Below are positions 1-54,237 of a stretch of 54,237 nt of DNA, piece by piece. How positions within the stretch are numbered: the first letter of the stretch is position 1; each line of letters opens with the position of its first letter. Below the pieces are notes generated by a model. That model had not been told where the DNA came from. It saw only the letters and a program-made list of their open reading frames with translations, and did no database searches. The position numbers were made by a program, and so were the translations under genes. The DNA is from a virus, in the IMG/VR virus record IMGVR_UViG_3300046169_000074, positions 1-54,237 of that record; one strand, written 5' to 3'.

Positions 1-3000
1 GGGTTATGTCAAACACTATGTTCGACAAGCTAAACGACTCTACTAGTGTTGAAGACGATAACGGAGGTGTTGTTACCACATTGACTAGCGGTAATAATAT
101 AAGCATATCAGCTACGGGTGAAATATCATCTGAGGCTGTTACTACTAATACTACTTACGGTTTAGGTACTAGTAATGGTGTTACAGCTGGTGATATTGAA
201 TTAAATCTAGATGCTAGCGGTACAGCTAGTGATTCAACAGTTACTATAAGACCAGGCACAGGTATAAGTTTATCTCAAGCCTCGGATGTTTTAACTATAA
301 CTAACGATGTAACCGATACCACGTATGGTTTAGCTACAGCTTTCCAATGATGGATTGATGTCGTCATCAGACTACAGCAAGTTATTCGGTATAGACTCTG
401 GCGCTCAGGTAAATGTGAAGCCAGATTGGACGGCTGCTGTAGGTGCGTCAAGTGAGATATTAAATAAACCCTACTATACCTTCTGGTAATCAAATAGTAG
501 ACTGGACTACAGACCAAGGTGGTGTTGTAGAGATAGATCCGGCTAACTTCCCTAGCAGTGGTTGGGGAGCTCCATACTCTACATACGCCGCGAAGTTACA
601 GGGTCAGTAGTGAGGCAAGGCCTTGCTACAACTCATAAAGGTGCTATATTATTCTCTAACAGTTCTGACCCAAGTGGTAGTACGCCTAGTTATGTTAGAG
701 CTGATGATGACTTTTACTATAAACACCATACAAACCAGCTTTTTATAAACGAGGTGGTTGGTGACTTAACAGGTACGGCAGATAAAGTTAAAATTACTGA
801 TCATACTAGTAATACTGACGCGTCTTATTACTTAACGTTCTCGGATGGTAGAACTAGTAGCGAGGATTTGGAAGCTGACGTTGGTTTGAAATACAATCCT
901 TTTGAAGGTAAATTATACGTTAGTAGTTTATCTGGTAGTGCTAGCTCAGCGGTGTATGCTAATAAAATAAAATTACAAGAAGAAACGTATATAGATGTTA
1001 ACGACGACCCTACTAAAATGCGAATGGTGTTTGCTGAGGGTGCGAGCTTGGATAGTACTAGCATATCGGCTAATACTTACTATGCACCTAATGATGAGTT
1101 TGTTTACGACACTACAAATAATAAATTAATAGTACCCAACGTAGAGGCAACTTCATTTACCGGAGGTCTTACTGGTAATGTAACTGGCAATCTTACTGGT
1201 TCAGCTACTAAACTAAAGGTGACCAGCGACGACGTATCTACAACCGCTCACAGATTAACTTTTAGCGCCGGCTATGGTAATAGTCAAAGCATGGAATCGT
1301 CTAGTGGTTTAACATTTAAACCAAGTACTGGTGATTTAGTTTCCACGTTATTTACAGGTGCTTTAGTAGGTAATGCTGACACGGCAACTACTGCTACTAC
1401 CGCTACTACTGCTACCACAGCTACTACTGCTACTAATATAGTGGTAACTGACGATGAAAGTACTAACGCTAATCAAGCTTTACTATTTGCTAACTCATTA
1501 AATGGTAGTACCTCAACTGGCGCTAAAAGCGATGGTGATTTATATTACAACCCTAGCACAAGTACGCTACATACACCTTTAATGAAGGGTGACGTAGACG
1601 GTAAAGTTGTTTTTGATATTGTAAACGATGAGGGAACTACTATACCTTTAGGTTCACCTCTATATAGTAAGGGTGAGCTTGGGGCTAGTGGAGTCGTCAA
1701 AGTAGGTATAGCTGATTGTGATGACGTTAATAAAATGCCTTGTATAGGTTTAGCGTTATCTGAATTAGGTACTCAAGAAGACATTGACGATAGAGGCTTA
1801 GGTATAGTTACCGGAGTGTTGAATAGTAGTGCTAATAACACAGCGTTATCTTCGTTTACAAACTTAGTGGTAGGTGATACTTTATACGTTAGTAGTTCTG
1901 GTGGTTTAACACAGACAAAACCAACTGGACAATCTAGTCAAATACAAAACGTAGGTATAGTATTAAAAACTAACAGTACTAAGTGCCAAGGTTTAAAGGT
2001 TAGTGCTATTGGTAGGTCTAATGACGTACCTAATCTAGATCAAGACTATTTGTTTATAGGTAACGCATCTAATCAAGCTGTAGCTACGAGTGCACCTATG
2101 GTTAGTGTTATAACAGCTGCTGACGCCGCCGCCGCGCGAACAGAGCTTGGTATAACTGATCAGTTGGCCGCGGGGTCTTCTGGTGATTTACAATATAGAA
2201 ACGCTAGTACAGGTGAATTTGCTGGGACCACTTATGTTGTTTACAGTCCTAGTAATTACGCTGTCCCGCCAAGGTTAACAATAGGTTCTCCAGCTGAATT
2301 TCTTGTCTCTGGACCTGGTGTATTATTTCCAGGGCTTGTTAGTAATGCTACTCAAACCCACGTAGTTGGTATTGACAGTAATGGTAAGTTGTACAAGCAA
2401 GCTGCTGGTACGGGGACGGGAACAGGCCAAGCAGCTGGACCTGGTAGTGCTATTCAATTTAGAGCTTCCGGTACGGGTGTAACCGCTGGTGTTACTGAGT
2501 TTCAATTTTTAGGCGATTCAATTGGTAAAAAACTGTATGTTGAAGGTAGGGCTACGATAGGAGATTCTGCCAATATAGCTTCAGGCGTTTATGCTTTAGC
2601 TATAGGTACCAACACTAGAGCTCTTTCTCAAGACGCTTTCGCACTTGGTGAAGACGCTATAGCTTCTGGTAGACAAAGTATAGCCGGTGGATATGACTGT
2701 ACAGCAAGTGGAGCCGCGTCTTTTGCTATTGGAGCTTTAACAACTGCTTCAGGAGAGAGAGCAATAGCATTTGGTGCAAACAATGAAGTTGAATCCATAG
2801 ATGGTGTTGTTATGGGGCAGAGTCATTCTGTAACTCAAGATAGTGCAAGGTCTTTAACTCTTGGTTTTGAAAACACTAACCATGCGCCTAACACCCTTTT
2901 GATGGGTCAAGAGAATATTATCAACAAAACCTTTGTAGACGGGTCAGCAGGTGCTGGTGTGGGTTCATTTGTTGGTGGATATTCAAACCAAACAATGTCT

Positions 3001-3681
3001 AATGATGGTATTATTTTCGGCTCTCTATGTAATGGTAATTTAGGTAGCCCCGGTTCTGATAACTCTAAAAACCAATTCTTATTTGGTTTAGGTTTGGCAA
3101 TACCAAAAAATAATGCAGGTGACGCAGCGGGACAAAGTCAAACAGTCGTAGGTAAATACAACTCAGACCAAAACCAAGCTCACACTTTGTTTGCAGTAGG
3201 TAATGGAACTTCTACTGTAAGAGCCAACGCCTTTCTTGTAGATGACGCGGGGAGAGTAGGTATTGGTTATGATTTACCAACATATACATTGGATGTTGTT
3301 GGTGATGCAAGAAAATCAATAGGTGGCTCTACTTGGGCGACAACTTCTGATGAGAGAGTAAAGAAAAATATTAGACCATACGAAAAGGGCTTATCAGAAA
3401 TAACACAAATAGAAACTAAGGTTTTTAACTATAATGGTAAAGGTGGTACTATTGATGATTCAATAGACAACGTAGGTGTAATAGCACAAGAAATATCAAA
3501 AGTTTTTCCTAACACAGTAGAAGCGTATAACTCTAAATTAGATAAAAACGATGATGAGGAAACAGAGATATTATCTTTCAACCCTAACGAATTAACTTAT
3601 GCTTTAATTAACTCGGTAAAAGAATTAAACGAAGAAATAAAAGCTTTAAAACAAGAAATACAACAATTAAAAAATAGTTAA
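1..3681 (+). CDS. Tail fibre with YadA-like repeats and C-terminal S74 chaperone (5' partial, frameshifted)
   Basis: Receptor-binding fibre or side fibre. The frame runs off the left edge. Three single-base shifts are needed to keep one reading frame: an extra T in TTT 341-343, an extra C in CCC 469-471, and a missing base near 587-592. The N-terminal part has repeated beta-rich fibre units. Residues coded at about 2580-2800 carry repeats of the A-x-G-x-x-A-x-A-x-G type seen in YadA/Hep_Hag trimeric adhesin heads. Bases 3340-3681 encode a Peptidase_S74 intramolecular chaperone (TSDERVKKNI with the Ser/Lys pair, then a coiled-coil end rich in K, E and L). In this family the chaperone trimerises the fibre and cleaves itself off. 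The fibre function is well supported; the receptor is unknown. Confidence 0.85.
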
Positions 3682-3682
3682 T

Positions 3683-3973
3683 ATGGCTAAGTACAACAAT
3701 ATAGTAACGGCTGACACTCACACATTAACTCCATTAGCTTCTGGTTTTGGTAGTATATCTAGTATTTATATATCAAACAATGATAGTAATAGTACGGATA
3801 TAGATGTGTTCTTAGACACCGGTACTAACCAATATTACTTCGTAAAAGGGTTAAATATACCGGCTAACACTTCTTTAGTCTTAGAGGATAGTATACCTTT
3901 TGATTCTAACACTTATAGTTTAAAAATAACAAACACTGGTTTGACACCAAATTTAACCGTAATAATAACTTAA
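3683..3973 (+). CDS. Hypothetical protein, 96 aa, fibre-linked
   Basis: Starts one base after the fibre stop and reads as a beta-rich, Ser/Thr/Asn-rich protein with no cysteine and no membrane segment. Its composition resembles the neighbouring structural genes, so it may be a small virion or fibre-associated protein. I do not recognise the family. Confidence 0.7.
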   Translation: MAKYNNIVTADTHTLTPLASGFGSISSIYISNNDSNSTDIDVFLDTGTNQYYFVKGLNIPANTSLVLEDSIPFDSNTYSLKITNTGLTPNLTVIIT

Positions 3974-3974
3974 C

Positions 3975-4301
3975 ATGGAAGAAAATAAATTAGATATAAC
4001 AGAAGGTTCTAAGATAAACTTAGACATTAAAAGTTTAATAGGTATAGTAATGGGTATCGTTTCGCTAGCTGGGATATGGTTTACATTGACAGCTGAAATA
4101 GATCAGCTACAATTAGACGTTGTTCGCATGCAAGACGCTGTTAAGTTGAACGAGGAGTTTAGAATCAAATGGCCCCGTGGCGAGATGGGTGCATTACCAG
4201 ATGACGCTAAGCAAGATTTAAAAATAGAGTACCTACAAGAAGATGTAGAGTATTTAGAAGGTGTAGTTAAGGCTATAGAAATAGAGCAAGCTAAGAAGTA
4301 G
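3975..4301 (+). CDS. Membrane-anchored coiled-coil protein (possible holin or spanin component)
   Basis: 108 aa. A single hydrophobic segment at about residues 20-41 (IKSLIGIVMGIVSLAGIWF) is followed by a charged, heptad-like region rich in E, D, L and V. It sits one base after the upstream gene and 46 bases before the endolysin, so a lysis role (pinholin, spanin or anchor) is plausible by position. Nothing in the sequence proves it. Three other membrane proteins of the window also compete for the holin role. Confidence 0.65.
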   Translation: MEENKLDITEGSKINLDIKSLIGIVMGIVSLAGIWFTLTAEIDQLQLDVVRMQDAVKLNEEFRIKWPRGEMGALPDDAKQDLKIEYLQEDVEYLEGVVKAIEIEQAKK

Positions 4302-4347
4302 TTATTTGTAGTGATTATAGTATTAAGACTAAATTATTTTATAATAT

Positions 4348-4803
4348 ATGAGACTAAGTAAAAACTTTGTACTGTCAGAGATTACTAGAAGTAGTACTGC
4401 GGTAAGATTAGGAATAAACAATGGACCAGATAAAGAGCATTTACAAAACATTCAGCATCTTATTACGCAAATTGTACAACCGATGCGAGACGATTTGGGT
4501 CCTATTCGCATTAGTTCTGGTTATCGCAGCCCAGTACTCAATTCTACCATTGGTGGTAGTAACAAGAGTCAGCATTGTAAAGGCCAAGCTCTGGATCTCC
4601 AGTTTTGGGAAGGTGGAAAAATGAATAATAAAAAGATTTATGATTGGATAATAGACAGTGGTTTAGAGTTCGATCAAATGATAAACGAGTTTGATTTTGC
4701 TTGGATACATTTATCGTTAAAAATAGAAGGTAATAGGAAACAAATCCTAGAAGCTTATAAAGACGATAATAACAAAACAAAATACAGACTAGCTAATGGA
4801 TAA
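4348..4803 (+). CDS. Endolysin, peptidase M15 family (D-Ala-D-Ala carboxypeptidase-like)
   Basis: 151 aa, the usual size for single-domain phage M15_3 peptidases, which cut peptidoglycan peptide cross-links. The zinc-binding pattern is visible: His76 and Asp83 in SQHCKGQALDL and His121 in WIHLS, plus the conserved SSGYRSP segment at about residues 56-62. No signal peptide, so it needs a holin to reach the wall. Its last codons overlap the PhoH start (TAATGGATAA). Confidence 0.9.
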   Translation: MRLSKNFVLSEITRSSTAVRLGINNGPDKEHLQNIQHLITQIVQPMRDDLGPIRISSGYRSPVLNSTIGGSNKSQHCKGQALDLQFWEGGKMNNKKIYDWIIDSGLEFDQMINEFDFAWIHLSLKIEGNRKQILEAYKDDNNKTKYRLANG

Positions 4804-5452
4804 TAAAAGTAAGAAACCACCAAAAGGTAATATAAAATTTAATATAACTTTATCGGAAGAACAAAAAGCAGCTAAAGAGCAGATAATGAATCATGCTTTT
4901 AGCTTTGTTGTCGGCAAGGCTGGTAGTGGTAAAACATTACTAGCTGTTCAAGTAGCTTTAGATATGTACTTTAAAAGACAGTACAATAAAATAGTTATTA
5001 CTAGACCAACTGTCTCAACTGAAGACAACGGGTTTCTACCTGGTACTGAAAAAGAGAAGTTGGAACCTTGGCTCGTACCGATTATGTCTAACATGCGGAA
5101 AGTCTATAACAAACCTGATAAGCTTAAAACTATGGTTGACAGCGAAGAGGTTGAGTTAGTTTCGTTAACGCATTTTAGAGGTAGAACATTTGACAACGCC
5201 GTGGTTATTGTAGATGAGTTTCAAAACTTAACTAAGTCACAATTAAGAATGGCTTTAGGTAGATTAGGTAAAGACTCTATTATGATTTTCTGCGGTGACA
5301 ACCAACAAGTAGATCTTAAAGATGCATTTAACTCAGCTATAGATGATGTACCTAAGATAAACAATTGCAAGCATGTTTATAAAGTCATACTGAAAGACAA
5401 CCATAGACATAAAGCTATAGATGAAGTATTAGAATTATTAACAGGATATTGA
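4796..5452 (+). CDS. phoH: PhoH-like P-loop ATPase
   Basis: 218 aa. Walker A is GKAGSGKT at residues 40-47 and Walker B is VIVDEFQN near residue 138, followed by the GDNQQVDL segment typical of PhoH. PhoH-like ATPases are common in marine phages; an RNA-helicase or RNase-linked role is proposed, but their phage function is unsettled. The start overlaps the endolysin stop by 8 bases, so the two are translationally coupled. Confidence 0.92.
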   Translation: MDNKSKKPPKGNIKFNITLSEEQKAAKEQIMNHAFSFVVGKAGSGKTLLAVQVALDMYFKRQYNKIVITRPTVSTEDNGFLPGTEKEKLEPWLVPIMSNMRKVYNKPDKLKTMVDSEEVELVSLTHFRGRTFDNAVVIVDEFQNLTKSQLRMALGRLGKDSIMIFCGDNQQVDLKDAFNSAIDDVPKINNCKHVYKVILKDNHRHKAIDEVLELLTGY

Positions 5453-5453
5453 T

Positions 5454-5750
5454 ATGGCAAGATTAGACAAATCAAAAATGGCTTGCAACAAGCCTAGGAA
5501 GTCACCTAAAGCGGGTAAGAAGAAAGTAGTTAAAGCTTGTAGTGGTGGTAAAGAAAAATTAATACACTTTGGCGCTAGCGGTTATGGCCACAACTACTCG
5601 GCTGCTGCTAGAAAAAGCTTTAGAGCTAGACATAAATGTGGTCAAGCAAAAGATAAGCTATCAGCTAGATATTGGGCTTGTAAAAATTTATGGGCAGGTA
5701 AAGGTGGTAGCACTAAGTCTAGCCCTAAAGGTAAAAAGGGTAAGTACTAA
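5454..5750 (+). CDS. Small basic Cys-containing phage protein (DUF6321-like)
   Basis: 98 aa, strongly basic (many K, R and G), with Cys near residues 11, 29, 62 and 75 and a block resembling S-F-x-A-R-H-x-C...L-S-A-x-Y-W-A. I recognise this pattern from a domain of unknown function in Bacteroidota and marine phages; the DUF number is from memory. A nucleic-acid-binding or packaged role would fit the charge. It is the last gene before the terminator at 5752. Confidence 0.75.
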   Translation: MARLDKSKMACNKPRKSPKAGKKKVVKACSGGKEKLIHFGASGYGHNYSAAARKSFRARHKCGQAKDKLSARYWACKNLWAGKGGSTKSSPKGKKGKY

Positions 5751-5751
5751 A

Positions 5752-5782
5752 AAAGGGAGGTTATTAAGCCTCCCTTTATTAA
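5752..5782 (+). terminator. Rho-independent terminator closing the left + operon
   Basis: A 9-bp stem, AAAGGGAGG (5752-5760) with CCTCCCTTT (5769-5777), loop TTATTAAG, followed by an A/T-rich tail. It lies directly after the small basic gene and before the convergent nrdA gene, where a terminator is expected. The U-tract is short. Confidence 0.75.
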
Positions 5783-5838
5783 TATAAACTTAACTTTAAG
5801 TTAGTTAACTGCTGAATCGTTTTAGTAATTATCTAGCT

Positions 5839-5913
5839 ATGAAAAGAAAAGTTGAAATAAGTAAACTACTATATGTAGTAATAATGATCGTGGCTTACGC
5901 TGTATCGATCTAA
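5839..5913 (+). CDS. Possible 24-aa membrane micro-protein
   Basis: The frame starts with the basic stretch MKRKVEIS and continues as a hydrophobic segment (LLYVVIMIVAYAV). It overlaps the last bases of the convergent nrdA. It lies downstream of the terminator, so it would need read-through or its own promoter. Support is only the ORF and its transmembrane pattern, which matches other micro-proteins of this phage. Confidence 0.35.
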   Translation: MKRKVEISKLLYVVIMIVAYAVSI

Positions 5914-7536
5914 CCTTCGCAAGAAGAACACTCTAGTATATTCCTACTAAATGCTTGTGCAGAGCTTTTACTAAATTGATAGTATAAAGTTTTAACACCT
6001 TCCTTCCAAGCATATAAATACAACTGATTAATATCTTTAGCTGGTACACTAGGATCTATCATTAAGTTTAGGCTTTGTGATTGATCTATATACTTCTGTC
6101 TTTGAGCAGCTTGTAATACTATTTCTTTAGGTGATATTTCTACAAACGACTTGAAAACTTCTTTAGTCGGAAAATTTAAATGCTGAACCGAACCATCCTT
6201 GTTTAGTATATCCTCCCAAACTTCATCTGTATTCAAACCATACTTATCTAGCTCACACTCTAAAAAGGGGTTTTTATATACTGTTTTAGACTTAGCTAAA
6301 TCCTTTACAAAGTAATTAGACTTGATAGGTTCAATACCCATACTAACTGCTCCGTGGATGAATGAGCTAGATTTAGTAGGTGCAATAGCCATTAATGTTG
6401 TGTTTGCAAAACCTTCGCGTATACATTCATATCCCTTGTATTCAGAGAGCCATTTAGAAGCCGTCTCTGATCGTTCTTTTATAGTCTTGAATATTTCATT
6501 GTTCAAAGCTTTAGCCTGCAGAGAATCAAAGTTTATTAACTTAGATTGAAACAGAGAATGGTAACCTAAAACTCCTACGCCAATAGCTCTATGCTGTGAA
6601 GCAAACCTATTAGCTCTAGCTAAACCAGGTAGCGTAGCAGATTTGACAATGAACTCATCTAAAACAGCATTTAAAAACTGAGTATATACCTCAATAGCGT
6701 CAGTGCTTTTAATTTCATCCCAGTGTAACAGGTTAATAGAACCTAAACAACACACGAAAGAGTTGAAGCTATCAGTTGGCAACTGTATTTCAGAGCATAA
6801 GTTTGAAGCTGTAATATCTAAACCTAACTCTTTGTAAGGTGAGTTATTATTAGAGTTGTCTTTAAACATTATGTATGGAAAACCAAACTCAGATCTTCGC
6901 TGAATTATCTTAGCCCAAACTTCTCTCTTCTTTTTACTACCCTTAGACATACTCTGCATCCATTCATCTGTAACGGTGATACCGTATTGTAGATTTTGAA
7001 TAGGGTTTCCTTCTGTACCAATATCCAGAAACTCTAATATATCAGCATGTTCAACAGGTAGATATACAGCACAAGCACCTCTTCTAGCCTCAGCTTGCTT
7101 AGCAAACATCGACAGTGGTATCGTACATACGAGCATAATGAACAGGTCCGTCAGCTTTACCACCAGTTGAAATAACTGTACCTCGTGGTCTTATATTTCC
7201 TAAATAAGCTGATGTTCCTCCTCCATATTTAGACATCATACCGATCTCCCTAGATGCATTTAGAATTGAATCAAGATTGTCATCAATGTTAGATCCGTAA
7301 CAACTAATTGGTAAACCTTTATTTTTACCAAAGTTTATCCACACAGGAGTAGACAAGGAGTAAAAACCCCTTGCCATATAGTCTTCAAACTTCTGAGCGA
7401 ATCCATCTATCTTTAAATGTTTCTCAGCTGTGTTAGCTATATCTTTAATTCTTTGTTCTGGTGTCTCGGTTATGTAACCTCTAGACAAGAACAGCCTGGA
7501 CTCATCATTGAGCCAATAATATTTCTTTCGTTCCAT
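5910..7536 (-). CDS. nrdA: Ribonucleoside-diphosphate reductase, large subunit (joined across one indel)
   Basis: Class I RNR alpha chain, which reduces NDPs to dNDPs together with NrdB. Two frames join at 7104-7106, where an extra T in a TTT run on the coding strand breaks DTTVDV/AKQAEARRG. Joined length is about 541 aa, short because the N-terminal ATP-cone is absent. Catalytic features are visible: Cys in GLPISCYG, the N-x-C-x-E signature in SNLCSEI, Cys in VCCLGS, the YY pair near the C-terminus and the redox Cys pair in ECSSCEG. Without an ATP cone, overall dATP feedback is probably missing. It abuts nrdB. Confidence 0.92.
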
Positions 7537-8519
7537 TAAAATAAATCGTCTGCGGTTATACTTTTACTTTTCTTATTGTAATCAACTGATTTTTTATAGA
7601 AGAAATCACCTTCTTTAGTAGCTGTAATCTCAACATCAAACCACTTAGTTTGTTCAAGGGCTTTTTTATCAACTTCAAACACAGAATCATATCCTATTTT
7701 TTCTAGTGAATTATTGAATCTATTTTTAATAAATTCCTTAATAGTATCTTTACTTAGGAAGCTAAGCTCTCCAGCTTCAAATATCCAGTCTAATACATCG
7801 CACTCAGCTTTATAAGCTTTAGCACATGCTGATTCAATGAGTTGTTTAAAGTCCTCATCAAACCACTCTGGATTTTCTGATCTTATTATATTTATAATTT
7901 CAGCACCAAAGTTACCGTGTATTTCCTCTTCTTTAGATGTTGCTTCAACTACGTTAGATATACCCTTTAGTACATTATTATTCTTATTGAAAGACATCAT
8001 AATCAAAAACTGACTAAACAAGCTAACGTGTTCTATAAATAAAGAAAACAACAATACCGACTTAGTGTACATCTTGTTATCTCTAGATCTAGTACCGTCT
8101 AAGTATTTAGTTAGGTATTTTATCCTAGCTTCAATAGCAGGTACATCAACAACTGTTTTAAATTCTTCTTCTAAACCTAGTATCCTAATCAACCTAGCAT
8201 AAGCATCCTTATGTCTAACTTCAGATTCTGCAAATGTCATACCTACATCACCAACCTCAGTGATAGGCATTCGCTTATACATATCAGCCCAAAATGTTTT
8301 AACACTAACTTCTATCTGAGCTATCGATAACATAGTCTTCTTAATTATATCTCGTTCTTGTTCAGATATATTAACCTTGAAGTCTTGTACATCGTCAGTA
8401 AAATTAAACTCAGTATCAATCCAATACGAGTGTCTTATAGCATCTTTGTAATCAAGTAGTTGTGGATATTGATACGGTAATATGTTAACTCTTTTTTCAA
8501 ATATATTATTCTTCTTCAT
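7536..8519 (-). CDS. nrdB: Ribonucleoside-diphosphate reductase, small subunit
   Basis: Radical-generating beta subunit. From the ATG at 8519 the E-x-x-H-x-x-x-Y motif is at Glu100, His103 and Tyr107, so the tyrosyl-radical site is kept, and a second E-x-x-H lies in SKEEEIHG. An upstream TTG at 8534 is in frame, but the ATG gives the short overlap with the preceding gene that is typical here. It precedes nrdA in the same operon, feeding dNTP supply for replication. Confidence 0.95.
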   Translation of the reverse strand: MKKNNIFEKRVNILPYQYPQLLDYKDAIRHSYWIDTEFNFTDDVQDFKVNISEQERDIIKKTMLSIAQIEVSVKTFWADMYKRMPITEVGDVGMTFAESEVRHKDAYARLIRILGLEEEFKTVVDVPAIEARIKYLTKYLDGTRSRDNKMYTKSVLLFSLFIEHVSLFSQFLIMMSFNKNNNVLKGISNVVEATSKEEEIHGNFGAEIINIIRSENPEWFDEDFKQLIESACAKAYKAECDVLDWIFEAGELSFLSKDTIKEFIKNRFNNSLEKIGYDSVFEVDKKALEQTKWFDVEITATKEGDFFYKKSVDYNKKSKSITADDLF

Positions 8520-8667
8520 CGTAGAATTGTTCAATTGTTAAACAAACATCTACGAATGGTAAATAAAATACGTGATTAGATAATTGAGACTCTTCAGTCT
8601 CTGTGTTGTAACTTCTAAACCCTAATAGTATACCAGGGTATAAACCTAATGTCAATGTCCAATTCAT
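8506..8667 (-). CDS. Hypothetical protein, 53 aa
   Basis: Begins MNWTLTLGLYPGILLG and ends with an acidic tail (DEEE). The start is one base after the stop of the nuclease gene and the end overlaps the nrdB start by 14 bases, which argues for a real gene in the operon. The N-terminal third is hydrophobic. Family not recognised. Confidence 0.65.
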   Translation of the reverse strand: MNWTLTLGLYPGILLGFRSYNTETEESQLSNHVFYLPFVDVCLTIEQFYDEEE

Positions 8668-8668
8668 A

Positions 8669-9112
8669 TTACTTTCTTTTTTGTTTAATTAATTCTATAA
8701 CTAAGTCGCATTCCTTTTGGTTTTGAGGCTTGTATAAAGTTACATGTTTCATTTTATGGTTTACATATTTTTTAAACATCTTCCAACGCAAAGGAAAACT
8801 TTCGTTTGCTCGACCTTTAGTTTCTATTACAAAGTCATGGCTAATGAAATCAGGTGTATATTTAATAGGTAGTATTTTTTTACAACCCCTATTTACTAAA
8901 TCGCCTTTACCATTAGCTTGGCGTTCGTAACTTTCTACTTCAAACTCAAAACTTTCTTGCAATGTAAATGTACAACCTTCGTAGTCAGCTTTTATACCAG
9001 CTTCTTTAAGAGCTTTGTACATATACTTTTCTAAGCCAGAAGCGAAGGTGATGCCATCATACACCACCTTCTTAGCTCTTACTGGGCCTTTACGTTTAAC
9101 TCGCTTTTTCAT
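8669..9112 (-). CDS. PD-(D/E)XK nuclease, phage endonuclease I / Holliday-junction resolvase type
   Basis: 147 aa from the ATG at 9112 (an upstream TTG is also in frame). The layout resembles T7 endonuclease I and related resolvases: Glu28 in SGLEKYM, Asp88 in TPDFI, and Glu97/Lys99 in IETKGR. The N-terminus is very basic. The expected role is resolving branched DNA before packaging or in recombination. The ATG overlaps the previous stop. Assignment to the exact family is by motif only. Confidence 0.8.
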   Translation of the reverse strand: MKKRVKRKGPVRAKKVVYDGITFASGLEKYMYKALKEAGIKADYEGCTFTLQESFEFEVESYERQANGKGDLVNRGCKKILPIKYTPDFISHDFVIETKGRANESFPLRWKMFKKYVNHKMKHVTLYKPQNQKECDLVIELIKQKRK

Positions 9113-9395
9113 CCGCAAACTTATCTAGCTTCAACATTTCTTCAGCTATTGATTCTTTAGCTGATTGAAGATATAATATAGCATCCATTAATTCTTCTTG
9201 TACATCATTTAGATAACCGAATAAGTCTTTATGACCACCAGCTCTTTCGTCATTAAGAGTTCTACCATACTTTTGAAAACCTACATCAGATCGTTCTACA
9301 AACTTATCACATACGTTTCTTACTACTGGGTCTCTAAATTTATACATTTTAGATTCTACTGCATCCATACTGTCGTATATTTCTCTGCTACTCAT
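9096..9395 (-). CDS. MazG-like all-alpha NTP pyrophosphohydrolase
   Basis: 99 aa, all helical, with the phage MazG-like pattern: a K-Y-G motif (GFQKYGRTL) followed by LNDVQEELMDAILYL, whose acidic residues would bind Mg. It would hydrolyse NTPs or dNTPs to monophosphates. The start overlaps the previous stop as ATGA. Two other MazG-like segments occur in the block (9392-10195 and 19661-19990). Substrate unknown. Confidence 0.7.
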   Translation of the reverse strand: MSSREIYDSMDAVESKMYKFRDPVVRNVCDKFVERSDVGFQKYGRTLNDERAGGHKDLFGYLNDVQEELMDAILYLQSAKESIAEEMLKLDKFADEKAS

Positions 9396-10195
9396 AAAGA
9401 TTGTTTTACAAAAGTTCCATTAATCATTTTACCTTTCCTGTTTTTAATTTCAGCATAAGCCGCATCAATACATCTCTCGATAGAAGTCTCGGTCATGTGA
9501 GCTAGGTTGGTTAACACTACAACCATATCGCCTATAGCATCAATGATTTCTGCACGATCTTCCTTTAACAAAGCACTACCAAGCTCTCCAGCTTCTTCCA
9601 TTAACTTTAGATACTGTGTTTTAGCATTACCTTCATTGTACAAACCTCTTTCGTGAGCCCATTCACGTATCATAGTAAATCTTAAAGCTTCAGCTTGAGG
9701 TACTTTAACTAGGTCATCAAAGTTCTTAGATTGATCTGACCACGAACCTAGTTTTTTATTGTAAACAAAACACCTATTTTCATTGTAATAAGATGGTTTA
9801 ACATTACTCATTATCCAGTCTACACTTTTAGGTGATAGGACTACGTCACCATATTCAGTACTCCATTCCATACCTATGTTATCAAGCAATTGTCCTTTAA
9901 GCTTGCTCACTGGGCAAGGGAACGTAGTAGTTTGTTCAGTTATATTAATATCCATACTATTTAATTTGGTTTTATTAGGTTTTAAATCTTTATAAGGTGT
10001 TGTATCAACTCTATACCCATATTCTTTTTGAAGATCAATCTCACGCTTAGATATGTAATGCATGTCTTTAGACACGTCTAATATCTCGTACTCATGAGCT
10101 TCGTAACCTTGTTGGTCTGTAACTCTACGTTGTAAATTTTTAGTTACACCAATCTTCTTGCCGGGTATGTGGTAAATGTAATAATTAGGTTCCAT
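9392..10195 (-). CDS. GIY-YIG-like domain fused to MazG pyrophosphohydrolase
   Basis: 267 aa from the ATG at 10195, which overlaps the end of the ThyA-fold gene by 11 bases. The N-terminal ~75 residues start YYIYHIPGKKIGVTKNL followed by basic and E-L-Q-K-E-Y-G-Y elements, the look of a compact GIY-YIG domain; catalytic completeness is uncertain. The C-terminal ~110 residues are MazG: LKLMEEAGELGSALLK, then EIIDAIGDMVVVL, with the E-x-x-E and E-x-x-D metal ligands. Such fusions occur in other phages. Possible roles are nucleotide-pool cleaning and DNA cutting. Confidence 0.8.
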   Translation of the reverse strand: MEPNYYIYHIPGKKIGVTKNLQRRVTDQQGYEAHEYEILDVSKDMHYISKREIDLQKEYGYRVDTTPYKDLKPNKTKLNSMDINITEQTTTFPCPVSKLKGQLLDNIGMEWSTEYGDVVLSPKSVDWIMSNVKPSYYNENRCFVYNKKLGSWSDQSKNFDDLVKVPQAEALRFTMIREWAHERGLYNEGNAKTQYLKLMEEAGELGSALLKEDRAEIIDAIGDMVVVLTNLAHMTETSIERCIDAAYAEIKNRKGKMINGTFVKQSL

Positions 10196-10841
10196 AGTTA
10201 GGTAGTTTATTGTTATACAAATGTAAATTATGAGCGTGGTGGTAGTACCAACCAGTATCAATATTCAGTCTCTCTGCAACTATTTTTTGTAGTCGTGAAA
10301 ATTGGTATTGATCATTACAAAAGCCGTACCAGAGATCGTTAGAACGCATGTATACAGACATACAGAGCTTATTATCTACAATTGTAAACTGAACAGCATA
10401 AGTACATGGTGTATCGTTATCGTATAACTCGTGCTCTTTAGCGTCATATATACTTATAGCTGCTTGCCTAGTGTCTTTTTCATACTTTAGCTTATTAACT
10501 ACATATTCCAACTGTTTATTTCTACTCCACTGCCAACCATAGTTTGAGTTCACACAGCCGTCGGTGTCTGCCATATGATTCCATATATCAGGAACTTTAC
10601 CATATAATTCACCGAGCTTTTTTATGTTATTATCTCCAGATAAATACCATAACCACTCAGCCTCAGCATAATCTATACTCCATTTACGGTCTTTATTTGT
10701 TATCTCTCTCAACATTGGATTATCTAAGTAAAACCCCACGTTGAATAATGCTTTAGTATCACCGAAATTAACACCTTGTTCTATTATCAAGCTGTGGTAA
10801 AACTCGTAAGCATCATTTGCTGTTTTAAAGTGTCTAGTCAT
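10185..10841 (-). CDS. ThyA-fold pyrimidine methyl/hydroxymethyl-transferase (candidate dCMP/dUMP hydroxymethylase)
   Basis: 218 aa from the ATG at 10841, which overlaps the previous stop (ATGACTAG). With this start the key residues fall at E. coli thymidylate-synthase numbers: Cys146 nucleophile in DTPCTYAV, Arg166/Ser167/Asp169 in MRSNDL, His207 and Tyr209 in LHLYNN. The residue after Cys146 is Thr, not His, and the position of the uracil-reading Asn177 is Asp. In T4-type dCMP hydroxymethylase the equivalent residue is Asp and selects cytosine. A separate ThyX is encoded at 13408, so this enzyme may make a modified pyrimidine rather than dTMP. Fold certain, substrate inferred. Confidence 0.85.
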   Translation of the reverse strand: MTRHFKTANDAYEFYHSLIIEQGVNFGDTKALFNVGFYLDNPMLREITNKDRKWSIDYAEAEWLWYLSGDNNIKKLGELYGKVPDIWNHMADTDGCVNSNYGWQWSRNKQLEYVVNKLKYEKDTRQAAISIYDAKEHELYDNDTPCTYAVQFTIVDNKLCMSVYMRSNDLWYGFCNDQYQFSRLQKIVAERLNIDTGWYYHHAHNLHLYNNKLPNYGT

Positions 10842-11088
10842 TGTGTTTTTTATAATAATATTTGCAATATTCATACATTTTAGCTAAAGCTTCTAGACCA
10901 GTGTATCTATTAGGATCTTCTGTAACCTTGTCTTTAATAGTTATTTCAACTATCCAAGCTTGATCGTCTGACCAATCAGGTATAACAGCTATCCATATTC
11001 CATTTAATCTACACCAACCAAAGTGCTTAGCCATTTCATCTGATTGAACTAAGAAACCTGGGTTTCTACCTTTTACCTTTTTAGGCAT
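10834..11088 (-). CDS. Hypothetical protein, 84 aa
   Basis: Basic N-terminus, Trp-rich middle (GIWIAVIPDWSDDQAW) and a helical Tyr/Lys-rich end. It overlaps both neighbours (TAATG at its start, ATGACTAG at its end), so it is co-translated between primase-helicase and the ThyA-fold enzyme. Family not recognised. Confidence 0.75.
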   Translation of the reverse strand: MPKKVKGRNPGFLVQSDEMAKHFGWCRLNGIWIAVIPDWSDDQAWIVEITIKDKVTEDPNRYTGLEALAKMYEYCKYYYKKHND

Positions 11089-12803
11089 TATTCCCAGGGT
11101 AAAGCTTCGTTCTCAACGACGTCGGCAGCTAGTGGTATATAACTACCTGACTTAGGTTCCCATGTGAAATGTGATTCAGCACCATTTTCACCTAAGTTCT
11201 GGAATTTAACCTTGAGAACTTTAGCTTTAACAGTTTTGAGTTCATAATCTCTGTGGATAAGCAACCCGTGATAACTAGCATCGTACCATTCACCACCACC
11301 TTTAATGTTATACATAGTTGGTTCTTCAATTTTTCCATCTTTGTCTTTATACATTTTAGTTGGATGAGCTACTATAATAACTAACACATCATACTTTTTA
11401 GCAAACGTTTCAATCTTAGTTAGATATTCCATAGTATACCTATTAACATCTTCGGTTTTACAATTTAAATCTCTAACTTTATTAAACGGATCGATAACTA
11501 AACATTTAATACCTTTACGTTTTACTAACTCAGCACCTTTAGTTAATACATCTTCTAATGTATATCTATCCATATCAATGAAAAAGTAATTATCATCTAT
11601 ATGATCAGTAACATTATTCCACTTTTCAGAGCCTATGTCAGAAGTTGTAGGTAAACCCTCCCAGGTTTTACGTATTAACTTATGTGCGTGCAAATAATTA
11701 GGTTTGTTTTCGGGTGATGCAAAAGCTGTCTTCCATCCATAGTTTTTATTGTAGCCAATACACATTTGATCTACAAAATCTGATTTACCAGATGATGGTA
11801 TACCCGTTACAGTTATAAACTGTGATGTATATGTAGAGAATATTTTATCAAAATTCTCTAAACCAACTTGGTAACCAGGTTTAAAACCATTATGAACAAA
11901 GTCTAATAAATCATTTTCAAGATCGCGTAAAGTAGATACACCTTCTAAAGGTACTTGAGTAGCAGTGTTTATAACACTTCTAAGTTTCTCTTTACCGTGT
12001 TTGATTAAATAATCATTAGCATCTTTAACATCTCCGAAATCTACTAAGTAACAAACCTCAGCGCCTAACCTGCGTATAAACTCTTGCTTAAGAGCTTGAC
12101 CAGGTTCGTCAGCATCAACGGCTAGTATAATCTTTTCTTTATCTTCTAGATAGTCAATACAATTATCTAGGTAGTCAAGATTATTACTATTTAACGTTGC
12201 ACCGTTAGGTACTGAAACTACATTTTGTATACCAGCTTCGTGCAAAGCTAGAACATCCATTTCGCCTTCGACAATAACACAAGAATTATAACCTACAATA
12301 CTATTAATATTGTAGAATATTTTCTCAGCACCTTTGTATAGCTTAAAGTTTTTACGACCATCTCTATATTTTACGTTGATCAACTCATCACCCATAAAAT
12401 AATTAAACTGTATCGCATTTTCTTTTTGTCCTGTTTGAGGCATAAACTCAGGACCTTCAGTGACACCTAACTCATCTAAAGTACTTAAGGAAATACCACG
12501 ATCTGAAAACCATTCTTGAACTTTAGTTTGTACTTGCTTGTACTCACCATCTGGTTGAACAGGTCGTATGTATTCCTTCGTACTATTACCCTTTCGTTTG
12601 TATGTATGCAACTGAAAACTACTATCACAATTGTGACAAGTACCGAGACCACGTTCCCAATCGTAAGAAGCACATTTTGCTTTACGATTTTCGGGTTTCC
12701 TATCAGCGGAGCACAAAGGACAAGTCCCCTGTGTCTTACCCGCTTCTAAGCCATATTGATTGAAATCGTCAATCAAAAATCCATTGATCTCTACTGTTTC
12801 CAT
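11088..12803 (-). CDS. Bifunctional DNA primase-helicase (T7 gp4 / DnaB type)
   Basis: 571 aa. Domains in order: a zinc finger at about 24-59 (CPLC...CHNC), a TOPRIM primase domain with VIVEGEMDVL and the D-A-D pair near residue 230, then a RecA-like helicase with Walker A GIPSSGKSD near 335, Walker B CLVIDPFNKV near 437 and a sensor H in VAHPTKM. It primes and unwinds the replication fork. It sits just downstream of the SSB-like gene. No DNA polymerase gene is visible in the window. Confidence 0.95.
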   Translation of the reverse strand: METVEINGFLIDDFNQYGLEAGKTQGTCPLCSADRKPENRKAKCASYDWERGLGTCHNCDSSFQLHTYKRKGNSTKEYIRPVQPDGEYKQVQTKVQEWFSDRGISLSTLDELGVTEGPEFMPQTGQKENAIQFNYFMGDELINVKYRDGRKNFKLYKGAEKIFYNINSIVGYNSCVIVEGEMDVLALHEAGIQNVVSVPNGATLNSNNLDYLDNCIDYLEDKEKIILAVDADEPGQALKQEFIRRLGAEVCYLVDFGDVKDANDYLIKHGKEKLRSVINTATQVPLEGVSTLRDLENDLLDFVHNGFKPGYQVGLENFDKIFSTYTSQFITVTGIPSSGKSDFVDQMCIGYNKNYGWKTAFASPENKPNYLHAHKLIRKTWEGLPTTSDIGSEKWNNVTDHIDDNYFFIDMDRYTLEDVLTKGAELVKRKGIKCLVIDPFNKVRDLNCKTEDVNRYTMEYLTKIETFAKKYDVLVIIVAHPTKMYKDKDGKIEEPTMYNIKGGGEWYDASYHGLLIHRDYELKTVKAKVLKVKFQNLGENGAESHFTWEPKSGSYIPLAADVVENEALPWE

Positions 12804-12811
12804 CTATTTAA

Positions 12812-13120
12812 TTAAAATGGTAAGTCATCTTCTTGAACCGCGGCTTTTTGAGGCGCTGGTGCTTGACCATCTCTAGGTGCTGTAGCAACATTATCACCGT
12901 TAGTCCATACAACACGTACGTTACCTAAGTAAGTTTTAGCTGCTTTAGCCTCACGTTCTTCTTTGGTTTGCTCTACGCATACAGGGCCTTGATTACCGAA
13001 CTGATCAGGCTCATCGTTTAATGTAACTGTAATAGGTAGGTACTTACCTTTTTTACCGTTAATGATTTTGTCTTTAGGAATCTCATTGAGATTAATTGAC
13101 GTTTTAATAATACTTGCCAT
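12812..13120 (-). CDS. ssb: Single-stranded DNA-binding protein (SSB-like)
   Basis: 102 aa with a short beta-rich body, a Pro/Ala/Gln-rich linker and the terminal tip EDDLPF, which mimics the bacterial SSB partner-docking tail D-D-x-P-F. It lies eight bases upstream of the primase-helicase, consistent with a replication-fork role. The OB body is too divergent to confirm by eye. Confidence 0.75.
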   Translation of the reverse strand: MASIIKTSINLNEIPKDKIINGKKGKYLPITVTLNDEPDQFGNQGPVCVEQTKEEREAKAAKTYLGNVRVVWTNGDNVATAPRDGQAPAPQKAAVQEDDLPF

Positions 13121-13123
13121 ACT

Positions 13124-13369
13124 CTACTGTTTAATTAAGGTTACTAAATTTCTAACTTGTTCTACCGACGCACCCGTTGATCGTCTGAAGTTATCAAACT
13201 TTTTGTGATAAGGATGAAGTCCGTTACGTGAGTTTCTATTCATATAGAAGTTGTCACTGTTTGCTTTGTACTTGTTGCCTGAAATAGAACAGGTCATCAT
13301 TTTTGCTCTTGCCATTGGTTTTGGGTTTAAGAGATTAATAAAAAATTGACTTATTGATTGTTTATTCAT
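13124..13369 (-). CDS. Hypothetical basic protein, 81 aa
   Basis: Rich in N, R, K and S (for example NSDNFYMNRNSRNGLHPY). The ATG at 13369 lies 12 bases after the G of the AGATATTATA block of the candidate promoter at 13373-13396, which supports this start; a second ATG at 13315 is possible. It leads the ssb-primase group. Function unknown. Confidence 0.7.
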   Translation of the reverse strand: MNKQSISQFFINLLNPKPMARAKMMTCSISGNKYKANSDNFYMNRNSRNGLHPYHKKFDNFRRSTGASVEQVRNLVTLIKQ

Positions 13370-13372
13370 ATA

Positions 13373-13396
13373 TATAATATCTTTAGGTAATCGTAT
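13373..13396 (-). promoter_or_regulatory. Candidate phage promoter, copy 1 (ACGA-N8-AGATATTATA)
   Basis: On the minus strand ATACGA, eight bases, then AGATATTATA, followed 12 bases after the G by the ATG of the 81-aa gene. One of seven identically spaced copies; upstream is the AT-rich ACAATATAA also seen at copy 3. Confidence 0.7.
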
Positions 13397-13407
13397 TTAT
13401 ATTGTAA

Positions 13408-14053
13408 TTAGTATTTTAAGGCTTTACTAATCAAAGGAAACTGATCTTTAAATATACTTTTAGCTTCCTTAGCAACTAACTGTATTTCTTTCTGAGCATG
13501 CTCGTCATCTCTAAGCTGTAGGAAGTGTATCCAACTTCTAATACTACCAGTCATAAATATTTTAGTTTTAGTAGTCAGCGGTAGTATCATCCTAGCTTGC
13601 TCTCTAGCTACGCCAGCGTTTAATAATTCTACATATAAAGATTTTATAGCGCCCAACATACCGTTTATAACTTCATTAGCGTTAGTTGTAGCGTGAAACC
13701 TTATAGTAGGATTAAATACCTCCGTAGATGACTGCCTATTGTCATCACACTGCTTACGTAACTCTATAGGTTCAAACATTTCATCTAACTTGTTTACATC
13801 TTGGTATCGTTGACTAAACTCTTGAAATGTAAATGATCGATGTCTTATAAGCTGTATACCTATTGCTTTGCTAGTATTTATTTCTAATGTTAAGTAGCTA
13901 TGCTCGAAAGGGGCTGAAGTGCTTATGATTGATTAAATAATTTATAAGACCCTCTGGTTTAGCTTTCTTATCCTTACGACTACTACTAACTCTAGCTATT
14001 TCGACTATATTATCTTCAGCGTTAGGTGTAACTGATTGTAGTTTCACATTCAT
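13408..14053 (-). CDS. thyX: FAD-dependent thymidylate synthase ThyX (joined across one indel)
   Basis: About 214 aa. The start is the ATG at 14053 (MNVKLQSVTPNAED). One extra base in the TTT/CCCC run at 13907-13913 must be removed to continue from HFSPF to EHSYLTLE. The ThyX signature is clear at residues 70-83 (RHRSFTFQEFSQRY), and the C-terminus has LPLTTKTKIFMTGSIRSW. It makes dTMP from dUMP with FAD and methylene-tetrahydrofolate. It is upstream of copy 1 of the candidate promoter. Only the indel casts doubt on integrity. Confidence 0.9.
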
Positions 14054-14055
14054 AG

Positions 14056-14788
14056 CTATAATGTTTTAGTTAGTAAATATTGATTTGTATCGAAGTCTTC
14101 TGTCTTGTAAAACAAGTCGTAAGCATCACTAGCTTTACGTACTTTATCTTCGCCCTGACCTATAAAAGCTATCTGAACAGTCAAATAAACCTACTTGATG
14201 AGTGTTTTTATCTATAACTATAAATATCATTTCGTAACCAAACAACTTATTATAAATATAAGCTTGACTATCGTAGTTGTATTTAGACGCAGACCATTTA
14301 AACTTATCTATATCACTGGTAGTTTTAAGATCAATAACTAATTGCTCTTCGTGGTTAATTATATCAGCCTTACCCTTCCATTTATTTCCGAATATCTCTG
14401 TAACAGCTGGCTCTTCGTATGTCACGTCACCTAGTAGTGGTCGTATAAGATCTTTACAAACATCGTTACTCATCACAGCATCCATCATCAACTCTATATT
14501 ATCAACCTCGTGTTGTAATAGACAAACTTCACCACCAGAAAGTTCTTTATATACTTTAGTATTACGAGTTGAAGCTTCGATGATTTTAAAACTCTTTAGT
14601 TTATCAGGTTCTAATATAGCCGTATGGAAATAACCTCCGACAGCAAACGCTGGATTATTACCTTTAGGTTTATTAAGCTCTTTAGGGTTTTTTAGTAAGG
14701 CACTTATGTTTGAATTACTTAAAAACTGTTGACCAAACTCTCCGTAGTAATGCTCATCATCTCTTAATTTGTCTATAATATCCTTCAT
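14056..14788 (-). CDS. PD-(D/E)XK exonuclease, RecB/RecE-like (joined across one indel)
   Basis: About 243 aa when joined. The first frame covers residues 1 to about 208; removing one T from the TTTT run (14164-14167 on the + strand) restores a C-terminus ending LLTKTL at 14056. Motifs fit Cas4/RecB-type phage exonucleases: AFAVGGYFHTAIL, Asp in KWKGKADIINH, and Asp/Lys in VIDLKTTSD, then Gln/Tyr in DSQAYIYN. It follows the ERF annealase gene, so the two probably form an exonuclease-annealase recombination pair. The 3' end almost abuts thyX. Confidence 0.85.
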
Positions 14789-14789
14789 A

Positions 14790-15320
14790 CTAGTTCTTTA
14801 GTTTCTTACGTTGATCAGCTGTTACAGCGTATTTAGCTTCTATAGCAGCAATATCACCACCACCTTTAACAAACTCTATTGCTTTAGCTAATTGATCATT
14901 AGTCATCTTCTTTTTAGCTGGCTTGCTATCGTGTTTGTTGGTAGCGTCTGCATCCTCAGTATCATCAATTAAGAATAGGTTACCTAAAGCGTATTTTTTA
15001 CCGTAAGTAGATGCGGCACCAAATTGCTGAGACGTTTGCATACCTTTTTGATTAAGGTCTACACCGACTATTGCTGTTGCTGTAATTGAGTTTTCGCCAT
15101 CTGATATTGTGGCTGTAGATTGCATCATTGGTACAGGGTCAACGCTAATGATTTCTTCATTAACTGTTACGTACACATTATGCTTTACTAGGAACGGTTT
15201 TACCGCTTCGAGGATGTCTTCAGCTTTACGGAAGTAGTACTTACCGAAGCTATTGTACGAAGACTTTTTAGCTTTTAATTCAGTCTGAACGACTGCTAAA
15301 GTTTTGGTTAATTTAGTCAT
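14790..15320 (-). CDS. ERF-family single-strand annealing protein
   Basis: 176 aa. The ERF pattern is visible: LAVVQTELKA, GKYYFRKAEDILEAV, and the QQFGAASTYGKKYALGNLF block, with an acidic linker and a basic C-terminal helical region. These proteins anneal complementary single strands during phage recombination or replication. It is immediately upstream of the RecB-like nuclease, the usual partner. Confidence 0.9.
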   Translation of the reverse strand: MTKLTKTLAVVQTELKAKKSSYNSFGKYYFRKAEDILEAVKPFLVKHNVYVTVNEEIISVDPVPMMQSTATISDGENSITATAIVGVDLNQKGMQTSQQFGAASTYGKKYALGNLFLIDDTEDADATNKHDSKPAKKKMTNDQLAKAIEFVKGGGDIAAIEAKYAVTADQRKKLKN

Positions 15321-15392
15321 TGGCTTTTGGTTTATCGGTACCTATATAATCACATATAAGGCCCCTAATTTAACATTTATTTTTAACTTAAA

Positions 15393-16148
15393 CTACAGGT
15401 AATCAACCACTTGCGAGTGCGGTACATTATCTATTAATTTGTCTATAGCTTGCTTTTTTAACTGTGAAACACGTACGTAAGAGCTAGTACCTTTAATACC
15501 TAAAACTTCAGCTATCTCTTTAGCGGAATACTTACTACAGTCTAAACCGTAAGATAATCTCAATACTTGATATTCTTTAGGGTTTAAATGCTCCATCATT
15601 ATACTTTTTAAGTATGCTAGCAATATATCTTTATTATATTCTTTAGCATTATCAGGTATATCATTAAAAGTGTTATTATCATCAGTATTATTATCTAAGC
15701 TTAAAAACACCGAATTAAAAAACAAGGCAACCATTTTTTTATCCTCACCGAAATCTTTACGTATTTCGTTTAGTTTATGCTCTGGTATACGCATAGTACC
15801 TCTATTCATATCAATAGCTCTTCGTATTGCACCACGTATACGTTTTGCTAAAAAAGATTTTAGTCTTTGTTCTTGATCTTCGGCTTCGCATATAGTATTC
15901 CAGTTGATTCTATCAACAGCTTGTATTAAACCTAAATTACCTTCTTGTATAAGATCATTTATAGTCATAACACCTGAAGCTTGTTGAGCTGTGGAAAACT
16001 TACGTGCTAAATTCTCTACCAAAGGTAAAAACTTAACTATAAGTTGATCTCTAGTGTATTCATGAAACTCTCTACGAGGGAGAAGCTCAATACTTTCGCT
16101 TACATCATTTTTATATCTTAAATAATTTTGTATATTATATTTCTTCAC
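15393..16148 (-). CDS. Phage-encoded sigma-70-family factor
   Basis: 251 aa with a GTG start at 16148 overlapping the previous stop (GTGA). Region 2 is clear at about residues 40-105 (ENLARKF, DLIQEGNLGLIQAVDRI, FLAKRIRGAIRRAI), and region 4 HTH at about 185-240 (LNPKEYQVLRLSYGL, AKEIAEVLGI, SYVRVSQLKKQAID). Region 1.1 is absent. It should redirect host RNA polymerase to phage promoters; the seven ACGA-N8-AGATATTATA copies are the obvious candidate targets. Confidence 0.93.
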   Translation of the reverse strand: MKKYNIQNYLRYKNDVSESIELLPRREFHEYTRDQLIVKFLPLVENLARKFSTAQQASGVMTINDLIQEGNLGLIQAVDRINWNTICEAEDQEQRLKSFLAKRIRGAIRRAIDMNRGTMRIPEHKLNEIRKDFGEDKKMVALFFNSVFLSLDNNTDDNNTFNDIPDNAKEYNKDILLAYLKSIMMEHLNPKEYQVLRLSYGLDCSKYSAKEIAEVLGIKGTSSYVRVSQLKKQAIDKLIDNVPHSQVVDYL

Positions 16149-16783
16149 AATGTTCCATTTAATAGTTCTTTTTCTCTTTTTAATTCGTTACATATATTAC
16201 GATGAATTGTACGTGTAGAACAGTCTAATAAACTTGCTAGACGGCTTATCGTGATCTTTTTTCCCATATCGTTAATATCTATCATACATTGATAAATATC
16301 ATCAGGATGGATCCGTTTTTGACGACCTATTAAACCACCTACTATACTTAACTTTTCAGCTTTATCGATACCTATACCTTGTTTAAATATAACCTTACGT
16401 AGTTTATTCTTAGGTGGAGCATCAAGATCAGACATGTAAACGTCATGTATAATTCTATCTAACGATGCTTCAGATATTGTAAAGGTACAAAAACCATTTG
16501 ACTTATCAGCTATAAATTCCGATAAATCTGTAAAATCATCTGTAGTCAACCTAGGATTTAAATACCAAAGCACTAATAAGTGCCATTTTAAACTCTTAAA
16601 AGTATTTATCTTTGCCTTGCTTTTAAATAAATCATAAGCAGAATATGTACCGTCAGCGTAAAACCAATATTGATTTGTTTCTATAGTAGGTTCTTCTAGA
16701 CTTGTATTTGGGTCTAACCTAGTTATAATTCTTTTACGATGTAACCATTCAAAATTCCTTGATATATTTAAGTTTTGTGACAT
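16145..16783 (-). CDS. HTH DNA-binding protein upstream of the sigma factor
   Basis: 212 aa. The C-terminal part has a replication-initiator or resolvase-like HTH (KITISRLASLLDCSTRTIHRN), and the middle is basic. It overlaps the sigma gene by 4 bases. Its ATG lies inside the right arm of palindrome copy C (16777-16820), so its translation or transcription may be controlled there. Candidate regulator or initiator; family not identified. Confidence 0.75.
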   Translation of the reverse strand: MSQNLNISRNFEWLHRKRIITRLDPNTSLEEPTIETNQYWFYADGTYSAYDLFKSKAKINTFKSLKWHLLVLWYLNPRLTTDDFTDLSEFIADKSNGFCTFTISEASLDRIIHDVYMSDLDAPPKNKLRKVIFKQGIGIDKAEKLSIVGGLIGRQKRIHPDDIYQCMIDINDMGKKITISRLASLLDCSTRTIHRNICNELKREKELLNGTL

Positions 16784-16820
16784 TAGCCAGTTACTATATT
16801 ATTAATTAGGCTTTTGTCAC
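16777..16820. repeat. Palindromic element, copy C
   Basis: GTGACATTAGCC, 20 bases, GGCTTTTGTCAC; 10 of 12 arm positions pair. On the minus strand the arm GGCTAATGTCAC contains the stop (TAA) of the 46-aa gene and the ATG of the HTH gene, so a folded RNA would hide the start codon. The loop is inverted relative to copies A and B. Confidence 0.65.
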
Positions 16821-16923
16821 AGTCGGAGTGTAACGTTGCAATGATAATCCGCTTAGAATCATCACCTTGAGGATATTTAATTTTATTAAATTCCTCTATT
16901 TTCTTAATTAGGTCTTCTTTCAT
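16783..16923 (-). CDS. Hypothetical protein, 46 aa
   Basis: Begins MKEDLIKKIEEFNKIKYP and ends inside palindrome copy C. The stop and the next start overlap as TAATG, and its 5' end overlaps the upstream gene by 20 bases. The first half is a charged helix. No known family. Confidence 0.65.
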   Translation of the reverse strand: MKEDLIKKIEEFNKIKYPQGDDSKRIIIATLHSDCDKSLINNIVTG

Positions 16924-17374
16924 AAATAGTTTCTTTATTAGGGTTTGCAACTGTATTTTTTTCGCCTATGTAATAATTCCAATAAGCCTCAACACTACAT
17001 TCAGCTTTATACTCATCAGGCATACACTGAGGTGGTTGTGTTAATAATTCCATTGGTATACCTTTAGGTATTTGCCATAAGTGCTTACATTTAGTTATAG
17101 ATAAATGCTCTTTACCGTATCTATTTCTATATTCCTCACCTAAGCCCATCATATGTCTGTATAACCAAGAATAGTTACTAGCATTCTCACGCGTCCATTT
17201 TGTTGAAGGGTGATTATAATGCGCTTTCTTATAAGGTATATCTACACTACTTTCATAATGATGATGTGCAGTACATAGCATTTGTGCAGATTCTAAGATC
17301 ATTTTAACTACATGCTTATTATATTGTAGCCTCGCAGCTTCAAACGGATCTTCATCTAAGTAAAATATATTCAT
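16904..17374 (-). CDS. Conserved phage protein, 156 aa (seen in T4-like cyanophages)
   Basis: The pattern F-Y-L-D-x-D-P...Y-N-K-H-V-V-K-M-I-L-E-S-A-Q-M-L-C-T-A-H-H, then HYNHPSTKW and WLYRHMMGLGEEY, is one I know from marine phage genomes without a firm function. The many His, Cys and acidic residues would suit a metal-dependent enzyme. The start overlaps the previous stop as ATGA. Function not assigned. Confidence 0.8.
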   Translation of the reverse strand: MNIFYLDEDPFEAARLQYNKHVVKMILESAQMLCTAHHHYESSVDIPYKKAHYNHPSTKWTRENASNYSWLYRHMMGLGEEYRNRYGKEHLSITKCKHLWQIPKGIPMELLTQPPQCMPDEYKAECSVEAYWNYYIGEKNTVANPNKETIYERRPN

Positions 17375-17535
17375 TCGTTCCAGCGTTTTATTATGTTAAT
17401 AACTATGAAGGCGTTAGCAATAATAGCTTGTAGAACTATAATTGTTCTAAATATAGCTACTCTATCAGCTTCTTTGTTAGTTTTACCACTTTTTTCACCA
17501 AGGGCTCTAGCCCAATGTCTCCATAAGTATCTCAA
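17371..17535 (-). CDS. Small membrane protein, 54 aa (TTG start)
   Basis: A Trp/Arg-rich N-terminus (RYLWRHWARALG) and one or two hydrophobic stretches (VAIFRTIIVLQAIIANAFIVINII). A TTG start at 17535 overlaps the preceding stop (TTGA) and the stop overlaps the next ATG (ATGA), so overlap on both sides supports it. Role unknown; likely inner-membrane. Confidence 0.65.
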   Translation of the reverse strand: MRYLWRHWARALGEKSGKTNKEADRVAIFRTIIVLQAIIANAFIVINIIKRWNE

Positions 17536-17651
17536 TCTTCATATATTTTGTCTAACAGTTGTACAGCAACTCTTAGAGTTATTTTTTCTTCTTCGTATAG
17601 TTTTTGAACTAATTTACTTATCTTCATACGCTTTATTTGACTTTTATTCAT
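17532..17651 (-). CDS. Hypothetical protein, 39 aa
   Basis: Highly charged helix (K/E-rich, ISKLVQKLYEEEKITLRV). The ATG at 17651 overlaps the ligase stop (ATGAATAA). Longer in-frame versions lie inside the ligase gene and are unlikely. Confidence 0.6.
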   Translation of the reverse strand: MNKSQIKRMKISKLVQKLYEEEKITLRVAVQLLDKIYED

Positions 17652-18528
17652 AATCTCGTATACATTTAAACAAAGGGTGTCGGTAACTACCAGCTTTAGT
17701 ACGTTCGAAGTACGTAAAGGTAGCTGTTTTACCAATCCATTTTTGCATTTGTTTGAAATTTGTTTGTAACTTTTTGAAATTATCCATTACAGGCATACCA
17801 AATTCAATACCGTTAGCATCAATAGCTAGAAATTTACCGATAGTACCAGTTCGTTTACCTTTACCTTCAACCCAGCCAACTATTTCAGCTTCAGAGTCAT
17901 GGAAGTCTTTGAATTTACGTAAACTATGAGATCGTTTAGACTGATACTCAGAGTTAGTACGTAATATAGAACCTTCGTAACCTTTAGCTAAGTTAGACCC
18001 GTGTAGTTGTTTTGCAAACTTTTCAGCCCATACTTCGTGAGTTTCAACGTGTTTTACACAATAAGACTCTGTTAAATTCAACTTAACCCACTCGTCACGT
18101 AGATCAAACTTACCTGACCAGTGTTCAGATTTAGCGAAACGATCTGATAATATAGCATCGTAACAGTGGAACTGAACTAGGTTTTTAGATTCTATTCTGT
18201 GATCCATTGTAGGTTTAGTTTTACGCACACAAGATATAATCTTTTCAAAGTCATCTTTTAGATCGTGGTTGTACAATTCACCGTCAAGAACTACATCTGG
18301 GTTACATTCAAAGAACCATTGTAAACTTTCAAGTATGTGCCGTATGTTTTTCCACTCTTTACCAGTACGTGAATAAGCTTTAATAACAGTACCTAAAACT
18401 ACTGGGTCGTACTCAGCTTGTATTAAGCAACGTACGCCATCAAGCTTTGGTTGAATGAAGTTTTTAGTTTTATAATCTATTGGTTTTTTACTTACCGGGT
18501 AAGCTAGCATTGGTTTATGTCTCATCAT
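17644..18528 (-). CDS. ATP-dependent DNA ligase
   Basis: About 294 aa from the ATG pair at 18528/18525, which overlaps the previous stop (ATGATGAGACATAA). Nucleotidyltransferase motifs: I at residues 28-33 (KLDGVR, with Lys28 adenylated), III around VLDGELY, IV at KGYEGSIL and V at KFKDF; the C-terminal OB part includes FTYFERTKAG. Compact T7-type ligase for sealing Okazaki fragments and repair. Confidence 0.95.
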   Translation of the reverse strand: MMRHKPMLAYPVSKKPIDYKTKNFIQPKLDGVRCLIQAEYDPVVLGTVIKAYSRTGKEWKNIRHILESLQWFFECNPDVVLDGELYNHDLKDDFEKIISCVRKTKPTMDHRIESKNLVQFHCYDAILSDRFAKSEHWSGKFDLRDEWVKLNLTESYCVKHVETHEVWAEKFAKQLHGSNLAKGYEGSILRTNSEYQSKRSHSLRKFKDFHDSEAEIVGWVEGKGKRTGTIGKFLAIDANGIEFGMPVMDNFKKLQTNFKQMQKWIGKTATFTYFERTKAGSYRHPLFKCIRDYE

Positions 18529-18799
18529 CTTGTTCTCCTTCTTCATTTGGTTTGTTAAATTCTTCAGTTATATTAAGTTTATCAGTTAATTTTTCTATTT
18601 TAATCTTCATTACAGCACATTTTTCATACTCTTCACGATCTAGGTATATGTTTTGTAATGTAACACATCTAGCTAACTCACCTACCATATGATCTCTACT
18701 GTCATGGGTAAGCCAGTCTTCGCCAGATGTCATCATAGCTTTTTTTATCAAGGCATCAGCTACGTATACGCCTAGTTTTTCTAAGTCTTCGTTCGTCAT
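18515..18799 (-). CDS. Hypothetical acidic protein, 94 aa
   Basis: Helical, with an acidic C-terminal tail (EEGEQDDET). The ATG is 12 bases after the G of candidate promoter copy 2, so this is likely the first gene of the ligase transcript. It overlaps the ligase start. Family unknown. Confidence 0.7.
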   Translation of the reverse strand: MTNEDLEKLGVYVADALIKKAMMTSGEDWLTHDSRDHMVGELARCVTLQNIYLDREEYEKCAVMKIKIEKLTDKLNITEEFNKPNEEGEQDDET

Positions 18800-18802
18800 A
18801 TA

Positions 18803-18826
18803 TATAATATCTACATCAATTCGTAT
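18803..18826 (-). promoter_or_regulatory. Candidate phage promoter, copy 2
   Basis: ATACGA-N8-AGATATTATA on the minus strand, with the downstream sequence ATATATG giving the ATG of the 94-aa gene. Its upstream block lies inside the last codons of the preceding gene. Confidence 0.7.
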
Positions 18827-19200
18827 TTAGATCGTAATTTATCTGGTTTACCTACAAATAAACAGGTTTTACCTTCAAATATACTAACCCAGAACTCTTC
18901 ACAACCAGGTTTAACCCATATATAGTATACAAAATCAACCCACAACTTCGTTGTTTCTGACTCTAGTATTATTTTAGAGCTAAACTTTTGGTTTTCTAAG
19001 TACTTTATTAAGTTTATTGGAACTCTAGTTATAACATACTCATCAGTATCTTCTAAAAACTTAGCTAATTCAACACCTAAGTAAGCAGGGAAACCATCAT
19101 AATGTCTATATATTTGATAGGTTTCAGGCTTTTTAGGTCTTTCACTGAACGAAATACCTGGTTCTCGCTTAGCAAATCTTATTATTCCTTTAGTCGACAT
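18811..19200 (-). CDS. Hypothetical protein, 129 aa
   Basis: Started at the ATG 19200 (MSTKGIIRFAKREPG), which overlaps the previous stop by 11 bases; an upstream in-frame start at 19254 would overlap it far more. Mixed alpha/beta, with aromatic residues near FVYYIWVKPGCEEFWVSIF. No family recognised. Confidence 0.7.
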   Translation of the reverse strand: MSTKGIIRFAKREPGISFSERPKKPETYQIYRHYDGFPAYLGVELAKFLEDTDEYVITRVPINLIKYLENQKFSSKIILESETTKLWVDFVYYIWVKPGCEEFWVSIFEGKTCLFVGKPDKLRSKYELM

Positions 19201-19369
19201 ATTTACCTTTTTTATAGCCAAATGAGAATATTTGATCATTATCAAGCATTTCATTTAGAAATTTATACTCATTAGTTAACCTTGGTCTAATACAGTACTT
19301 CGTTGAGTAAATTACTTCTTCTGAATGAGCTCTTTCAGTATAAAAAAACTGTACTAAATACTTTTTCAT
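19190..19369 (-). CDS. Hypothetical protein, 59 aa
   Basis: Begins MKKYLVQFFYTERAHSEE. The start overlaps the previous stop (ATGA) and the end overlaps the next start. Tyr/Phe- and Lys-rich, without a membrane segment. No known family. Confidence 0.65.
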   Translation of the reverse strand: MKKYLVQFFYTERAHSEEVIYSTKYCIRPRLTNEYKFLNEMLDNDQIFSFGYKKGKYVD

Positions 19370-19677
19370 ACTTCAAAATCTTCAACGTTAGCACCCATTT
19401 TCTTTAACATATCTACAACTGTACCTGGTAATTCAAACATACCATCATAATCAGTCAGTAGCTCACTAGAGAACCATAAACCACCCTCAGCGTAGTAGTC
19501 GTTACCTCCGCTCTCTTCGTCGTAAAGCTCAAATCCGCCGTTTTCATTGTCTTTATCCCACCATACCTCGTAATTCATAGTTTTACTCTCTGGCTTAGTT
19601 CCATTAAATGACGTTTGGTAATTAACATACTCAACTTCCTTGCGTTTTTCACTTAAAATATTAGATTGTTTTTCCAT
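19366..19677 (-). CDS. Hypothetical acidic protein, 103 aa
   Basis: Rich in E, D, G, W and Y (for example VWWDKDNENGGFELYDEES), with a helical C-terminus. Its strong negative charge could suit a DNA-mimic or inhibitor role, but that is speculation. The start overlaps the MazG-like gene by 17 bases. Confidence 0.65.
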   Translation of the reverse strand: MEKQSNILSEKRKEVEYVNYQTSFNGTKPESKTMNYEVWWDKDNENGGFELYDEESGGNDYYAEGGLWFSSELLTDYDGMFELPGTVVDMLKKMGANVEDFEV

Positions 19678-19990
19678 AATTGTCTTTGTAAATAGGTATT
19701 TGAGTTCTATACCTTTTGATTCTACTTAATTTTTCAGCTTCTGCTTTTGCGATGTTCTCTTGCTTGATCTTTTGTTTGTTGCGTTTGAAGTCTATTTGCT
19801 CTTGAATTAGATCTGAGTTGTAATACTTTTTAACTTTATCGAGCCTCCATTGTACATCTCCGATCTCTTCGATGATCTCTGGCGTTAAATCTTTGCTAGA
19901 CTTGTTAAGTTGTTGCGTTATAACTGTAGCTAACTCTAGAAGTTCTTCAACTAGTTTTTGATGATCTTTTAAGTTTTTACCTATATCCAT
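19661..19990 (-). CDS. MazG-like helical protein
   Basis: 109 aa. The first 60 residues carry a MazG-like pattern, HQKLVEELLELATVI then IIEEIGDVQWRLDKV, followed by a long K/Q-rich coiled coil. Possibly an NTP pyrophosphohydrolase or a remnant that keeps only the helical scaffold. Linked by TAATG to the 26-aa peptide before it. Confidence 0.6.
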   Translation of the reverse strand: MDIGKNLKDHQKLVEELLELATVITQQLNKSSKDLTPEIIEEIGDVQWRLDKVKKYYNSDLIQEQIDFKRNKQKIKQENIAKAEAEKLSRIKRYRTQIPIYKDNYGKTI

Positions 19991-20070
19991 TACTCATCCG
20001 ATGTGTTATAAGCTACTATACATATAATTCCGACACTAAGTGCTGTAGCTATCATTAATAATAAGTGCAT
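19990..20070 (-). CDS. Membrane micro-protein, 26 aa
   Basis: MHLLLMIATALSVGII followed by a few polar residues; one transmembrane helix. The stop overlaps the next ATG (TAATG), as for other genes in this block. Confidence 0.5.
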   Translation of the reverse strand: MHLLLMIATALSVGIICIVAYNTSDE

Positions 20071-20080
20071 AATTTTCTGT

Positions 20081-20272
20081 TTAAAGGTTTGCTTTTTTAA
20101 TAAAGTGATTCGCTACTTGTGGTATATGCTCTTTGTAATACGGTTGCTCATCTTTACACCACATACGTACCTCGTCTTTTGTTTTAAATGTTTGGTAAGG
20201 AAACGTCACTTCCAGACTTTCAATAAAGTCAGACACGTGCCAACCTTCCCAAATGTGTTTATCGTTTTTCAT
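20081..20272 (-). CDS. Hypothetical protein, 63 aa
   Basis: Trp- and His-containing soluble protein (HIWEGWHVSDFIESLEVTF). It is the first protein gene after the tRNA-like cluster. No recognised family. Confidence 0.6.
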   Translation of the reverse strand: MKNDKHIWEGWHVSDFIESLEVTFPYQTFKTKDEVRMWCKDEQPYYKEHIPQVANHFIKKANL

Positions 20273-20288
20273 AGTTTTATTTATTTAG

Positions 20289-20387
20289 TGCTCAAGGGTG
20301 GATTCGAACCACCACTTCCAATTACTACTTCCGTATCTACCCGCTTAGTTCATAGTTGTAGCGCTCTATCATATCAGAGTCTTGAGC
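20289..20387 (-). tRNA. tRNA-like element T1 (anticodon not resolvable)
   Basis: Acceptor stem GCTCAAG/CTTGAGC is perfect, the T arm is GGTGG-TTCGAAT-CCACC, and a D-type hairpin CTCT/AGAG follows the acceptor. The molecule is 99 nt, and no 5-bp stem with a 7-nt loop exists in the 52 nt between the D and T arms. The best hairpin is CGCT/AGCG with a 14-nt loop. It is either an interrupted or oversized tRNA or a tRNA-like structure. CCA is not encoded. Confidence 0.55.
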
Positions 20388-20461
20388 CGTAAGCCTTATT
20401 TCTTCTCCATTAGACAGGATTATATAGGGACCTGAATTGCGAACCTTAAAGTTTGCTTACG
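20388..20461 (-). ncRNA. Possible tRNA-like element T0, abutting T1
   Basis: 74 nt closed by a perfect 7-bp inverted repeat CGTAAGC/GCTTACG. It begins 10 nt after T2 and ends exactly where T1 begins, as in a tRNA array. A consensus T arm is missing: GGTTCGCAATTC lies in the D-arm half instead, and a CAGG/CCTG hairpin with a 12-nt loop lies in the middle. Weak as a tRNA; could be chance. Confidence 0.25.
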
Positions 20462-20470
20462 TAACGTTTG

Positions 20471-20617
20471 CTGTAGGGGAAGGACTCGAACCTCCACGTA
20501 GCGGTTAGCTATAGGACAAGTTGTGCACAATGGTGGTCAACCCGCTATCCTAAAGTTTATTCCGTGATCTACACCCCCGAGACAGGAGGGCACGTCTGCC
20601 AATTTCGTCACCCTACA
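20471..20617 (-). tRNA. tRNA-like element T2 (oversized; GTC at anticodon position if the stem is right)
   Basis: Acceptor TGTAGGG/CCCTACA is perfect, D arm ACG-AAATTGGCAGA-CGT contains the GG pair, anticodon-type hairpin CCCTC-CTGTCTC-GGGGG places GTC, and the T arm is GGAGG-TTCGAGT-CCTTC. About 75 nt separate the anticodon hairpin from the T arm, with an internal stem TAGCGG...CCGCTA. Total 147 nt, far beyond a class II tRNA. U at position 37 is also abnormal. Confidence 0.5.
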
Positions 20618-20675
20618 ATTAGCTTAGAATAAACCTATCTTTTTACTAATTCCTCTTGAATTTCGTTTGTATCTT

Positions 20676-20756
20676 TCATAATTTTACTTTATTTTGCTTA
20701 ACTTCTACTGCCGCTATAACGAATACAGCGATTATACCTGCTATATAGTATGACAT
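20676..20756 (-). CDS. Membrane micro-protein, 26 aa
   Basis: MSYYIAGIIAVFVIAA followed by a short Lys-rich tail. The start overlaps the previous stop (TAATG). The start context CTAATGTCATAC resembles the right arm of the palindromic elements A-C. Single transmembrane helix; function unknown. Confidence 0.5.
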   Translation of the reverse strand: MSYYIAGIIAVFVIAAVEVKQNKVKL

Positions 20757-21031
20757 TAGTCTAGTAACACCATATAAGCTTCCGCATTATTATGTCTAAA
20801 CCAGTCTAAACCTCTTCGAAGATCTTTGACAGCTTCATTATACGAGTCTGTATGTGGATTCATACGTTCAGTCCACATAGTAGCACCCATCACCATATCG
20901 TATATAGATAGTTCTATTGCGTTTAGCTTTATACTTTCTCTACTAAATGGGTTTGTACATACTGCACCTTCTGTATAAACCTCACCGTTGAACCATTTAG
21001 GTACTTTTTGTTCTTTAGTATTAGTCTTCAT
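20756..21031 (-). CDS. Conserved phage hypothetical protein, 91 aa
   Basis: Soluble, with KVPKWFNGEVYTEGAVCTNP followed by a helical half. I have seen this K-V-P-K-W-F-N-G-E-V-Y type start in other marine phage genomes, always without a function. It overlaps the 128-aa gene upstream by 11 bases. Confidence 0.75.
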   Translation of the reverse strand: MKTNTKEQKVPKWFNGEVYTEGAVCTNPFSRESIKLNAIELSIYDMVMGATMWTERMNPHTDSYNEAVKDLRRGLDWFRHNNAEAYMVLLD

Positions 21032-21407
21032 TTTCTATTGAGCTTATAATTTGTAAGTGGTTGTCTAATATATTGCTTTGTATTCTATTCGCTAAGCTTT
21101 CTACAAGATAGCTTTCAACGTTGTAACTATCTACATTTATAGTGTTGTCGTAGTCAATGCTTAATTCTACGTTAATATCATCGCTGCTTAAGCTATCTAA
21201 CTCTGATTCAACGGTTTCGTAAATACAATCTTGTATCTCATCCCACTGCTTATCAGTCATAGATGGTTTATTAGCTAGTTTTAAGTCTTTATGAAGGTTA
21301 TCACTAAGCTGTTTAGCTGCGCCTAACTGTGTAGCTAAGTCTCTTATTACTTCGTCTTGTTGAGTTATTTTAAGCTCTAACTCATCAGCTGTTTTACTCT
21401 TGTACAT
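21021..21407 (-). CDS. Hypothetical coiled-coil acidic protein, 128 aa
   Basis: The first 50 residues form a coiled coil (ELELKITQQDEVIRDLATQL), then an acidic region rich in D, S and N. No membrane segment or known domain. Confidence 0.7.
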   Translation of the reverse strand: MYKSKTADELELKITQQDEVIRDLATQLGAAKQLSDNLHKDLKLANKPSMTDKQWDEIQDCIYETVESELDSLSSDDINVELSIDYDNTINVDSYNVESYLVESLANRIQSNILDNHLQIISSIENED

Positions 21408-21591
21408 ATGTTAATCCTTTATAGTTAATCCATTCTTCAACGCCTGGCGTGTCTTGGTAGTCAATGCAACCGAAGTTGTTAGGTGTGTTACCAACCTCGT
21501 AAGGTCGCCATTTAGTAGTATAAACTATACCAGCTATCTCGTTGGTTACTAGCATTCTACCGGTTTCTTTGTTAATTTTTAGTGTCTGCAT
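21394..21591 (-). CDS. Hypothetical protein, 65 aa
   Basis: Mixed beta protein with YTTKWRPYEVGNTPNNFG. First gene after candidate promoter copy 3, with a 25-nt leader, and it overlaps the next gene by 14 bases. Confidence 0.7.
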   Translation of the reverse strand: MQTLKINKETGRMLVTNEIAGIVYTTKWRPYEVGNTPNNFGCIDYQDTPGVEEWINYKGLTYVQE

Positions 21592-21606
21592 TTGTTTTTC
21601 GTTTAT

Positions 21607-21630
21607 TATAATATCTTTGAGTGGTCGTAT
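21607..21630 (-). promoter_or_regulatory. Candidate phage promoter, copy 3
   Basis: ATACGA-N8-AGATATTATA on the minus strand, preceded by ACAATATAA as in copy 1. It lies between the 191-aa and 65-aa genes, just after the stop of the former. Confidence 0.7.
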
Positions 21631-21642
21631 TTATATTGTATA

Positions 21643-22218
21643 TTAAGTTAAATTATACCTGTGACCGTCAATAATTACTTGAACCTCTCTTGCGCTACAT
21701 AAATCTTTTTCTAAAGTTAAGTAGTCCGAAAGTAAAGCATCATACTTCTCTGATAAAATATCATAGTCTCTAGCTGTCTTTGTAGGTAAATTATTCATTA
21801 CATAAGAATCTATATGGTATAAAGTTTTACCTTTATAGTAATTCTTCAGTATATAGTTGGCTAAGTAAATGATTCTGTCTTCTTCTCTGTTTATTAATAT
21901 ACGCTTAACTGACTCGTAAGACTTATATTTCTTAGTGAAATTGCAGAAATATTTTTTAGTATGTAAATACTTCTTGTTAATCTGATAAGAACTATGACCG
22001 TATTCACTACAATTTCTAACGTAACCCGAAGAGTATATAGCGAATTTTAACTTTGTAGTTTTACCAGTTGAAAACAATCTCTCTGCAGGTATTTGCCACA
22101 TTCTTGTACCATTCTTTTGTTGAATTTTCGATGTAATTTCTTTAATACCGAGTACATCGAACAAAGCTAGAGCTTCGTGGTGCGACTTTACATACTCGTT
22201 TTCGTAAGTTTGTTTCAT
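21643..22218 (-). CDS. Hypothetical protein, 191 aa
   Basis: Lys/Tyr-rich. An N-terminal segment (SHHEALALFDVLGIKEI) is followed by a Cys/Tyr-rich basic region and a helical C-terminus. Largest unknown of the micro-gene block. Start overlaps the previous stop (ATGA). No recognised domain; nucleic-acid binding would fit the charge. Confidence 0.7.
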   Translation of the reverse strand: MKQTYENEYVKSHHEALALFDVLGIKEITSKIQQKNGTRMWQIPAERLFSTGKTTKLKFAIYSSGYVRNCSEYGHSSYQINKKYLHTKKYFCNFTKKYKSYESVKRILINREEDRIIYLANYILKNYYKGKTLYHIDSYVMNNLPTKTARDYDILSEKYDALLSDYLTLEKDLCSAREVQVIIDGHRYNLT

Positions 22219-22382
22219 AAGTATAATATTTTTTCAATTCTTTCTTTTTCACTCTGGCTTAGCGTACCGTAGTACTCGTAGTAAAACTCATCTAGTGATA
22301 AATTACCGTTACGATCACCATTTTCGCTTAATTCTACAAGCAGATCTTCTGCCTTACTCCACATTTCGTCGTAATTATCCAT
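22215..22382 (-). CDS. Hypothetical acidic protein, 55 aa
   Basis: MDNYDEMWSKAEDLL start; contains an EF-hand-like acidic turn (ENGDRNGNLSLDEF) with D/N/D-type ligands followed by Glu, so Ca binding is possible. Overlaps the next gene as ATGA. Confidence 0.65.
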   Translation of the reverse strand: MDNYDEMWSKAEDLLVELSENGDRNGNLSLDEFYYEYYGTLSQSEKERIEKILYL

Positions 22383-22383
22383 A

Positions 22384-22539
22384 CTATTTAGTTATATAAA
22401 ATCCTTGTTCATGGTTTGCCTCAGAAGCGTTTAGCTCAGCTAGTATTTCTTGTGCGTTTTCTTCATCTAATCCTTCTCTAATTACTTGCTCCCAGTCTGA
22501 AGTTTTGGAGCAGCATACAATTTTGTACTTGTAAATCAT
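22384..22539 (-). CDS. Hypothetical protein, 51 aa
   Basis: Begins MIYKYKIVCCSKTSDWEQV and continues as a charged helix. The start overlaps the previous stop (ATGA). The fold would be beta-alpha-alpha-beta by eye. Family unknown. Confidence 0.65.
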   Translation of the reverse strand: MIYKYKIVCCSKTSDWEQVIREGLDEENAQEILAELNASEANHEQGFYITK

Positions 22540-22739
22540 ATCTCTTTAATTTTAGTGTTAACGTTTTCCATTGCCATTCTGTAACCTGTATTCATACTCA
22601 TCTGCATGAGAAGTAAATCCATATTACCGTGATTAGCTTTAGCGAATTTCTCTAAGTAGTCTCTGTTAGGAGCTGCTACCATAGATCTTTCAAGCCTACC
22701 GAGCTCTCTGTCGATGTATTCTGTTAGTTCTTTATTCAT
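22536..22739 (-). CDS. Hypothetical helical protein, 67 aa
   Basis: All-helical and Met-rich in its second half (LLLMQMSMNTGYRMAMEN). Part of the overlapping micro-gene string. No known family. Confidence 0.65.
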   Translation of the reverse strand: MNKELTEYIDRELGRLERSMVAAPNRDYLEKFAKANHGNMDLLLMQMSMNTGYRMAMENVNTKIKEI

Positions 22740-22887
22740 GACTAATTTTTATTAAGTTAATTTCTTCGTTTATCATGTCTAATCTTGACATACCTTCTAG
22801 TGTTTCTACTTCGCATTCCCAGCAAGTGCCACACTCTACTTGTTCTCTTAACGTTTCTAACGCTAGTATTAGTAAATCTTTGTTCAT
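22732..22887 (-). CDS. Hypothetical protein, 51 aa, with C-x2-C-x2-C cluster
   Basis: Helical, with Cys residues in VECGTCWECEVE. Possible small metal-binding protein. First protein after tRNA-like element T3, overlapping the next start by 8 bases. Confidence 0.6.
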   Translation of the reverse strand: MNKDLLILALETLREQVECGTCWECEVETLEGMSRLDMINEEINLIKISHE

Positions 22888-22900
22888 AATTTTAATTTAG

Positions 22901-23020
22901 TGGACATGGTAGGAATCGAACCTACATTAACCATTATGCCCTTAAAAGCTATGTTACTCGTCAGTAACTCCATCTCCAGCGGAAGTTTCGTGGTTCCTAG
23001 TTGCACTTAGTTCCATGTCT
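22901..23020 (-). tRNA. tRNA-like element T3 (boundaries uncertain)
   Basis: T arm GTAGG-TTCGATT-CCTAC and 3' acceptor CATGTCC plus discriminator A are clear. Two 5' partners are possible: AGACATG at 23020 (120 nt, 6 of 7 pairs) or GGAGATG at 22977 (77 nt, one G-G mismatch, D-type stem GTTA/TAAC). With neither does a 5-bp/7-nt anticodon arm form, though a CTTTTAA heptamer (Lys-type loop) is present without a stem. Confidence 0.45.
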
Positions 23021-23054
23021 ACTACATGGTTCCAGACCTGTGAGTGTTTTAGCC

Positions 23055-23264
23055 TTACCTTAAACAAGTACCGTAACCTTTACGTCTACCTGCTTTATAC
23101 AAAGCGTCAGCAGTTTCTTGACTAACTATTTGTATTGTGTTACCTGTCTTGTGATTGGTGATCGGTGCACAAGCATATCGCTGTGTACGTGAACAACCTA
23201 TACAAGTTGTATACCCTAAGTCTAACCGTCCTTGTGGTATCTCTGTGTTACATTTACATTTCAT
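23055..23264 (-). CDS. Small zinc-ribbon-like protein, 69 aa
   Basis: Starts MKCKCNTEIPQG and has a second pair in TTCIGCSRTQ, giving four Cys that could bind zinc. The C-terminus is basic. The ATG lies 12 bases after the G of candidate promoter copy 4. Likely a nucleic-acid or protein adaptor; family not assigned. Confidence 0.7.
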   Translation of the reverse strand: MKCKCNTEIPQGRLDLGYTTCIGCSRTQRYACAPITNHKTGNTIQIVSQETADALYKAGRRKGYGTCLR

Positions 23265-23267
23265 ATA

Positions 23268-23291
23268 AATAATATCTCAGAGTGATCGTAT
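23268..23291 (-). promoter_or_regulatory. Candidate phage promoter, copy 4
   Basis: AATACGA-N8-AGATATTATT on the minus strand, upstream flank ACAAAACT. It lies between the stop of the 54-aa gene and the start of the zinc-ribbon gene. Confidence 0.7.
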
Positions 23292-23455
23292 TAGTTTTGT
23301 GATTTGAACGTACTTGGCCAGTCACCACAGAAGTCATAACATGCTTCACATACGTCATCTTCGCAAAGGTGCAGAGGTGCAGAGCAAATACTACACTCAG
23401 ATGAGTTATCGTCTTCAATAAACTCAGTAAAATAAGTCTCGTTGCTGTTCTTCAT
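23291..23455 (-). CDS. Hypothetical acidic Cys-rich protein, 54 aa
   Basis: Acidic N-terminus, then SECSICSAPLHLCEDDVCEAC: paired Cys and a His suit a small treble-clef or ribbon zinc site. Soluble. Part of a string of overlapping micro-genes; start overlaps the end of the 36-aa gene. Confidence 0.65.
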   Translation of the reverse strand: MKNSNETYFTEFIEDDNSSECSICSAPLHLCEDDVCEACYDFCGDWPSTFKSQN

Positions 23456-23534
23456 ACTCTTGTATTTGTATATTTAAATACTCTATTTCCCACTCGTCTC
23501 TGTTCTCTTTGATCTTATCTGTAGTAAGTTGCAT
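23424..23534 (-). CDS. Hypothetical protein, 36 aa
   Basis: Charged, Glu/Gln-rich helix (WEIEYLNIQIQEYEEQQ). Overlaps both neighbours. Function unknown. Confidence 0.5.
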   Translation of the reverse strand: MQLTTDKIKENRDEWEIEYLNIQIQEYEEQQRDLFY

Positions 23535-23652
23535 ATACTTTTACTCCTTTTTTAGTTTCACAAATTAGTTTATCTTCTTTCTGTATAACCTTTTCCGTTA
23601 CTTTTGGTTTATACTTAGGGTTCTTGCTGTTTAGTTTTCTTTTCTTACTCAT
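23515..23652 (-). CDS. Hypothetical basic protein, 45 aa
   Basis: Lys-rich start (MSKKRKLNSKNPKYKPK) followed by a short beta segment. Overlaps the previous stop by 8 bases. RNA or DNA binding is possible from the charge only. Confidence 0.55.
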   Translation of the reverse strand: MSKKRKLNSKNPKYKPKVTEKVIQKEDKLICETKKGVKVYATYYR

Positions 23653-23806
23653 TGTCTTCAAAGCTGTTAAAGGATAATATTAGTGCCATTAATGTTACTG
23701 GTGCTACGGCAAGGAACATAATCTTACCTGTCTGATTGAACAGCATCACCATTGAGGAGCATACTATAATAAGTATTAGTCCGTAGTAAAAAGCTAGTGC
23801 TTTCAT
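23645..23806 (-). CDS. Two-helix membrane protein, 53 aa
   Basis: Two hydrophobic helices (YYGLILIIVCSSMVML and IMFLAVAPVTLMALIL) with a short polar turn and an acidic tail. Could be an early membrane-modifying or exclusion protein. No family. Confidence 0.6.
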   Translation of the reverse strand: MKALAFYYGLILIIVCSSMVMLFNQTGKIMFLAVAPVTLMALILSFNSFEDNE

Positions 23807-23822
23807 AGTTTTAGTTTAGTTG

Positions 23823-23933
23823 TTAGTAAAAATCGTAGTATATATCTAATACTTTCTCTCTTTGAGCTTTCGTTAGTCTGCTCCAATGCTCGTTGAATAG
23901 TTGAAAACCTATTCTTAATACTTTTCCATTCAT
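23823..23933 (-). CDS. Hypothetical protein, 36 aa
   Basis: Single amphipathic helix with a W-S-R-L-T-K-A-Q-R-E-K motif. Follows tRNA-like element T4. Function unknown. Confidence 0.5.
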   Translation of the reverse strand: MNGKVLRIGFQLFNEHWSRLTKAQREKVLDIYYDFY

Positions 23934-23946
23934 AATTTATAATTTT

Positions 23947-24054
23947 AGTGATAGCGTGAGAATCGAACTCACCAATACTCCAAGACTACCTGTTGTATAT
24001 ATTTCTGCGCCGTGTTATCACTACTTTAATAAGTGCACCTCGACTTACGATCAC
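23947..24054 (-). tRNA. tRNA-like element T4
   Basis: T arm GTGAG-TTCGATT-CTCAC, acceptor GTGATCG/CTATCAC (6 of 7 pairs), T8-A9, and a D arm AGT-CGAGGTGC-ACT with the GG pair. Fifty-nine nt separate the D and T arms against about 23 in a normal tRNA, and no canonical anticodon arm is present. A shorter 5' end at 24020 gives 73 nt, but then neither D nor anticodon arm folds. Confidence 0.5.
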
Positions 24055-24105
24055 TACAATACTTGTTCATATTTGATTACCAGTAAACAAGTGGAACTAA
24101 CTGGA

Positions 24106-24336
24106 CTACTTCTTCCACCATGGGTTATATGGTTTCTTGTAATTTAACTCGTAGTACTTCGCGTACATTTGCTCAGCTTCGATCTTATAACCATCACTTG
24201 ACAACTTATCTATAGTGTCAAATATTTGGCGATGCTCTCGACTACCGCTTTTGTAGTCACGGTGATCGTCTGAGTAACCATAGAGCCAATCGTGTGATTC
24301 GAGCTGACTCTCGAGTGTTTGTAATAACTTACACAT
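24106..24336 (-). CDS. Hypothetical protein, 76 aa
   Basis: Helical with aromatic clusters (SHDWLYGYSDDHRDY) and a Trp/Lys-rich end. One base from the stop of the next upstream gene. No known family. Confidence 0.65.
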   Translation of the reverse strand: MCKLLQTLESQLESHDWLYGYSDDHRDYKSGSREHRQIFDTIDKLSSDGYKIEAEQMYAKYYELNYKKPYNPWWKK

Positions 24337-24337
24337 G

Positions 24338-24577
24338 TTACTCTACAACTACTGCTTCTGACTCACGAAGAACTTTTGGTAAGTTTCCACTCGCAGTGTA
24401 AGATTTGTACTTGTCCCAGCAAGCCATTTGCTCTAAAGAACCTTTCATAATCTCGAACGCTTTGTCGTGAGAATAAGTAACTGTGTTACCGTTTTTGAAT
24501 GATACTTCAATGTTAGTATCTTTTCCGATTAGAGATTTACGCACTACGAATCTCTTTGATTTAAGTAAATTTGCCAT
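24338..24577 (-). CDS. Early paralogue 1 (KRFVVRKSLIGKDT family), 79 aa
   Basis: Shares with the gene at 25011-25232 the pattern KRFV(V/I)RKSLIGKDT...Y-x-H-D...M-x-C...KYKSYT-x-S...P...R. Small alpha/beta protein. It follows candidate promoter copy 5. Two diverged copies with similar promoters suggest a local duplication. Function unknown. Confidence 0.75.
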   Translation of the reverse strand: MANLLKSKRFVVRKSLIGKDTNIEVSFKNGNTVTYSHDKAFEIMKGSLEQMACWDKYKSYTASGNLPKVLRESEAVVVE

Positions 24578-24622
24578 AACTTATTGATTTTTATTTAGTT
24601 ATTAATTGTTTTTAGTTACGTT

Positions 24623-24646
24623 TATAATATCTACACTTGTTCGTGT
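24623..24646 (-). promoter_or_regulatory. Candidate phage promoter, copy 5
   Basis: ACACGA-N8-AGATATTATA followed by AACGTAACTAAAA; the flank ACAAACTA upstream and the leader start are shared with copy 6. Confidence 0.65.
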
Positions 24647-24686
24647 TTAGTTTGTAAAAGTAGTAGATTTGTTTTAGTGATAATTT

Positions 24687-24755
24687 TTAGCTAGCAGGTA
24701 CTCCACCACTTGTCTCAATGAGCAATAATACTTCATTTAGTGAATAGTGTGACAT
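24687..24755 (-). CDS. Possible 22-aa micro-protein
   Basis: MSHYSLNEVLLLIETSG and a few more residues. Its start codon sits in the right arm of palindrome A, exactly as the HTH gene start sits in copy C. Otherwise unsupported. Confidence 0.3.
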   Translation of the reverse strand: MSHYSLNEVLLLIETSGGVPAS

Positions 24756-24793
24756 TAGGCTACTAATATAGTATAGTAACAGGCAATTGTCAC
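24749..24793. repeat. Palindromic element, copy A
   Basis: GTGACATTAGGC, 21 bases, GGCAATTGTCAC. The outer six pairs are perfect, with an inner TACTA/TAGTA pairing in the loop. It spans the stop of the 47-aa membrane gene and the ATG of the 22-aa ORF on the minus strand. Confidence 0.6.
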
Positions 24794-24933
24794 AGTTTAT
24801 CAAGAGATCTTATTGCTTGAAATAGTGCAATGATCGAAGTGATAGCAGTTAATAGAAAACCTGTGTGATGAGTGATCCACAAATGTGAAGCAAACAGAGT
24901 TAGGTACAGTGTAAACATGTGATACTTTTGCAT
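24790..24933 (-). CDS. Two-helix membrane protein, 47 aa
   Basis: MQKYHMFTLYLTLFASHLW, a His-rich turn, then a second hydrophobic helix (GFLLTAITSIIALFQA). Located between paralogues 1 and 2. Likely inner-membrane; role unknown. Confidence 0.55.
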   Translation of the reverse strand: MQKYHMFTLYLTLFASHLWITHHTGFLLTAITSIIALFQAIRSLDKL

Positions 24934-24939
24934 AGTAAT

Positions 24940-25011
24940 TTATTTTAAATAATTAGTAATGATCGCGTGTGATACTATGATCGCCGATGTGAGTAGAATA
25001 AAGATCGCCAT
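24940..25011 (-). CDS. Membrane micro-protein, 23 aa
   Basis: MAIFILLTSAIIVSHA followed by a short polar end. The start overlaps the stop of paralogue 2 (TAATG), the same coupling used throughout the block. Confidence 0.5.
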   Translation of the reverse strand: MAIFILLTSAIIVSHAIITNYLK

Positions 25012-25232
25012 TAGTCAACGATCTTCATGTCTCTACAAAAAGCTGGCATTGCATTGCTATTCGTATATGATTTATACTTTGTAAAGCAATTCATACTTTC
25101 GAACCTCTCCTTGTGAGCGTTGTATACTTCGTCGTGATTATACTTCACGTTCTCACCCTTCTTGTTGGTGAATGTAATAATAGTGTCTTTGCCAATTAAT
25201 GACTTGCGAATAACGAATCTTTTTAATTCCAT
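25011..25232 (-). CDS. Early paralogue 2 (KRFVIRKSLIGKDT family), 73 aa
   Basis: Homologue of 24338-24577 (see there): KRFVIRKSLIGKDT near the start, NHDE, M-N-C and KYKSYTNS near the end. Preceded by candidate promoter copy 6. Function unknown; duplication suggests dosage or divergence for different host targets. Confidence 0.75.
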   Translation of the reverse strand: MELKRFVIRKSLIGKDTIITFTNKKGENVKYNHDEVYNAHKERFESMNCFTKYKSYTNSNAMPAFCRDMKIVD

Positions 25233-25260
25233 AATAGTGTTTGTTTATTTTAGTTACGTT

Positions 25261-25284
25261 TATAATATCTGTTGTACTTCGTTT
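25261..25284 (-). promoter_or_regulatory. Candidate phage promoter, copy 6
   Basis: AAACGA-N8-AGATATTATA followed by AACGTAACTAAAA, almost the same leader as copy 5; precedes paralogue 2 by about 38 nt. Confidence 0.65.
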
Positions 25285-25296
25285 TTAGTTTGTGAA

Positions 25297-25458
25297 TTAC
25301 TCGATTGCTTTTAATTTTTCTAAGAATAAGAACATACAAAACCCAGAACTGAAAGCTATTGCGTAGAAGATTGAATGCTCTGCCATGCCGAGCCATAGAG
25401 CTACGAGAGTTGAGAATAAGCAGAAGAAGAATGCAGCGTAAAGTAAGATAGTTTTCAT
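25297..25458 (-). CDS. Two-helix membrane protein, 53 aa
   Basis: MKTILLYAAFFFCLFSTLVA, then a second hydrophobic helix around IFYAIAFSSGFCMFLF and a short Lys/Glu tail. First gene of the minus-strand block, expressed from candidate promoter copy 7, so probably among the earliest products after infection. Confidence 0.65.
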   Translation of the reverse strand: MKTILLYAAFFFCLFSTLVALWLGMAEHSIFYAIAFSSGFCMFLFLEKLKAIE

Positions 25459-25481
25459 AAGTAGTTTATTTTTGTTACATA

Positions 25482-25505
25482 TATAATATCTAATTCGCTT
25501 CGTAG
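25482..25505 (-). promoter_or_regulatory. Candidate phage promoter, copy 7 (first promoter of the minus block)
   Basis: CTACGA-N8-AGATATTATA on the minus strand, 24 nt upstream of the ATG at 25458 counted from the end of the motif. Confidence 0.65.
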
Positions 25506-25521
25506 CGAGATCGTGAAAGTA

Positions 25522-25579
25522 GGGGTGGGTATAGAGATTGCGTTTTGGTATAGGGGTGGGGTGGCTTAAAGGTAGGGGG
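25522..25579 (+). repeat. G-run cluster in the divergent intergenic region
   Basis: Five G runs (GGGG, GGG, GGGG, GGGG, GGGGG) in 58 bases on the + strand, including two copies of AGGGGTGGG. Stands out sharply from the AT-rich surroundings; a G-quadruplex could form on this strand. It lies in the switch between the minus and plus transcription blocks. The rest of 25506-25736 is non-coding, with an AGGGTACCCT palindrome at 25617-25626. Confidence 0.5.
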
Positions 25580-25635
25580 CTACACTTTAATTATATATAT
25601 ACAACATCCCTAAAAAAGGGTACCCTATAAAAAGT

Positions 25636-25679
25636 ATGACATTAGCCTAATTAAGTATAGAGTAACAGGCTAGTGTCAC
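25636..25679. repeat. Palindromic element, copy B
   Basis: ATGACATTAGCC, 20 bases, GGCTAGTGTCAC: 11 consecutive pairs with one G-T wobble, the strongest of the three copies. Located about 60 nt before the first gene of the plus-strand block, so it could be an operator or leader hairpin for late transcription. Confidence 0.65.
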
Positions 25680-25736
25680 ACTGTAAATAATTAGGTGATA
25701 CGTGTAACTATACTACTGAACATTAAAATACATGTT

Positions 25737-25886
25737 ATGCCTTTTGGAAAAAGTAAAAGTAATTATAAAAAGATGATGCGTAAAGAGAAGCGAGCACATA
25801 ATAAAGCTGCACGCCAAACATTTCGTGAAGATCATCCAGGGGCTTTAAAAAGATTATTCGGAGCTTACAAAATAAAAAATAAATAA
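25737..25886 (+). CDS. Small very basic protein, 49 aa
   Basis: MPFGKSKSNYKKMMRKEKRA start; K/R-rich throughout. First gene of the late block. The ATG at 25737 is preferred over an upstream in-frame start because the basic protein begins there. Likely a packaged DNA-binding or structural peptide; not recognised. Confidence 0.65.
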   Translation: MPFGKSKSNYKKMMRKEKRAHNKAARQTFREDHPGALKRLFGAYKIKNK

Positions 25887-25887
25887 A

Positions 25888-26667
25888 ATGGCTAAATACG
25901 CTTTAATAAGATCTAAGGATGAAATGACTGGCATTAAGAATGCTAATCACGATTTCTCTACAAACGACACAACTGGTTGGGCTGTAGGTAATGATAGTGC
26001 CGTAACTATTAGTGTGAGTGATAACAAACTTACAGTTATGGATGCTACCTCAGGTACCGCTAGTGGTTTGGGTTTCCAAAGTACTAGTTCAAATATACTA
26101 CCTCATAATTATATGTTTGAGTTATCTTACAAAATAACTGAAGTCATAGGTGAAATAACTTCTGTAACAGTATCTCAGGGTAGTGCGGGAGCATTAACCA
26201 TACCGACTACTGCTGGTGAGCATACTATTAGAGGTCGTTACCAAGCCGCTGCCCAAGGTGATGTGGGTGAATTAAAGTTCTATATCAACAGTGCTGTAGC
26301 TAATAGCGGTTTGACTTTTGAATACATATCAGTAAAGGTTATAAATTTCCTTAGTACTGGTACTCACTTGCTACCTACTGAGGGTATTATAACTGGTGTA
26401 GAGGATGACTCAATGATAACAACTGAAAACACTAACGAAATAGGTTCCGCAACCTCCTCCTTGTTGACTAATACTGGTGGTAGTGTGCTTAAAATGGCAA
26501 CACCAGGTTTTACTGAAACTATTGAGGTTTTCCACGAACCTGACTCAAGTAGAAAAGCTACAAACTCTATAATAAAAGCCCTAGCCAAAGCTAGTGAGGC
26601 TAAAGGTTTGTTTTACGATATAACAGACGAAATTAGTACAAATATAAGATACATTGAAATAGCATAA
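25888..26667 (+). CDS. Structural protein with carbohydrate-binding-like N-terminal module, 259 aa
   Basis: Residues about 18-150 read like a CBM4/9-type beta-sandwich: the opening N-H-D-F-S...T-G-W motif, alternating beta strands and a late FEYISVKVIN strand. The C-terminal ~100 residues differ and end in a small helical/beta unit. A similar N-H-D-F-S...G-W opening recurs in the muzzle gene near 42835. Probable head decoration or attachment protein; placement in the virion is inferred from the operon. Confidence 0.65.
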   Translation: MAKYALIRSKDEMTGIKNANHDFSTNDTTGWAVGNDSAVTISVSDNKLTVMDATSGTASGLGFQSTSSNILPHNYMFELSYKITEVIGEITSVTVSQGSAGALTIPTTAGEHTIRGRYQAAAQGDVGELKFYINSAVANSGLTFEYISVKVINFLSTGTHLLPTEGIITGVEDDSMITTENTNEIGSATSSLLTNTGGSVLKMATPGFTETIEVFHEPDSSRKATNSIIKALAKASEAKGLFYDITDEISTNIRYIEIA

Positions 26668-26669
26668 TT

Positions 26670-26978
26670 ATGGTAAAATATATTGGAATAAAGAAAGCAG
26701 TAGGTGGTGAGCCTTATTACTTTTTAGCAGATGGTATAAAATTTGTAGAACAGGTTACTAGTTCACAAGTTAAAGCGCATTTTCACAGCGGGTCTTCAAC
26801 TAACGACACTATTACCATCACGGTAACTAATGGACCTACTGATTTTACAACGCTTAGAACATCATTTATATCAGAGCTTGCTAGAATAGGTAACTTAAAA
26901 GACGGTAATTTTCAGAATATGAACTTAACTTTTGGAGCTGGTGAAAGCTTCGCAGTTTCGGGTTTTGTCGTAAACTAA
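26670..26978 (+). CDS. Hypothetical virion protein, 102 aa
   Basis: Beta-rich, Ser/Thr-rich, no cysteine or membrane helix; starts two bases after the CBM-like gene. Probably a small structural partner. Family not recognised. Confidence 0.65.
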   Translation: MVKYIGIKKAVGGEPYYFLADGIKFVEQVTSSQVKAHFHSGSSTNDTITITVTNGPTDFTTLRTSFISELARIGNLKDGNFQNMNLTFGAGESFAVSGFVVN

Positions 26979-26979
26979 T

Positions 26980-27099
26980 ATGAAGAAGCGTAAGAAAAAG
27001 TCACCCTGCTGGTCAGGCTACGAGATGATAGGTATGAAGAAAAAAGGTTCTAGAAAAGTACCTAACTGCGTACCTAAGAAGAAAGGTAAAAAGAAATAA
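26980..27099 (+). CDS. Small Lys-rich Cys protein, 39 aa
   Basis: K-rich with KKKSPCWSGYEMIGMKKKGS and PNCVPKK. I know the motif C-W-x-G-Y-E-M-x-G-M-K from phage genomes of Bacteroidota and marine viruses; its role is unknown, and a structural peptide is likely. Starts just after the preceding stop. Confidence 0.65.
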   Translation: MKKRKKKSPCWSGYEMIGMKKKGSRKVPNCVPKKKGKKK

Positions 27100-27119
27100 T
27101 AATAAGTAAATATATAGAC

Positions 27120-27191
27120 ATGCCTTATAAGAAAAAAGGATCGACTAAAAAGAAGTCAAAAGGAAAATGCTGCAGTAAGTGCGGTAAGTAA
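27120..27191 (+). CDS. Lys/Cys micro-protein, 23 aa
   Basis: MPYKKKGSTKKKSKGK and a CCxxC end, which could bind a metal. Same style as the preceding gene; supported by position in the late operon. Confidence 0.5.
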   Translation: MPYKKKGSTKKKSKGKCCSKCGK

Positions 27192-27218
27192 CAATCAATT
27201 AACCAAAACCAAATTAAA

Positions 27219-27512
27219 ATGACCTATTATTACTACAAAACCAGTACCATTAATACTGGACAACCGAAAATTACGGACGAGAAAATAGCTGAGTGGAAGC
27301 ATTTAGCTGATAAAAGCAACTGGAGAATAACTCAGCTACCAAATGGGTACTACCAAACAGAAGTTAACTCACCAACTGACGAAAAAGTCTGGGTTGACAT
27401 TACAAGGAGAGAAACACTCGATGGGGCTGAGGCTGCTATCGATGGCAGTATCGAACATTATGGTAAAAAACTGGAATTCGTTGCTGGACCAAAAGTAGTT
27501 AAGACGTTTTAA
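27219..27512 (+). CDS. Hypothetical protein, 97 aa
   Basis: Tyr-rich start (MTYYYYKTS), Trp-containing middle and an acidic helix (DGAEAAIDGSIEHYGKK). Sits between the basic peptides and groEL. No recognised domain. Confidence 0.65.
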   Translation: MTYYYYKTSTINTGQPKITDEKIAEWKHLADKSNWRITQLPNGYYQTEVNSPTDEKVWVDITRRETLDGAEAAIDGSIEHYGKKLEFVAGPKVVKTF

Positions 27513-27553
27513 CAAGCGCATCAATATAATTTAATTTAATAAAATACCACATT

Positions 27554-29119
27554 ATGGAATACAACTTACCAAGCGAATTGGTTAAGAACTTAGACTTCGG
27601 TGATAAGGCTAAAAATAAAGTAGTCACAGGAGTTCAAAAACTTGCGAAAGCCGTAAAGTCCACGTTAGGAGCATCAGGGAAATGTGTCGTTTATGAAGAT
27701 GGACGCGGTAAACCGGTGATCACAAAAGACGGTGTAACCGTTGCGGAAAGCGTAGTCTTATACGATCCGGTTGAAAACATGGGTGCTACACTAATTAAGG
27801 AAGCGGCTCGCAATACAGTGAAAGAGGCTGGTGACGGTACAACTACCGCTACAGTACTAGCTGAAGCACTTATACAATCTATTGACTCTGCCGTCGCTGC
27901 AGGGTTATCTATCAGACAAATTAAAGATGAAGTTAACACATGTTTAGAAGAAGTTCTAAATACTCTAACTGACTCAGCTGTTGAAGTTGAAGGTGACATG
28001 CTCCAATCTGTTGCTGCTATTTCTTGTAACAACGATAAAAAGCTAGGTGGTATAATCGCTGAAGCTTACGAGACTGTTGGTAAGAACGGTGTAGTACTAA
28101 TGGAGGAGAGTGAATCTGAAGACACTTATGTAGAAGTAGTTGATGGTGCTCAGTTTGATTCTGGTATTACATCACCGCATTTTATAACTAATACTGATAA
28201 ACACACAGCGGAGTTAGACAACCCTTATGTACTAACTGTTATGTCTGAAATACCTAATATTAGAAAGATTCAAGGTGTTTTAGAGTACGTTATTAAAGCC
28301 AACCGAGCTTTACTTATTGTAGCACCCGTTGCTCAGCAGGTAAAATCGGCGCTTCTTATGAATAAGGTGAAAGGTAATATAAAAGTTAACATCGTTGACC
28401 CACCTGGATTTGGACCTACACGTAAAGATGCTTTAGAGGATATTGCTATACTAACTGGTTCTACTATCATCAATGAGGAGCTTGGCGATGATTTAGATTT
28501 AATAACACCAGATAGCTTAGGTGAAGCTGAATTTTCGGTTACCAACGATAAAAACACTGTTATAACTCTAGAAGGAATGACTCAAGAGCTTGAGGATCGT
28601 ATAGATGAACTAAACTATAAGATAACTGAAGAGCAAAATGGGTTTATCAAAGGTAAGCTTGAGCAAAGGCTAGCCACTCTTTCTGGTAGCGTTGGTATAG
28701 TTAAAGTTGGCGCTAACTCCAAAGTTGAGTTAAAAGAAAAGAAAGATAGAGTTGAAGATGCTATATACGCAACTAAAGCTGCTTTACAAGAAGGTATTGT
28801 ACCAGGTGGTGGAGTAGCACTATTAAACGTTTCTCAAAAAATTTTTTCCACCCAAGGTGGACAAGTTCTTTTATCAGCTCTAAGAGCTCCTTTTGAAACC
28901 ATATTGGATAACGCAGGGTTTGAACTTAAAGCTGATCCACAGGGAGCTGGAGTAGGTTTAGATGTAGTAACAGGGGAACAGGTTGATATGATTAACGCTG
29001 GAATTATAGATCCTGTACTAGTTACTAAGACGGCATTGAAAAACGCCACTAGCGTAGCGCTAACCGTAATGTCCGCTGATTGTGTAATTTCAAACGTCAG
29101 AGCAAATGAAAGCAATTAA
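27554..29119 (+). CDS. groEL: GroEL-type chaperonin (Cpn60)
   Basis: 521 aa, versus about 545 in bacteria. ATP-site motifs are intact: ITKDG at 56-60, GDGTTTAT at 93-100, and RVEDAIYATKAALQEG with the catalytic Asp near 400, followed by PGGGVAL. The apical domain is divergent. The Gly-Gly-Met C-terminal tail is absent; the protein ends in a short polar segment. It should fold phage proteins, most likely the capsid protein encoded downstream. The stop overlaps the co-chaperonin start. Acquired bacterial gene in origin; divergence argues against recent transfer. Confidence 0.97.
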   Translation: MEYNLPSELVKNLDFGDKAKNKVVTGVQKLAKAVKSTLGASGKCVVYEDGRGKPVITKDGVTVAESVVLYDPVENMGATLIKEAARNTVKEAGDGTTTATVLAEALIQSIDSAVAAGLSIRQIKDEVNTCLEEVLNTLTDSAVEVEGDMLQSVAAISCNNDKKLGGIIAEAYETVGKNGVVLMEESESEDTYVEVVDGAQFDSGITSPHFITNTDKHTAELDNPYVLTVMSEIPNIRKIQGVLEYVIKANRALLIVAPVAQQVKSALLMNKVKGNIKVNIVDPPGFGPTRKDALEDIAILTGSTIINEELGDDLDLITPDSLGEAEFSVTNDKNTVITLEGMTQELEDRIDELNYKITEEQNGFIKGKLEQRLATLSGSVGIVKVGANSKVELKEKKDRVEDAIYATKAALQEGIVPGGGVALLNVSQKIFSTQGGQVLLSALRAPFETILDNAGFELKADPQGAGVGLDVVTGEQVDMINAGIIDPVLVTKTALKNATSVALTVMSADCVISNVRANESN

Positions 29120-29363
29120 CGATTACGTAGTAGTTGATCAGATTAAAGAAGGTCCTAAGAAAGTCGGTGGGTTACTGCTCACTGACACTACAGACTCTGA
29201 CAACAGATACAAGAAAGCTAAAGTAGTTTCAGTAGGGAACTTAGCGGACATAATTAAGGAAGGTAGTATGGTAATGTACGATAAGCACGCCGGCCACGAT
29301 ATTACATATGAAGATTCTCTATATAGAGTTATAAAACTTAGAGATATAGTATTAGTAGAGTGA
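29106..29363 (+). CDS. groES: GroES-type co-chaperonin
   Basis: 85 aa. Starts inside the groEL 3' end (14-base overlap). The mobile-loop hydrophobic tripeptide is present (GGLLLTD, like G-G-I-V-L in E. coli), and the beta-barrel pattern ends D-I-V-L-V-E. The order groEL-groES is reversed relative to most bacteria. Pairing with a phage GroEL suggests a self-sufficient folding chamber. Confidence 0.95.
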   Translation: MKAINDYVVVDQIKEGPKKVGGLLLTDTTDSDNRYKKAKVVSVGNLADIIKEGSMVMYDKHAGHDITYEDSLYRVIKLRDIVLVE

Positions 29364-29794
29364 GAGTAGAGGATATTAAAGATGCTCAACTGTTTAAATA
29401 TTATAGGTTAGTTAGAAAGTGGGCTTGTAAGCAGAACGGTATAACCGACGCTGAGCTAGAGTTACTTATATATCTCAACTGCTTAGAGAGGTTTACTAGA
29501 GATGAGTTCATAAACGGAACTTACATATACTCATGGGATAAAACGAGGTGGGATAGATTACGTAAAGAAGGTTGGATAGATGTGTGGAGACATAGAAATA
29601 GAACCACAATAAAGTATTCTATATTTAAAACATCGTTTAAATGCAACCTATTAATAAACAAGATATATAAAATACTGCTGGGTGAGGAGGATATACCTAT
29701 GAAATCTAGTAACGTGTTTTACAAAAATAAAAGTTATACAGATAAGGTCATGAATAAATCTATTGATGACATGATTAAAGATTCAGAAAGATAA
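29360..29794 (+). CDS. Winged-helix DNA-binding protein, 144 aa
   Basis: GTG start overlapping the groES stop. Pattern: helix, AELELLIYLNCLERFTRDEF, then WDKTRWDRLRKEGWIDVWRH and a basic wing (RNRTTIKYSI), a MarR-like winged-helix layout. Possibly a late-gene regulator or a small structural DNA binder. Family assigned by pattern only. Confidence 0.65.
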   Translation: MRVEDIKDAQLFKYYRLVRKWACKQNGITDAELELLIYLNCLERFTRDEFINGTYIYSWDKTRWDRLRKEGWIDVWRHRNRTTIKYSIFKTSFKCNLLINKIYKILLGEEDIPMKSSNVFYKNKSYTDKVMNKSIDDMIKDSER

Positions 29795-29797
29795 GAT

Positions 29798-30208
29798 ATG
29801 ATTGGAAATTTATTAGGAGGTTTATTTGGAAAAATAGTAGACAATGCAGATGAAATCCTCGACAAGGTTATTACTACAGATAAAGAACGTGATGAAGCTA
29901 AGCTCAAGCTTAAGCAAATTCTACTCGAAGCTGAGCGTGAAGCGTTTAACAAAGAAGTCGAGGACAGAAAGGATGCTAGAGATTTGTATAAGGACGACGC
30001 TATTATTCAGAAGGTATTAGCTACATTATTTACAGTAGCTTACTTCGGTTTGACATACACTATGTTTAAGTATTTCGTTTTAAACACTTTAGAGCTTAGT
30101 GATTACGAGATTGGTTTTATTAGTACTGTATTCGGTGCTATGAGTGCTAAAGTAAATACTATCGTAGACTTCTTCTTCGGTGGTTCATCAAAGAAAAATA
30201 AAGATTAA
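29798..30208 (+). CDS. Phage holin (3TM type)
   Basis: 136 aa. An amphipathic N-terminus with GLFGKIV, a charged helical stretch ending in DRKDARDLY, then two hydrophobic helices (LATLFTVAYFGLTYTMF and GFISTVFGAMSAKVNTI) and a Lys-rich end. This is the layout of the 3TM phage holin family. It would open the inner membrane for the M15 endolysin. Confidence 0.75.
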   Translation: MIGNLLGGLFGKIVDNADEILDKVITTDKERDEAKLKLKQILLEAEREAFNKEVEDRKDARDLYKDDAIIQKVLATLFTVAYFGLTYTMFKYFVLNTLELSDYEIGFISTVFGAMSAKVNTIVDFFFGGSSKKNKD

Positions 30209-30218
30209 ATTAAAAACA

Positions 30219-30491
30219 ATGGCTAAAAAAGAAAAAATGGTTGATTTAAAACCACAGGTAGAAAAAATTACAGAAGAAGAGTTGAACGAGCTTAGAGGTG
30301 TTGTGAATAATATAAACACACTGCAGTTTGAGATAGGTAAAATAGAAGCTCAAAAACACCAATATCTACACAACCTCGCGAACGCTGGTGATGCGGTAAC
30401 AGCTCTTCAAAGTAAAATGGAAGAGAAGTACGGTACTTTTGATATTGACCTATCTGATGGTTCTCTAAAGAAGAAAGAGGATGACAAATAG
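30219..30491 (+). CDS. Coiled-coil hypothetical protein, 90 aa
   Basis: E/K/N-rich heptad region (EELNELRGVVNNINTLQFEI) and a short C-terminal acidic/basic end. The ATG at 30219 is preferred; the upstream start lies inside the holin gene. Common small protein upstream of terminase genes in related phages; role unknown. Confidence 0.7.
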   Translation: MAKKEKMVDLKPQVEKITEEELNELRGVVNNINTLQFEIGKIEAQKHQYLHNLANAGDAVTALQSKMEEKYGTFDIDLSDGSLKKKEDDK

Positions 30492-30705
30492 TGTTATAAG
30501 AAAAATAACTATTGGTAAGGATTATAAAAACGATTCTATGCACTACGCTATAGGTCAAGGTGTTTATGGTGGTCATACGATATGTCATATATTAGAAGAC
30601 GAGTATAAGTACTCGATATACATATCTAAAGGTGATATAGTTATACCTTGGAAAGACTTTAATAAAAACATGGCTGTGTCTGTAGAATATGACTTAGAGT
30701 ACTAA
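30481..30705 (+). CDS. Hypothetical protein, 74 aa
   Basis: Beta-rich, with YAIGQGVYGGHTICHI and an acidic end. Overlaps both neighbours by a few bases (stop and next start form TAATG). No family recognised. Confidence 0.65.
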   Translation: MTNSVIRKITIGKDYKNDSMHYAIGQGVYGGHTICHILEDEYKYSIYISKGDIVIPWKDFNKNMAVSVEYDLEY

Positions 30706-31286
30706 TGAAACCTATTGTAGACTTTATAATAAAACCTTTAGGCGAGAGGTATAGTAATTCAAAAAAGGTTGGTGATAAAGAACTTATACTAAATACGGAG
30801 GTATTTAACCATCAATTTGTAAATAGGATAGCTGTAATAGAATCCTCACCATTACACAATCCATTAGGCTTAATGGAAGGTGATAAAATCATAGTTCATC
30901 ACAATGTTTTTAGGAGATGGCATAACGTTAAAGGTTTAGAGAAAAATAGTAGAAGCTTTCTAAGCGAAGACCAATACGTAGTACAACAAGATCAAATATA
31001 TATGTATAACAGGGATGGTGAATGGTCTTGCCTCCCTGGATATACTTTCGTGAAGCCTTTAGTGTCTAAGGATGAATTATCTGTAGACAAAGAAGTTCCG
31101 CTCATGGGTGTAGTTAAGTACTCAGATGGTTCTTTTCTGCCTACACAACTTGTAGGATTTTCACCTGGTGATGAATTTGAGTTTGTTGTAGATGGCGAGA
31201 GGCTCTATAGAGTTATAAACAAGTATATTAATATTGAATATGAATATAAAGGAGACGAAGAAGAGTATAATCCAAGCTGGGCATAA
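30705..31286 (+). CDS. Hypothetical protein, 193 aa, beta-barrel-like
   Basis: Repeated short beta strands around G-D-K-I-I-V-H-H and F-V-K-P-L, then a second similar half. The pattern faintly recalls GroES-type barrels; too weak to assign. Located between packaging genes. No catalytic motif seen. Confidence 0.65.
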   Translation: MKPIVDFIIKPLGERYSNSKKVGDKELILNTEVFNHQFVNRIAVIESSPLHNPLGLMEGDKIIVHHNVFRRWHNVKGLEKNSRSFLSEDQYVVQQDQIYMYNRDGEWSCLPGYTFVKPLVSKDELSVDKEVPLMGVVKYSDGSFLPTQLVGFSPGDEFEFVVDGERLYRVINKYINIEYEYKGDEEEYNPSWA

Positions 31287-31512
31287 AGCTGTTGAGGAGC
31301 TTATCAAAGTTGCTAAAGAAGCTATTGTAGATTCTGACGATGATATATCTGCTGATAGATTGAAGAATGCCGCTGCTACTAAAAAGTTAGCTATATTCGA
31401 TGCTTTTGAAATACTCAATAGAATACAAGAGGAGGAAGATTTATTAACAGGTAAAGAGTCTTCAGAGGCTAAATCAAGCTTCAAAGGTTTTGCGGAAGGG
31501 AGGTCTAAGTAA
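31240..31512 (+). CDS. Candidate small terminase subunit, 90 aa
   Basis: All-helical (SIIQAGHKAVEELIKVAK, ADRLKNAAATKKLAIFDAF) and directly upstream of TerL with a TAATG overlap. The ATG at 31240 is preferred to a TTG at 31234. Position and helical DNA-binding look support TerS; no motif proves it. Confidence 0.55.
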   Translation: MNIKETKKSIIQAGHKAVEELIKVAKEAIVDSDDDISADRLKNAAATKKLAIFDAFEILNRIQEEEDLLTGKESSEAKSSFKGFAEGRSK

Positions 31513-33737
31513 TGTATAAGCAAAGCTTAGTAAAAACTGTAGAGCCTTTAAAGATTAATACGCTAAATAGACTAAATAAGTCTAAGTCTTGGCAGTATGG
31601 TTATAACAAGGAAAACGATATTGTAGTAATATCTAAAACTGGACAGATTGGAGAGGTGTTAGAGATCCAGGGCTTAAAGATAGCTCTACCTCTAGCGCCT
31701 AAAAATATTTATAGTGCTGGTAAAGTTAAAGATCAAAAGTGGAAAAGGTTCGATGAAAATCCAGCTTTTAAAAAAATACAAACTGTATTTGATTGGCAGG
31801 AGTATCCTGATGAGTTTAAAGAAACTCACTATCCATACATAGATCAAGAGTTTAAACGTAGGGAGGAAGGTTTTTGGTTTATGAATAAAGGCAAGCCAAC
31901 ATACTTAACGGGTTCTTACTATATGTATCTACAATGGAGTAAAATAGACGTTGGTGCTCCAGACTTCCGTGAAGCTAATAGATTGTTTTTTATATTTTGG
32001 GAAGCTTGTAAAGCTGATAAGAGATGCTACGGGATGTGTTACTTAAAAAACCGTAGATCAGGTTTCTCTTTCATGAGTTCGGCTGAAACCGTTAACTTAG
32101 CTACTTTAGCAAGTGATAGTAGATTTGGGATACTATCTAAATCTGGTGCGGATGCTAAGAAGATGTTTACGGATAAAGTGGTGCCCATAAGTTTTAATTA
32201 CCCTTTCTTTTTCAAGCCAATACAAGATGGTATGGATAGACCTAAGTCAGAGCTAGCTTATAGAGTTCCTGCTAAAAAGTTTACCAGAAAAAAGATGAAG
32301 CAGAAAGAAGAGATGGACGACTTAGAAGGTCTTGACACCACTATTGACTGGAAGAACACGGGTGACAACAGTTATGATGGTGAGAAATTAGCGCTTCTAG
32401 TTCACGATGAAAGTGGTAAGTGGGAGAAACCTGACAATATTAGGAATAACTGGAGAGTTACTAAAACTTGTTTACGTTTAGGTAGTAGGATTATTGGTAA
32501 GTGTATGATGGGTTCAACATCTAATGCTTTAGATAAGGGTGGTCAGAACTTTAAAGATTTGTACAAAAACTCTGATGTAAACAACAGGAATAAGAACGGT
32601 CAAACTAAATCTGGCTTATATTCACTGTTTGTACCAATGGAATGGAACTACGAGGGGTTTATTGACGAGTATGGTCACTCAGTTTTCAATACGCCAACCG
32701 AAGACATATTTGACCCACACGGGGATGTTATAGAGTATGGAGTAGTAGATAACTGGGAGAATGAAGCAGAAGGTCTTAGAGATGATCAGGATGCACTCAA
32801 TGAATTTTATAGGCAATTTCCCCGTACAGAAGAGCATGCGTTCAGAGATGAAACGAAACAGAGCTTGTTTAACTTGATAAAGATATACGAGCAGATAGAT
32901 TATAATGAAGGTAATAGGAACTCTTCAGTAACTAACAAGGGTAATTTTCAGTGGGAGAATGGAATCAAAGACACTAGAGTTGTATTTAACCCAGACCCCA
33001 ATGGTAGGTTCGAGGTAAGTTGGGTTCCAAGCATAGACCTTCAAAATAGAGTTGTAATAAAGAATGGTATAAAATACCCAGGTAACGATCATATGGGTGC
33101 GTTCGGCTGTGACTCTTACGATATATCTGGAACTGTTGACGGTAAAGGATCTAAAGGAGCTTTACATGGTTTAACTAAGTTTTCCATGGAAGACGCTCCA
33201 GCTAATACCTTTTTTCTAGAGTACCTAGCTAGACCTCAAACAGCTGAGATATTCTTTGAAGACGTATTGATGGCTTTAGTATTCTACGGTATGCCGATAT
33301 TAGCTGAGAACAATAAACCTAGATTACTGTATTATTTACGTAGAAGAGGTTATAGAGGTTTCAGTATGAATAGGCCAGATAAGATTTGGAATAAGTTGTC
33401 CGTAGCTGAAAGAGAGGTTGGTGGTATACCAAACTCTAGTGAGGATATAAAGCAAGCTCACGCGGCTGCTATCGAAATGTATATAAACGACCACGTCGGT
33501 ATGACTGGAGAGGGTACTTATGGAAACATGTACTTTAACACAACACTAAACGACTGGGCTAAATTTAATATAAACAACAGAACTAAGTTCGATGCTTCTA
33601 TTAGCTCTGGCTTAGCAGTAATGGCTTGTAATAGGCATATGTACGCGCCTAACCCTCAAGTGAAGAGGCAGCCTTTAAATATTATGGTATCTAAGTACGA
33701 TAACGAAGGAATTAATTCAAGAATAATTAAGAGATAA
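31512..33737 (+). CDS. Terminase large subunit (TerL)
   Basis: 741 aa, in the size range of crAss-like and marine Bacteroidota podovirus terminases. An ATPase P-loop-like segment KNRRSGFS lies near residue 178; the C-terminal nuclease half has GAFGCDSYD near 531 with a candidate metal Asp. It cuts and pumps DNA into proheads together with the portal immediately downstream. Family call rests on size, context and these motifs. Confidence 0.88.
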   Translation: MYKQSLVKTVEPLKINTLNRLNKSKSWQYGYNKENDIVVISKTGQIGEVLEIQGLKIALPLAPKNIYSAGKVKDQKWKRFDENPAFKKIQTVFDWQEYPDEFKETHYPYIDQEFKRREEGFWFMNKGKPTYLTGSYYMYLQWSKIDVGAPDFREANRLFFIFWEACKADKRCYGMCYLKNRRSGFSFMSSAETVNLATLASDSRFGILSKSGADAKKMFTDKVVPISFNYPFFFKPIQDGMDRPKSELAYRVPAKKFTRKKMKQKEEMDDLEGLDTTIDWKNTGDNSYDGEKLALLVHDESGKWEKPDNIRNNWRVTKTCLRLGSRIIGKCMMGSTSNALDKGGQNFKDLYKNSDVNNRNKNGQTKSGLYSLFVPMEWNYEGFIDEYGHSVFNTPTEDIFDPHGDVIEYGVVDNWENEAEGLRDDQDALNEFYRQFPRTEEHAFRDETKQSLFNLIKIYEQIDYNEGNRNSSVTNKGNFQWENGIKDTRVVFNPDPNGRFEVSWVPSIDLQNRVVIKNGIKYPGNDHMGAFGCDSYDISGTVDGKGSKGALHGLTKFSMEDAPANTFFLEYLARPQTAEIFFEDVLMALVFYGMPILAENNKPRLLYYLRRRGYRGFSMNRPDKIWNKLSVAEREVGGIPNSSEDIKQAHAAAIEMYINDHVGMTGEGTYGNMYFNTTLNDWAKFNINNRTKFDASISSGLAVMACNRHMYAPNPQVKRQPLNIMVSKYDNEGINSRIIKR

Positions 33738-33739
33738 AT

Positions 33740-36025
33740 ATGGCAGAGTCTGTTGTAAACTTCCCCTCTCAAGCGGTAAGTGATTTAGAAAAAATGTCAC
33801 CTGATTATGGTGAAAGGGTAGCTAAAGCTATCAAGCAGGAGTGGTTCACTGATACCTACTCTAAATTTAGTAACAACTTAAATAACTTTCACAGATTAAG
33901 ACTTTACGCTAGAGGTGAACAACCGGTTGATAAGTACAAGAACGAACTATCTATAAATGGTGATTTATCTTACTTAAACTTAGATTGGAAACCAGTTCCA
34001 ATAGTACCTAAGTTTGTAGACATAGTAGTTAATGGCATGTCTCAAAGAAATTACGAGGTGAATGCATTCTCTCAAGACCCATACGGCGTTAGTAAGAGAA
34101 CAGATTACATGGAGTCTATATTAAGAGATTTAAAGTCTAAAGATTACAATGATATAGCTGAGCAGTCGTTTGGAGTTAATCTCTATGAAAATGATAAAGA
34201 ATCACTTCCTGAGTCTGAAGAGGAATTAGCTTTGCATATGCAATTGAGTTACAAGCAAGCTGTTGAGTTAGCTGAAGAGCAAGCTATAAACGTGTTGTTT
34301 GAGAATTGCAATTACAACTTAGTAAAGAGGAGAGTTTTACAAGACTTAGTAGAGATAGGTATCGGTGCTACTAAAACTACATTTGACTTTGCGGATGGAG
34401 CAGCTGTTAAATATGTTGATCCGTCAAACTTAGTTTATTCTTATACTGAATCTCCTTACTTTGACGATGTGTATTACGTAGGTGAAATAAAAGAAATACC
34501 TATAAACGAGTTGGTTAAAGAGTTCCCTAATCTATCTGAATCTGAAATAGAGGAGATAACTAAAAACTCTTTCGACTACACCAGCGTAACTAATAATCAA
34601 GATAAGAATAAAATAAATGTACTTTACTTCAACTACAAAACGCACAACAATGACGTTTACAAGTTAAAGAAGACTGGTAGTGGTGCTGATAAAGTTATAA
34701 AGAAGGATGATTCATTCAATCCACCAAAGGATATGGATGGTGAGTTTAGTAGATTAGATAGAGTACAAGAGTGTTTATACGAGGGTGTTTATGTTTTGGG
34801 AGCTGAGAAATTGCTTAAGTGGCAGATGGCACCAAACATGATGCGTAAAGATTCAGATTTTGGTAAAGTCAAAATGAATTATAGCATAGTAGCTCCTAGG
34901 ATGTACGAAGGTAGAATACAATCTCTTGTTGGTAGAATAACTGGCTTCGCTGATATGATTCAGTTAACGCATTTAAAACTACAGCAAGTTATGAATCGTA
35001 TGGTACCTGATGGTGTCTACTTAGACGCAGATGGTTTAGCGGAAGTTGATTTAGGTAACGGTACAAACTACAATCCACAAGAAGCTTTAAATATGTTCTT
35101 CCAAACAGGTAGTGTTATTGGTAGATCATTTACTTCTGAAGGTGATATGAATCCTGGTAAAGTACCTATTCAGCAGATTCAAAACGGTGGAGGTGGTAAC
35201 AAGATACAAAGTTTAATTACTACTTACAATTACTACCTTCAAATGATAAGAGACGTAACAGGTCTTAATGAAGCTAGGGATGGTAGTACTCCAGATAAAA
35301 ATGCTTTAGTTGGTATACAAAAAATGGCTGCCGCAAACTCAAACACAGCTACGAGGCATATACTACAATCTATGCTTTACTTAACAGCTGAAAACGCTGA
35401 AGCTATGTCCCTTAGAATATCAGATATTATAGAATATTCCCCAACTAAAAAAGCGTTTATTAGAGCCATAGGGGCTCACAATGTAGCTACGCTTAAAGAG
35501 TTGAAAAAATTACACTTGTGTGATTTTGGTATTTTTATAGAGCTCATGCCTGATGACGAAGAAAAGCAAATGCTGGAGAATAATATTCAAGTAGCTTTAT
35601 CGCAAGGTTTGATAGAATTAGATGACGCTATAGATCTTAGAGACGTTAGAAGTATTAAGCTAGCTAATCAACTACTTAAGATTAAACGAAAGAAGAAGCA
35701 GGATAGAGATCAGCAACTTCAACAGCAAAACATACAAGCTCAGTCACAAGCTAACGCTCAAGCTCAGCAACAGTCAGCTCAAACAGAGATACAAAAAGAT
35801 CAAGCTAAAGCTCAAACAGAGGCTCAATTGGAGCAACAGAAAAACGATTTAAAAATTGAGTACCTTCAAAAAGAGGCTGAGGTCAAAAAGCAGTTGATGC
35901 AATTCGAGTTTGAATTAAACTCTAAACTTCAAGATAAAGAAAAACAAGGTGAATCAGTTAAAAAGTTCGAATCATCAGGTAATGATATAGTTACGGGTGA
36001 CATTGGTCTTGACAAATATAAATAA
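33740..36025 (+). CDS. Portal protein
   Basis: 761 aa, next after TerL as usual. The N-terminal half has the long helical/beta mix of portals (FVDIVVNGMSQRNYEVNAF, IGATKTTFDFADG), followed by a helical crown and a long Gln/Ala-rich coiled coil (QQQNIQAQSQANAQAQQQ) ending in a charged tail. It forms the dodecameric DNA entry ring. The Gln-rich tail is unusually long. Confidence 0.85.
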   Translation: MAESVVNFPSQAVSDLEKMSPDYGERVAKAIKQEWFTDTYSKFSNNLNNFHRLRLYARGEQPVDKYKNELSINGDLSYLNLDWKPVPIVPKFVDIVVNGMSQRNYEVNAFSQDPYGVSKRTDYMESILRDLKSKDYNDIAEQSFGVNLYENDKESLPESEEELALHMQLSYKQAVELAEEQAINVLFENCNYNLVKRRVLQDLVEIGIGATKTTFDFADGAAVKYVDPSNLVYSYTESPYFDDVYYVGEIKEIPINELVKEFPNLSESEIEEITKNSFDYTSVTNNQDKNKINVLYFNYKTHNNDVYKLKKTGSGADKVIKKDDSFNPPKDMDGEFSRLDRVQECLYEGVYVLGAEKLLKWQMAPNMMRKDSDFGKVKMNYSIVAPRMYEGRIQSLVGRITGFADMIQLTHLKLQQVMNRMVPDGVYLDADGLAEVDLGNGTNYNPQEALNMFFQTGSVIGRSFTSEGDMNPGKVPIQQIQNGGGGNKIQSLITTYNYYLQMIRDVTGLNEARDGSTPDKNALVGIQKMAAANSNTATRHILQSMLYLTAENAEAMSLRISDIIEYSPTKKAFIRAIGAHNVATLKELKKLHLCDFGIFIELMPDDEEKQMLENNIQVALSQGLIELDDAIDLRDVRSIKLANQLLKIKRKKKQDRDQQLQQQNIQAQSQANAQAQQQSAQTEIQKDQAKAQTEAQLEQQKNDLKIEYLQKEAEVKKQLMQFEFELNSKLQDKEKQGESVKKFESSGNDIVTGDIGLDKYK

Positions 36026-36061
36026 CAATTTTATCCTTTAATTATTTTATAAAATTATATT

Positions 36062-37204
36062 ATGGCAAATAACGAAGAACCTATTAAGGTTGATTTAAAA
36101 ACCACTGAATCATCTACTAGTGATGACATCATCAAGGTAGATTTAAACAAACCAGTGGAAGAGGAAGTAAGCGAACAAGTTGAGCAAGAGGTGGAGTCTA
36201 ACGGTGAAACTGTTGAAGCTACTGAAGAAGAAGCACAGCAGGACGAATCACCAGTCTTAGAGTTAATTGAAGATAATGATACTACAGTTGAAGACTTAGA
36301 TGAAGCGGTTTCACAGGTTGATGAAGTGAAGGAAGATGAAGCTAAGGTGGATTTAGCGGCTGAGACTAGCGGGGTAGTAGTACCTGAAGACATTCAGAAG
36401 CTAATGGATTTCATGAACGATACTGGTGGTGATCTTCAGGACTATGTAAGACTAAATACAGATGTTTCAAAACTAGATACAACTGATGTCCTGGACGAGT
36501 ACTACAAACAAACAAAACCACACTTATCTTCTGAGGAAAGAAGCTTTTTACTAGAGGAGACATTTAGCTTTGACGAAGAGGTTGACTCAGATAGAGATAT
36601 TAAGAAAAAGAAAATAGCTTTAAAAGAAGAAGCTGCTAAAGCTAGAAAGTATTTAGAATCTCAAAAAGATAAGTACTACAATGATATTAAAGCTAGTACT
36701 AATTTAACTATAGATCAAAAGGAAGCTATAGATTTTTACAATAAGTACAAGCAAGATTCAGAAAAAACTGCCTTAAATAAAGAGGCTAATAATAAAGATT
36801 TTATACATAAAACTGATAACTTATTTAACTCAGAGTTCAAAGGTTTTGAATTTAAAGTTGGGGAAAGTAAGTTTAGGTACAACGTTAAAAATCCTAACGA
36901 AGTCAAAGCAACTCAAAGTGATTTGAACAACTTTATCAACAAGTTTGTTGATAGTGATAGTAAACTTCAAGACGCGGCGGGTTATCACAAATCTTTGTAC
37001 GCAGCTATGAATCCAGATGCTTTAGCTCAGCATTTTTACGAGCAAGGTAAAGCTGATGCGATTAAACAAACTGTAGCACGGAGTAAGAACATCAACACGG
37101 AAGCAAGACAAACTCACGGCGAGACGCAAGTGGGTGGGCTTAAGTTTAAAGTTCTAGGTGATTCTACTAACGACTTCAAAGTTAAAATTAGAAATAAACG
37201 TTAA
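36062..37204 (+). CDS. Scaffold-like protein, 380 aa
   Basis: Extremely acidic first ~120 residues (E, D, V and T, little else), then helical Lys/Asn-rich segments and a basic C-terminus. This composition and the place between portal and capsid are typical of internal scaffolds that guide head assembly. No protease domain is seen. Confidence 0.75.
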   Translation: MANNEEPIKVDLKTTESSTSDDIIKVDLNKPVEEEVSEQVEQEVESNGETVEATEEEAQQDESPVLELIEDNDTTVEDLDEAVSQVDEVKEDEAKVDLAAETSGVVVPEDIQKLMDFMNDTGGDLQDYVRLNTDVSKLDTTDVLDEYYKQTKPHLSSEERSFLLEETFSFDEEVDSDRDIKKKKIALKEEAAKARKYLESQKDKYYNDIKASTNLTIDQKEAIDFYNKYKQDSEKTALNKEANNKDFIHKTDNLFNSEFKGFEFKVGESKFRYNVKNPNEVKATQSDLNNFINKFVDSDSKLQDAAGYHKSLYAAMNPDALAQHFYEQGKADAIKQTVARSKNINTEARQTHGETQVGGLKFKVLGDSTNDFKVKIRNKR

Positions 37205-37221
37205 TTTAAAAATTTCAAAAA

Positions 37222-38628
37222 ATGGGAGTTTTACAACAAGGTGCTGTTACTGGAATAGCACCAACTGCTAACAAGCAAGTTACGGCTGGGTCTTACTTAG
37301 ACTTTCAGTCCGCTGCTGGAGTTAACTTCGCGCAGCAATATCTACCTGAGCTACTAGAGAAAGAGGCTGAGGTATTCGGAAATAGATCTTTATCTGGTTT
37401 CCTAGAAAAAGTGGGAGCTGAAGAGGCTTCTGCGTCTGATCAAGTAGTTTGGTCTGAACAAGGTAGACTACACATTTCAGCAGCTGGTACTATCGCGGAT
37501 GGTACTGATTTAGCGGCTGGAAAAATTACAGCAACAGGTCACGGCGTTAGAATTGGTGATACTATCGTTCTTACGCAAGTTAATGTTGGGACTTTGAAAT
37601 GTTACGTATCTGGCGTTAACGATGACGACTTTACAGTTAAACCTTACACTCAAGCTGCGCTTAACACTTCAGGTGGTTCTGCTGTAACCTTTACTGCTGC
37701 TGCTGTGACTGGTTTCGTATACGGATCTGAATATGGTAAAGGGTTACCTGGTAGAGGTGAGTCTCTTGAACCTGAATTTACTTCTTACTCTAACCAAATG
37801 TTTATCATGAAGGACAAGTACGAAGTATCTGGTTCTGATGCTTCTCAAATTGGTTGGGTTGAAGTTTCTGGTGAAGAAGGTCAATCTGGTTACCTTTGGT
37901 ACTTGAAAGCTGCTGGTGATACTAAAGCGCGATTTACTGATTATTGTGAAATGGCTTTAGTTGAAGCTGAGAAATTAAAGTCGGGTAATACTAACGGTGC
38001 ACCTAAAGGTTCTGAAGGTTTATTTTCTGCTATCGACTCTCGCGGTATTGTTTGTGAAGCTGATGCTAATGGTAGCTTCTCACTAGCTACTGAGTTTGAT
38101 GTTATCTTAAAAGAGTTTGATAAGCAAGGTGCTATTGAAGAGTATGTTATGTTCTTGGATAGATCTGCAGCTCTCGATATTGATGACATGTTAGCTGGTC
38201 AAAATTCTTACGGTGATGGTGGTACTTCTTACGGAGTGTTCAACAACAGCGAAGATATGGCTATCAACTTAGGTTTCTCTGGTTTCCGCCGAGGTTCTTA
38301 CGACTTCTACAAAACTGACTGGAAATACTTAAACGACGGTGCTACTAGAGGTGCTCTTAATGGAGGTACTGCTGACGTTAAAAAAGGTGTTATGGTTCCT
38401 GCTGGTGTAACTTCTGTATACGACCAAGGTCTAGGTAAAAACCTAAAACGACCATTCTTACACGTTCGTTATAGAGCTGCTGGTATCGAAGATCGTCGCT
38501 TTAAAACTTGGACTACAGGTTCAGTTGGAGCTACTACTTCTGATCTAGATGCAATGGAGATGCACTTCTTGACTGAAAGATGTCTAGTTGTTCAGGGTGC
38601 TAACAACTTCTGTACTTTAGTTGGATAG
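37222..38628 (+). CDS. Major capsid protein
   Basis: 468 aa, Gly/Ala/Ser/Thr-rich, with a typical HK97-type start (TAGSYLDFQSAAGVNFAQQY) and an inserted beta domain at about 85-160. Codon use is noticeably cleaner here, consistent with high expression. A strong terminator follows directly. Likely a client of the phage GroEL. Confidence 0.88.
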   Translation: MGVLQQGAVTGIAPTANKQVTAGSYLDFQSAAGVNFAQQYLPELLEKEAEVFGNRSLSGFLEKVGAEEASASDQVVWSEQGRLHISAAGTIADGTDLAAGKITATGHGVRIGDTIVLTQVNVGTLKCYVSGVNDDDFTVKPYTQAALNTSGGSAVTFTAAAVTGFVYGSEYGKGLPGRGESLEPEFTSYSNQMFIMKDKYEVSGSDASQIGWVEVSGEEGQSGYLWYLKAAGDTKARFTDYCEMALVEAEKLKSGNTNGAPKGSEGLFSAIDSRGIVCEADANGSFSLATEFDVILKEFDKQGAIEEYVMFLDRSAALDIDDMLAGQNSYGDGGTSYGVFNNSEDMAINLGFSGFRRGSYDFYKTDWKYLNDGATRGALNGGTADVKKGVMVPAGVTSVYDQGLGKNLKRPFLHVRYRAAGIEDRRFKTWTTGSVGATTSDLDAMEMHFLTERCLVVQGANNFCTLVG

Positions 38629-38642
38629 TTACTAATATAATT

Positions 38643-38673
38643 CTGGGGAGGTTTAAAAGCCTCCTCAGTTTTT
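38643..38673 (+). terminator. Rho-independent terminator after the capsid gene
   Basis: Nine-pair stem CTGGGGAGG (38643-38651) with CCTCCTCAG (38660-38668), loop TTTAAAAG, then TTTTT. A clean terminator that would raise capsid mRNA relative to downstream genes. Confidence 0.85.
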
Positions 38674-38696
38674 AATTTATTTTATTATATATTATT

Positions 38697-39503
38697 ATGG
38701 CAAAAGCAAAAGCAAAAGCAACGCAAGTTGATAGCGTTGAAAAAACAAATGTTAAACAGCCTGAAGTTAAAGCTGTTAAAAAAGATACTTGGGAATTTAA
38801 AGATAGAACATACTCTTTAAAAGGAGACACACCGGTAGCTAGAATAATGAAGAGCTCAAACCTTTACTGGTTCGACGAAGGAAAGGGCTACGAAAGAGAG
38901 CTTATGTTGACTTCTAATCAACGTACGGTGTTTGTTGACGAAATGCAAGGTGTTAAAAGACCTGAAAAAATTATATTTAGAGATGGTCTATTGTTGGTCC
39001 CAAAAAATAAAGTTATACTTCAAAAACTACTATCTTTGTACCACCCAGGGTTGGGTATTACTTACGAAGAGTTAAAACCTAAAGAGGATGCTATAAAGGA
39101 AGTTGATGTACTTGAGTTACAACTTGAAGCTATGAACCTAGCTAACGATATGGACGTAGATATAGCTGAAGCAATAATGAGGGTTGAGATCGGTTCTAAG
39201 GTTAGTGAGATGAGTTCTAAGGAGCTTAAAAGAGATTTGTTAATATTTGCTAGGTCAAACCCTAGCTTGTTCATAGAGCTGGCTAACGATGATAATGTAC
39301 ATTTACGTAACGTCGGTGTTAAAGCCGTGGAGTTAGGTATAATTAAATTATCGCCAGACAATAGGGCTTTTATTTGGGCCTCTAACGATAGAAAGTTATT
39401 GACCGTTCCTTTTGATGAGCACCCGTACTCTGCTTTAGCCGCTTGGTTTAAAACAGATGAAGGTATGGAGGTACTTAATACTGTAGAGAAAAAGATTAAG
39501 TAA
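38697..39503 (+). CDS. Virion/head-completion protein, 268 aa
   Basis: Lys/Ala-rich start (MAKAKAKATQ), a beta-rich N-terminal half and a long helical C-terminal half. The position right after the capsid gene matches a head-tail or head-vertex protein of crAss-like phages. Not recognised by motif; starts 24 bases after the terminator. Confidence 0.65.
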   Translation: MAKAKAKATQVDSVEKTNVKQPEVKAVKKDTWEFKDRTYSLKGDTPVARIMKSSNLYWFDEGKGYERELMLTSNQRTVFVDEMQGVKRPEKIIFRDGLLLVPKNKVILQKLLSLYHPGLGITYEELKPKEDAIKEVDVLELQLEAMNLANDMDVDIAEAIMRVEIGSKVSEMSSKELKRDLLIFARSNPSLFIELANDDNVHLRNVGVKAVELGIIKLSPDNRAFIWASNDRKLLTVPFDEHPYSALAAWFKTDEGMEVLNTVEKKIK

Positions 39504-39527
39504 TACACAGTGTATGAATATATTAAT

Positions 39528-39556
39528 AGCCACCTTAGCGGGTGGTTATTTTTTTT
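39528..39556 (+). terminator. Rho-independent terminator
   Basis: Stem AGCCACC (39528-39534) with GGTGGTT (39541-39547), loop TTAGCG, followed by a run of T. Lies between the 268-aa gene and the membrane-protein pair. Confidence 0.8.
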
Positions 39557-39606
39557 AAGTGATATTATAAACATGTAATATAGTATATAGGATTAATAAT
39601 TATTAT

Positions 39607-39987
39607 ATGCCGCTAAAAGGATTAAATAAATTAAAAAACTTATTTTGGTATAGTGATAGTGAGCCCAGTGAGATAACTATAGCTGTGTTTAACTTAATAG
39701 CTTTACCATGTCTAATAGTTAGGGAGTTTGAAAATCCTAGTGCTATATTAATAATGTTATCTTTAATGTGTGGTGTTTTTCAGTTTTGGGCCGTACTATG
39801 GGGTGATAGCTTAAACTACAGATTAATATCGGTACAAGCTGCGTCGTTACTTAGCGTAGCTGTTTTAGTGAACTTATATATGGATGATTGCTTAGGTAGC
39901 TCTAACGTTACCTGGTTCATTGTTTGTATATTGACTTTCTGGAACACAATTAGAGTATTTAACGAGAAGATAGAAAAAGGTTTGTGA
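39607..39987 (+). CDS. Four-helix membrane protein, 126 aa
   Basis: Four hydrophobic segments (ITIAVFNLIALPCLI, AILIMLSLMCGVFQFWAV, AASLLSVAVLVNLYM, WFIVCILTFWNTI) after a short basic amphipathic start. Could be a holin or an antiholin paired with the next gene. Bracketed by terminators with that gene, so the two form their own unit. Confidence 0.65.
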   Translation: MPLKGLNKLKNLFWYSDSEPSEITIAVFNLIALPCLIVREFENPSAILIMLSLMCGVFQFWAVLWGDSLNYRLISVQAASLLSVAVLVNLYMDDCLGSSNVTWFIVCILTFWNTIRVFNEKIEKGL

Positions 39988-40298
39988 TGGATGATTACGT
40001 TCAAATATTAATAACTATAATTGGTGTTCTAGGTTCAGCCAGTATATGGAAGTTTCTAGAAGCTAGGATGAAAATGAAATCTCAAGAAAAAAGTGAAGCT
40101 AGTAAGAACGATGACGGTATGCAGTATAGAGATGATTTAAAAAATAGAGTTTGCAACCTAGAGGCTATGCTTGCTAGATCTTCTGACGAAAAAGACGAGC
40201 TTAGGGATAAGGTACTTATGTTAACTGGTGAAGTGGAAGCACTTAAGGTTAAAGTAGAGTTCCTTAGTAAAGAAAATGATAGGCTTAAAAACAAGTAG
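39987..40298 (+). CDS. Membrane-anchored coiled-coil protein, 103 aa (spanin-like)
   Basis: One N-terminal transmembrane helix (VQILITIIGVLGSASIW) then a long E/K/L-rich coiled coil. The start overlaps the stop of the four-helix protein. This is the layout of i-spanins or of tail-anchored phage lysis proteins; no proof beyond layout. Confidence 0.65.
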   Translation: MDDYVQILITIIGVLGSASIWKFLEARMKMKSQEKSEASKNDDGMQYRDDLKNRVCNLEAMLARSSDEKDELRDKVLMLTGEVEALKVKVEFLSKENDRLKNK

Positions 40299-40318
40299 AT
40301 ATATGCACAAAAAGTAAG

Positions 40319-40344
40319 ACCACCTTTAACCGGGTGGTTTTTTT
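40319..40344 (+). terminator. Rho-independent terminator
   Basis: Stem ACCACC (40319-40324) with GGTGGT (40333-40338), 8-nt loop, then six T. Closes the membrane-protein pair before the ring-protein group. Confidence 0.8.
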
Positions 40345-40397
40345 ATATAGTAACATATCACTTTATTATGTAACTATATTATTGTAAAAAAAGAGCA

Positions 40398-40559
40398 ATG
40401 AAATCAAAGGGATTAGGTGATACCGTAGAAAAAATAACTAAAGCTACTGGCTTAAAAAGCTTGTACGATATAGCTGCACGAGCAGTTGGTTATGAGGACT
40501 GTGGTTGTGATAAAAGGAAGGCTTGGCTTAATAAGCAGTTCCCTTATAAAAACTATTAA
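40398..40559 (+). CDS. Small Cys protein, 53 aa
   Basis: MKSKGLGDTVEKITKATGLK start and a C-terminal motif YEDCGCDKRKAWLN. A D-C-G-C-D-K-R-K motif of this type is shared by small proteins next to ring proteins in related phages, as I remember it. One base before the next gene. Probable assembly helper. Confidence 0.6.
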   Translation: MKSKGLGDTVEKITKATGLKSLYDIAARAVGYEDCGCDKRKAWLNKQFPYKNY

Positions 40560-40560
40560 T

Positions 40561-41283
40561 ATGTCTTATAAAGAAATAAGTGTAGACACTGTTTATCAAA
40601 AAGTTTTAGCTATAGCTAATAAAGAGCAGAGAGGTTATATAACCCCTCAAGACTTTAACTTGTTTGCTAAGCAAGCACAACAGGAAATTTTTGATAACTA
40701 CTTTAGTAGGCTTAAAGTAGCTCACTTAAAACCATCTAATCAATCTGACTCTTCTGACGAAATAAACGAGCTGAATGAAAAGCTGTCCATACATAGAACT
40801 GTAGATAATACGGCTTTGAAAGAATCTGTTTCTGAGCCTTATATATATACGACTCCTTCTAACGCATACAATATAACATCTGTTAATTTTACCAATTCTA
40901 AAGGTCAATTAATAGAAATAACAAACGTGGATAGAAGTAAAGTACATTATATGTTGCTAAACCCGCTAACAGCTCCAACTCTATCAAACCCAGTTTACGT
41001 TAGAACTACTGGTGGAGATATAGAGATTTATCCTACAAACTTCACGTCAGATATTAACGTGCACTATATAAAGAAACCTAACGACCCTAATTGGGGTTAC
41101 GTCATAGTTGGCGGGAAGGCTATGTATAACTCAAACTCTTCCAGTAACTTTAACTTACATGCCTCTGAAGAAAACAACTTAGTAATGAGGATACTAGTAT
41201 TATCAGGTATATCTATAAAAGACGAGATGCTAACGAGTGTTGTTAGTCGTGATATTGAGAATACTGAAATTAAAAATAATTAA
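40561..41283 (+). CDS. Ring/head-tail adaptor protein, 240 aa
   Basis: Start at the ATG 40561 (MSYKEISVDTVYQ) because the longer frame overlaps the upstream Cys protein. Helical N-terminus with the phrase Y-I-T-P-Q-D-F-N-L-F-A-K-Q-A-Q-Q-E-I-F, then beta strands and I-H-Y-I-K-K-P-N-D-P-N-W, a pattern shared by tail-ring proteins of crAss-like phages. Likely forms the connector below the portal. Confidence 0.72.
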   Translation: MSYKEISVDTVYQKVLAIANKEQRGYITPQDFNLFAKQAQQEIFDNYFSRLKVAHLKPSNQSDSSDEINELNEKLSIHRTVDNTALKESVSEPYIYTTPSNAYNITSVNFTNSKGQLIEITNVDRSKVHYMLLNPLTAPTLSNPVYVRTTGGDIEIYPTNFTSDINVHYIKKPNDPNWGYVIVGGKAMYNSNSSSNFNLHASEENNLVMRILVLSGISIKDEMLTSVVSRDIENTEIKNN

Positions 41284-41285
41284 CG

Positions 41286-42629
41286 ATGGGACTACTAGAT
41301 AACGAAACTCAGAGAGGTTACTACAATGAACCTAGTGGATATGGTAACTATCAGTTTACTTCACTAGATAATATTATAAACGGTTTTATGGTGGCTTACG
41401 TTGGTGAAGGTAAGTTAATTTCCAAAGTTAATAGAACGGATGTTCAATTTCATGGTATGAGGGCTTTGCAAGAGTTTTCTTACGATATATTTAGGTCTAT
41501 GAAATCTCAAGAGATTGAAGTACCTAATACTTTGAAAATGATTTTACCACAAGACTACGTTAACTACACTAAGTTGACTACTAGTGGTAGTGATGGGATA
41601 CAGAGAGTTTTATACCCAACCGGTAAAACATCTAACCCTACGTCTATGCAGCAAAATGATGATGGGGATTACAAATTCACCACTGAGTTAAATAGAAAAA
41701 TAACTATAACCGCTCCAGAGTACAGTGACTTGACTGACCAAGATGCTTTCTCTTTAATGGCTAAGCGAGTTAAAGTAGATGGGTCAATAGATAAGCAGGA
41801 TATTTATTTTATATTTAACTTGGATAATAACATATCTGGTAATTTGGTTTCGATACCTTCAGACACTAGTAATGTGGTTAGGGCTTACATAACTGTTGAC
41901 GACAATGATACTAGAAGTGTTATAGCTGGGAAAATGGCAAATGCTATAAATACATTTCACCAAGCATACTCAGTATCTGTATCTGGCCACACTCTAACCA
42001 TACAATATTTAGATAGTCACGAGTGGCCATCTAGCGAGAATATAGCTAATAGCACTGGTAGCTCCACCGGGGGTGACTTATCATACGGCGGGGTGACTAT
42101 AAATAATCTTAATATAACGGTTTTAGAAACTGGTTTAGGTGTTAGTTTATCATCTAACGCCTTATTAAATAACGAGTCTAATACTTGGTCTAACTACAAA
42201 TCGTATACAGAGTACGATTACAGAGATAATAGCTACCAACCGGATGACTTAAAGCAAAATACATTTGGCAATAGATACGGATTAGACCCTCAGCACGCTC
42301 AAGACAATGGTACTTTTTACATAGACAACTCTAAAGGCTTCATACACTTCGGTTCGGCATTAGCTGGTAGAAATGTTATACTACACTACGTTAGTGATGG
42401 ATTAGGTACTGACAGCGAGATGATTGTGCATAAATTTGCCGAAGAAGCTGTATATAAATGGATAGCACATGCTATTGTATCTTCAAGATCTAACATGCCA
42501 GAGTACATAGTGCAAAGATTTAAGAAAGAAAAATTCGCTGAAGCTAGAAAAGCTAAAATAAGGTTATCAAACATTAAGATAGAAGAGTTCACTCAGGTAT
42601 TAAAAGGCTTAAGTAAACCTATAAAGTAG
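41286..42629 (+). CDS. Tail tubular / ring protein, 447 aa
   Basis: Beta-rich middle, conserved N-terminal NGFMVAYVGEGKLISKV and C-terminal helix SSRSNMPEYIVQRFKKEKF. Order (adaptor, then this, then muzzle) matches short-tailed phages, where this protein makes the tail tube ring. No enzymatic motif. Confidence 0.72.
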   Translation: MGLLDNETQRGYYNEPSGYGNYQFTSLDNIINGFMVAYVGEGKLISKVNRTDVQFHGMRALQEFSYDIFRSMKSQEIEVPNTLKMILPQDYVNYTKLTTSGSDGIQRVLYPTGKTSNPTSMQQNDDGDYKFTTELNRKITITAPEYSDLTDQDAFSLMAKRVKVDGSIDKQDIYFIFNLDNNISGNLVSIPSDTSNVVRAYITVDDNDTRSVIAGKMANAINTFHQAYSVSVSGHTLTIQYLDSHEWPSSENIANSTGSSTGGDLSYGGVTINNLNITVLETGLGVSLSSNALLNNESNTWSNYKSYTEYDYRDNSYQPDDLKQNTFGNRYGLDPQHAQDNGTFYIDNSKGFIHFGSALAGRNVILHYVSDGLGTDSEMIVHKFAEEAVYKWIAHAIVSSRSNMPEYIVQRFKKEKFAEARKAKIRLSNIKIEEFTQVLKGLSKPIK

Positions 42630-42635
42630 TATATA

Positions 42636-45600
42636 ATGGCAGAAATTAAACATACTTTCACGGCTGGTAGAATGAACAAGGATCTAGATGAGAGATTAGT
42701 TCCCAATGGTGAATATAGAGATGCTCAAAACATTCAAGTTAGAACTACAGATGGTGACGCTGCTGGAACTGTACAAAACTTACAAGGTAATAAGGTAGTT
42801 GGATCAACGAACTACAAGAAACAGTTATTAAATAATCACGATTTTTCTGAAGGTAGTGATGGATGGGTTGAAAAACAAGATTCATTTAGTCAAAACCTAC
42901 TAGGTCACGACACTATAGATACTACAGACGCTAGTACTAGCGGGTATAGCGTATCTCCCCTTTAGAACTTACTCACCTACAGGGGAGGAAGCTGCTGTAA
43001 GGATAACAGCGACAAACACTTTAATATCCTGGAGTTTGGATAAATCATACTCCCAAACAGGGGATAAAAACTTTTCTATATGGGTTAAAGCCGATAGTGT
43101 TAACACTGGTAATAATCAATTAACTTTAAAAGCCAAGCAAGATGCTGGGCAACAGCAGGAGCTATACTCGATCACGGATGGTTGGGTTAGGTACGATGTG
43201 TCGTTTGAAATACAGCAGCTTTTAACTGGTACCCAGATAAATGATAGTATTGAATTTAACATAAGTTGTGATGTTGGTGATGTTTTCCACATTTACAAAC
43301 CGAACTTAGTTAGATCTAGCAATGCTATAACTAACGACTACTTGGCATTTAAAGATAACAATCTAATAGTTAACTCTGTAAACACTTCCTATAAATCATT
43401 AGGTAGTGAAATGCTAAGTAATAATTCTGTTTTATACGAGAGTGGTGAAGACCCAAGTTGGACTAGCGTGAACGTTGACTACAGTAGCAGCAGAGCGATG
43501 TTGAAAGGTGGTTTATACTCGTCACTATCTCAGGGAACACTACTAGACACGCAGAGTTATGAGGTTAAATTTAGTGCTATAGTTAGATCTGGTTACTTAA
43601 CCGTTGGTAGTTATAGATTTGAAGAAGGTGTATACTTAAATCAAACAGTAGAAATATCTAACTTCTTAGGTACTCTTGAGTTGGTAGGTACTAAAAAGGC
43701 TGATCTAGATGAAGATGGTGAGATTCTTATAGAGGATCACGACATAACTGTAACCAATGTTGAGTTAAAGCCTATAGTATCTTTAGAGAGAGGTATTAAC
43801 GATTTTAGTACTAAGGATGACGTTGTAATGCAGCGCGGAGAAACTTATGAGTTAGAGTATGAAATAGTTCCTAGTACAAGGCCCGCTAATGAGCTTGCTT
43901 TAATAGTAGATAAATCTTATAGTGTTCTTGGTAATAAAGGTGGTAGAATATTTTTATCAACGAAGCCAGGTGTTCATAAGGTTAAATTCACTTACACCGC
44001 AAGCAGTAAAGGTCCTTTAACGTTTGAGGTTTACTCGGATAACACAAGAGCGCTTGTTGATAAATTAGAAATAGGTTATATATCTTTAGTAAACATTAGT
44101 GAATCGGTAAGTTCATCCAAGTGTATAGGGTCAGTAAATGATCCAAAAATAAATAGTTCTTACTTTATGTTTGCTAGCGATGAAATTTCTCACGGAAATC
44201 CTAGCGTTATTGGAAGCGAGGTTAAATATATAGACTATATAATAGAGCAAAATGTCAGTGGTGACACCGTTAATGTATTTAACGACGTTTTTGGTGTTGT
44301 TCAGACAGCCACTAAAGCTGGTTTAAGTGAACAAGAGTTAGTCTCTGGTTTTGAGTCTTTTGAAGTAGTTGATGGTAGTAAGTACAAGCCTGGCATGGTG
44401 GTTAGGTTTATAACGAAAGGTGGTAGAAACCTACTAAAGCCGGATTCTAAAATATTATCTATAAGAGATAATACTATAACACTGGATAAAGCTCAAAACG
44501 TTAATATAAACTCACCTGATATAAACGATACTTTATTTGAGGATGAATCCCAATGGGGTCAATCACCATCCGAGAATATAACGTTTGTAGATATTAGCGT
44601 GCCAATGTTTGGCTTAAAGCTAAACACTTGTTCTATTTCAGCGTCACCAAATCAACCAGTTACTTTGACTGCTAATAATTCTACCTTAATTAGCGGTAAT
44701 AGTTACAAGTTCAATTACTCTATACTTTCTAATGATGGCGTTAAGGATTTAAGAATTTGGAATGGTTTTGAAGACTTAAAAGTACCAAGCACCGTTGGAG
44801 CTCACGAGATAAATTTCGAAACTCCAAACTCTATATCATCAAATCAATTTAAGATTACAGTAAACGATCAGTCGGATTTTAACTATAGTGAGAATTTAAT
44901 AACAGGCGCTAGTAGTAACTTTGAGCAGAGCACGGGTGGGTGGAGCACTGGGTCTATATCAAATGCGATTTCTGAATACGATTACTACACAAATACTCAT
45001 CAAGGTTATAGATATAGACTCACGTTTGGGCTTATAACACCTAATCTTAGTCAAGTCACAACTTTGAGTAACTTACCTTTAGAACCCACCACTACTTATG
45101 AAATTAGTTTCAAAGCTAGTAGAAAGGGCGACAATCAAAACTCACTTTATCAAATAACGTTGAATGATCAAGTAGTTGGATTCAATTTAACAAACTACAC
45201 TCAAGAGTTTACGTTGACTTTAACTACTAGTGGATCTATTAGTAGTAATAAAATGAAAATATCATCACCTAACGACCATGAGGGTGTTATATACATAGAC
45301 GACATTAAGCTGAGGAAAAGATCCGGTAGTCAACCTAACATACAGTTAAACTCCGCTTCTTTAGTAAGTGAAGATGGTTCTGTAGATGTGGTTACATTCG
45401 AAGCTCCTAAAGTTTTAGAATTCAATCAAAACAGTTTAATAAATAACATTAACGTTATAGATGATTTACTACTCTGGACTGATGGTGCTAGTGAGCCTAA
45501 GAAAATAAACATAACTAGGTGCAAAGCTGGTACTGAAGGTTATACTAGTAGTACTAAGTTATTTTTAAACACACCAAGTGGTTTGAAGTTAGCGTCAAAT

Positions 45601-48600
45601 ATATTAGGTATTGATAGTAAAAATTTAATCTTAGATGGAGACTTCCCGTCAGCGTACAGACCATTGCGTTGGGTTGGTAGTAACGGTACAACAGCGTCTT
45701 TTAACTCTAATAGCTTAAAAGTTGAGATAGTATCCGTTGGTAATACTAATTACGCATTTTTCAACCCACCACTTACTGACAGTGTATATTTACATAAAGG
45801 TAAAGAGTATCAAATAAAAGCCGACTGTAACTTAGAGGATTCTAGTAGCGCTAAAATAGTTATACCAAGTATTGGTGAGACTAACACTTTATACGCTGAC
45901 GGTAAGTTATCGCTAAACTTCATAGCCAAAAAGGATGGTAACGTAGTACCACAGTGCTTTGTTACTGGAGATGTTGGTGACTTCGCAAGATTTAGCAATA
46001 TATCACTGGCTTTATTTAGAAATGCTAGTGATGACAATGTGTTAAATGAGCATGTAACCGTAATTAAAAAAGCTCCTAAAGCAGGTCCAGATATAGAGGT
46101 AATATCGGCTGAAGACATGGGTTACGGTAGTGCTACTTTAGATGGGTTTACGGGTTTTTGGGATTTTGAGAGTGATGAACCTATGAGTTCTAACTCGTCT
46201 GGTTCCTTTGCCTTAGATAGCAGTAAGCCCTTCAAGACTGGTGACAGTTTAATTTTAAGTAGTAGCTTGAACGGAGATGTTGACGTTGAGGTTTCTTTAA
46301 TTATAACGGCCATAAGAGGTAAAGCTATTTACTACAGATTAGTCTCTGTAGATACTGAGTTAACATCTGAGCATGAAAATTGGCAGGTTTCAACTAATCA
46401 ACCGCTTGGTATATTTGAAAACAGCTTTTGCAGGTTAGCTTATAGATATAAATACAACGATGGTGAGTACTCTAGTTTATCACCTTGGTCAGACCTGATA
46501 TTCGAACCTGGTGAGTTTAATTATACCGTGGAAGAGGGTCATAATTTGGGTATGATAAATCTTGCTAAAGAAATACATGTCACAAACTTAATTAACGAGC
46601 AAACTCCTAACGATGTTACTAGTGTAGACCTTATATTATCCAGTACAGATTCTAGCTTAGCTTATATAGTTAAAACTATAAACAAATCTTTTGACCCTGA
46701 GTGGGAAACTGATTTAGTTAAAATAAATTCAGAGGTAATGCATAATACGCTACCCGAAGATCAAATATTAAGAGTGTGGGATAACGTACCTATAAAAGCT
46801 AAGTCACAGGAGGTTGTTGGTAACAGAGTTGTTTATGGTAACTATGCTCAAGGTTACGATATACCCTTCACCCCTAGCCTGTACCAATCGTTAAAGTCTA
46901 CTGTTGTAAGTGATATTGGTAAACCTAAAAAGTCTGTTAAATCTGGTAGAACTTACAAAGTTGGATTTGTATTCGAAGATAAAAATGGTAGGCAAACACC
47001 AGTTTTATCACCAGGTAGTAGGGTTACTTCATCTGAAGACGAAGGTGGCCAACAGTCGTCAAGTGTTACCGTTAATAAAGCTAACTCTAGTTCAGCTAAT
47101 AGGATAATGGCTGGGCAAGGTTGGAGTAGCGACTCATCTAACTCCTCTAAACCAGAGAATTGGATGGAGTATGTTAGATTCTATGTCAAAGAAAGTAGTA
47201 ATGATTACTACAATTTGGCTATGGATAGGTGGTACAACGCTGAGGACGGCAACATATGGGTCTCCTTTTCTTCTTCAGATATAAATAAAATATCAGAAGA
47301 CTCTTATATAACTTTAAAGAAAACCCATGGGTCTAACCAACCTGTAGCTAGTTCTGATAACTACAAGGTATTAGCAATAAGTAAAGAAGCTCCAGATTTT
47401 ATAAAGACTGTGCGAAGAATTATTGGTTCTATCAATATACCGGGTGGTTTGGATAAAAGCTACTATGAAGAGGTTGATGGTGATTTACTTAACTTGTCTT
47501 TAAATAAAGACTTGAAGGTGAATAACAATGATTATAAGTCTTTTAATTCCTCAAATAGCCCTGTAGAAATAAATGGTAAACTTAAGGTTAGGTTGGTAGC
47601 TACCTCTATAACTAATAACGTATCTTTATCAACTAGCTTTATTGATGTTAATTATTTCAAGCAACCACTAGACACTAGCGACGATGGTAACCTTAGGATA
47701 AGTAAACAGTTTGGTACTCAAGCTAACTTTTATAAAAGGTTTGTAGACTTAGGTTATTTTAATAGTATAAATCACGCGCAACAGCAACTATCAAACCCTA
47801 ATAATGGTCATATAAAATACGAGTTAGTTTCTGAAACTTTGGAAAATAAACCAGAGTTTGATGGTAGGTTTTTTGTTAAAATAAATAAAAGCGAAGACGT
47901 ATTAAACAACGTTATAAACAATGGTAAAACCATAAACGTATTTGAATCTATTGGTACCATAAGCCTTGGGTGCGTTAGCTCTGACATAGCAAATAACGGT
48001 AGACTGCTTACCCAGCAAATGAATCCTTACGGGTACGAGTGGGGTAGTAACGCAGCTAGTAGCTTTGGTACTTCTAGCGGTGGTTACAACCCTAACGGAG
48101 AGGTGTTAGCAAACCCCTTGTCTAAAACTGCGGCTCAGTATATGGGTGGTTGTACTTACAAGGCTATTGGTAAAGAGTATTGGGATTTTTATAGACAGTG
48201 GCATACTAGGGTTGTAGAGGGTGTAGGTGGTTTAAATGCGGCTAGGAAGGGTAACATACCAGTTGGTGGTTTCTTAGATGAAGCTCAGTACATGACTAAA
48301 GGTCCTTACGGTGGTAGTATACCAAAACAGCCATATGCTTTTAGTAGGTCGCCACTAGCATCTTCGCAGAGTAGAACTAATGACTTGATGACTATAGCGA
48401 TACCTAGCCTACCTATGCCTCTAACTGAGTACTCAGATGGTTACTTATACATGAAATTGTTTAAAGCTGGTGCTATATTTTCTTGGTCGTCGGACCCTCA
48501 AGCCGTGAAATACAGGGTCGTAAGCGCTTTCAAGCACACACGTTCTTCGTACGCTTCATCGGGTTGTAAACCATGTGAAGAGCAAGAAGACTTGTGCAAA

Positions 48601-51136
48601 AGGAGTTCTTGGCTAATACGCTTTGAAAGACTCAATGGAGATGGAGAAATACAACCTAAGACTGGTATAGATCTTGATAGGTTTGACCCTAGACATCATA
48701 TAGACCACGATGGTACAGGTAGAGGTGATTTAATATTATACGAAGTTTCGTCTTTCACAGAAGACACAACAGACACATCCAAAAGTGGTAATGAGGGGGT
48801 TTGGGAGACAGTTCCAAACGCCGGTATAGATCAAGATATTTACTACGAAGCCTCAAAGTCTATACCTCTATTCTTGAATTCTAAAACTATTAAAGAGTTC
48901 GCTCCAATTGACTGCACGGTAGAATCGTATAATTCTGCTGGTACACAAGTGGTTGATTCGATTAGAACTTTTAAAGTGTCGGGTTATCACGAAAAATACT
49001 TATTAGTTAGCGGTAGTATAGCTTCTGAAGACTATAGAGCATACGGTATAAATCGTTATGGGTATCTAAAATTTTTACACAAAGATGGTACTATAACTAA
49101 ATCTGATATAGAGGGCATGGGTAATATTGTAGATGGTGAATTTGTAAACACCACGCCTATCTACTCTCAAGTTACTACTACAAACGTCCCTGGAGTTGAC
49201 GCTGAATGGAATCAAACAATAACGGTAACAAACTATGACGACATAGAAGTCGGGGCAACTATAGTTGGTAGGTATGGACCAATGGCTTACAACAATACTT
49301 TTGTTAAAGAAAAACTTGGTCTCAACGTAGTACTATTAAACAAACCATTACAAAGAGCTGCAAGGTGTTAGTGGTTATTACACTTTAAGCGATGCTATAT
49401 TCCGTAACCATAGTAATGCTATAAAGCTTCAAGACGAGGTTTACGAAAACGAAATCGTATTACCTTGGTACAATTGTTATTCATTTGGTAATGGTGTAGA
49501 ATCAAATAGAATTAGAGACGACTTTAACGCACCTATTATAGGTAGTGGATTTAAGGCCTCAACTTCCCTCGAAGGATACTCTAGAGAAAATAAAACCAAT
49601 GGTTTAATATACTCAGGTATATACAATTCTCAATCTAGTATTAACAACTTAAACGAGTTTAACGCAGCTTTAAAGATAACTAAAGACTTAAATCCTTCCT
49701 ACGGACCAATACAAGCTTTGCATTCTAGGAACACAGACCTACAAGTCTTTACGGAAGATAGAGTTTTAAAGATACTATCTAACAAAGATGCCTTATATAA
49801 CGCTGATGGTAACGTAAATATAACGTCCACTAACAATGTTTTAGGTCAAGCCACGCCGTACTTAGGCGATTTTGGTATATCAAATAACCCAGAATCTCTA
49901 ACTCACGATCAATATAGAAGCTACTTTGTAGATAAGCATAGAGGAGCTGTATTAAGATTGTCTAGAGACGGTATAACAGTTATATCAGACTTGGGTATGA
50001 AGAGTTGGTTTAGAGACAATCTTAGGACGTCTAAATTGGTTAAGGGTTCTTTCGATATAGTTAACGGGGAGTACAACGTTACTATAGAGCATAGCGATGA
50101 GTATCAAAAAGAGCCTTGTAACTTGTCTTTCAACGAAGCCTCTAAAGGTTGGGTTAGCTTCAAGTCATATATACCTGACAATAGTATATCTAGCAACGGT
50201 AGGTTTATAACCACTAAAAATAATAAGATATGGGAGCATTACTCTGATGATGTTAATAGAAACACTTTCTATGGTGACACTGGTTTAGAAATAGTAGAAA
50301 ATGGTACGTTTGCTATAGATTTACGAAGTTGGGATTTGACAACACCAGATAATAAGCATTTAGTTAGTAGAGTAGATACTGCACCGTATTTCAATAGAAC
50401 AGCATTACTAATAGATGGACTTAGGGGTAAAGAGGAAACTGGTTCTATAAAACAGGATGTAAGTAGTAGAACTAATAGAAAAACTAAATATAAAGTTTCA
50501 TTCCTTTATTACATAGTAGCTGGTAATTTAACATTAGATGTTGAGGATGGTAGTGAGTACGATCAACTGTTTGAAAATAAAGGTGAGTGGACTACTCATT
50601 CATTTATTCACGATTCTGAAAACAAGATACTTAAAGCTATACACTTTTATGGGCAAACTGGTAGATATGTAAAAGCTTATGTGGCTAATGTTTCTATAAA
50701 ACCTTACCATGATAACTTTGGTAAATCTAAGGTGTCTTTATTGATGAACGATATTCCTGGTACAATAAAGAGCTTTAAGTCTATAAACTTCGAAGGATCA
50801 GAGGGTAACTCAGTAAACGTAGCTAATCAGTTCTTTACAGATGTAAACGGTAATTCCATAGAAGTTACTGACAACATGTTTAACAAAATGTATGACGACA
50901 CATCTAGTGGTGATGGTTGGAGTGCGTCTATTACTACGGATATGAGTACTGGTTTAGTCAATGGCTTTGTAAATAAAGAACAGAAGTGGTTTGGTAGTAT
51001 TGTTGGTGATTTAAACTCTGATGAGATTGATTATAAATCAATAGACTTAAGTGATTCTAACATACAAGGATTAGGTTTTGCGAAGTTAGTAACTGAAGGT
51101 AATGCTACAAAGGTTGAAATAAAAATAACAAATTAA
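42636..51136 (+). CDS. Giant tail nozzle ('muzzle'/stabilisation) protein, joined across two indels
   Basis: About 2832 aa when two extra bases are removed: CCCC at 42957-42960 (joins SVSP to FRTYS) and AAA at 49352-49354 (joins KPLQ to ELQGVSG). The N-terminus (FTAGRMNKDLDERLVPNGEY) and C-terminus (IKSFKSINFEGSEGN, GWSASITTDMSTG, EQKWFGSIVG) match the stabilisation/muzzle proteins of crAss-like and related podoviruses, usually shorter. The central ~1500 residues contain many jelly-roll-like repeats (for example near 42835, 44930 and 45650), resembling carbohydrate-binding modules inserted into the nozzle. It forms the distal tail and may bind the host surface. Confidence 0.82.
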
Positions 51137-51139
51137 AAT

Positions 51140-53101
51140 ATGGCTAATTACACTATAACTGATTTGAAATTAATTGGAACTGTTGGTAGTCAAGTTGGCT
51201 CTTCAGTACCACTAGAGGAGGATAGAACGTTGTTTATAACACCAAATCCTGGGTACGTAGTTAGCAGTAGTGACTTTACGGCGCCTGAGGTAAAACCAGA
51301 CGCTATAGCTAGTATAATACTAGGTGACACACTTACGCCGGGGGAGTTAGGTAACGAGGTTTTTGTAAAGTTAAGCTTCAACAATAATGTTAATATTGAG
51401 AGCGCTACTAGTATCCAAAATCTGGGTATAAAAGGTGACGCTGTGCTATATCACAAACCATTGATCGGTAATAAGCAGGAGCTAGAATCTTACTTTAAGG
51501 TTAACATAGAATCTACAAACACCTCCAATGTAATTACCACCAGCCCAGGTTTCACTAATTCTAATGGTGTTTTAACTGGTAAAGTTAAACCCATGATTAA
51601 GACAGAGTCCGTTAAAATAACTATAACGGCTGATGATGGTTATTATTTTGAGAAAAAACCAACAGTCAGTACTGTTTCTGCTAACTTCATCACAACAACT
51701 AGTAATATAGTCAGGAACTTTAGAAACAGAATAATATCTTATGATATAAGTGTTTTTTATGTATCGGCGTTTGATTCCTATGAAGCTGACTCTTTAGAGT
51801 TAGATATTAATGCTAGTGTTGAGGTGTTAGAAGCCTCTCAGCCAAGATGTTATAAGAGTAGCATTTGGCAGTCCCTTATATCGCTGATGGAGGTGAGGTT
51901 AAAAACATAGTATTAACAGCGGCTATTTACAGTGAATGGGATTTAGGAGATCGTTAGAAGAGTCAGATGACGCTGTTATAGCTAGTTTGTCAGGGAGCTA
52001 AAACAATACTGAAAGATAACGAAGTAGATTACGGTAAAAGTTTTGAAGTTAACGGGGTTGAGTTCGAAAGCTTCGAGTTCAATATACCTGCTAACCAAAG
52101 AGGTTAACACATATAGTGGTATTCAAGATATTTACGAAGCCTACGTATTAACTATAACTCCAGCTACGGGAACCTCTATTAAAAGTACTATAAGTGATAA
52201 GTACTTAATGGTTCAAGTTAAAGATCCTTCCATACTACTTAGTTGCGGTATTGGTGGTTTATCTCCAATGAATACAATTTTTTCAAACCTCATACCAAGA
52301 ACTACAGGTAGTAGTGATATTATAATTAATGGTAAACCAAATAAGACGGCTAAGTTTCTATCCTATGATAACACCTTTAATTTAAAGAGAGTTGTAGAGC
52401 ATACATATACCACGACAAGCGCTAACGGTTTGCAATTTCACCCAACACTAATTCGCCACTCATCATTACCGTGTACTGGATCTAGTGACAAGGTCTTAAC
52501 TACTCAAAGCGATGGTTCTGAGTGGTTTGACATTGTTCTTGATTCCGTTGAGGGTATGGAAACTTTTGTAAATGATATGACTATAGTTTACCCGCCGGGC
52601 GATAGGAATGATGGTAACCCTTTTATACCTGGTGTTGTTAGAAATATAGATATACCAAATAAAACAGTTTCTATTAGCGCTTCACATTTTGATTCTTCGG
52701 ATGTTGGACAAGGTGGTTCATGGGATAGTGCCGATTTACAAAACGCTACTTTCTACTTTGTACTTAGCAGTTTTGAGGGTGGTGTGTCACATAAGCAAAA
52801 TTGGTTTGTACCAACTTCTAACAGGGGTCTTAGACGTGGTAATTCTTATGATTTTACTATATCTGGTTTAAGTGGAGAGCAGGTTGATCTTCAAACAGTT
52901 AAAATTAGATACAACGTAGCCATAAATAGATTTGGAGACAATTATAATACATTTAGAAATAACATGTCTAACGTATTAACCCCGCTGAGCGAACTTAACG
53001 ATATAGCAAAGGATTACTTTCCACATGTACCCCTTAATTTAACGCTGGATCAAGGACACTTTTTAACGGAACCTAGTAACAGCACTTGGTATACACCTTA
53101 A
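51140..53101 (+). CDS. Tail appendage/fibre-like protein (several indels)
   Basis: About 650 aa. An N-terminal beta-rich part (LFITPNPGYVVSSSDF) is open to 51910; a C-terminal part resumes near 52043 and ends at 53101. Between 51840 and 52115 at least four frame changes are needed to follow the peptides VIRVAFGSP, IADGGEVKNIVLTAAIYSEW, RSLEESDDAVIASLS, KTILKDNEVDYGKSFEVNG and KEVNTYSGIQDIYEAYV. Each is protein-like, so one gene with dense errors is more likely than decay. Position after the muzzle suggests a tail appendage. Confidence 0.65.
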
Positions 53102-53113
53102 ACATTAAAAAAA

Positions 53114-53440
53114 ATGACTGAAGTAACTATAACCTTTGACAATAAACCTAATGAATCTCTCCAGGTGGGTGACTGGATTTTACGTACCGAAACTAGCGAC
53201 ACCTCGGGCTTTAACGTAGCTTCAAGTAACGTTGAAAAATATGGAGTGGTTAAAAGTATAGCGAAAGATTATACAGATGTGGACGGTAGCTTAGTGCCGA
53301 ATGGTGATTGGCTGGTAGTTGTTGACAAGTTGGATTTGTCTAAACCACTATCTACAGCTGACTACGTATTATTCTTAAAAGACTCTAGAGTAAACCTATC
53401 TGGTGTTACGGGTTATTACGCAGAAGGTAGAAATGAGTAA
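53114..53440 (+). CDS. Hypothetical virion protein, 108 aa
   Basis: Beta-rich small protein (VGDWILRTETSDTSGFNVAS, LPNGDW-like repeats) with one charged turn. Downstream of the appendage gene by 12 bases. No recognised family; likely structural. Confidence 0.65.
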   Translation: MTEVTITFDNKPNESLQVGDWILRTETSDTSGFNVASSNVEKYGVVKSIAKDYTDVDGSLVPNGDWLVVVDKLDLSKPLSTADYVLFLKDSRVNLSGVTGYYAEGRNE

Positions 53441-53504
53441 TAGTAAGACTGAAAAAGCTGAGCTATTCTCTGTAGCGTCGGAAATATCTGAAAGTAGTAA
53501 ATAA
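53433..53504 (+). CDS. Micro-protein, 23 aa
   Basis: MSNSKTEKAELFSVASEISE plus three residues; overlaps the previous stop by 8 bases. Short helical peptides ending in F-x-V-A-S-E-I occur beside tail genes in related phages (from memory). Confidence 0.45.
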   Translation: MSNSKTEKAELFSVASEISESSK

Positions 53505-53548
53505 CAATACAATAACGTAATTATAATAAAGAAATAAAAATTTAAATT

Positions 53549-54237
53549 ATGATTGATCCAGTAACTGGCTTTCTAGTAGGTAAGGGCCTTAAATTTATAG
53601 GTGGTCTATTTGGTAGACGTAAAGCTAGGCGTAAAGCTAGAGCGGCTGAAGCTCGTGAGGCTGAGCGTAGAAAAGAGATGGAAAGGTTGAAAGATGCTTA
53701 CTCCAATATAAGTACTACTAACCCATTTTTAAACATGCAGAACCAATTTATGGGTGCTAAAAATGTTTACGCTGACGCTGAGAATGTTATGGAAGACTTA
53801 ACGGTTAACCAACAGCAGGCTCAGTTTGAATCTCAACAATTTGCGCAAAGTCAAGCTAACATACTATCTAGCTTAAGACAATCAGCTGGTGGTAGCGGTA
53901 TAGCGTCTCTAGCTCAATCTTTAGCCCAGCAGGGTAGGTTGAGAGCTCAACAAGCTTCAGCTAGTATAGGTAGACAAGAGGCTGCTAATCAAAGGTTAGC
54001 GTCTCAAGAAGCTTCTAGACTTCAGGTTAGAGAGATGCAGGAAGGATCTAGATTGCAAGATATACAACTTAGAGAAGAGTCTAGAATACAAAATATGGAA
54101 AGGAAAGGTGAATTAATATCTAGGCAGCAACAGAGAGATCAAACTGGTACGCTATTAGGTATGGCACAGGGTGAAACCGCTATGGCTAGGCAGGAAAGAA
54201 TGGGTTACGAAAAACAAAGACAGCAGTATGAAACTGG
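53549..54237 (+). CDS. Internal/ejected virion protein, N-terminal part (3' partial)
   Basis: Open from the ATG at 53549 to the right edge (229 codons seen). A glycine-rich start (TGFLVGKGLKFIGGLFGRR), then a strongly basic helix (RKARRKARAAEA), then long Gln/Ala/Ser-rich coiled coil. This composition is typical of phage internal core or ejected proteins next to tail genes. Its C-terminus is outside the window. Confidence 0.7.
   Translation, partial: MIDPVTGFLVGKGLKFIGGLFGRRKARRKARAAEAREAERRKEMERLKDAYSNISTTNPFLNMQNQFMGAKNVYADAENVMEDLTVNQQQAQFESQQFAQSQANILSSLRQSAGGSGIASLAQSLAQQGRLRAQQASASIGRQEAANQRLASQEASRLQVREMQEGSRLQDIQLREESRIQNMERKGELISRQQQRDQTGTLLGMAQGETAMARQERMGYEKQRQQYET

What the first reader, a model, noticed from the sequence alone, without database searches (positions are those of the whole stretch)
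13373..25505. Seven-copy two-block promoter-like motif with fixed 8-base spacing
On the minus strand, ACGA, exactly eight variable bases, then AGATATTAT(A/T) occurs at 13373, 18803, 21607, 23268, 24623, 25261 and 25482, each just upstream of an early gene. The eight inner bases differ in every copy while both blocks are held. In three copies the ATG follows the G by only 12 bases. It lacks a classic -35/-10 pair and the Bacteroidota TTTG / TAnnTTTG boxes. This looks like a phage-specific promoter class giving leaderless or near-leaderless mRNAs.
Basis: seen in the sequence. Interest (0 to 1): 0.75.

Follow-up and report, generated by a model that had tools for sequence, protein, structure and literature searches.

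The report
Phage promoter class with likely sigma
Seven near-identical DNA signals in this uncultured phage are almost certainly start signals for its left-arm genes; the same signal recurs in dozens of related phages that all seem to carry their own RNA-polymerase specificity (sigma) factor, so these phages appear to have replaced the host's promoter code with a private one.

Summary
In detail: seven exact ACGA-N8-AGATATTATW copies, all on the minus strand, none expected. It is only the core of a larger element. Aligning about 380 sites from 80 relatives gives TTTACAAACTAAA(T/C)ACGA-N8-n-GATAATA, then a purine exactly 12 bases after the G (375 of 378 sites). Read as a promoter: -35-like TACAAAC, 18-bp spacer, -10 GATAAT (GATATT in this phage), +1 at that purine, plus an unusual fixed block TAAAYACGA inside the spacer. 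ORF starts peak sharply at the inferred +1, so three window copies (13373, 18803, 23268) should give leaderless mRNAs. The element lies only on the left-arm strand (449 vs 3 hits), has rigid spacing, and is homogenised within each genome at contact-like positions but not in the N8. The window encodes a sigma-70-family protein (15393-16148, regions 2 and 4) that accompanies the motif in relatives; three isolates without the sigma lack the motif and use host-type TAnnTTTG promoters at late genes. Best explanation: a phage sigma and its cognate promoters. That this sigma, not another factor, reads them is inferred. An AT-rich second motif precedes late genes. No transcript data exist.

The parts
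13369..13406 (-). promoter copy 1 (-37 to +1), ATTACAATATAAATACGATTACCTAAAGATATTATATATATG; leaderless, +1 = A of ATG of ORF 13124-13369
18799..18836 (-). promoter copy 2; leaderless, +1 = A of ATG of ORF 18515-18799; overlaps the 3' end of ORF 18811-19254; heads the run with ligase, HTH gene, sigma, ERF, exonuclease
21603..21640 (-). promoter copy 3; predicted leader 12 nt to ORF 21394-21591
23264..23301 (-). promoter copy 4; leaderless, +1 = A of ATG of ORF 23055-23264
24619..24656 (-). promoter copy 5 (best match to the family consensus); predicted leader 42 nt to ORF 24338-24577
25257..25294 (-). promoter copy 6; predicted leader 25 nt to ORF 25011-25232
25478..25515 (-). promoter copy 7, outermost copy of the left arm; weakest upstream block; predicted leader 20 nt to a 53-aa ORF 25297-25458
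15393..16148 (-). sigma-70-family RNA polymerase sigma factor, 251 aa (regions 2 and 4); proposed reader of the promoters
   Evidence: PHROG 351 E=4e-27; PDB SigA hits; AlphaFold model and Foldseek; conserved in 80 relatives
16145..16783 (-). conserved HTH-type protein of unknown family directly upstream of sigma; candidate co-factor
   Evidence: weak HTH_11 match; present in 70 of 73 relatives with the sigma; not found in isolates; no solved fold match

Best explanation
The motif is the core of a promoter class read by host core RNA polymerase carrying the phage's own sigma factor (window 15393-16148). Layout: TACAAAC at -37 to -31 (-35-like element), TAAAYACGA at -30 to -22 (extra conserved block in the spacer), eight free bases, GATAAT at -12 to -7 (GATATT in this phage), and +1 at the conserved purine 12 bases after the G. 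Where a gene's ATG sits at +1 the mRNA is leaderless; elsewhere there is an A-rich leader, often about 20 nt. Shown by sequence: motif, length, spacing, strand and arm restriction, conservation, +1 composition, linkage to the sigma gene. Inferred: that it is a promoter, that the sigma reads it, the exact +1, and the temporal class. How the first sigma molecules are made is unknown (weak host promoter, or delivery in the virion).
For: Seven exact copies vs 0 expected. ACGA-N8-AGATA: 94 on the sigma strand, 0 on the other, with spacing 8 favoured over 4-13. 34-bp matrix: 449 vs 3 hits by strand, 0 in randomised DNA; three near-complete relatives carry 10-11 sites, essentially all in the left arm on one strand. 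Rigid spacing: 215 of 220 extended blocks have GATAWTA at exactly 9, none at another distance. Purine at +1 in 375/378, A/T at +2 in 372/378, as expected of multisubunit RNA polymerase start sites. ORF starts peak at +1 (45 sites). Sigma. Linkage: 34 of 48 motif-bearing contigs carry the sigma; 13 of the 14 others are cut off on the downstream side; three sigma-less isolates have no motif with up to 3 mismatches. The promoter sits directly upstream of the sigma gene in 10 of 79 relatives. Within-genome homogenisation at -36, -35, -31, -30, -26, -23, -13, -8, not in N8. Sigma residues aligned with Q437 and T440, which set the -12 preference in E. coli sigma70 (PMC2613000), are invariantly G and R while -12 is invariantly G instead of T.
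Against: No transcript 5' ends. Sigma and motif are co-inherited, so linkage does not prove recognition; the AT-rich late motif is equally confined to this group and could be the sigma's target. Seven sites of one gene family have a conserved ATG at offset 6 or 10, upstream of the proposed +1. A 16-bp conserved upstream region is longer than a usual sigma region 4 site. The sigma gene lies downstream of six of the seven promoters, leaving first expression unexplained. The seed set for the matrix came from one strand, although the plain-pattern test was strand-neutral.
Confidence: 0.72

Rival explanations
1. The sites are promoters, but read by host RNA polymerase plus a phage activator (for instance the conserved HTH protein at 16145-16783) bound to the TAAAYACGA block, as T4 MotA does at middle promoters, while the phage sigma reads the AT-rich late motif.
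For: Conserved block in the spacer where sigma alone has no usual contact; HTH gene next to sigma in 70 of 73 relatives and absent from isolates; a second, AT-rich late motif exists; phage sigmas often drive late genes (phiEco32 and 7-11, PMC4331800).
Against: -35/-10 spacing and +1 fit a sigma with regions 2 and 4; the -10 has G not T at -12, unlike the host TAnnTTTG box; concerted change at -35, spacer and -10 positions together; the HTH protein has no recognisable fold relative.
Confidence: 0.17
2. Promoters of a phage single-subunit RNA polymerase (T7-like, or an injected N4-like one using hairpins), with ACGA at -13 to -10 and the G as +1.
For: AATACGA resembles the T7 promoter upstream part (own knowledge); G = +1 would accommodate the few genes whose ATG is at offset 6 or 10; two copies form perfect hairpins around ACGA (window 25482, L263).
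Against: No T7-type polymerase domain found in 27 records, though that search had no positive control; the 2580-aa virion protein of a relative matches no polymerase in PDB or PHROGs; hairpin frequency equals the shuffled control, 8 vs about 6.5; positions -9 to -2 would be unconserved; it does not explain the +1 purine and ATG peak at offset 12.
Confidence: 0.05
3. Operator or RNA-level element (repressor site or translation signal) placed before left-arm genes rather than a promoter.
For: Fixed position just before genes; no biochemical data.
Against: Not palindromic, strongly oriented, at variable distance from the ATG, with an initiator-like purine at the right distance from a -10-like box.
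Confidence: 0.04

Closest known systems
phiEco32 / phage 7-11 sigma factor promoters (PMC4331800)
   Same: Phage-encoded sigma factor distantly related to the sigma-A family, with a cognate phage-specific promoter motif found by overrepresentation
   Different: Different consensus (TAATGTATA in phiEco32), used for middle and late genes; here only the non-structural left arm carries the motif, with an added spacer block, and host-type promoters are not enriched
T4 middle promoters (MotA box + sigma70 -10) (own knowledge)
   Same: -10 element plus a second conserved block upstream of it
   Different: T4 uses host sigma with AsiA/MotA; here a phage sigma is present and a -35-like block is kept as well; no MotA homologue was found
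AR9 late promoters AACA-N6-T(A/G) (PMC5312081)
   Same: Two-block motif with fixed spacing and a T-1/purine+1 start
   Different: Read by a phage multisubunit RNA polymerase of a jumbo phage; AR9 leaders are 26-491 nt; sequence unrelated
Bacteroidota primary sigma promoters TTTG / TAnnTTTG (PMC9723704)
   Same: Presumed host group; such boxes are used at late genes of the sigma-less relatives
   Different: Not enriched in the sigma-bearing phages; consensus unrelated

Membership tests
Phage sigma-dependent promoter class | Phage encodes a sigma-70-family factor with DNA-binding regions 2 and 4 | tested here: met
Phage sigma-dependent promoter class | -35 and -10 elements about 17 bp apart and +1 about 7 bp after the -10 | tested here: met
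   TACAAAC/GATAAT 18 bp apart; purine at +1 in 375/378; positions inferred from sequence
Phage sigma-dependent promoter class | Motif and sigma gene occur together | tested here: met
   one contig (G036) explained only by inference
Phage sigma-dependent promoter class | Holoenzyme with this sigma starts transcription at the sites | not testable with these tools
   needs in vitro transcription
Bacteroidota primary sigma promoter | TTTG and TAnnTTTG boxes | tested here: not met
   not part of the motif; no enrichment in the group
T7-type single-subunit polymerase promoter | Conserved about -17 to +6 and a cognate polymerase gene | tested here: not met
   -9 to -2 unconserved under that register; no PF00940 match, search without positive control
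N4-like virion polymerase hairpin promoter | 5-7 bp stem with 3-nt loop upstream of +1 | tested here: not met
   stem lengths equal to shuffled control
Leaderless promoter | Transcript 5' end at the start codon | tested here: inconclusive
   positional peak of ATG at +1; no 5'-end data; 7 sites conflict

The most novel reading that the evidence does not exclude
A widespread uncultured group of phages related to Flavobacteriia phages has abandoned host promoters and runs its left arm from a three-element promoter in which a phage sigma (-35 and -10) and a second phage protein (spacer block TAAAYACGA) both read the DNA, with a separate AT-rich class for late genes; the sigma would have to be brought in with the virion or made from a cryptic host promoter.
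Probability: 0.3. Interest if true: 0.75.

Novelty: new variant of a known kind. Interest (0 to 1): 0.6.

Why it matters
Promoter codes of phages of Bacteroidota are little known. Here the code, the start site and a candidate reader can be written down from sequence alone for a large environmental phage group whose sigma has no relative in the 50,697-record phage collection, which makes metatranscriptome tests and in vitro reconstitution possible at once. Natural variation of promoter and sigma across dozens of genomes offers a system for working out sigma-DNA specificity, including a G instead of T at -12 matched to changes at the two residues known to set that position in E. coli.

Tried and rejected
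Hairpin (N4-like) promoters: two striking hairpins, but the frequency equals the control. T7-like polymerase: no domain found, search without positive control; giant virion protein without polymerase match. Host promoter: TAnnTTTG not enriched. The motif in bacteria: 2 single hits, in unrelated MAGs, in 257 Gb of bacterial and archaeal genomes. Association of promoter bases with sigma residues: top columns include region 4.2 residue 229 (Q/E) for G-23, but shared ancestry is not controlled, so left as suggestive only. Fold of the HTH protein: no known relative (one unnamed viral model). GATAATATA as a late promoter: the right-arm matches listed look like coding sequence. The first pattern scan of viral contigs mostly returned chance matches and was replaced by the extended pattern. 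Papers: nothing found on this phage group's sigma or motif.

Full report
Observation. The exact pattern ACGA-N8-AGATATTATW occurs seven times in 54,237 bases, always on the minus strand, at the reported coordinates; the shuffled expectation is zero. The copies lie between 13.4 and 25.5 kb, in the left arm, whose genes run on the minus strand. PHROG and Pfam matches put thymidylate synthase, MazG-like protein, ribonucleotide reductase, DNA ligase, ERF, exonuclease and primase/helicase in that arm, and terminase, portal and virion proteins in the plus-strand right arm. The window is a virus record of 54 kb. TerL relatives among isolates are Flavobacterium elemo phages and Cellulophaga and Tenacibaculum phages, at about 47% identity for the elemo phages, and an uncultured podovirus MW202828 at 65%.

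A sigma factor is encoded nearby. ORF 15393-16148 matches PHROG 351 (RNA polymerase sigma factor, 4e-27) and SigA/FliA structures. An AlphaFold model from 23 relatives matches full SigA chains by Foldseek, with large rmsd, probably because the domains are flexibly linked. It has region 2, a 3.2-like linker and region 4. Region 2.4 reads KRI(R/K)GxxRR in the relatives; aligned by eye to E. coli sigma70, Q437 and T440 become G and R. Those two residues are where suppressors of a -12 T-to-C change arise (PMC2613000). No relative of this sigma is found in 50,697 phage records.

The motif in relatives. In 80 IMG/VR loci brought in by the sigma, ACGA-N8-AGATA occurs 94 times on the sigma strand and never on the other; other spacings give 5-31. 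Aligned sites show TTTACAAACTAAA(T/C)ACGA, eight weakly conserved bases, then nGATAATA. A 34-column matrix finds 449 hits against 3 on the other strand and none in randomised sequence. Three near-complete relatives have 10-11 sites in the left arm, all on one strand, and none of strength in the right arm. Of 220 extended upstream blocks 215 are followed by GATAWTA at exactly the same distance and none at another. The window differs from the family at -8: T in all seven copies, A in 369 of 371 sites elsewhere. Bacterial and archaeal genomes hold only two single matches, in unrelated MAGs.

Start site. Over 378 distinct sites the base 12 after the G is a purine in 375 and the next base A or T in 372. 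The first ORF start falls exactly there in 45 sites from 27 loci, against 1 and 3 at the neighbouring offsets, with a second hump at offsets 30-34. This puts GATAAT at -12 to -7, TACAAAC at -37 to -31 with an 18-bp spacer, and +1 at the purine. Three window copies (13373, 18803, 23268) would then be leaderless; the others would have leaders of 12, 20, 25 and 42 nt. Host leaders average 33 nt in F. johnsoniae (PMC6847099). Exceptions: five sites of one gene family have the conserved ATG at offset 6 and two at offset 10, which would be lost from a transcript starting at offset 12. These genes may be read from upstream transcripts, or the start varies; unresolved.

Linkage. Of 48 motif-bearing contigs 34 carry the sigma. 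In 13 of the other 14 the motif cluster ends at a contig end in the direction of transcription, so the sigma would lie beyond the cut. The last (G036) has its one site at the contig start, before a gene resembling one found downstream of the sigma in L274, so the sigma would lie upstream of the cut; that is inference. Isolates phi38:1, elemoC and MW202828 have neither sigma nor motif. The promoter lies directly upstream of the sigma gene in 10 of 79 relatives, with a leaderless sigma start in three, which would make a positive feedback loop.

Concerted change. Within a genome the sites agree far beyond random grouping at -36, -35, -31, -30, -26, -23, -13 and -8, while most of the N8 shows no such excess, which argues against recent copying and for a genome-encoded reader. 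Single sigma residues associated with promoter bases include region 4.2 position 229 for G-23, but ancestry is not controlled, so this is only suggestive.

Two promoter languages. In the sigma-less isolates late genes near portal and capsid have host-type boxes such as TATCTTTG, and TA(T/C)(C/A)TTTG is enriched overall (94 vs 48 expected). In the sigma-bearing phages it is not (74 vs 67), and comparable gene positions carry TTATTAATTATTATTATATTATATT directly before ATG, 99 matches vs 0 by strand. So a second, late class probably exists. Which class the sigma reads is not proven. The left-arm class is preferred because it has the two-element layout of a sigma with regions 2 and 4.

Rivals. Hairpins are not enriched. 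No T7-type polymerase was found, though that search had no positive control, and the giant virion protein of a relative matches no polymerase. An activator on the spacer block remains possible; the conserved HTH protein next to sigma is the obvious candidate but has no known fold relative.

Verdict. A real, strong promoter class of an uncultured phage group, most likely read by the phage's own sigma factor; a new variant of a known kind.

Noticed in passing
window 38667-38696 (+) and relatives' right arms (e.g. L011:17415, L024:9897): AT-rich motif TTATTAATTATTATTATATTATATT directly before the ATG of the genes after portal and after the capsid-gene terminator; likely a late promoter class, in place of the TAnnTTTG boxes of sigma-less isolates.
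   Followed up: partly
window 16145-16783 (-): Conserved 212-aa HTH-type protein beside the sigma gene in 70 of 73 relatives, absent from isolates, without a solved fold relative.
   Followed up: partly
L218:1807, L221:7683, L247:8222, L257:8234, L267:8722: In one gene family the start ATG lies inside the -10 element (GATAATATGAC), upstream of the inferred start site; unexplained.
   Followed up: partly
378 promoter sites in relatives, offset 10: 125 sites have ATG at -2 to +1 (71 of them ATGTAA), so the transcript would begin with its G and the apparent start codon is not used.
   Followed up: partly
window 39561-39569 (+): GATATTATA in the gap before late gene 39607, right after a terminator-like hairpin, without the upstream block; chance or a weak variant promoter.
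   Followed up: no
window ends: The record is probably incomplete: several relatives are 62-69 kb and carry a 2580-2811-aa frame not seen whole in the window.
   Followed up: no
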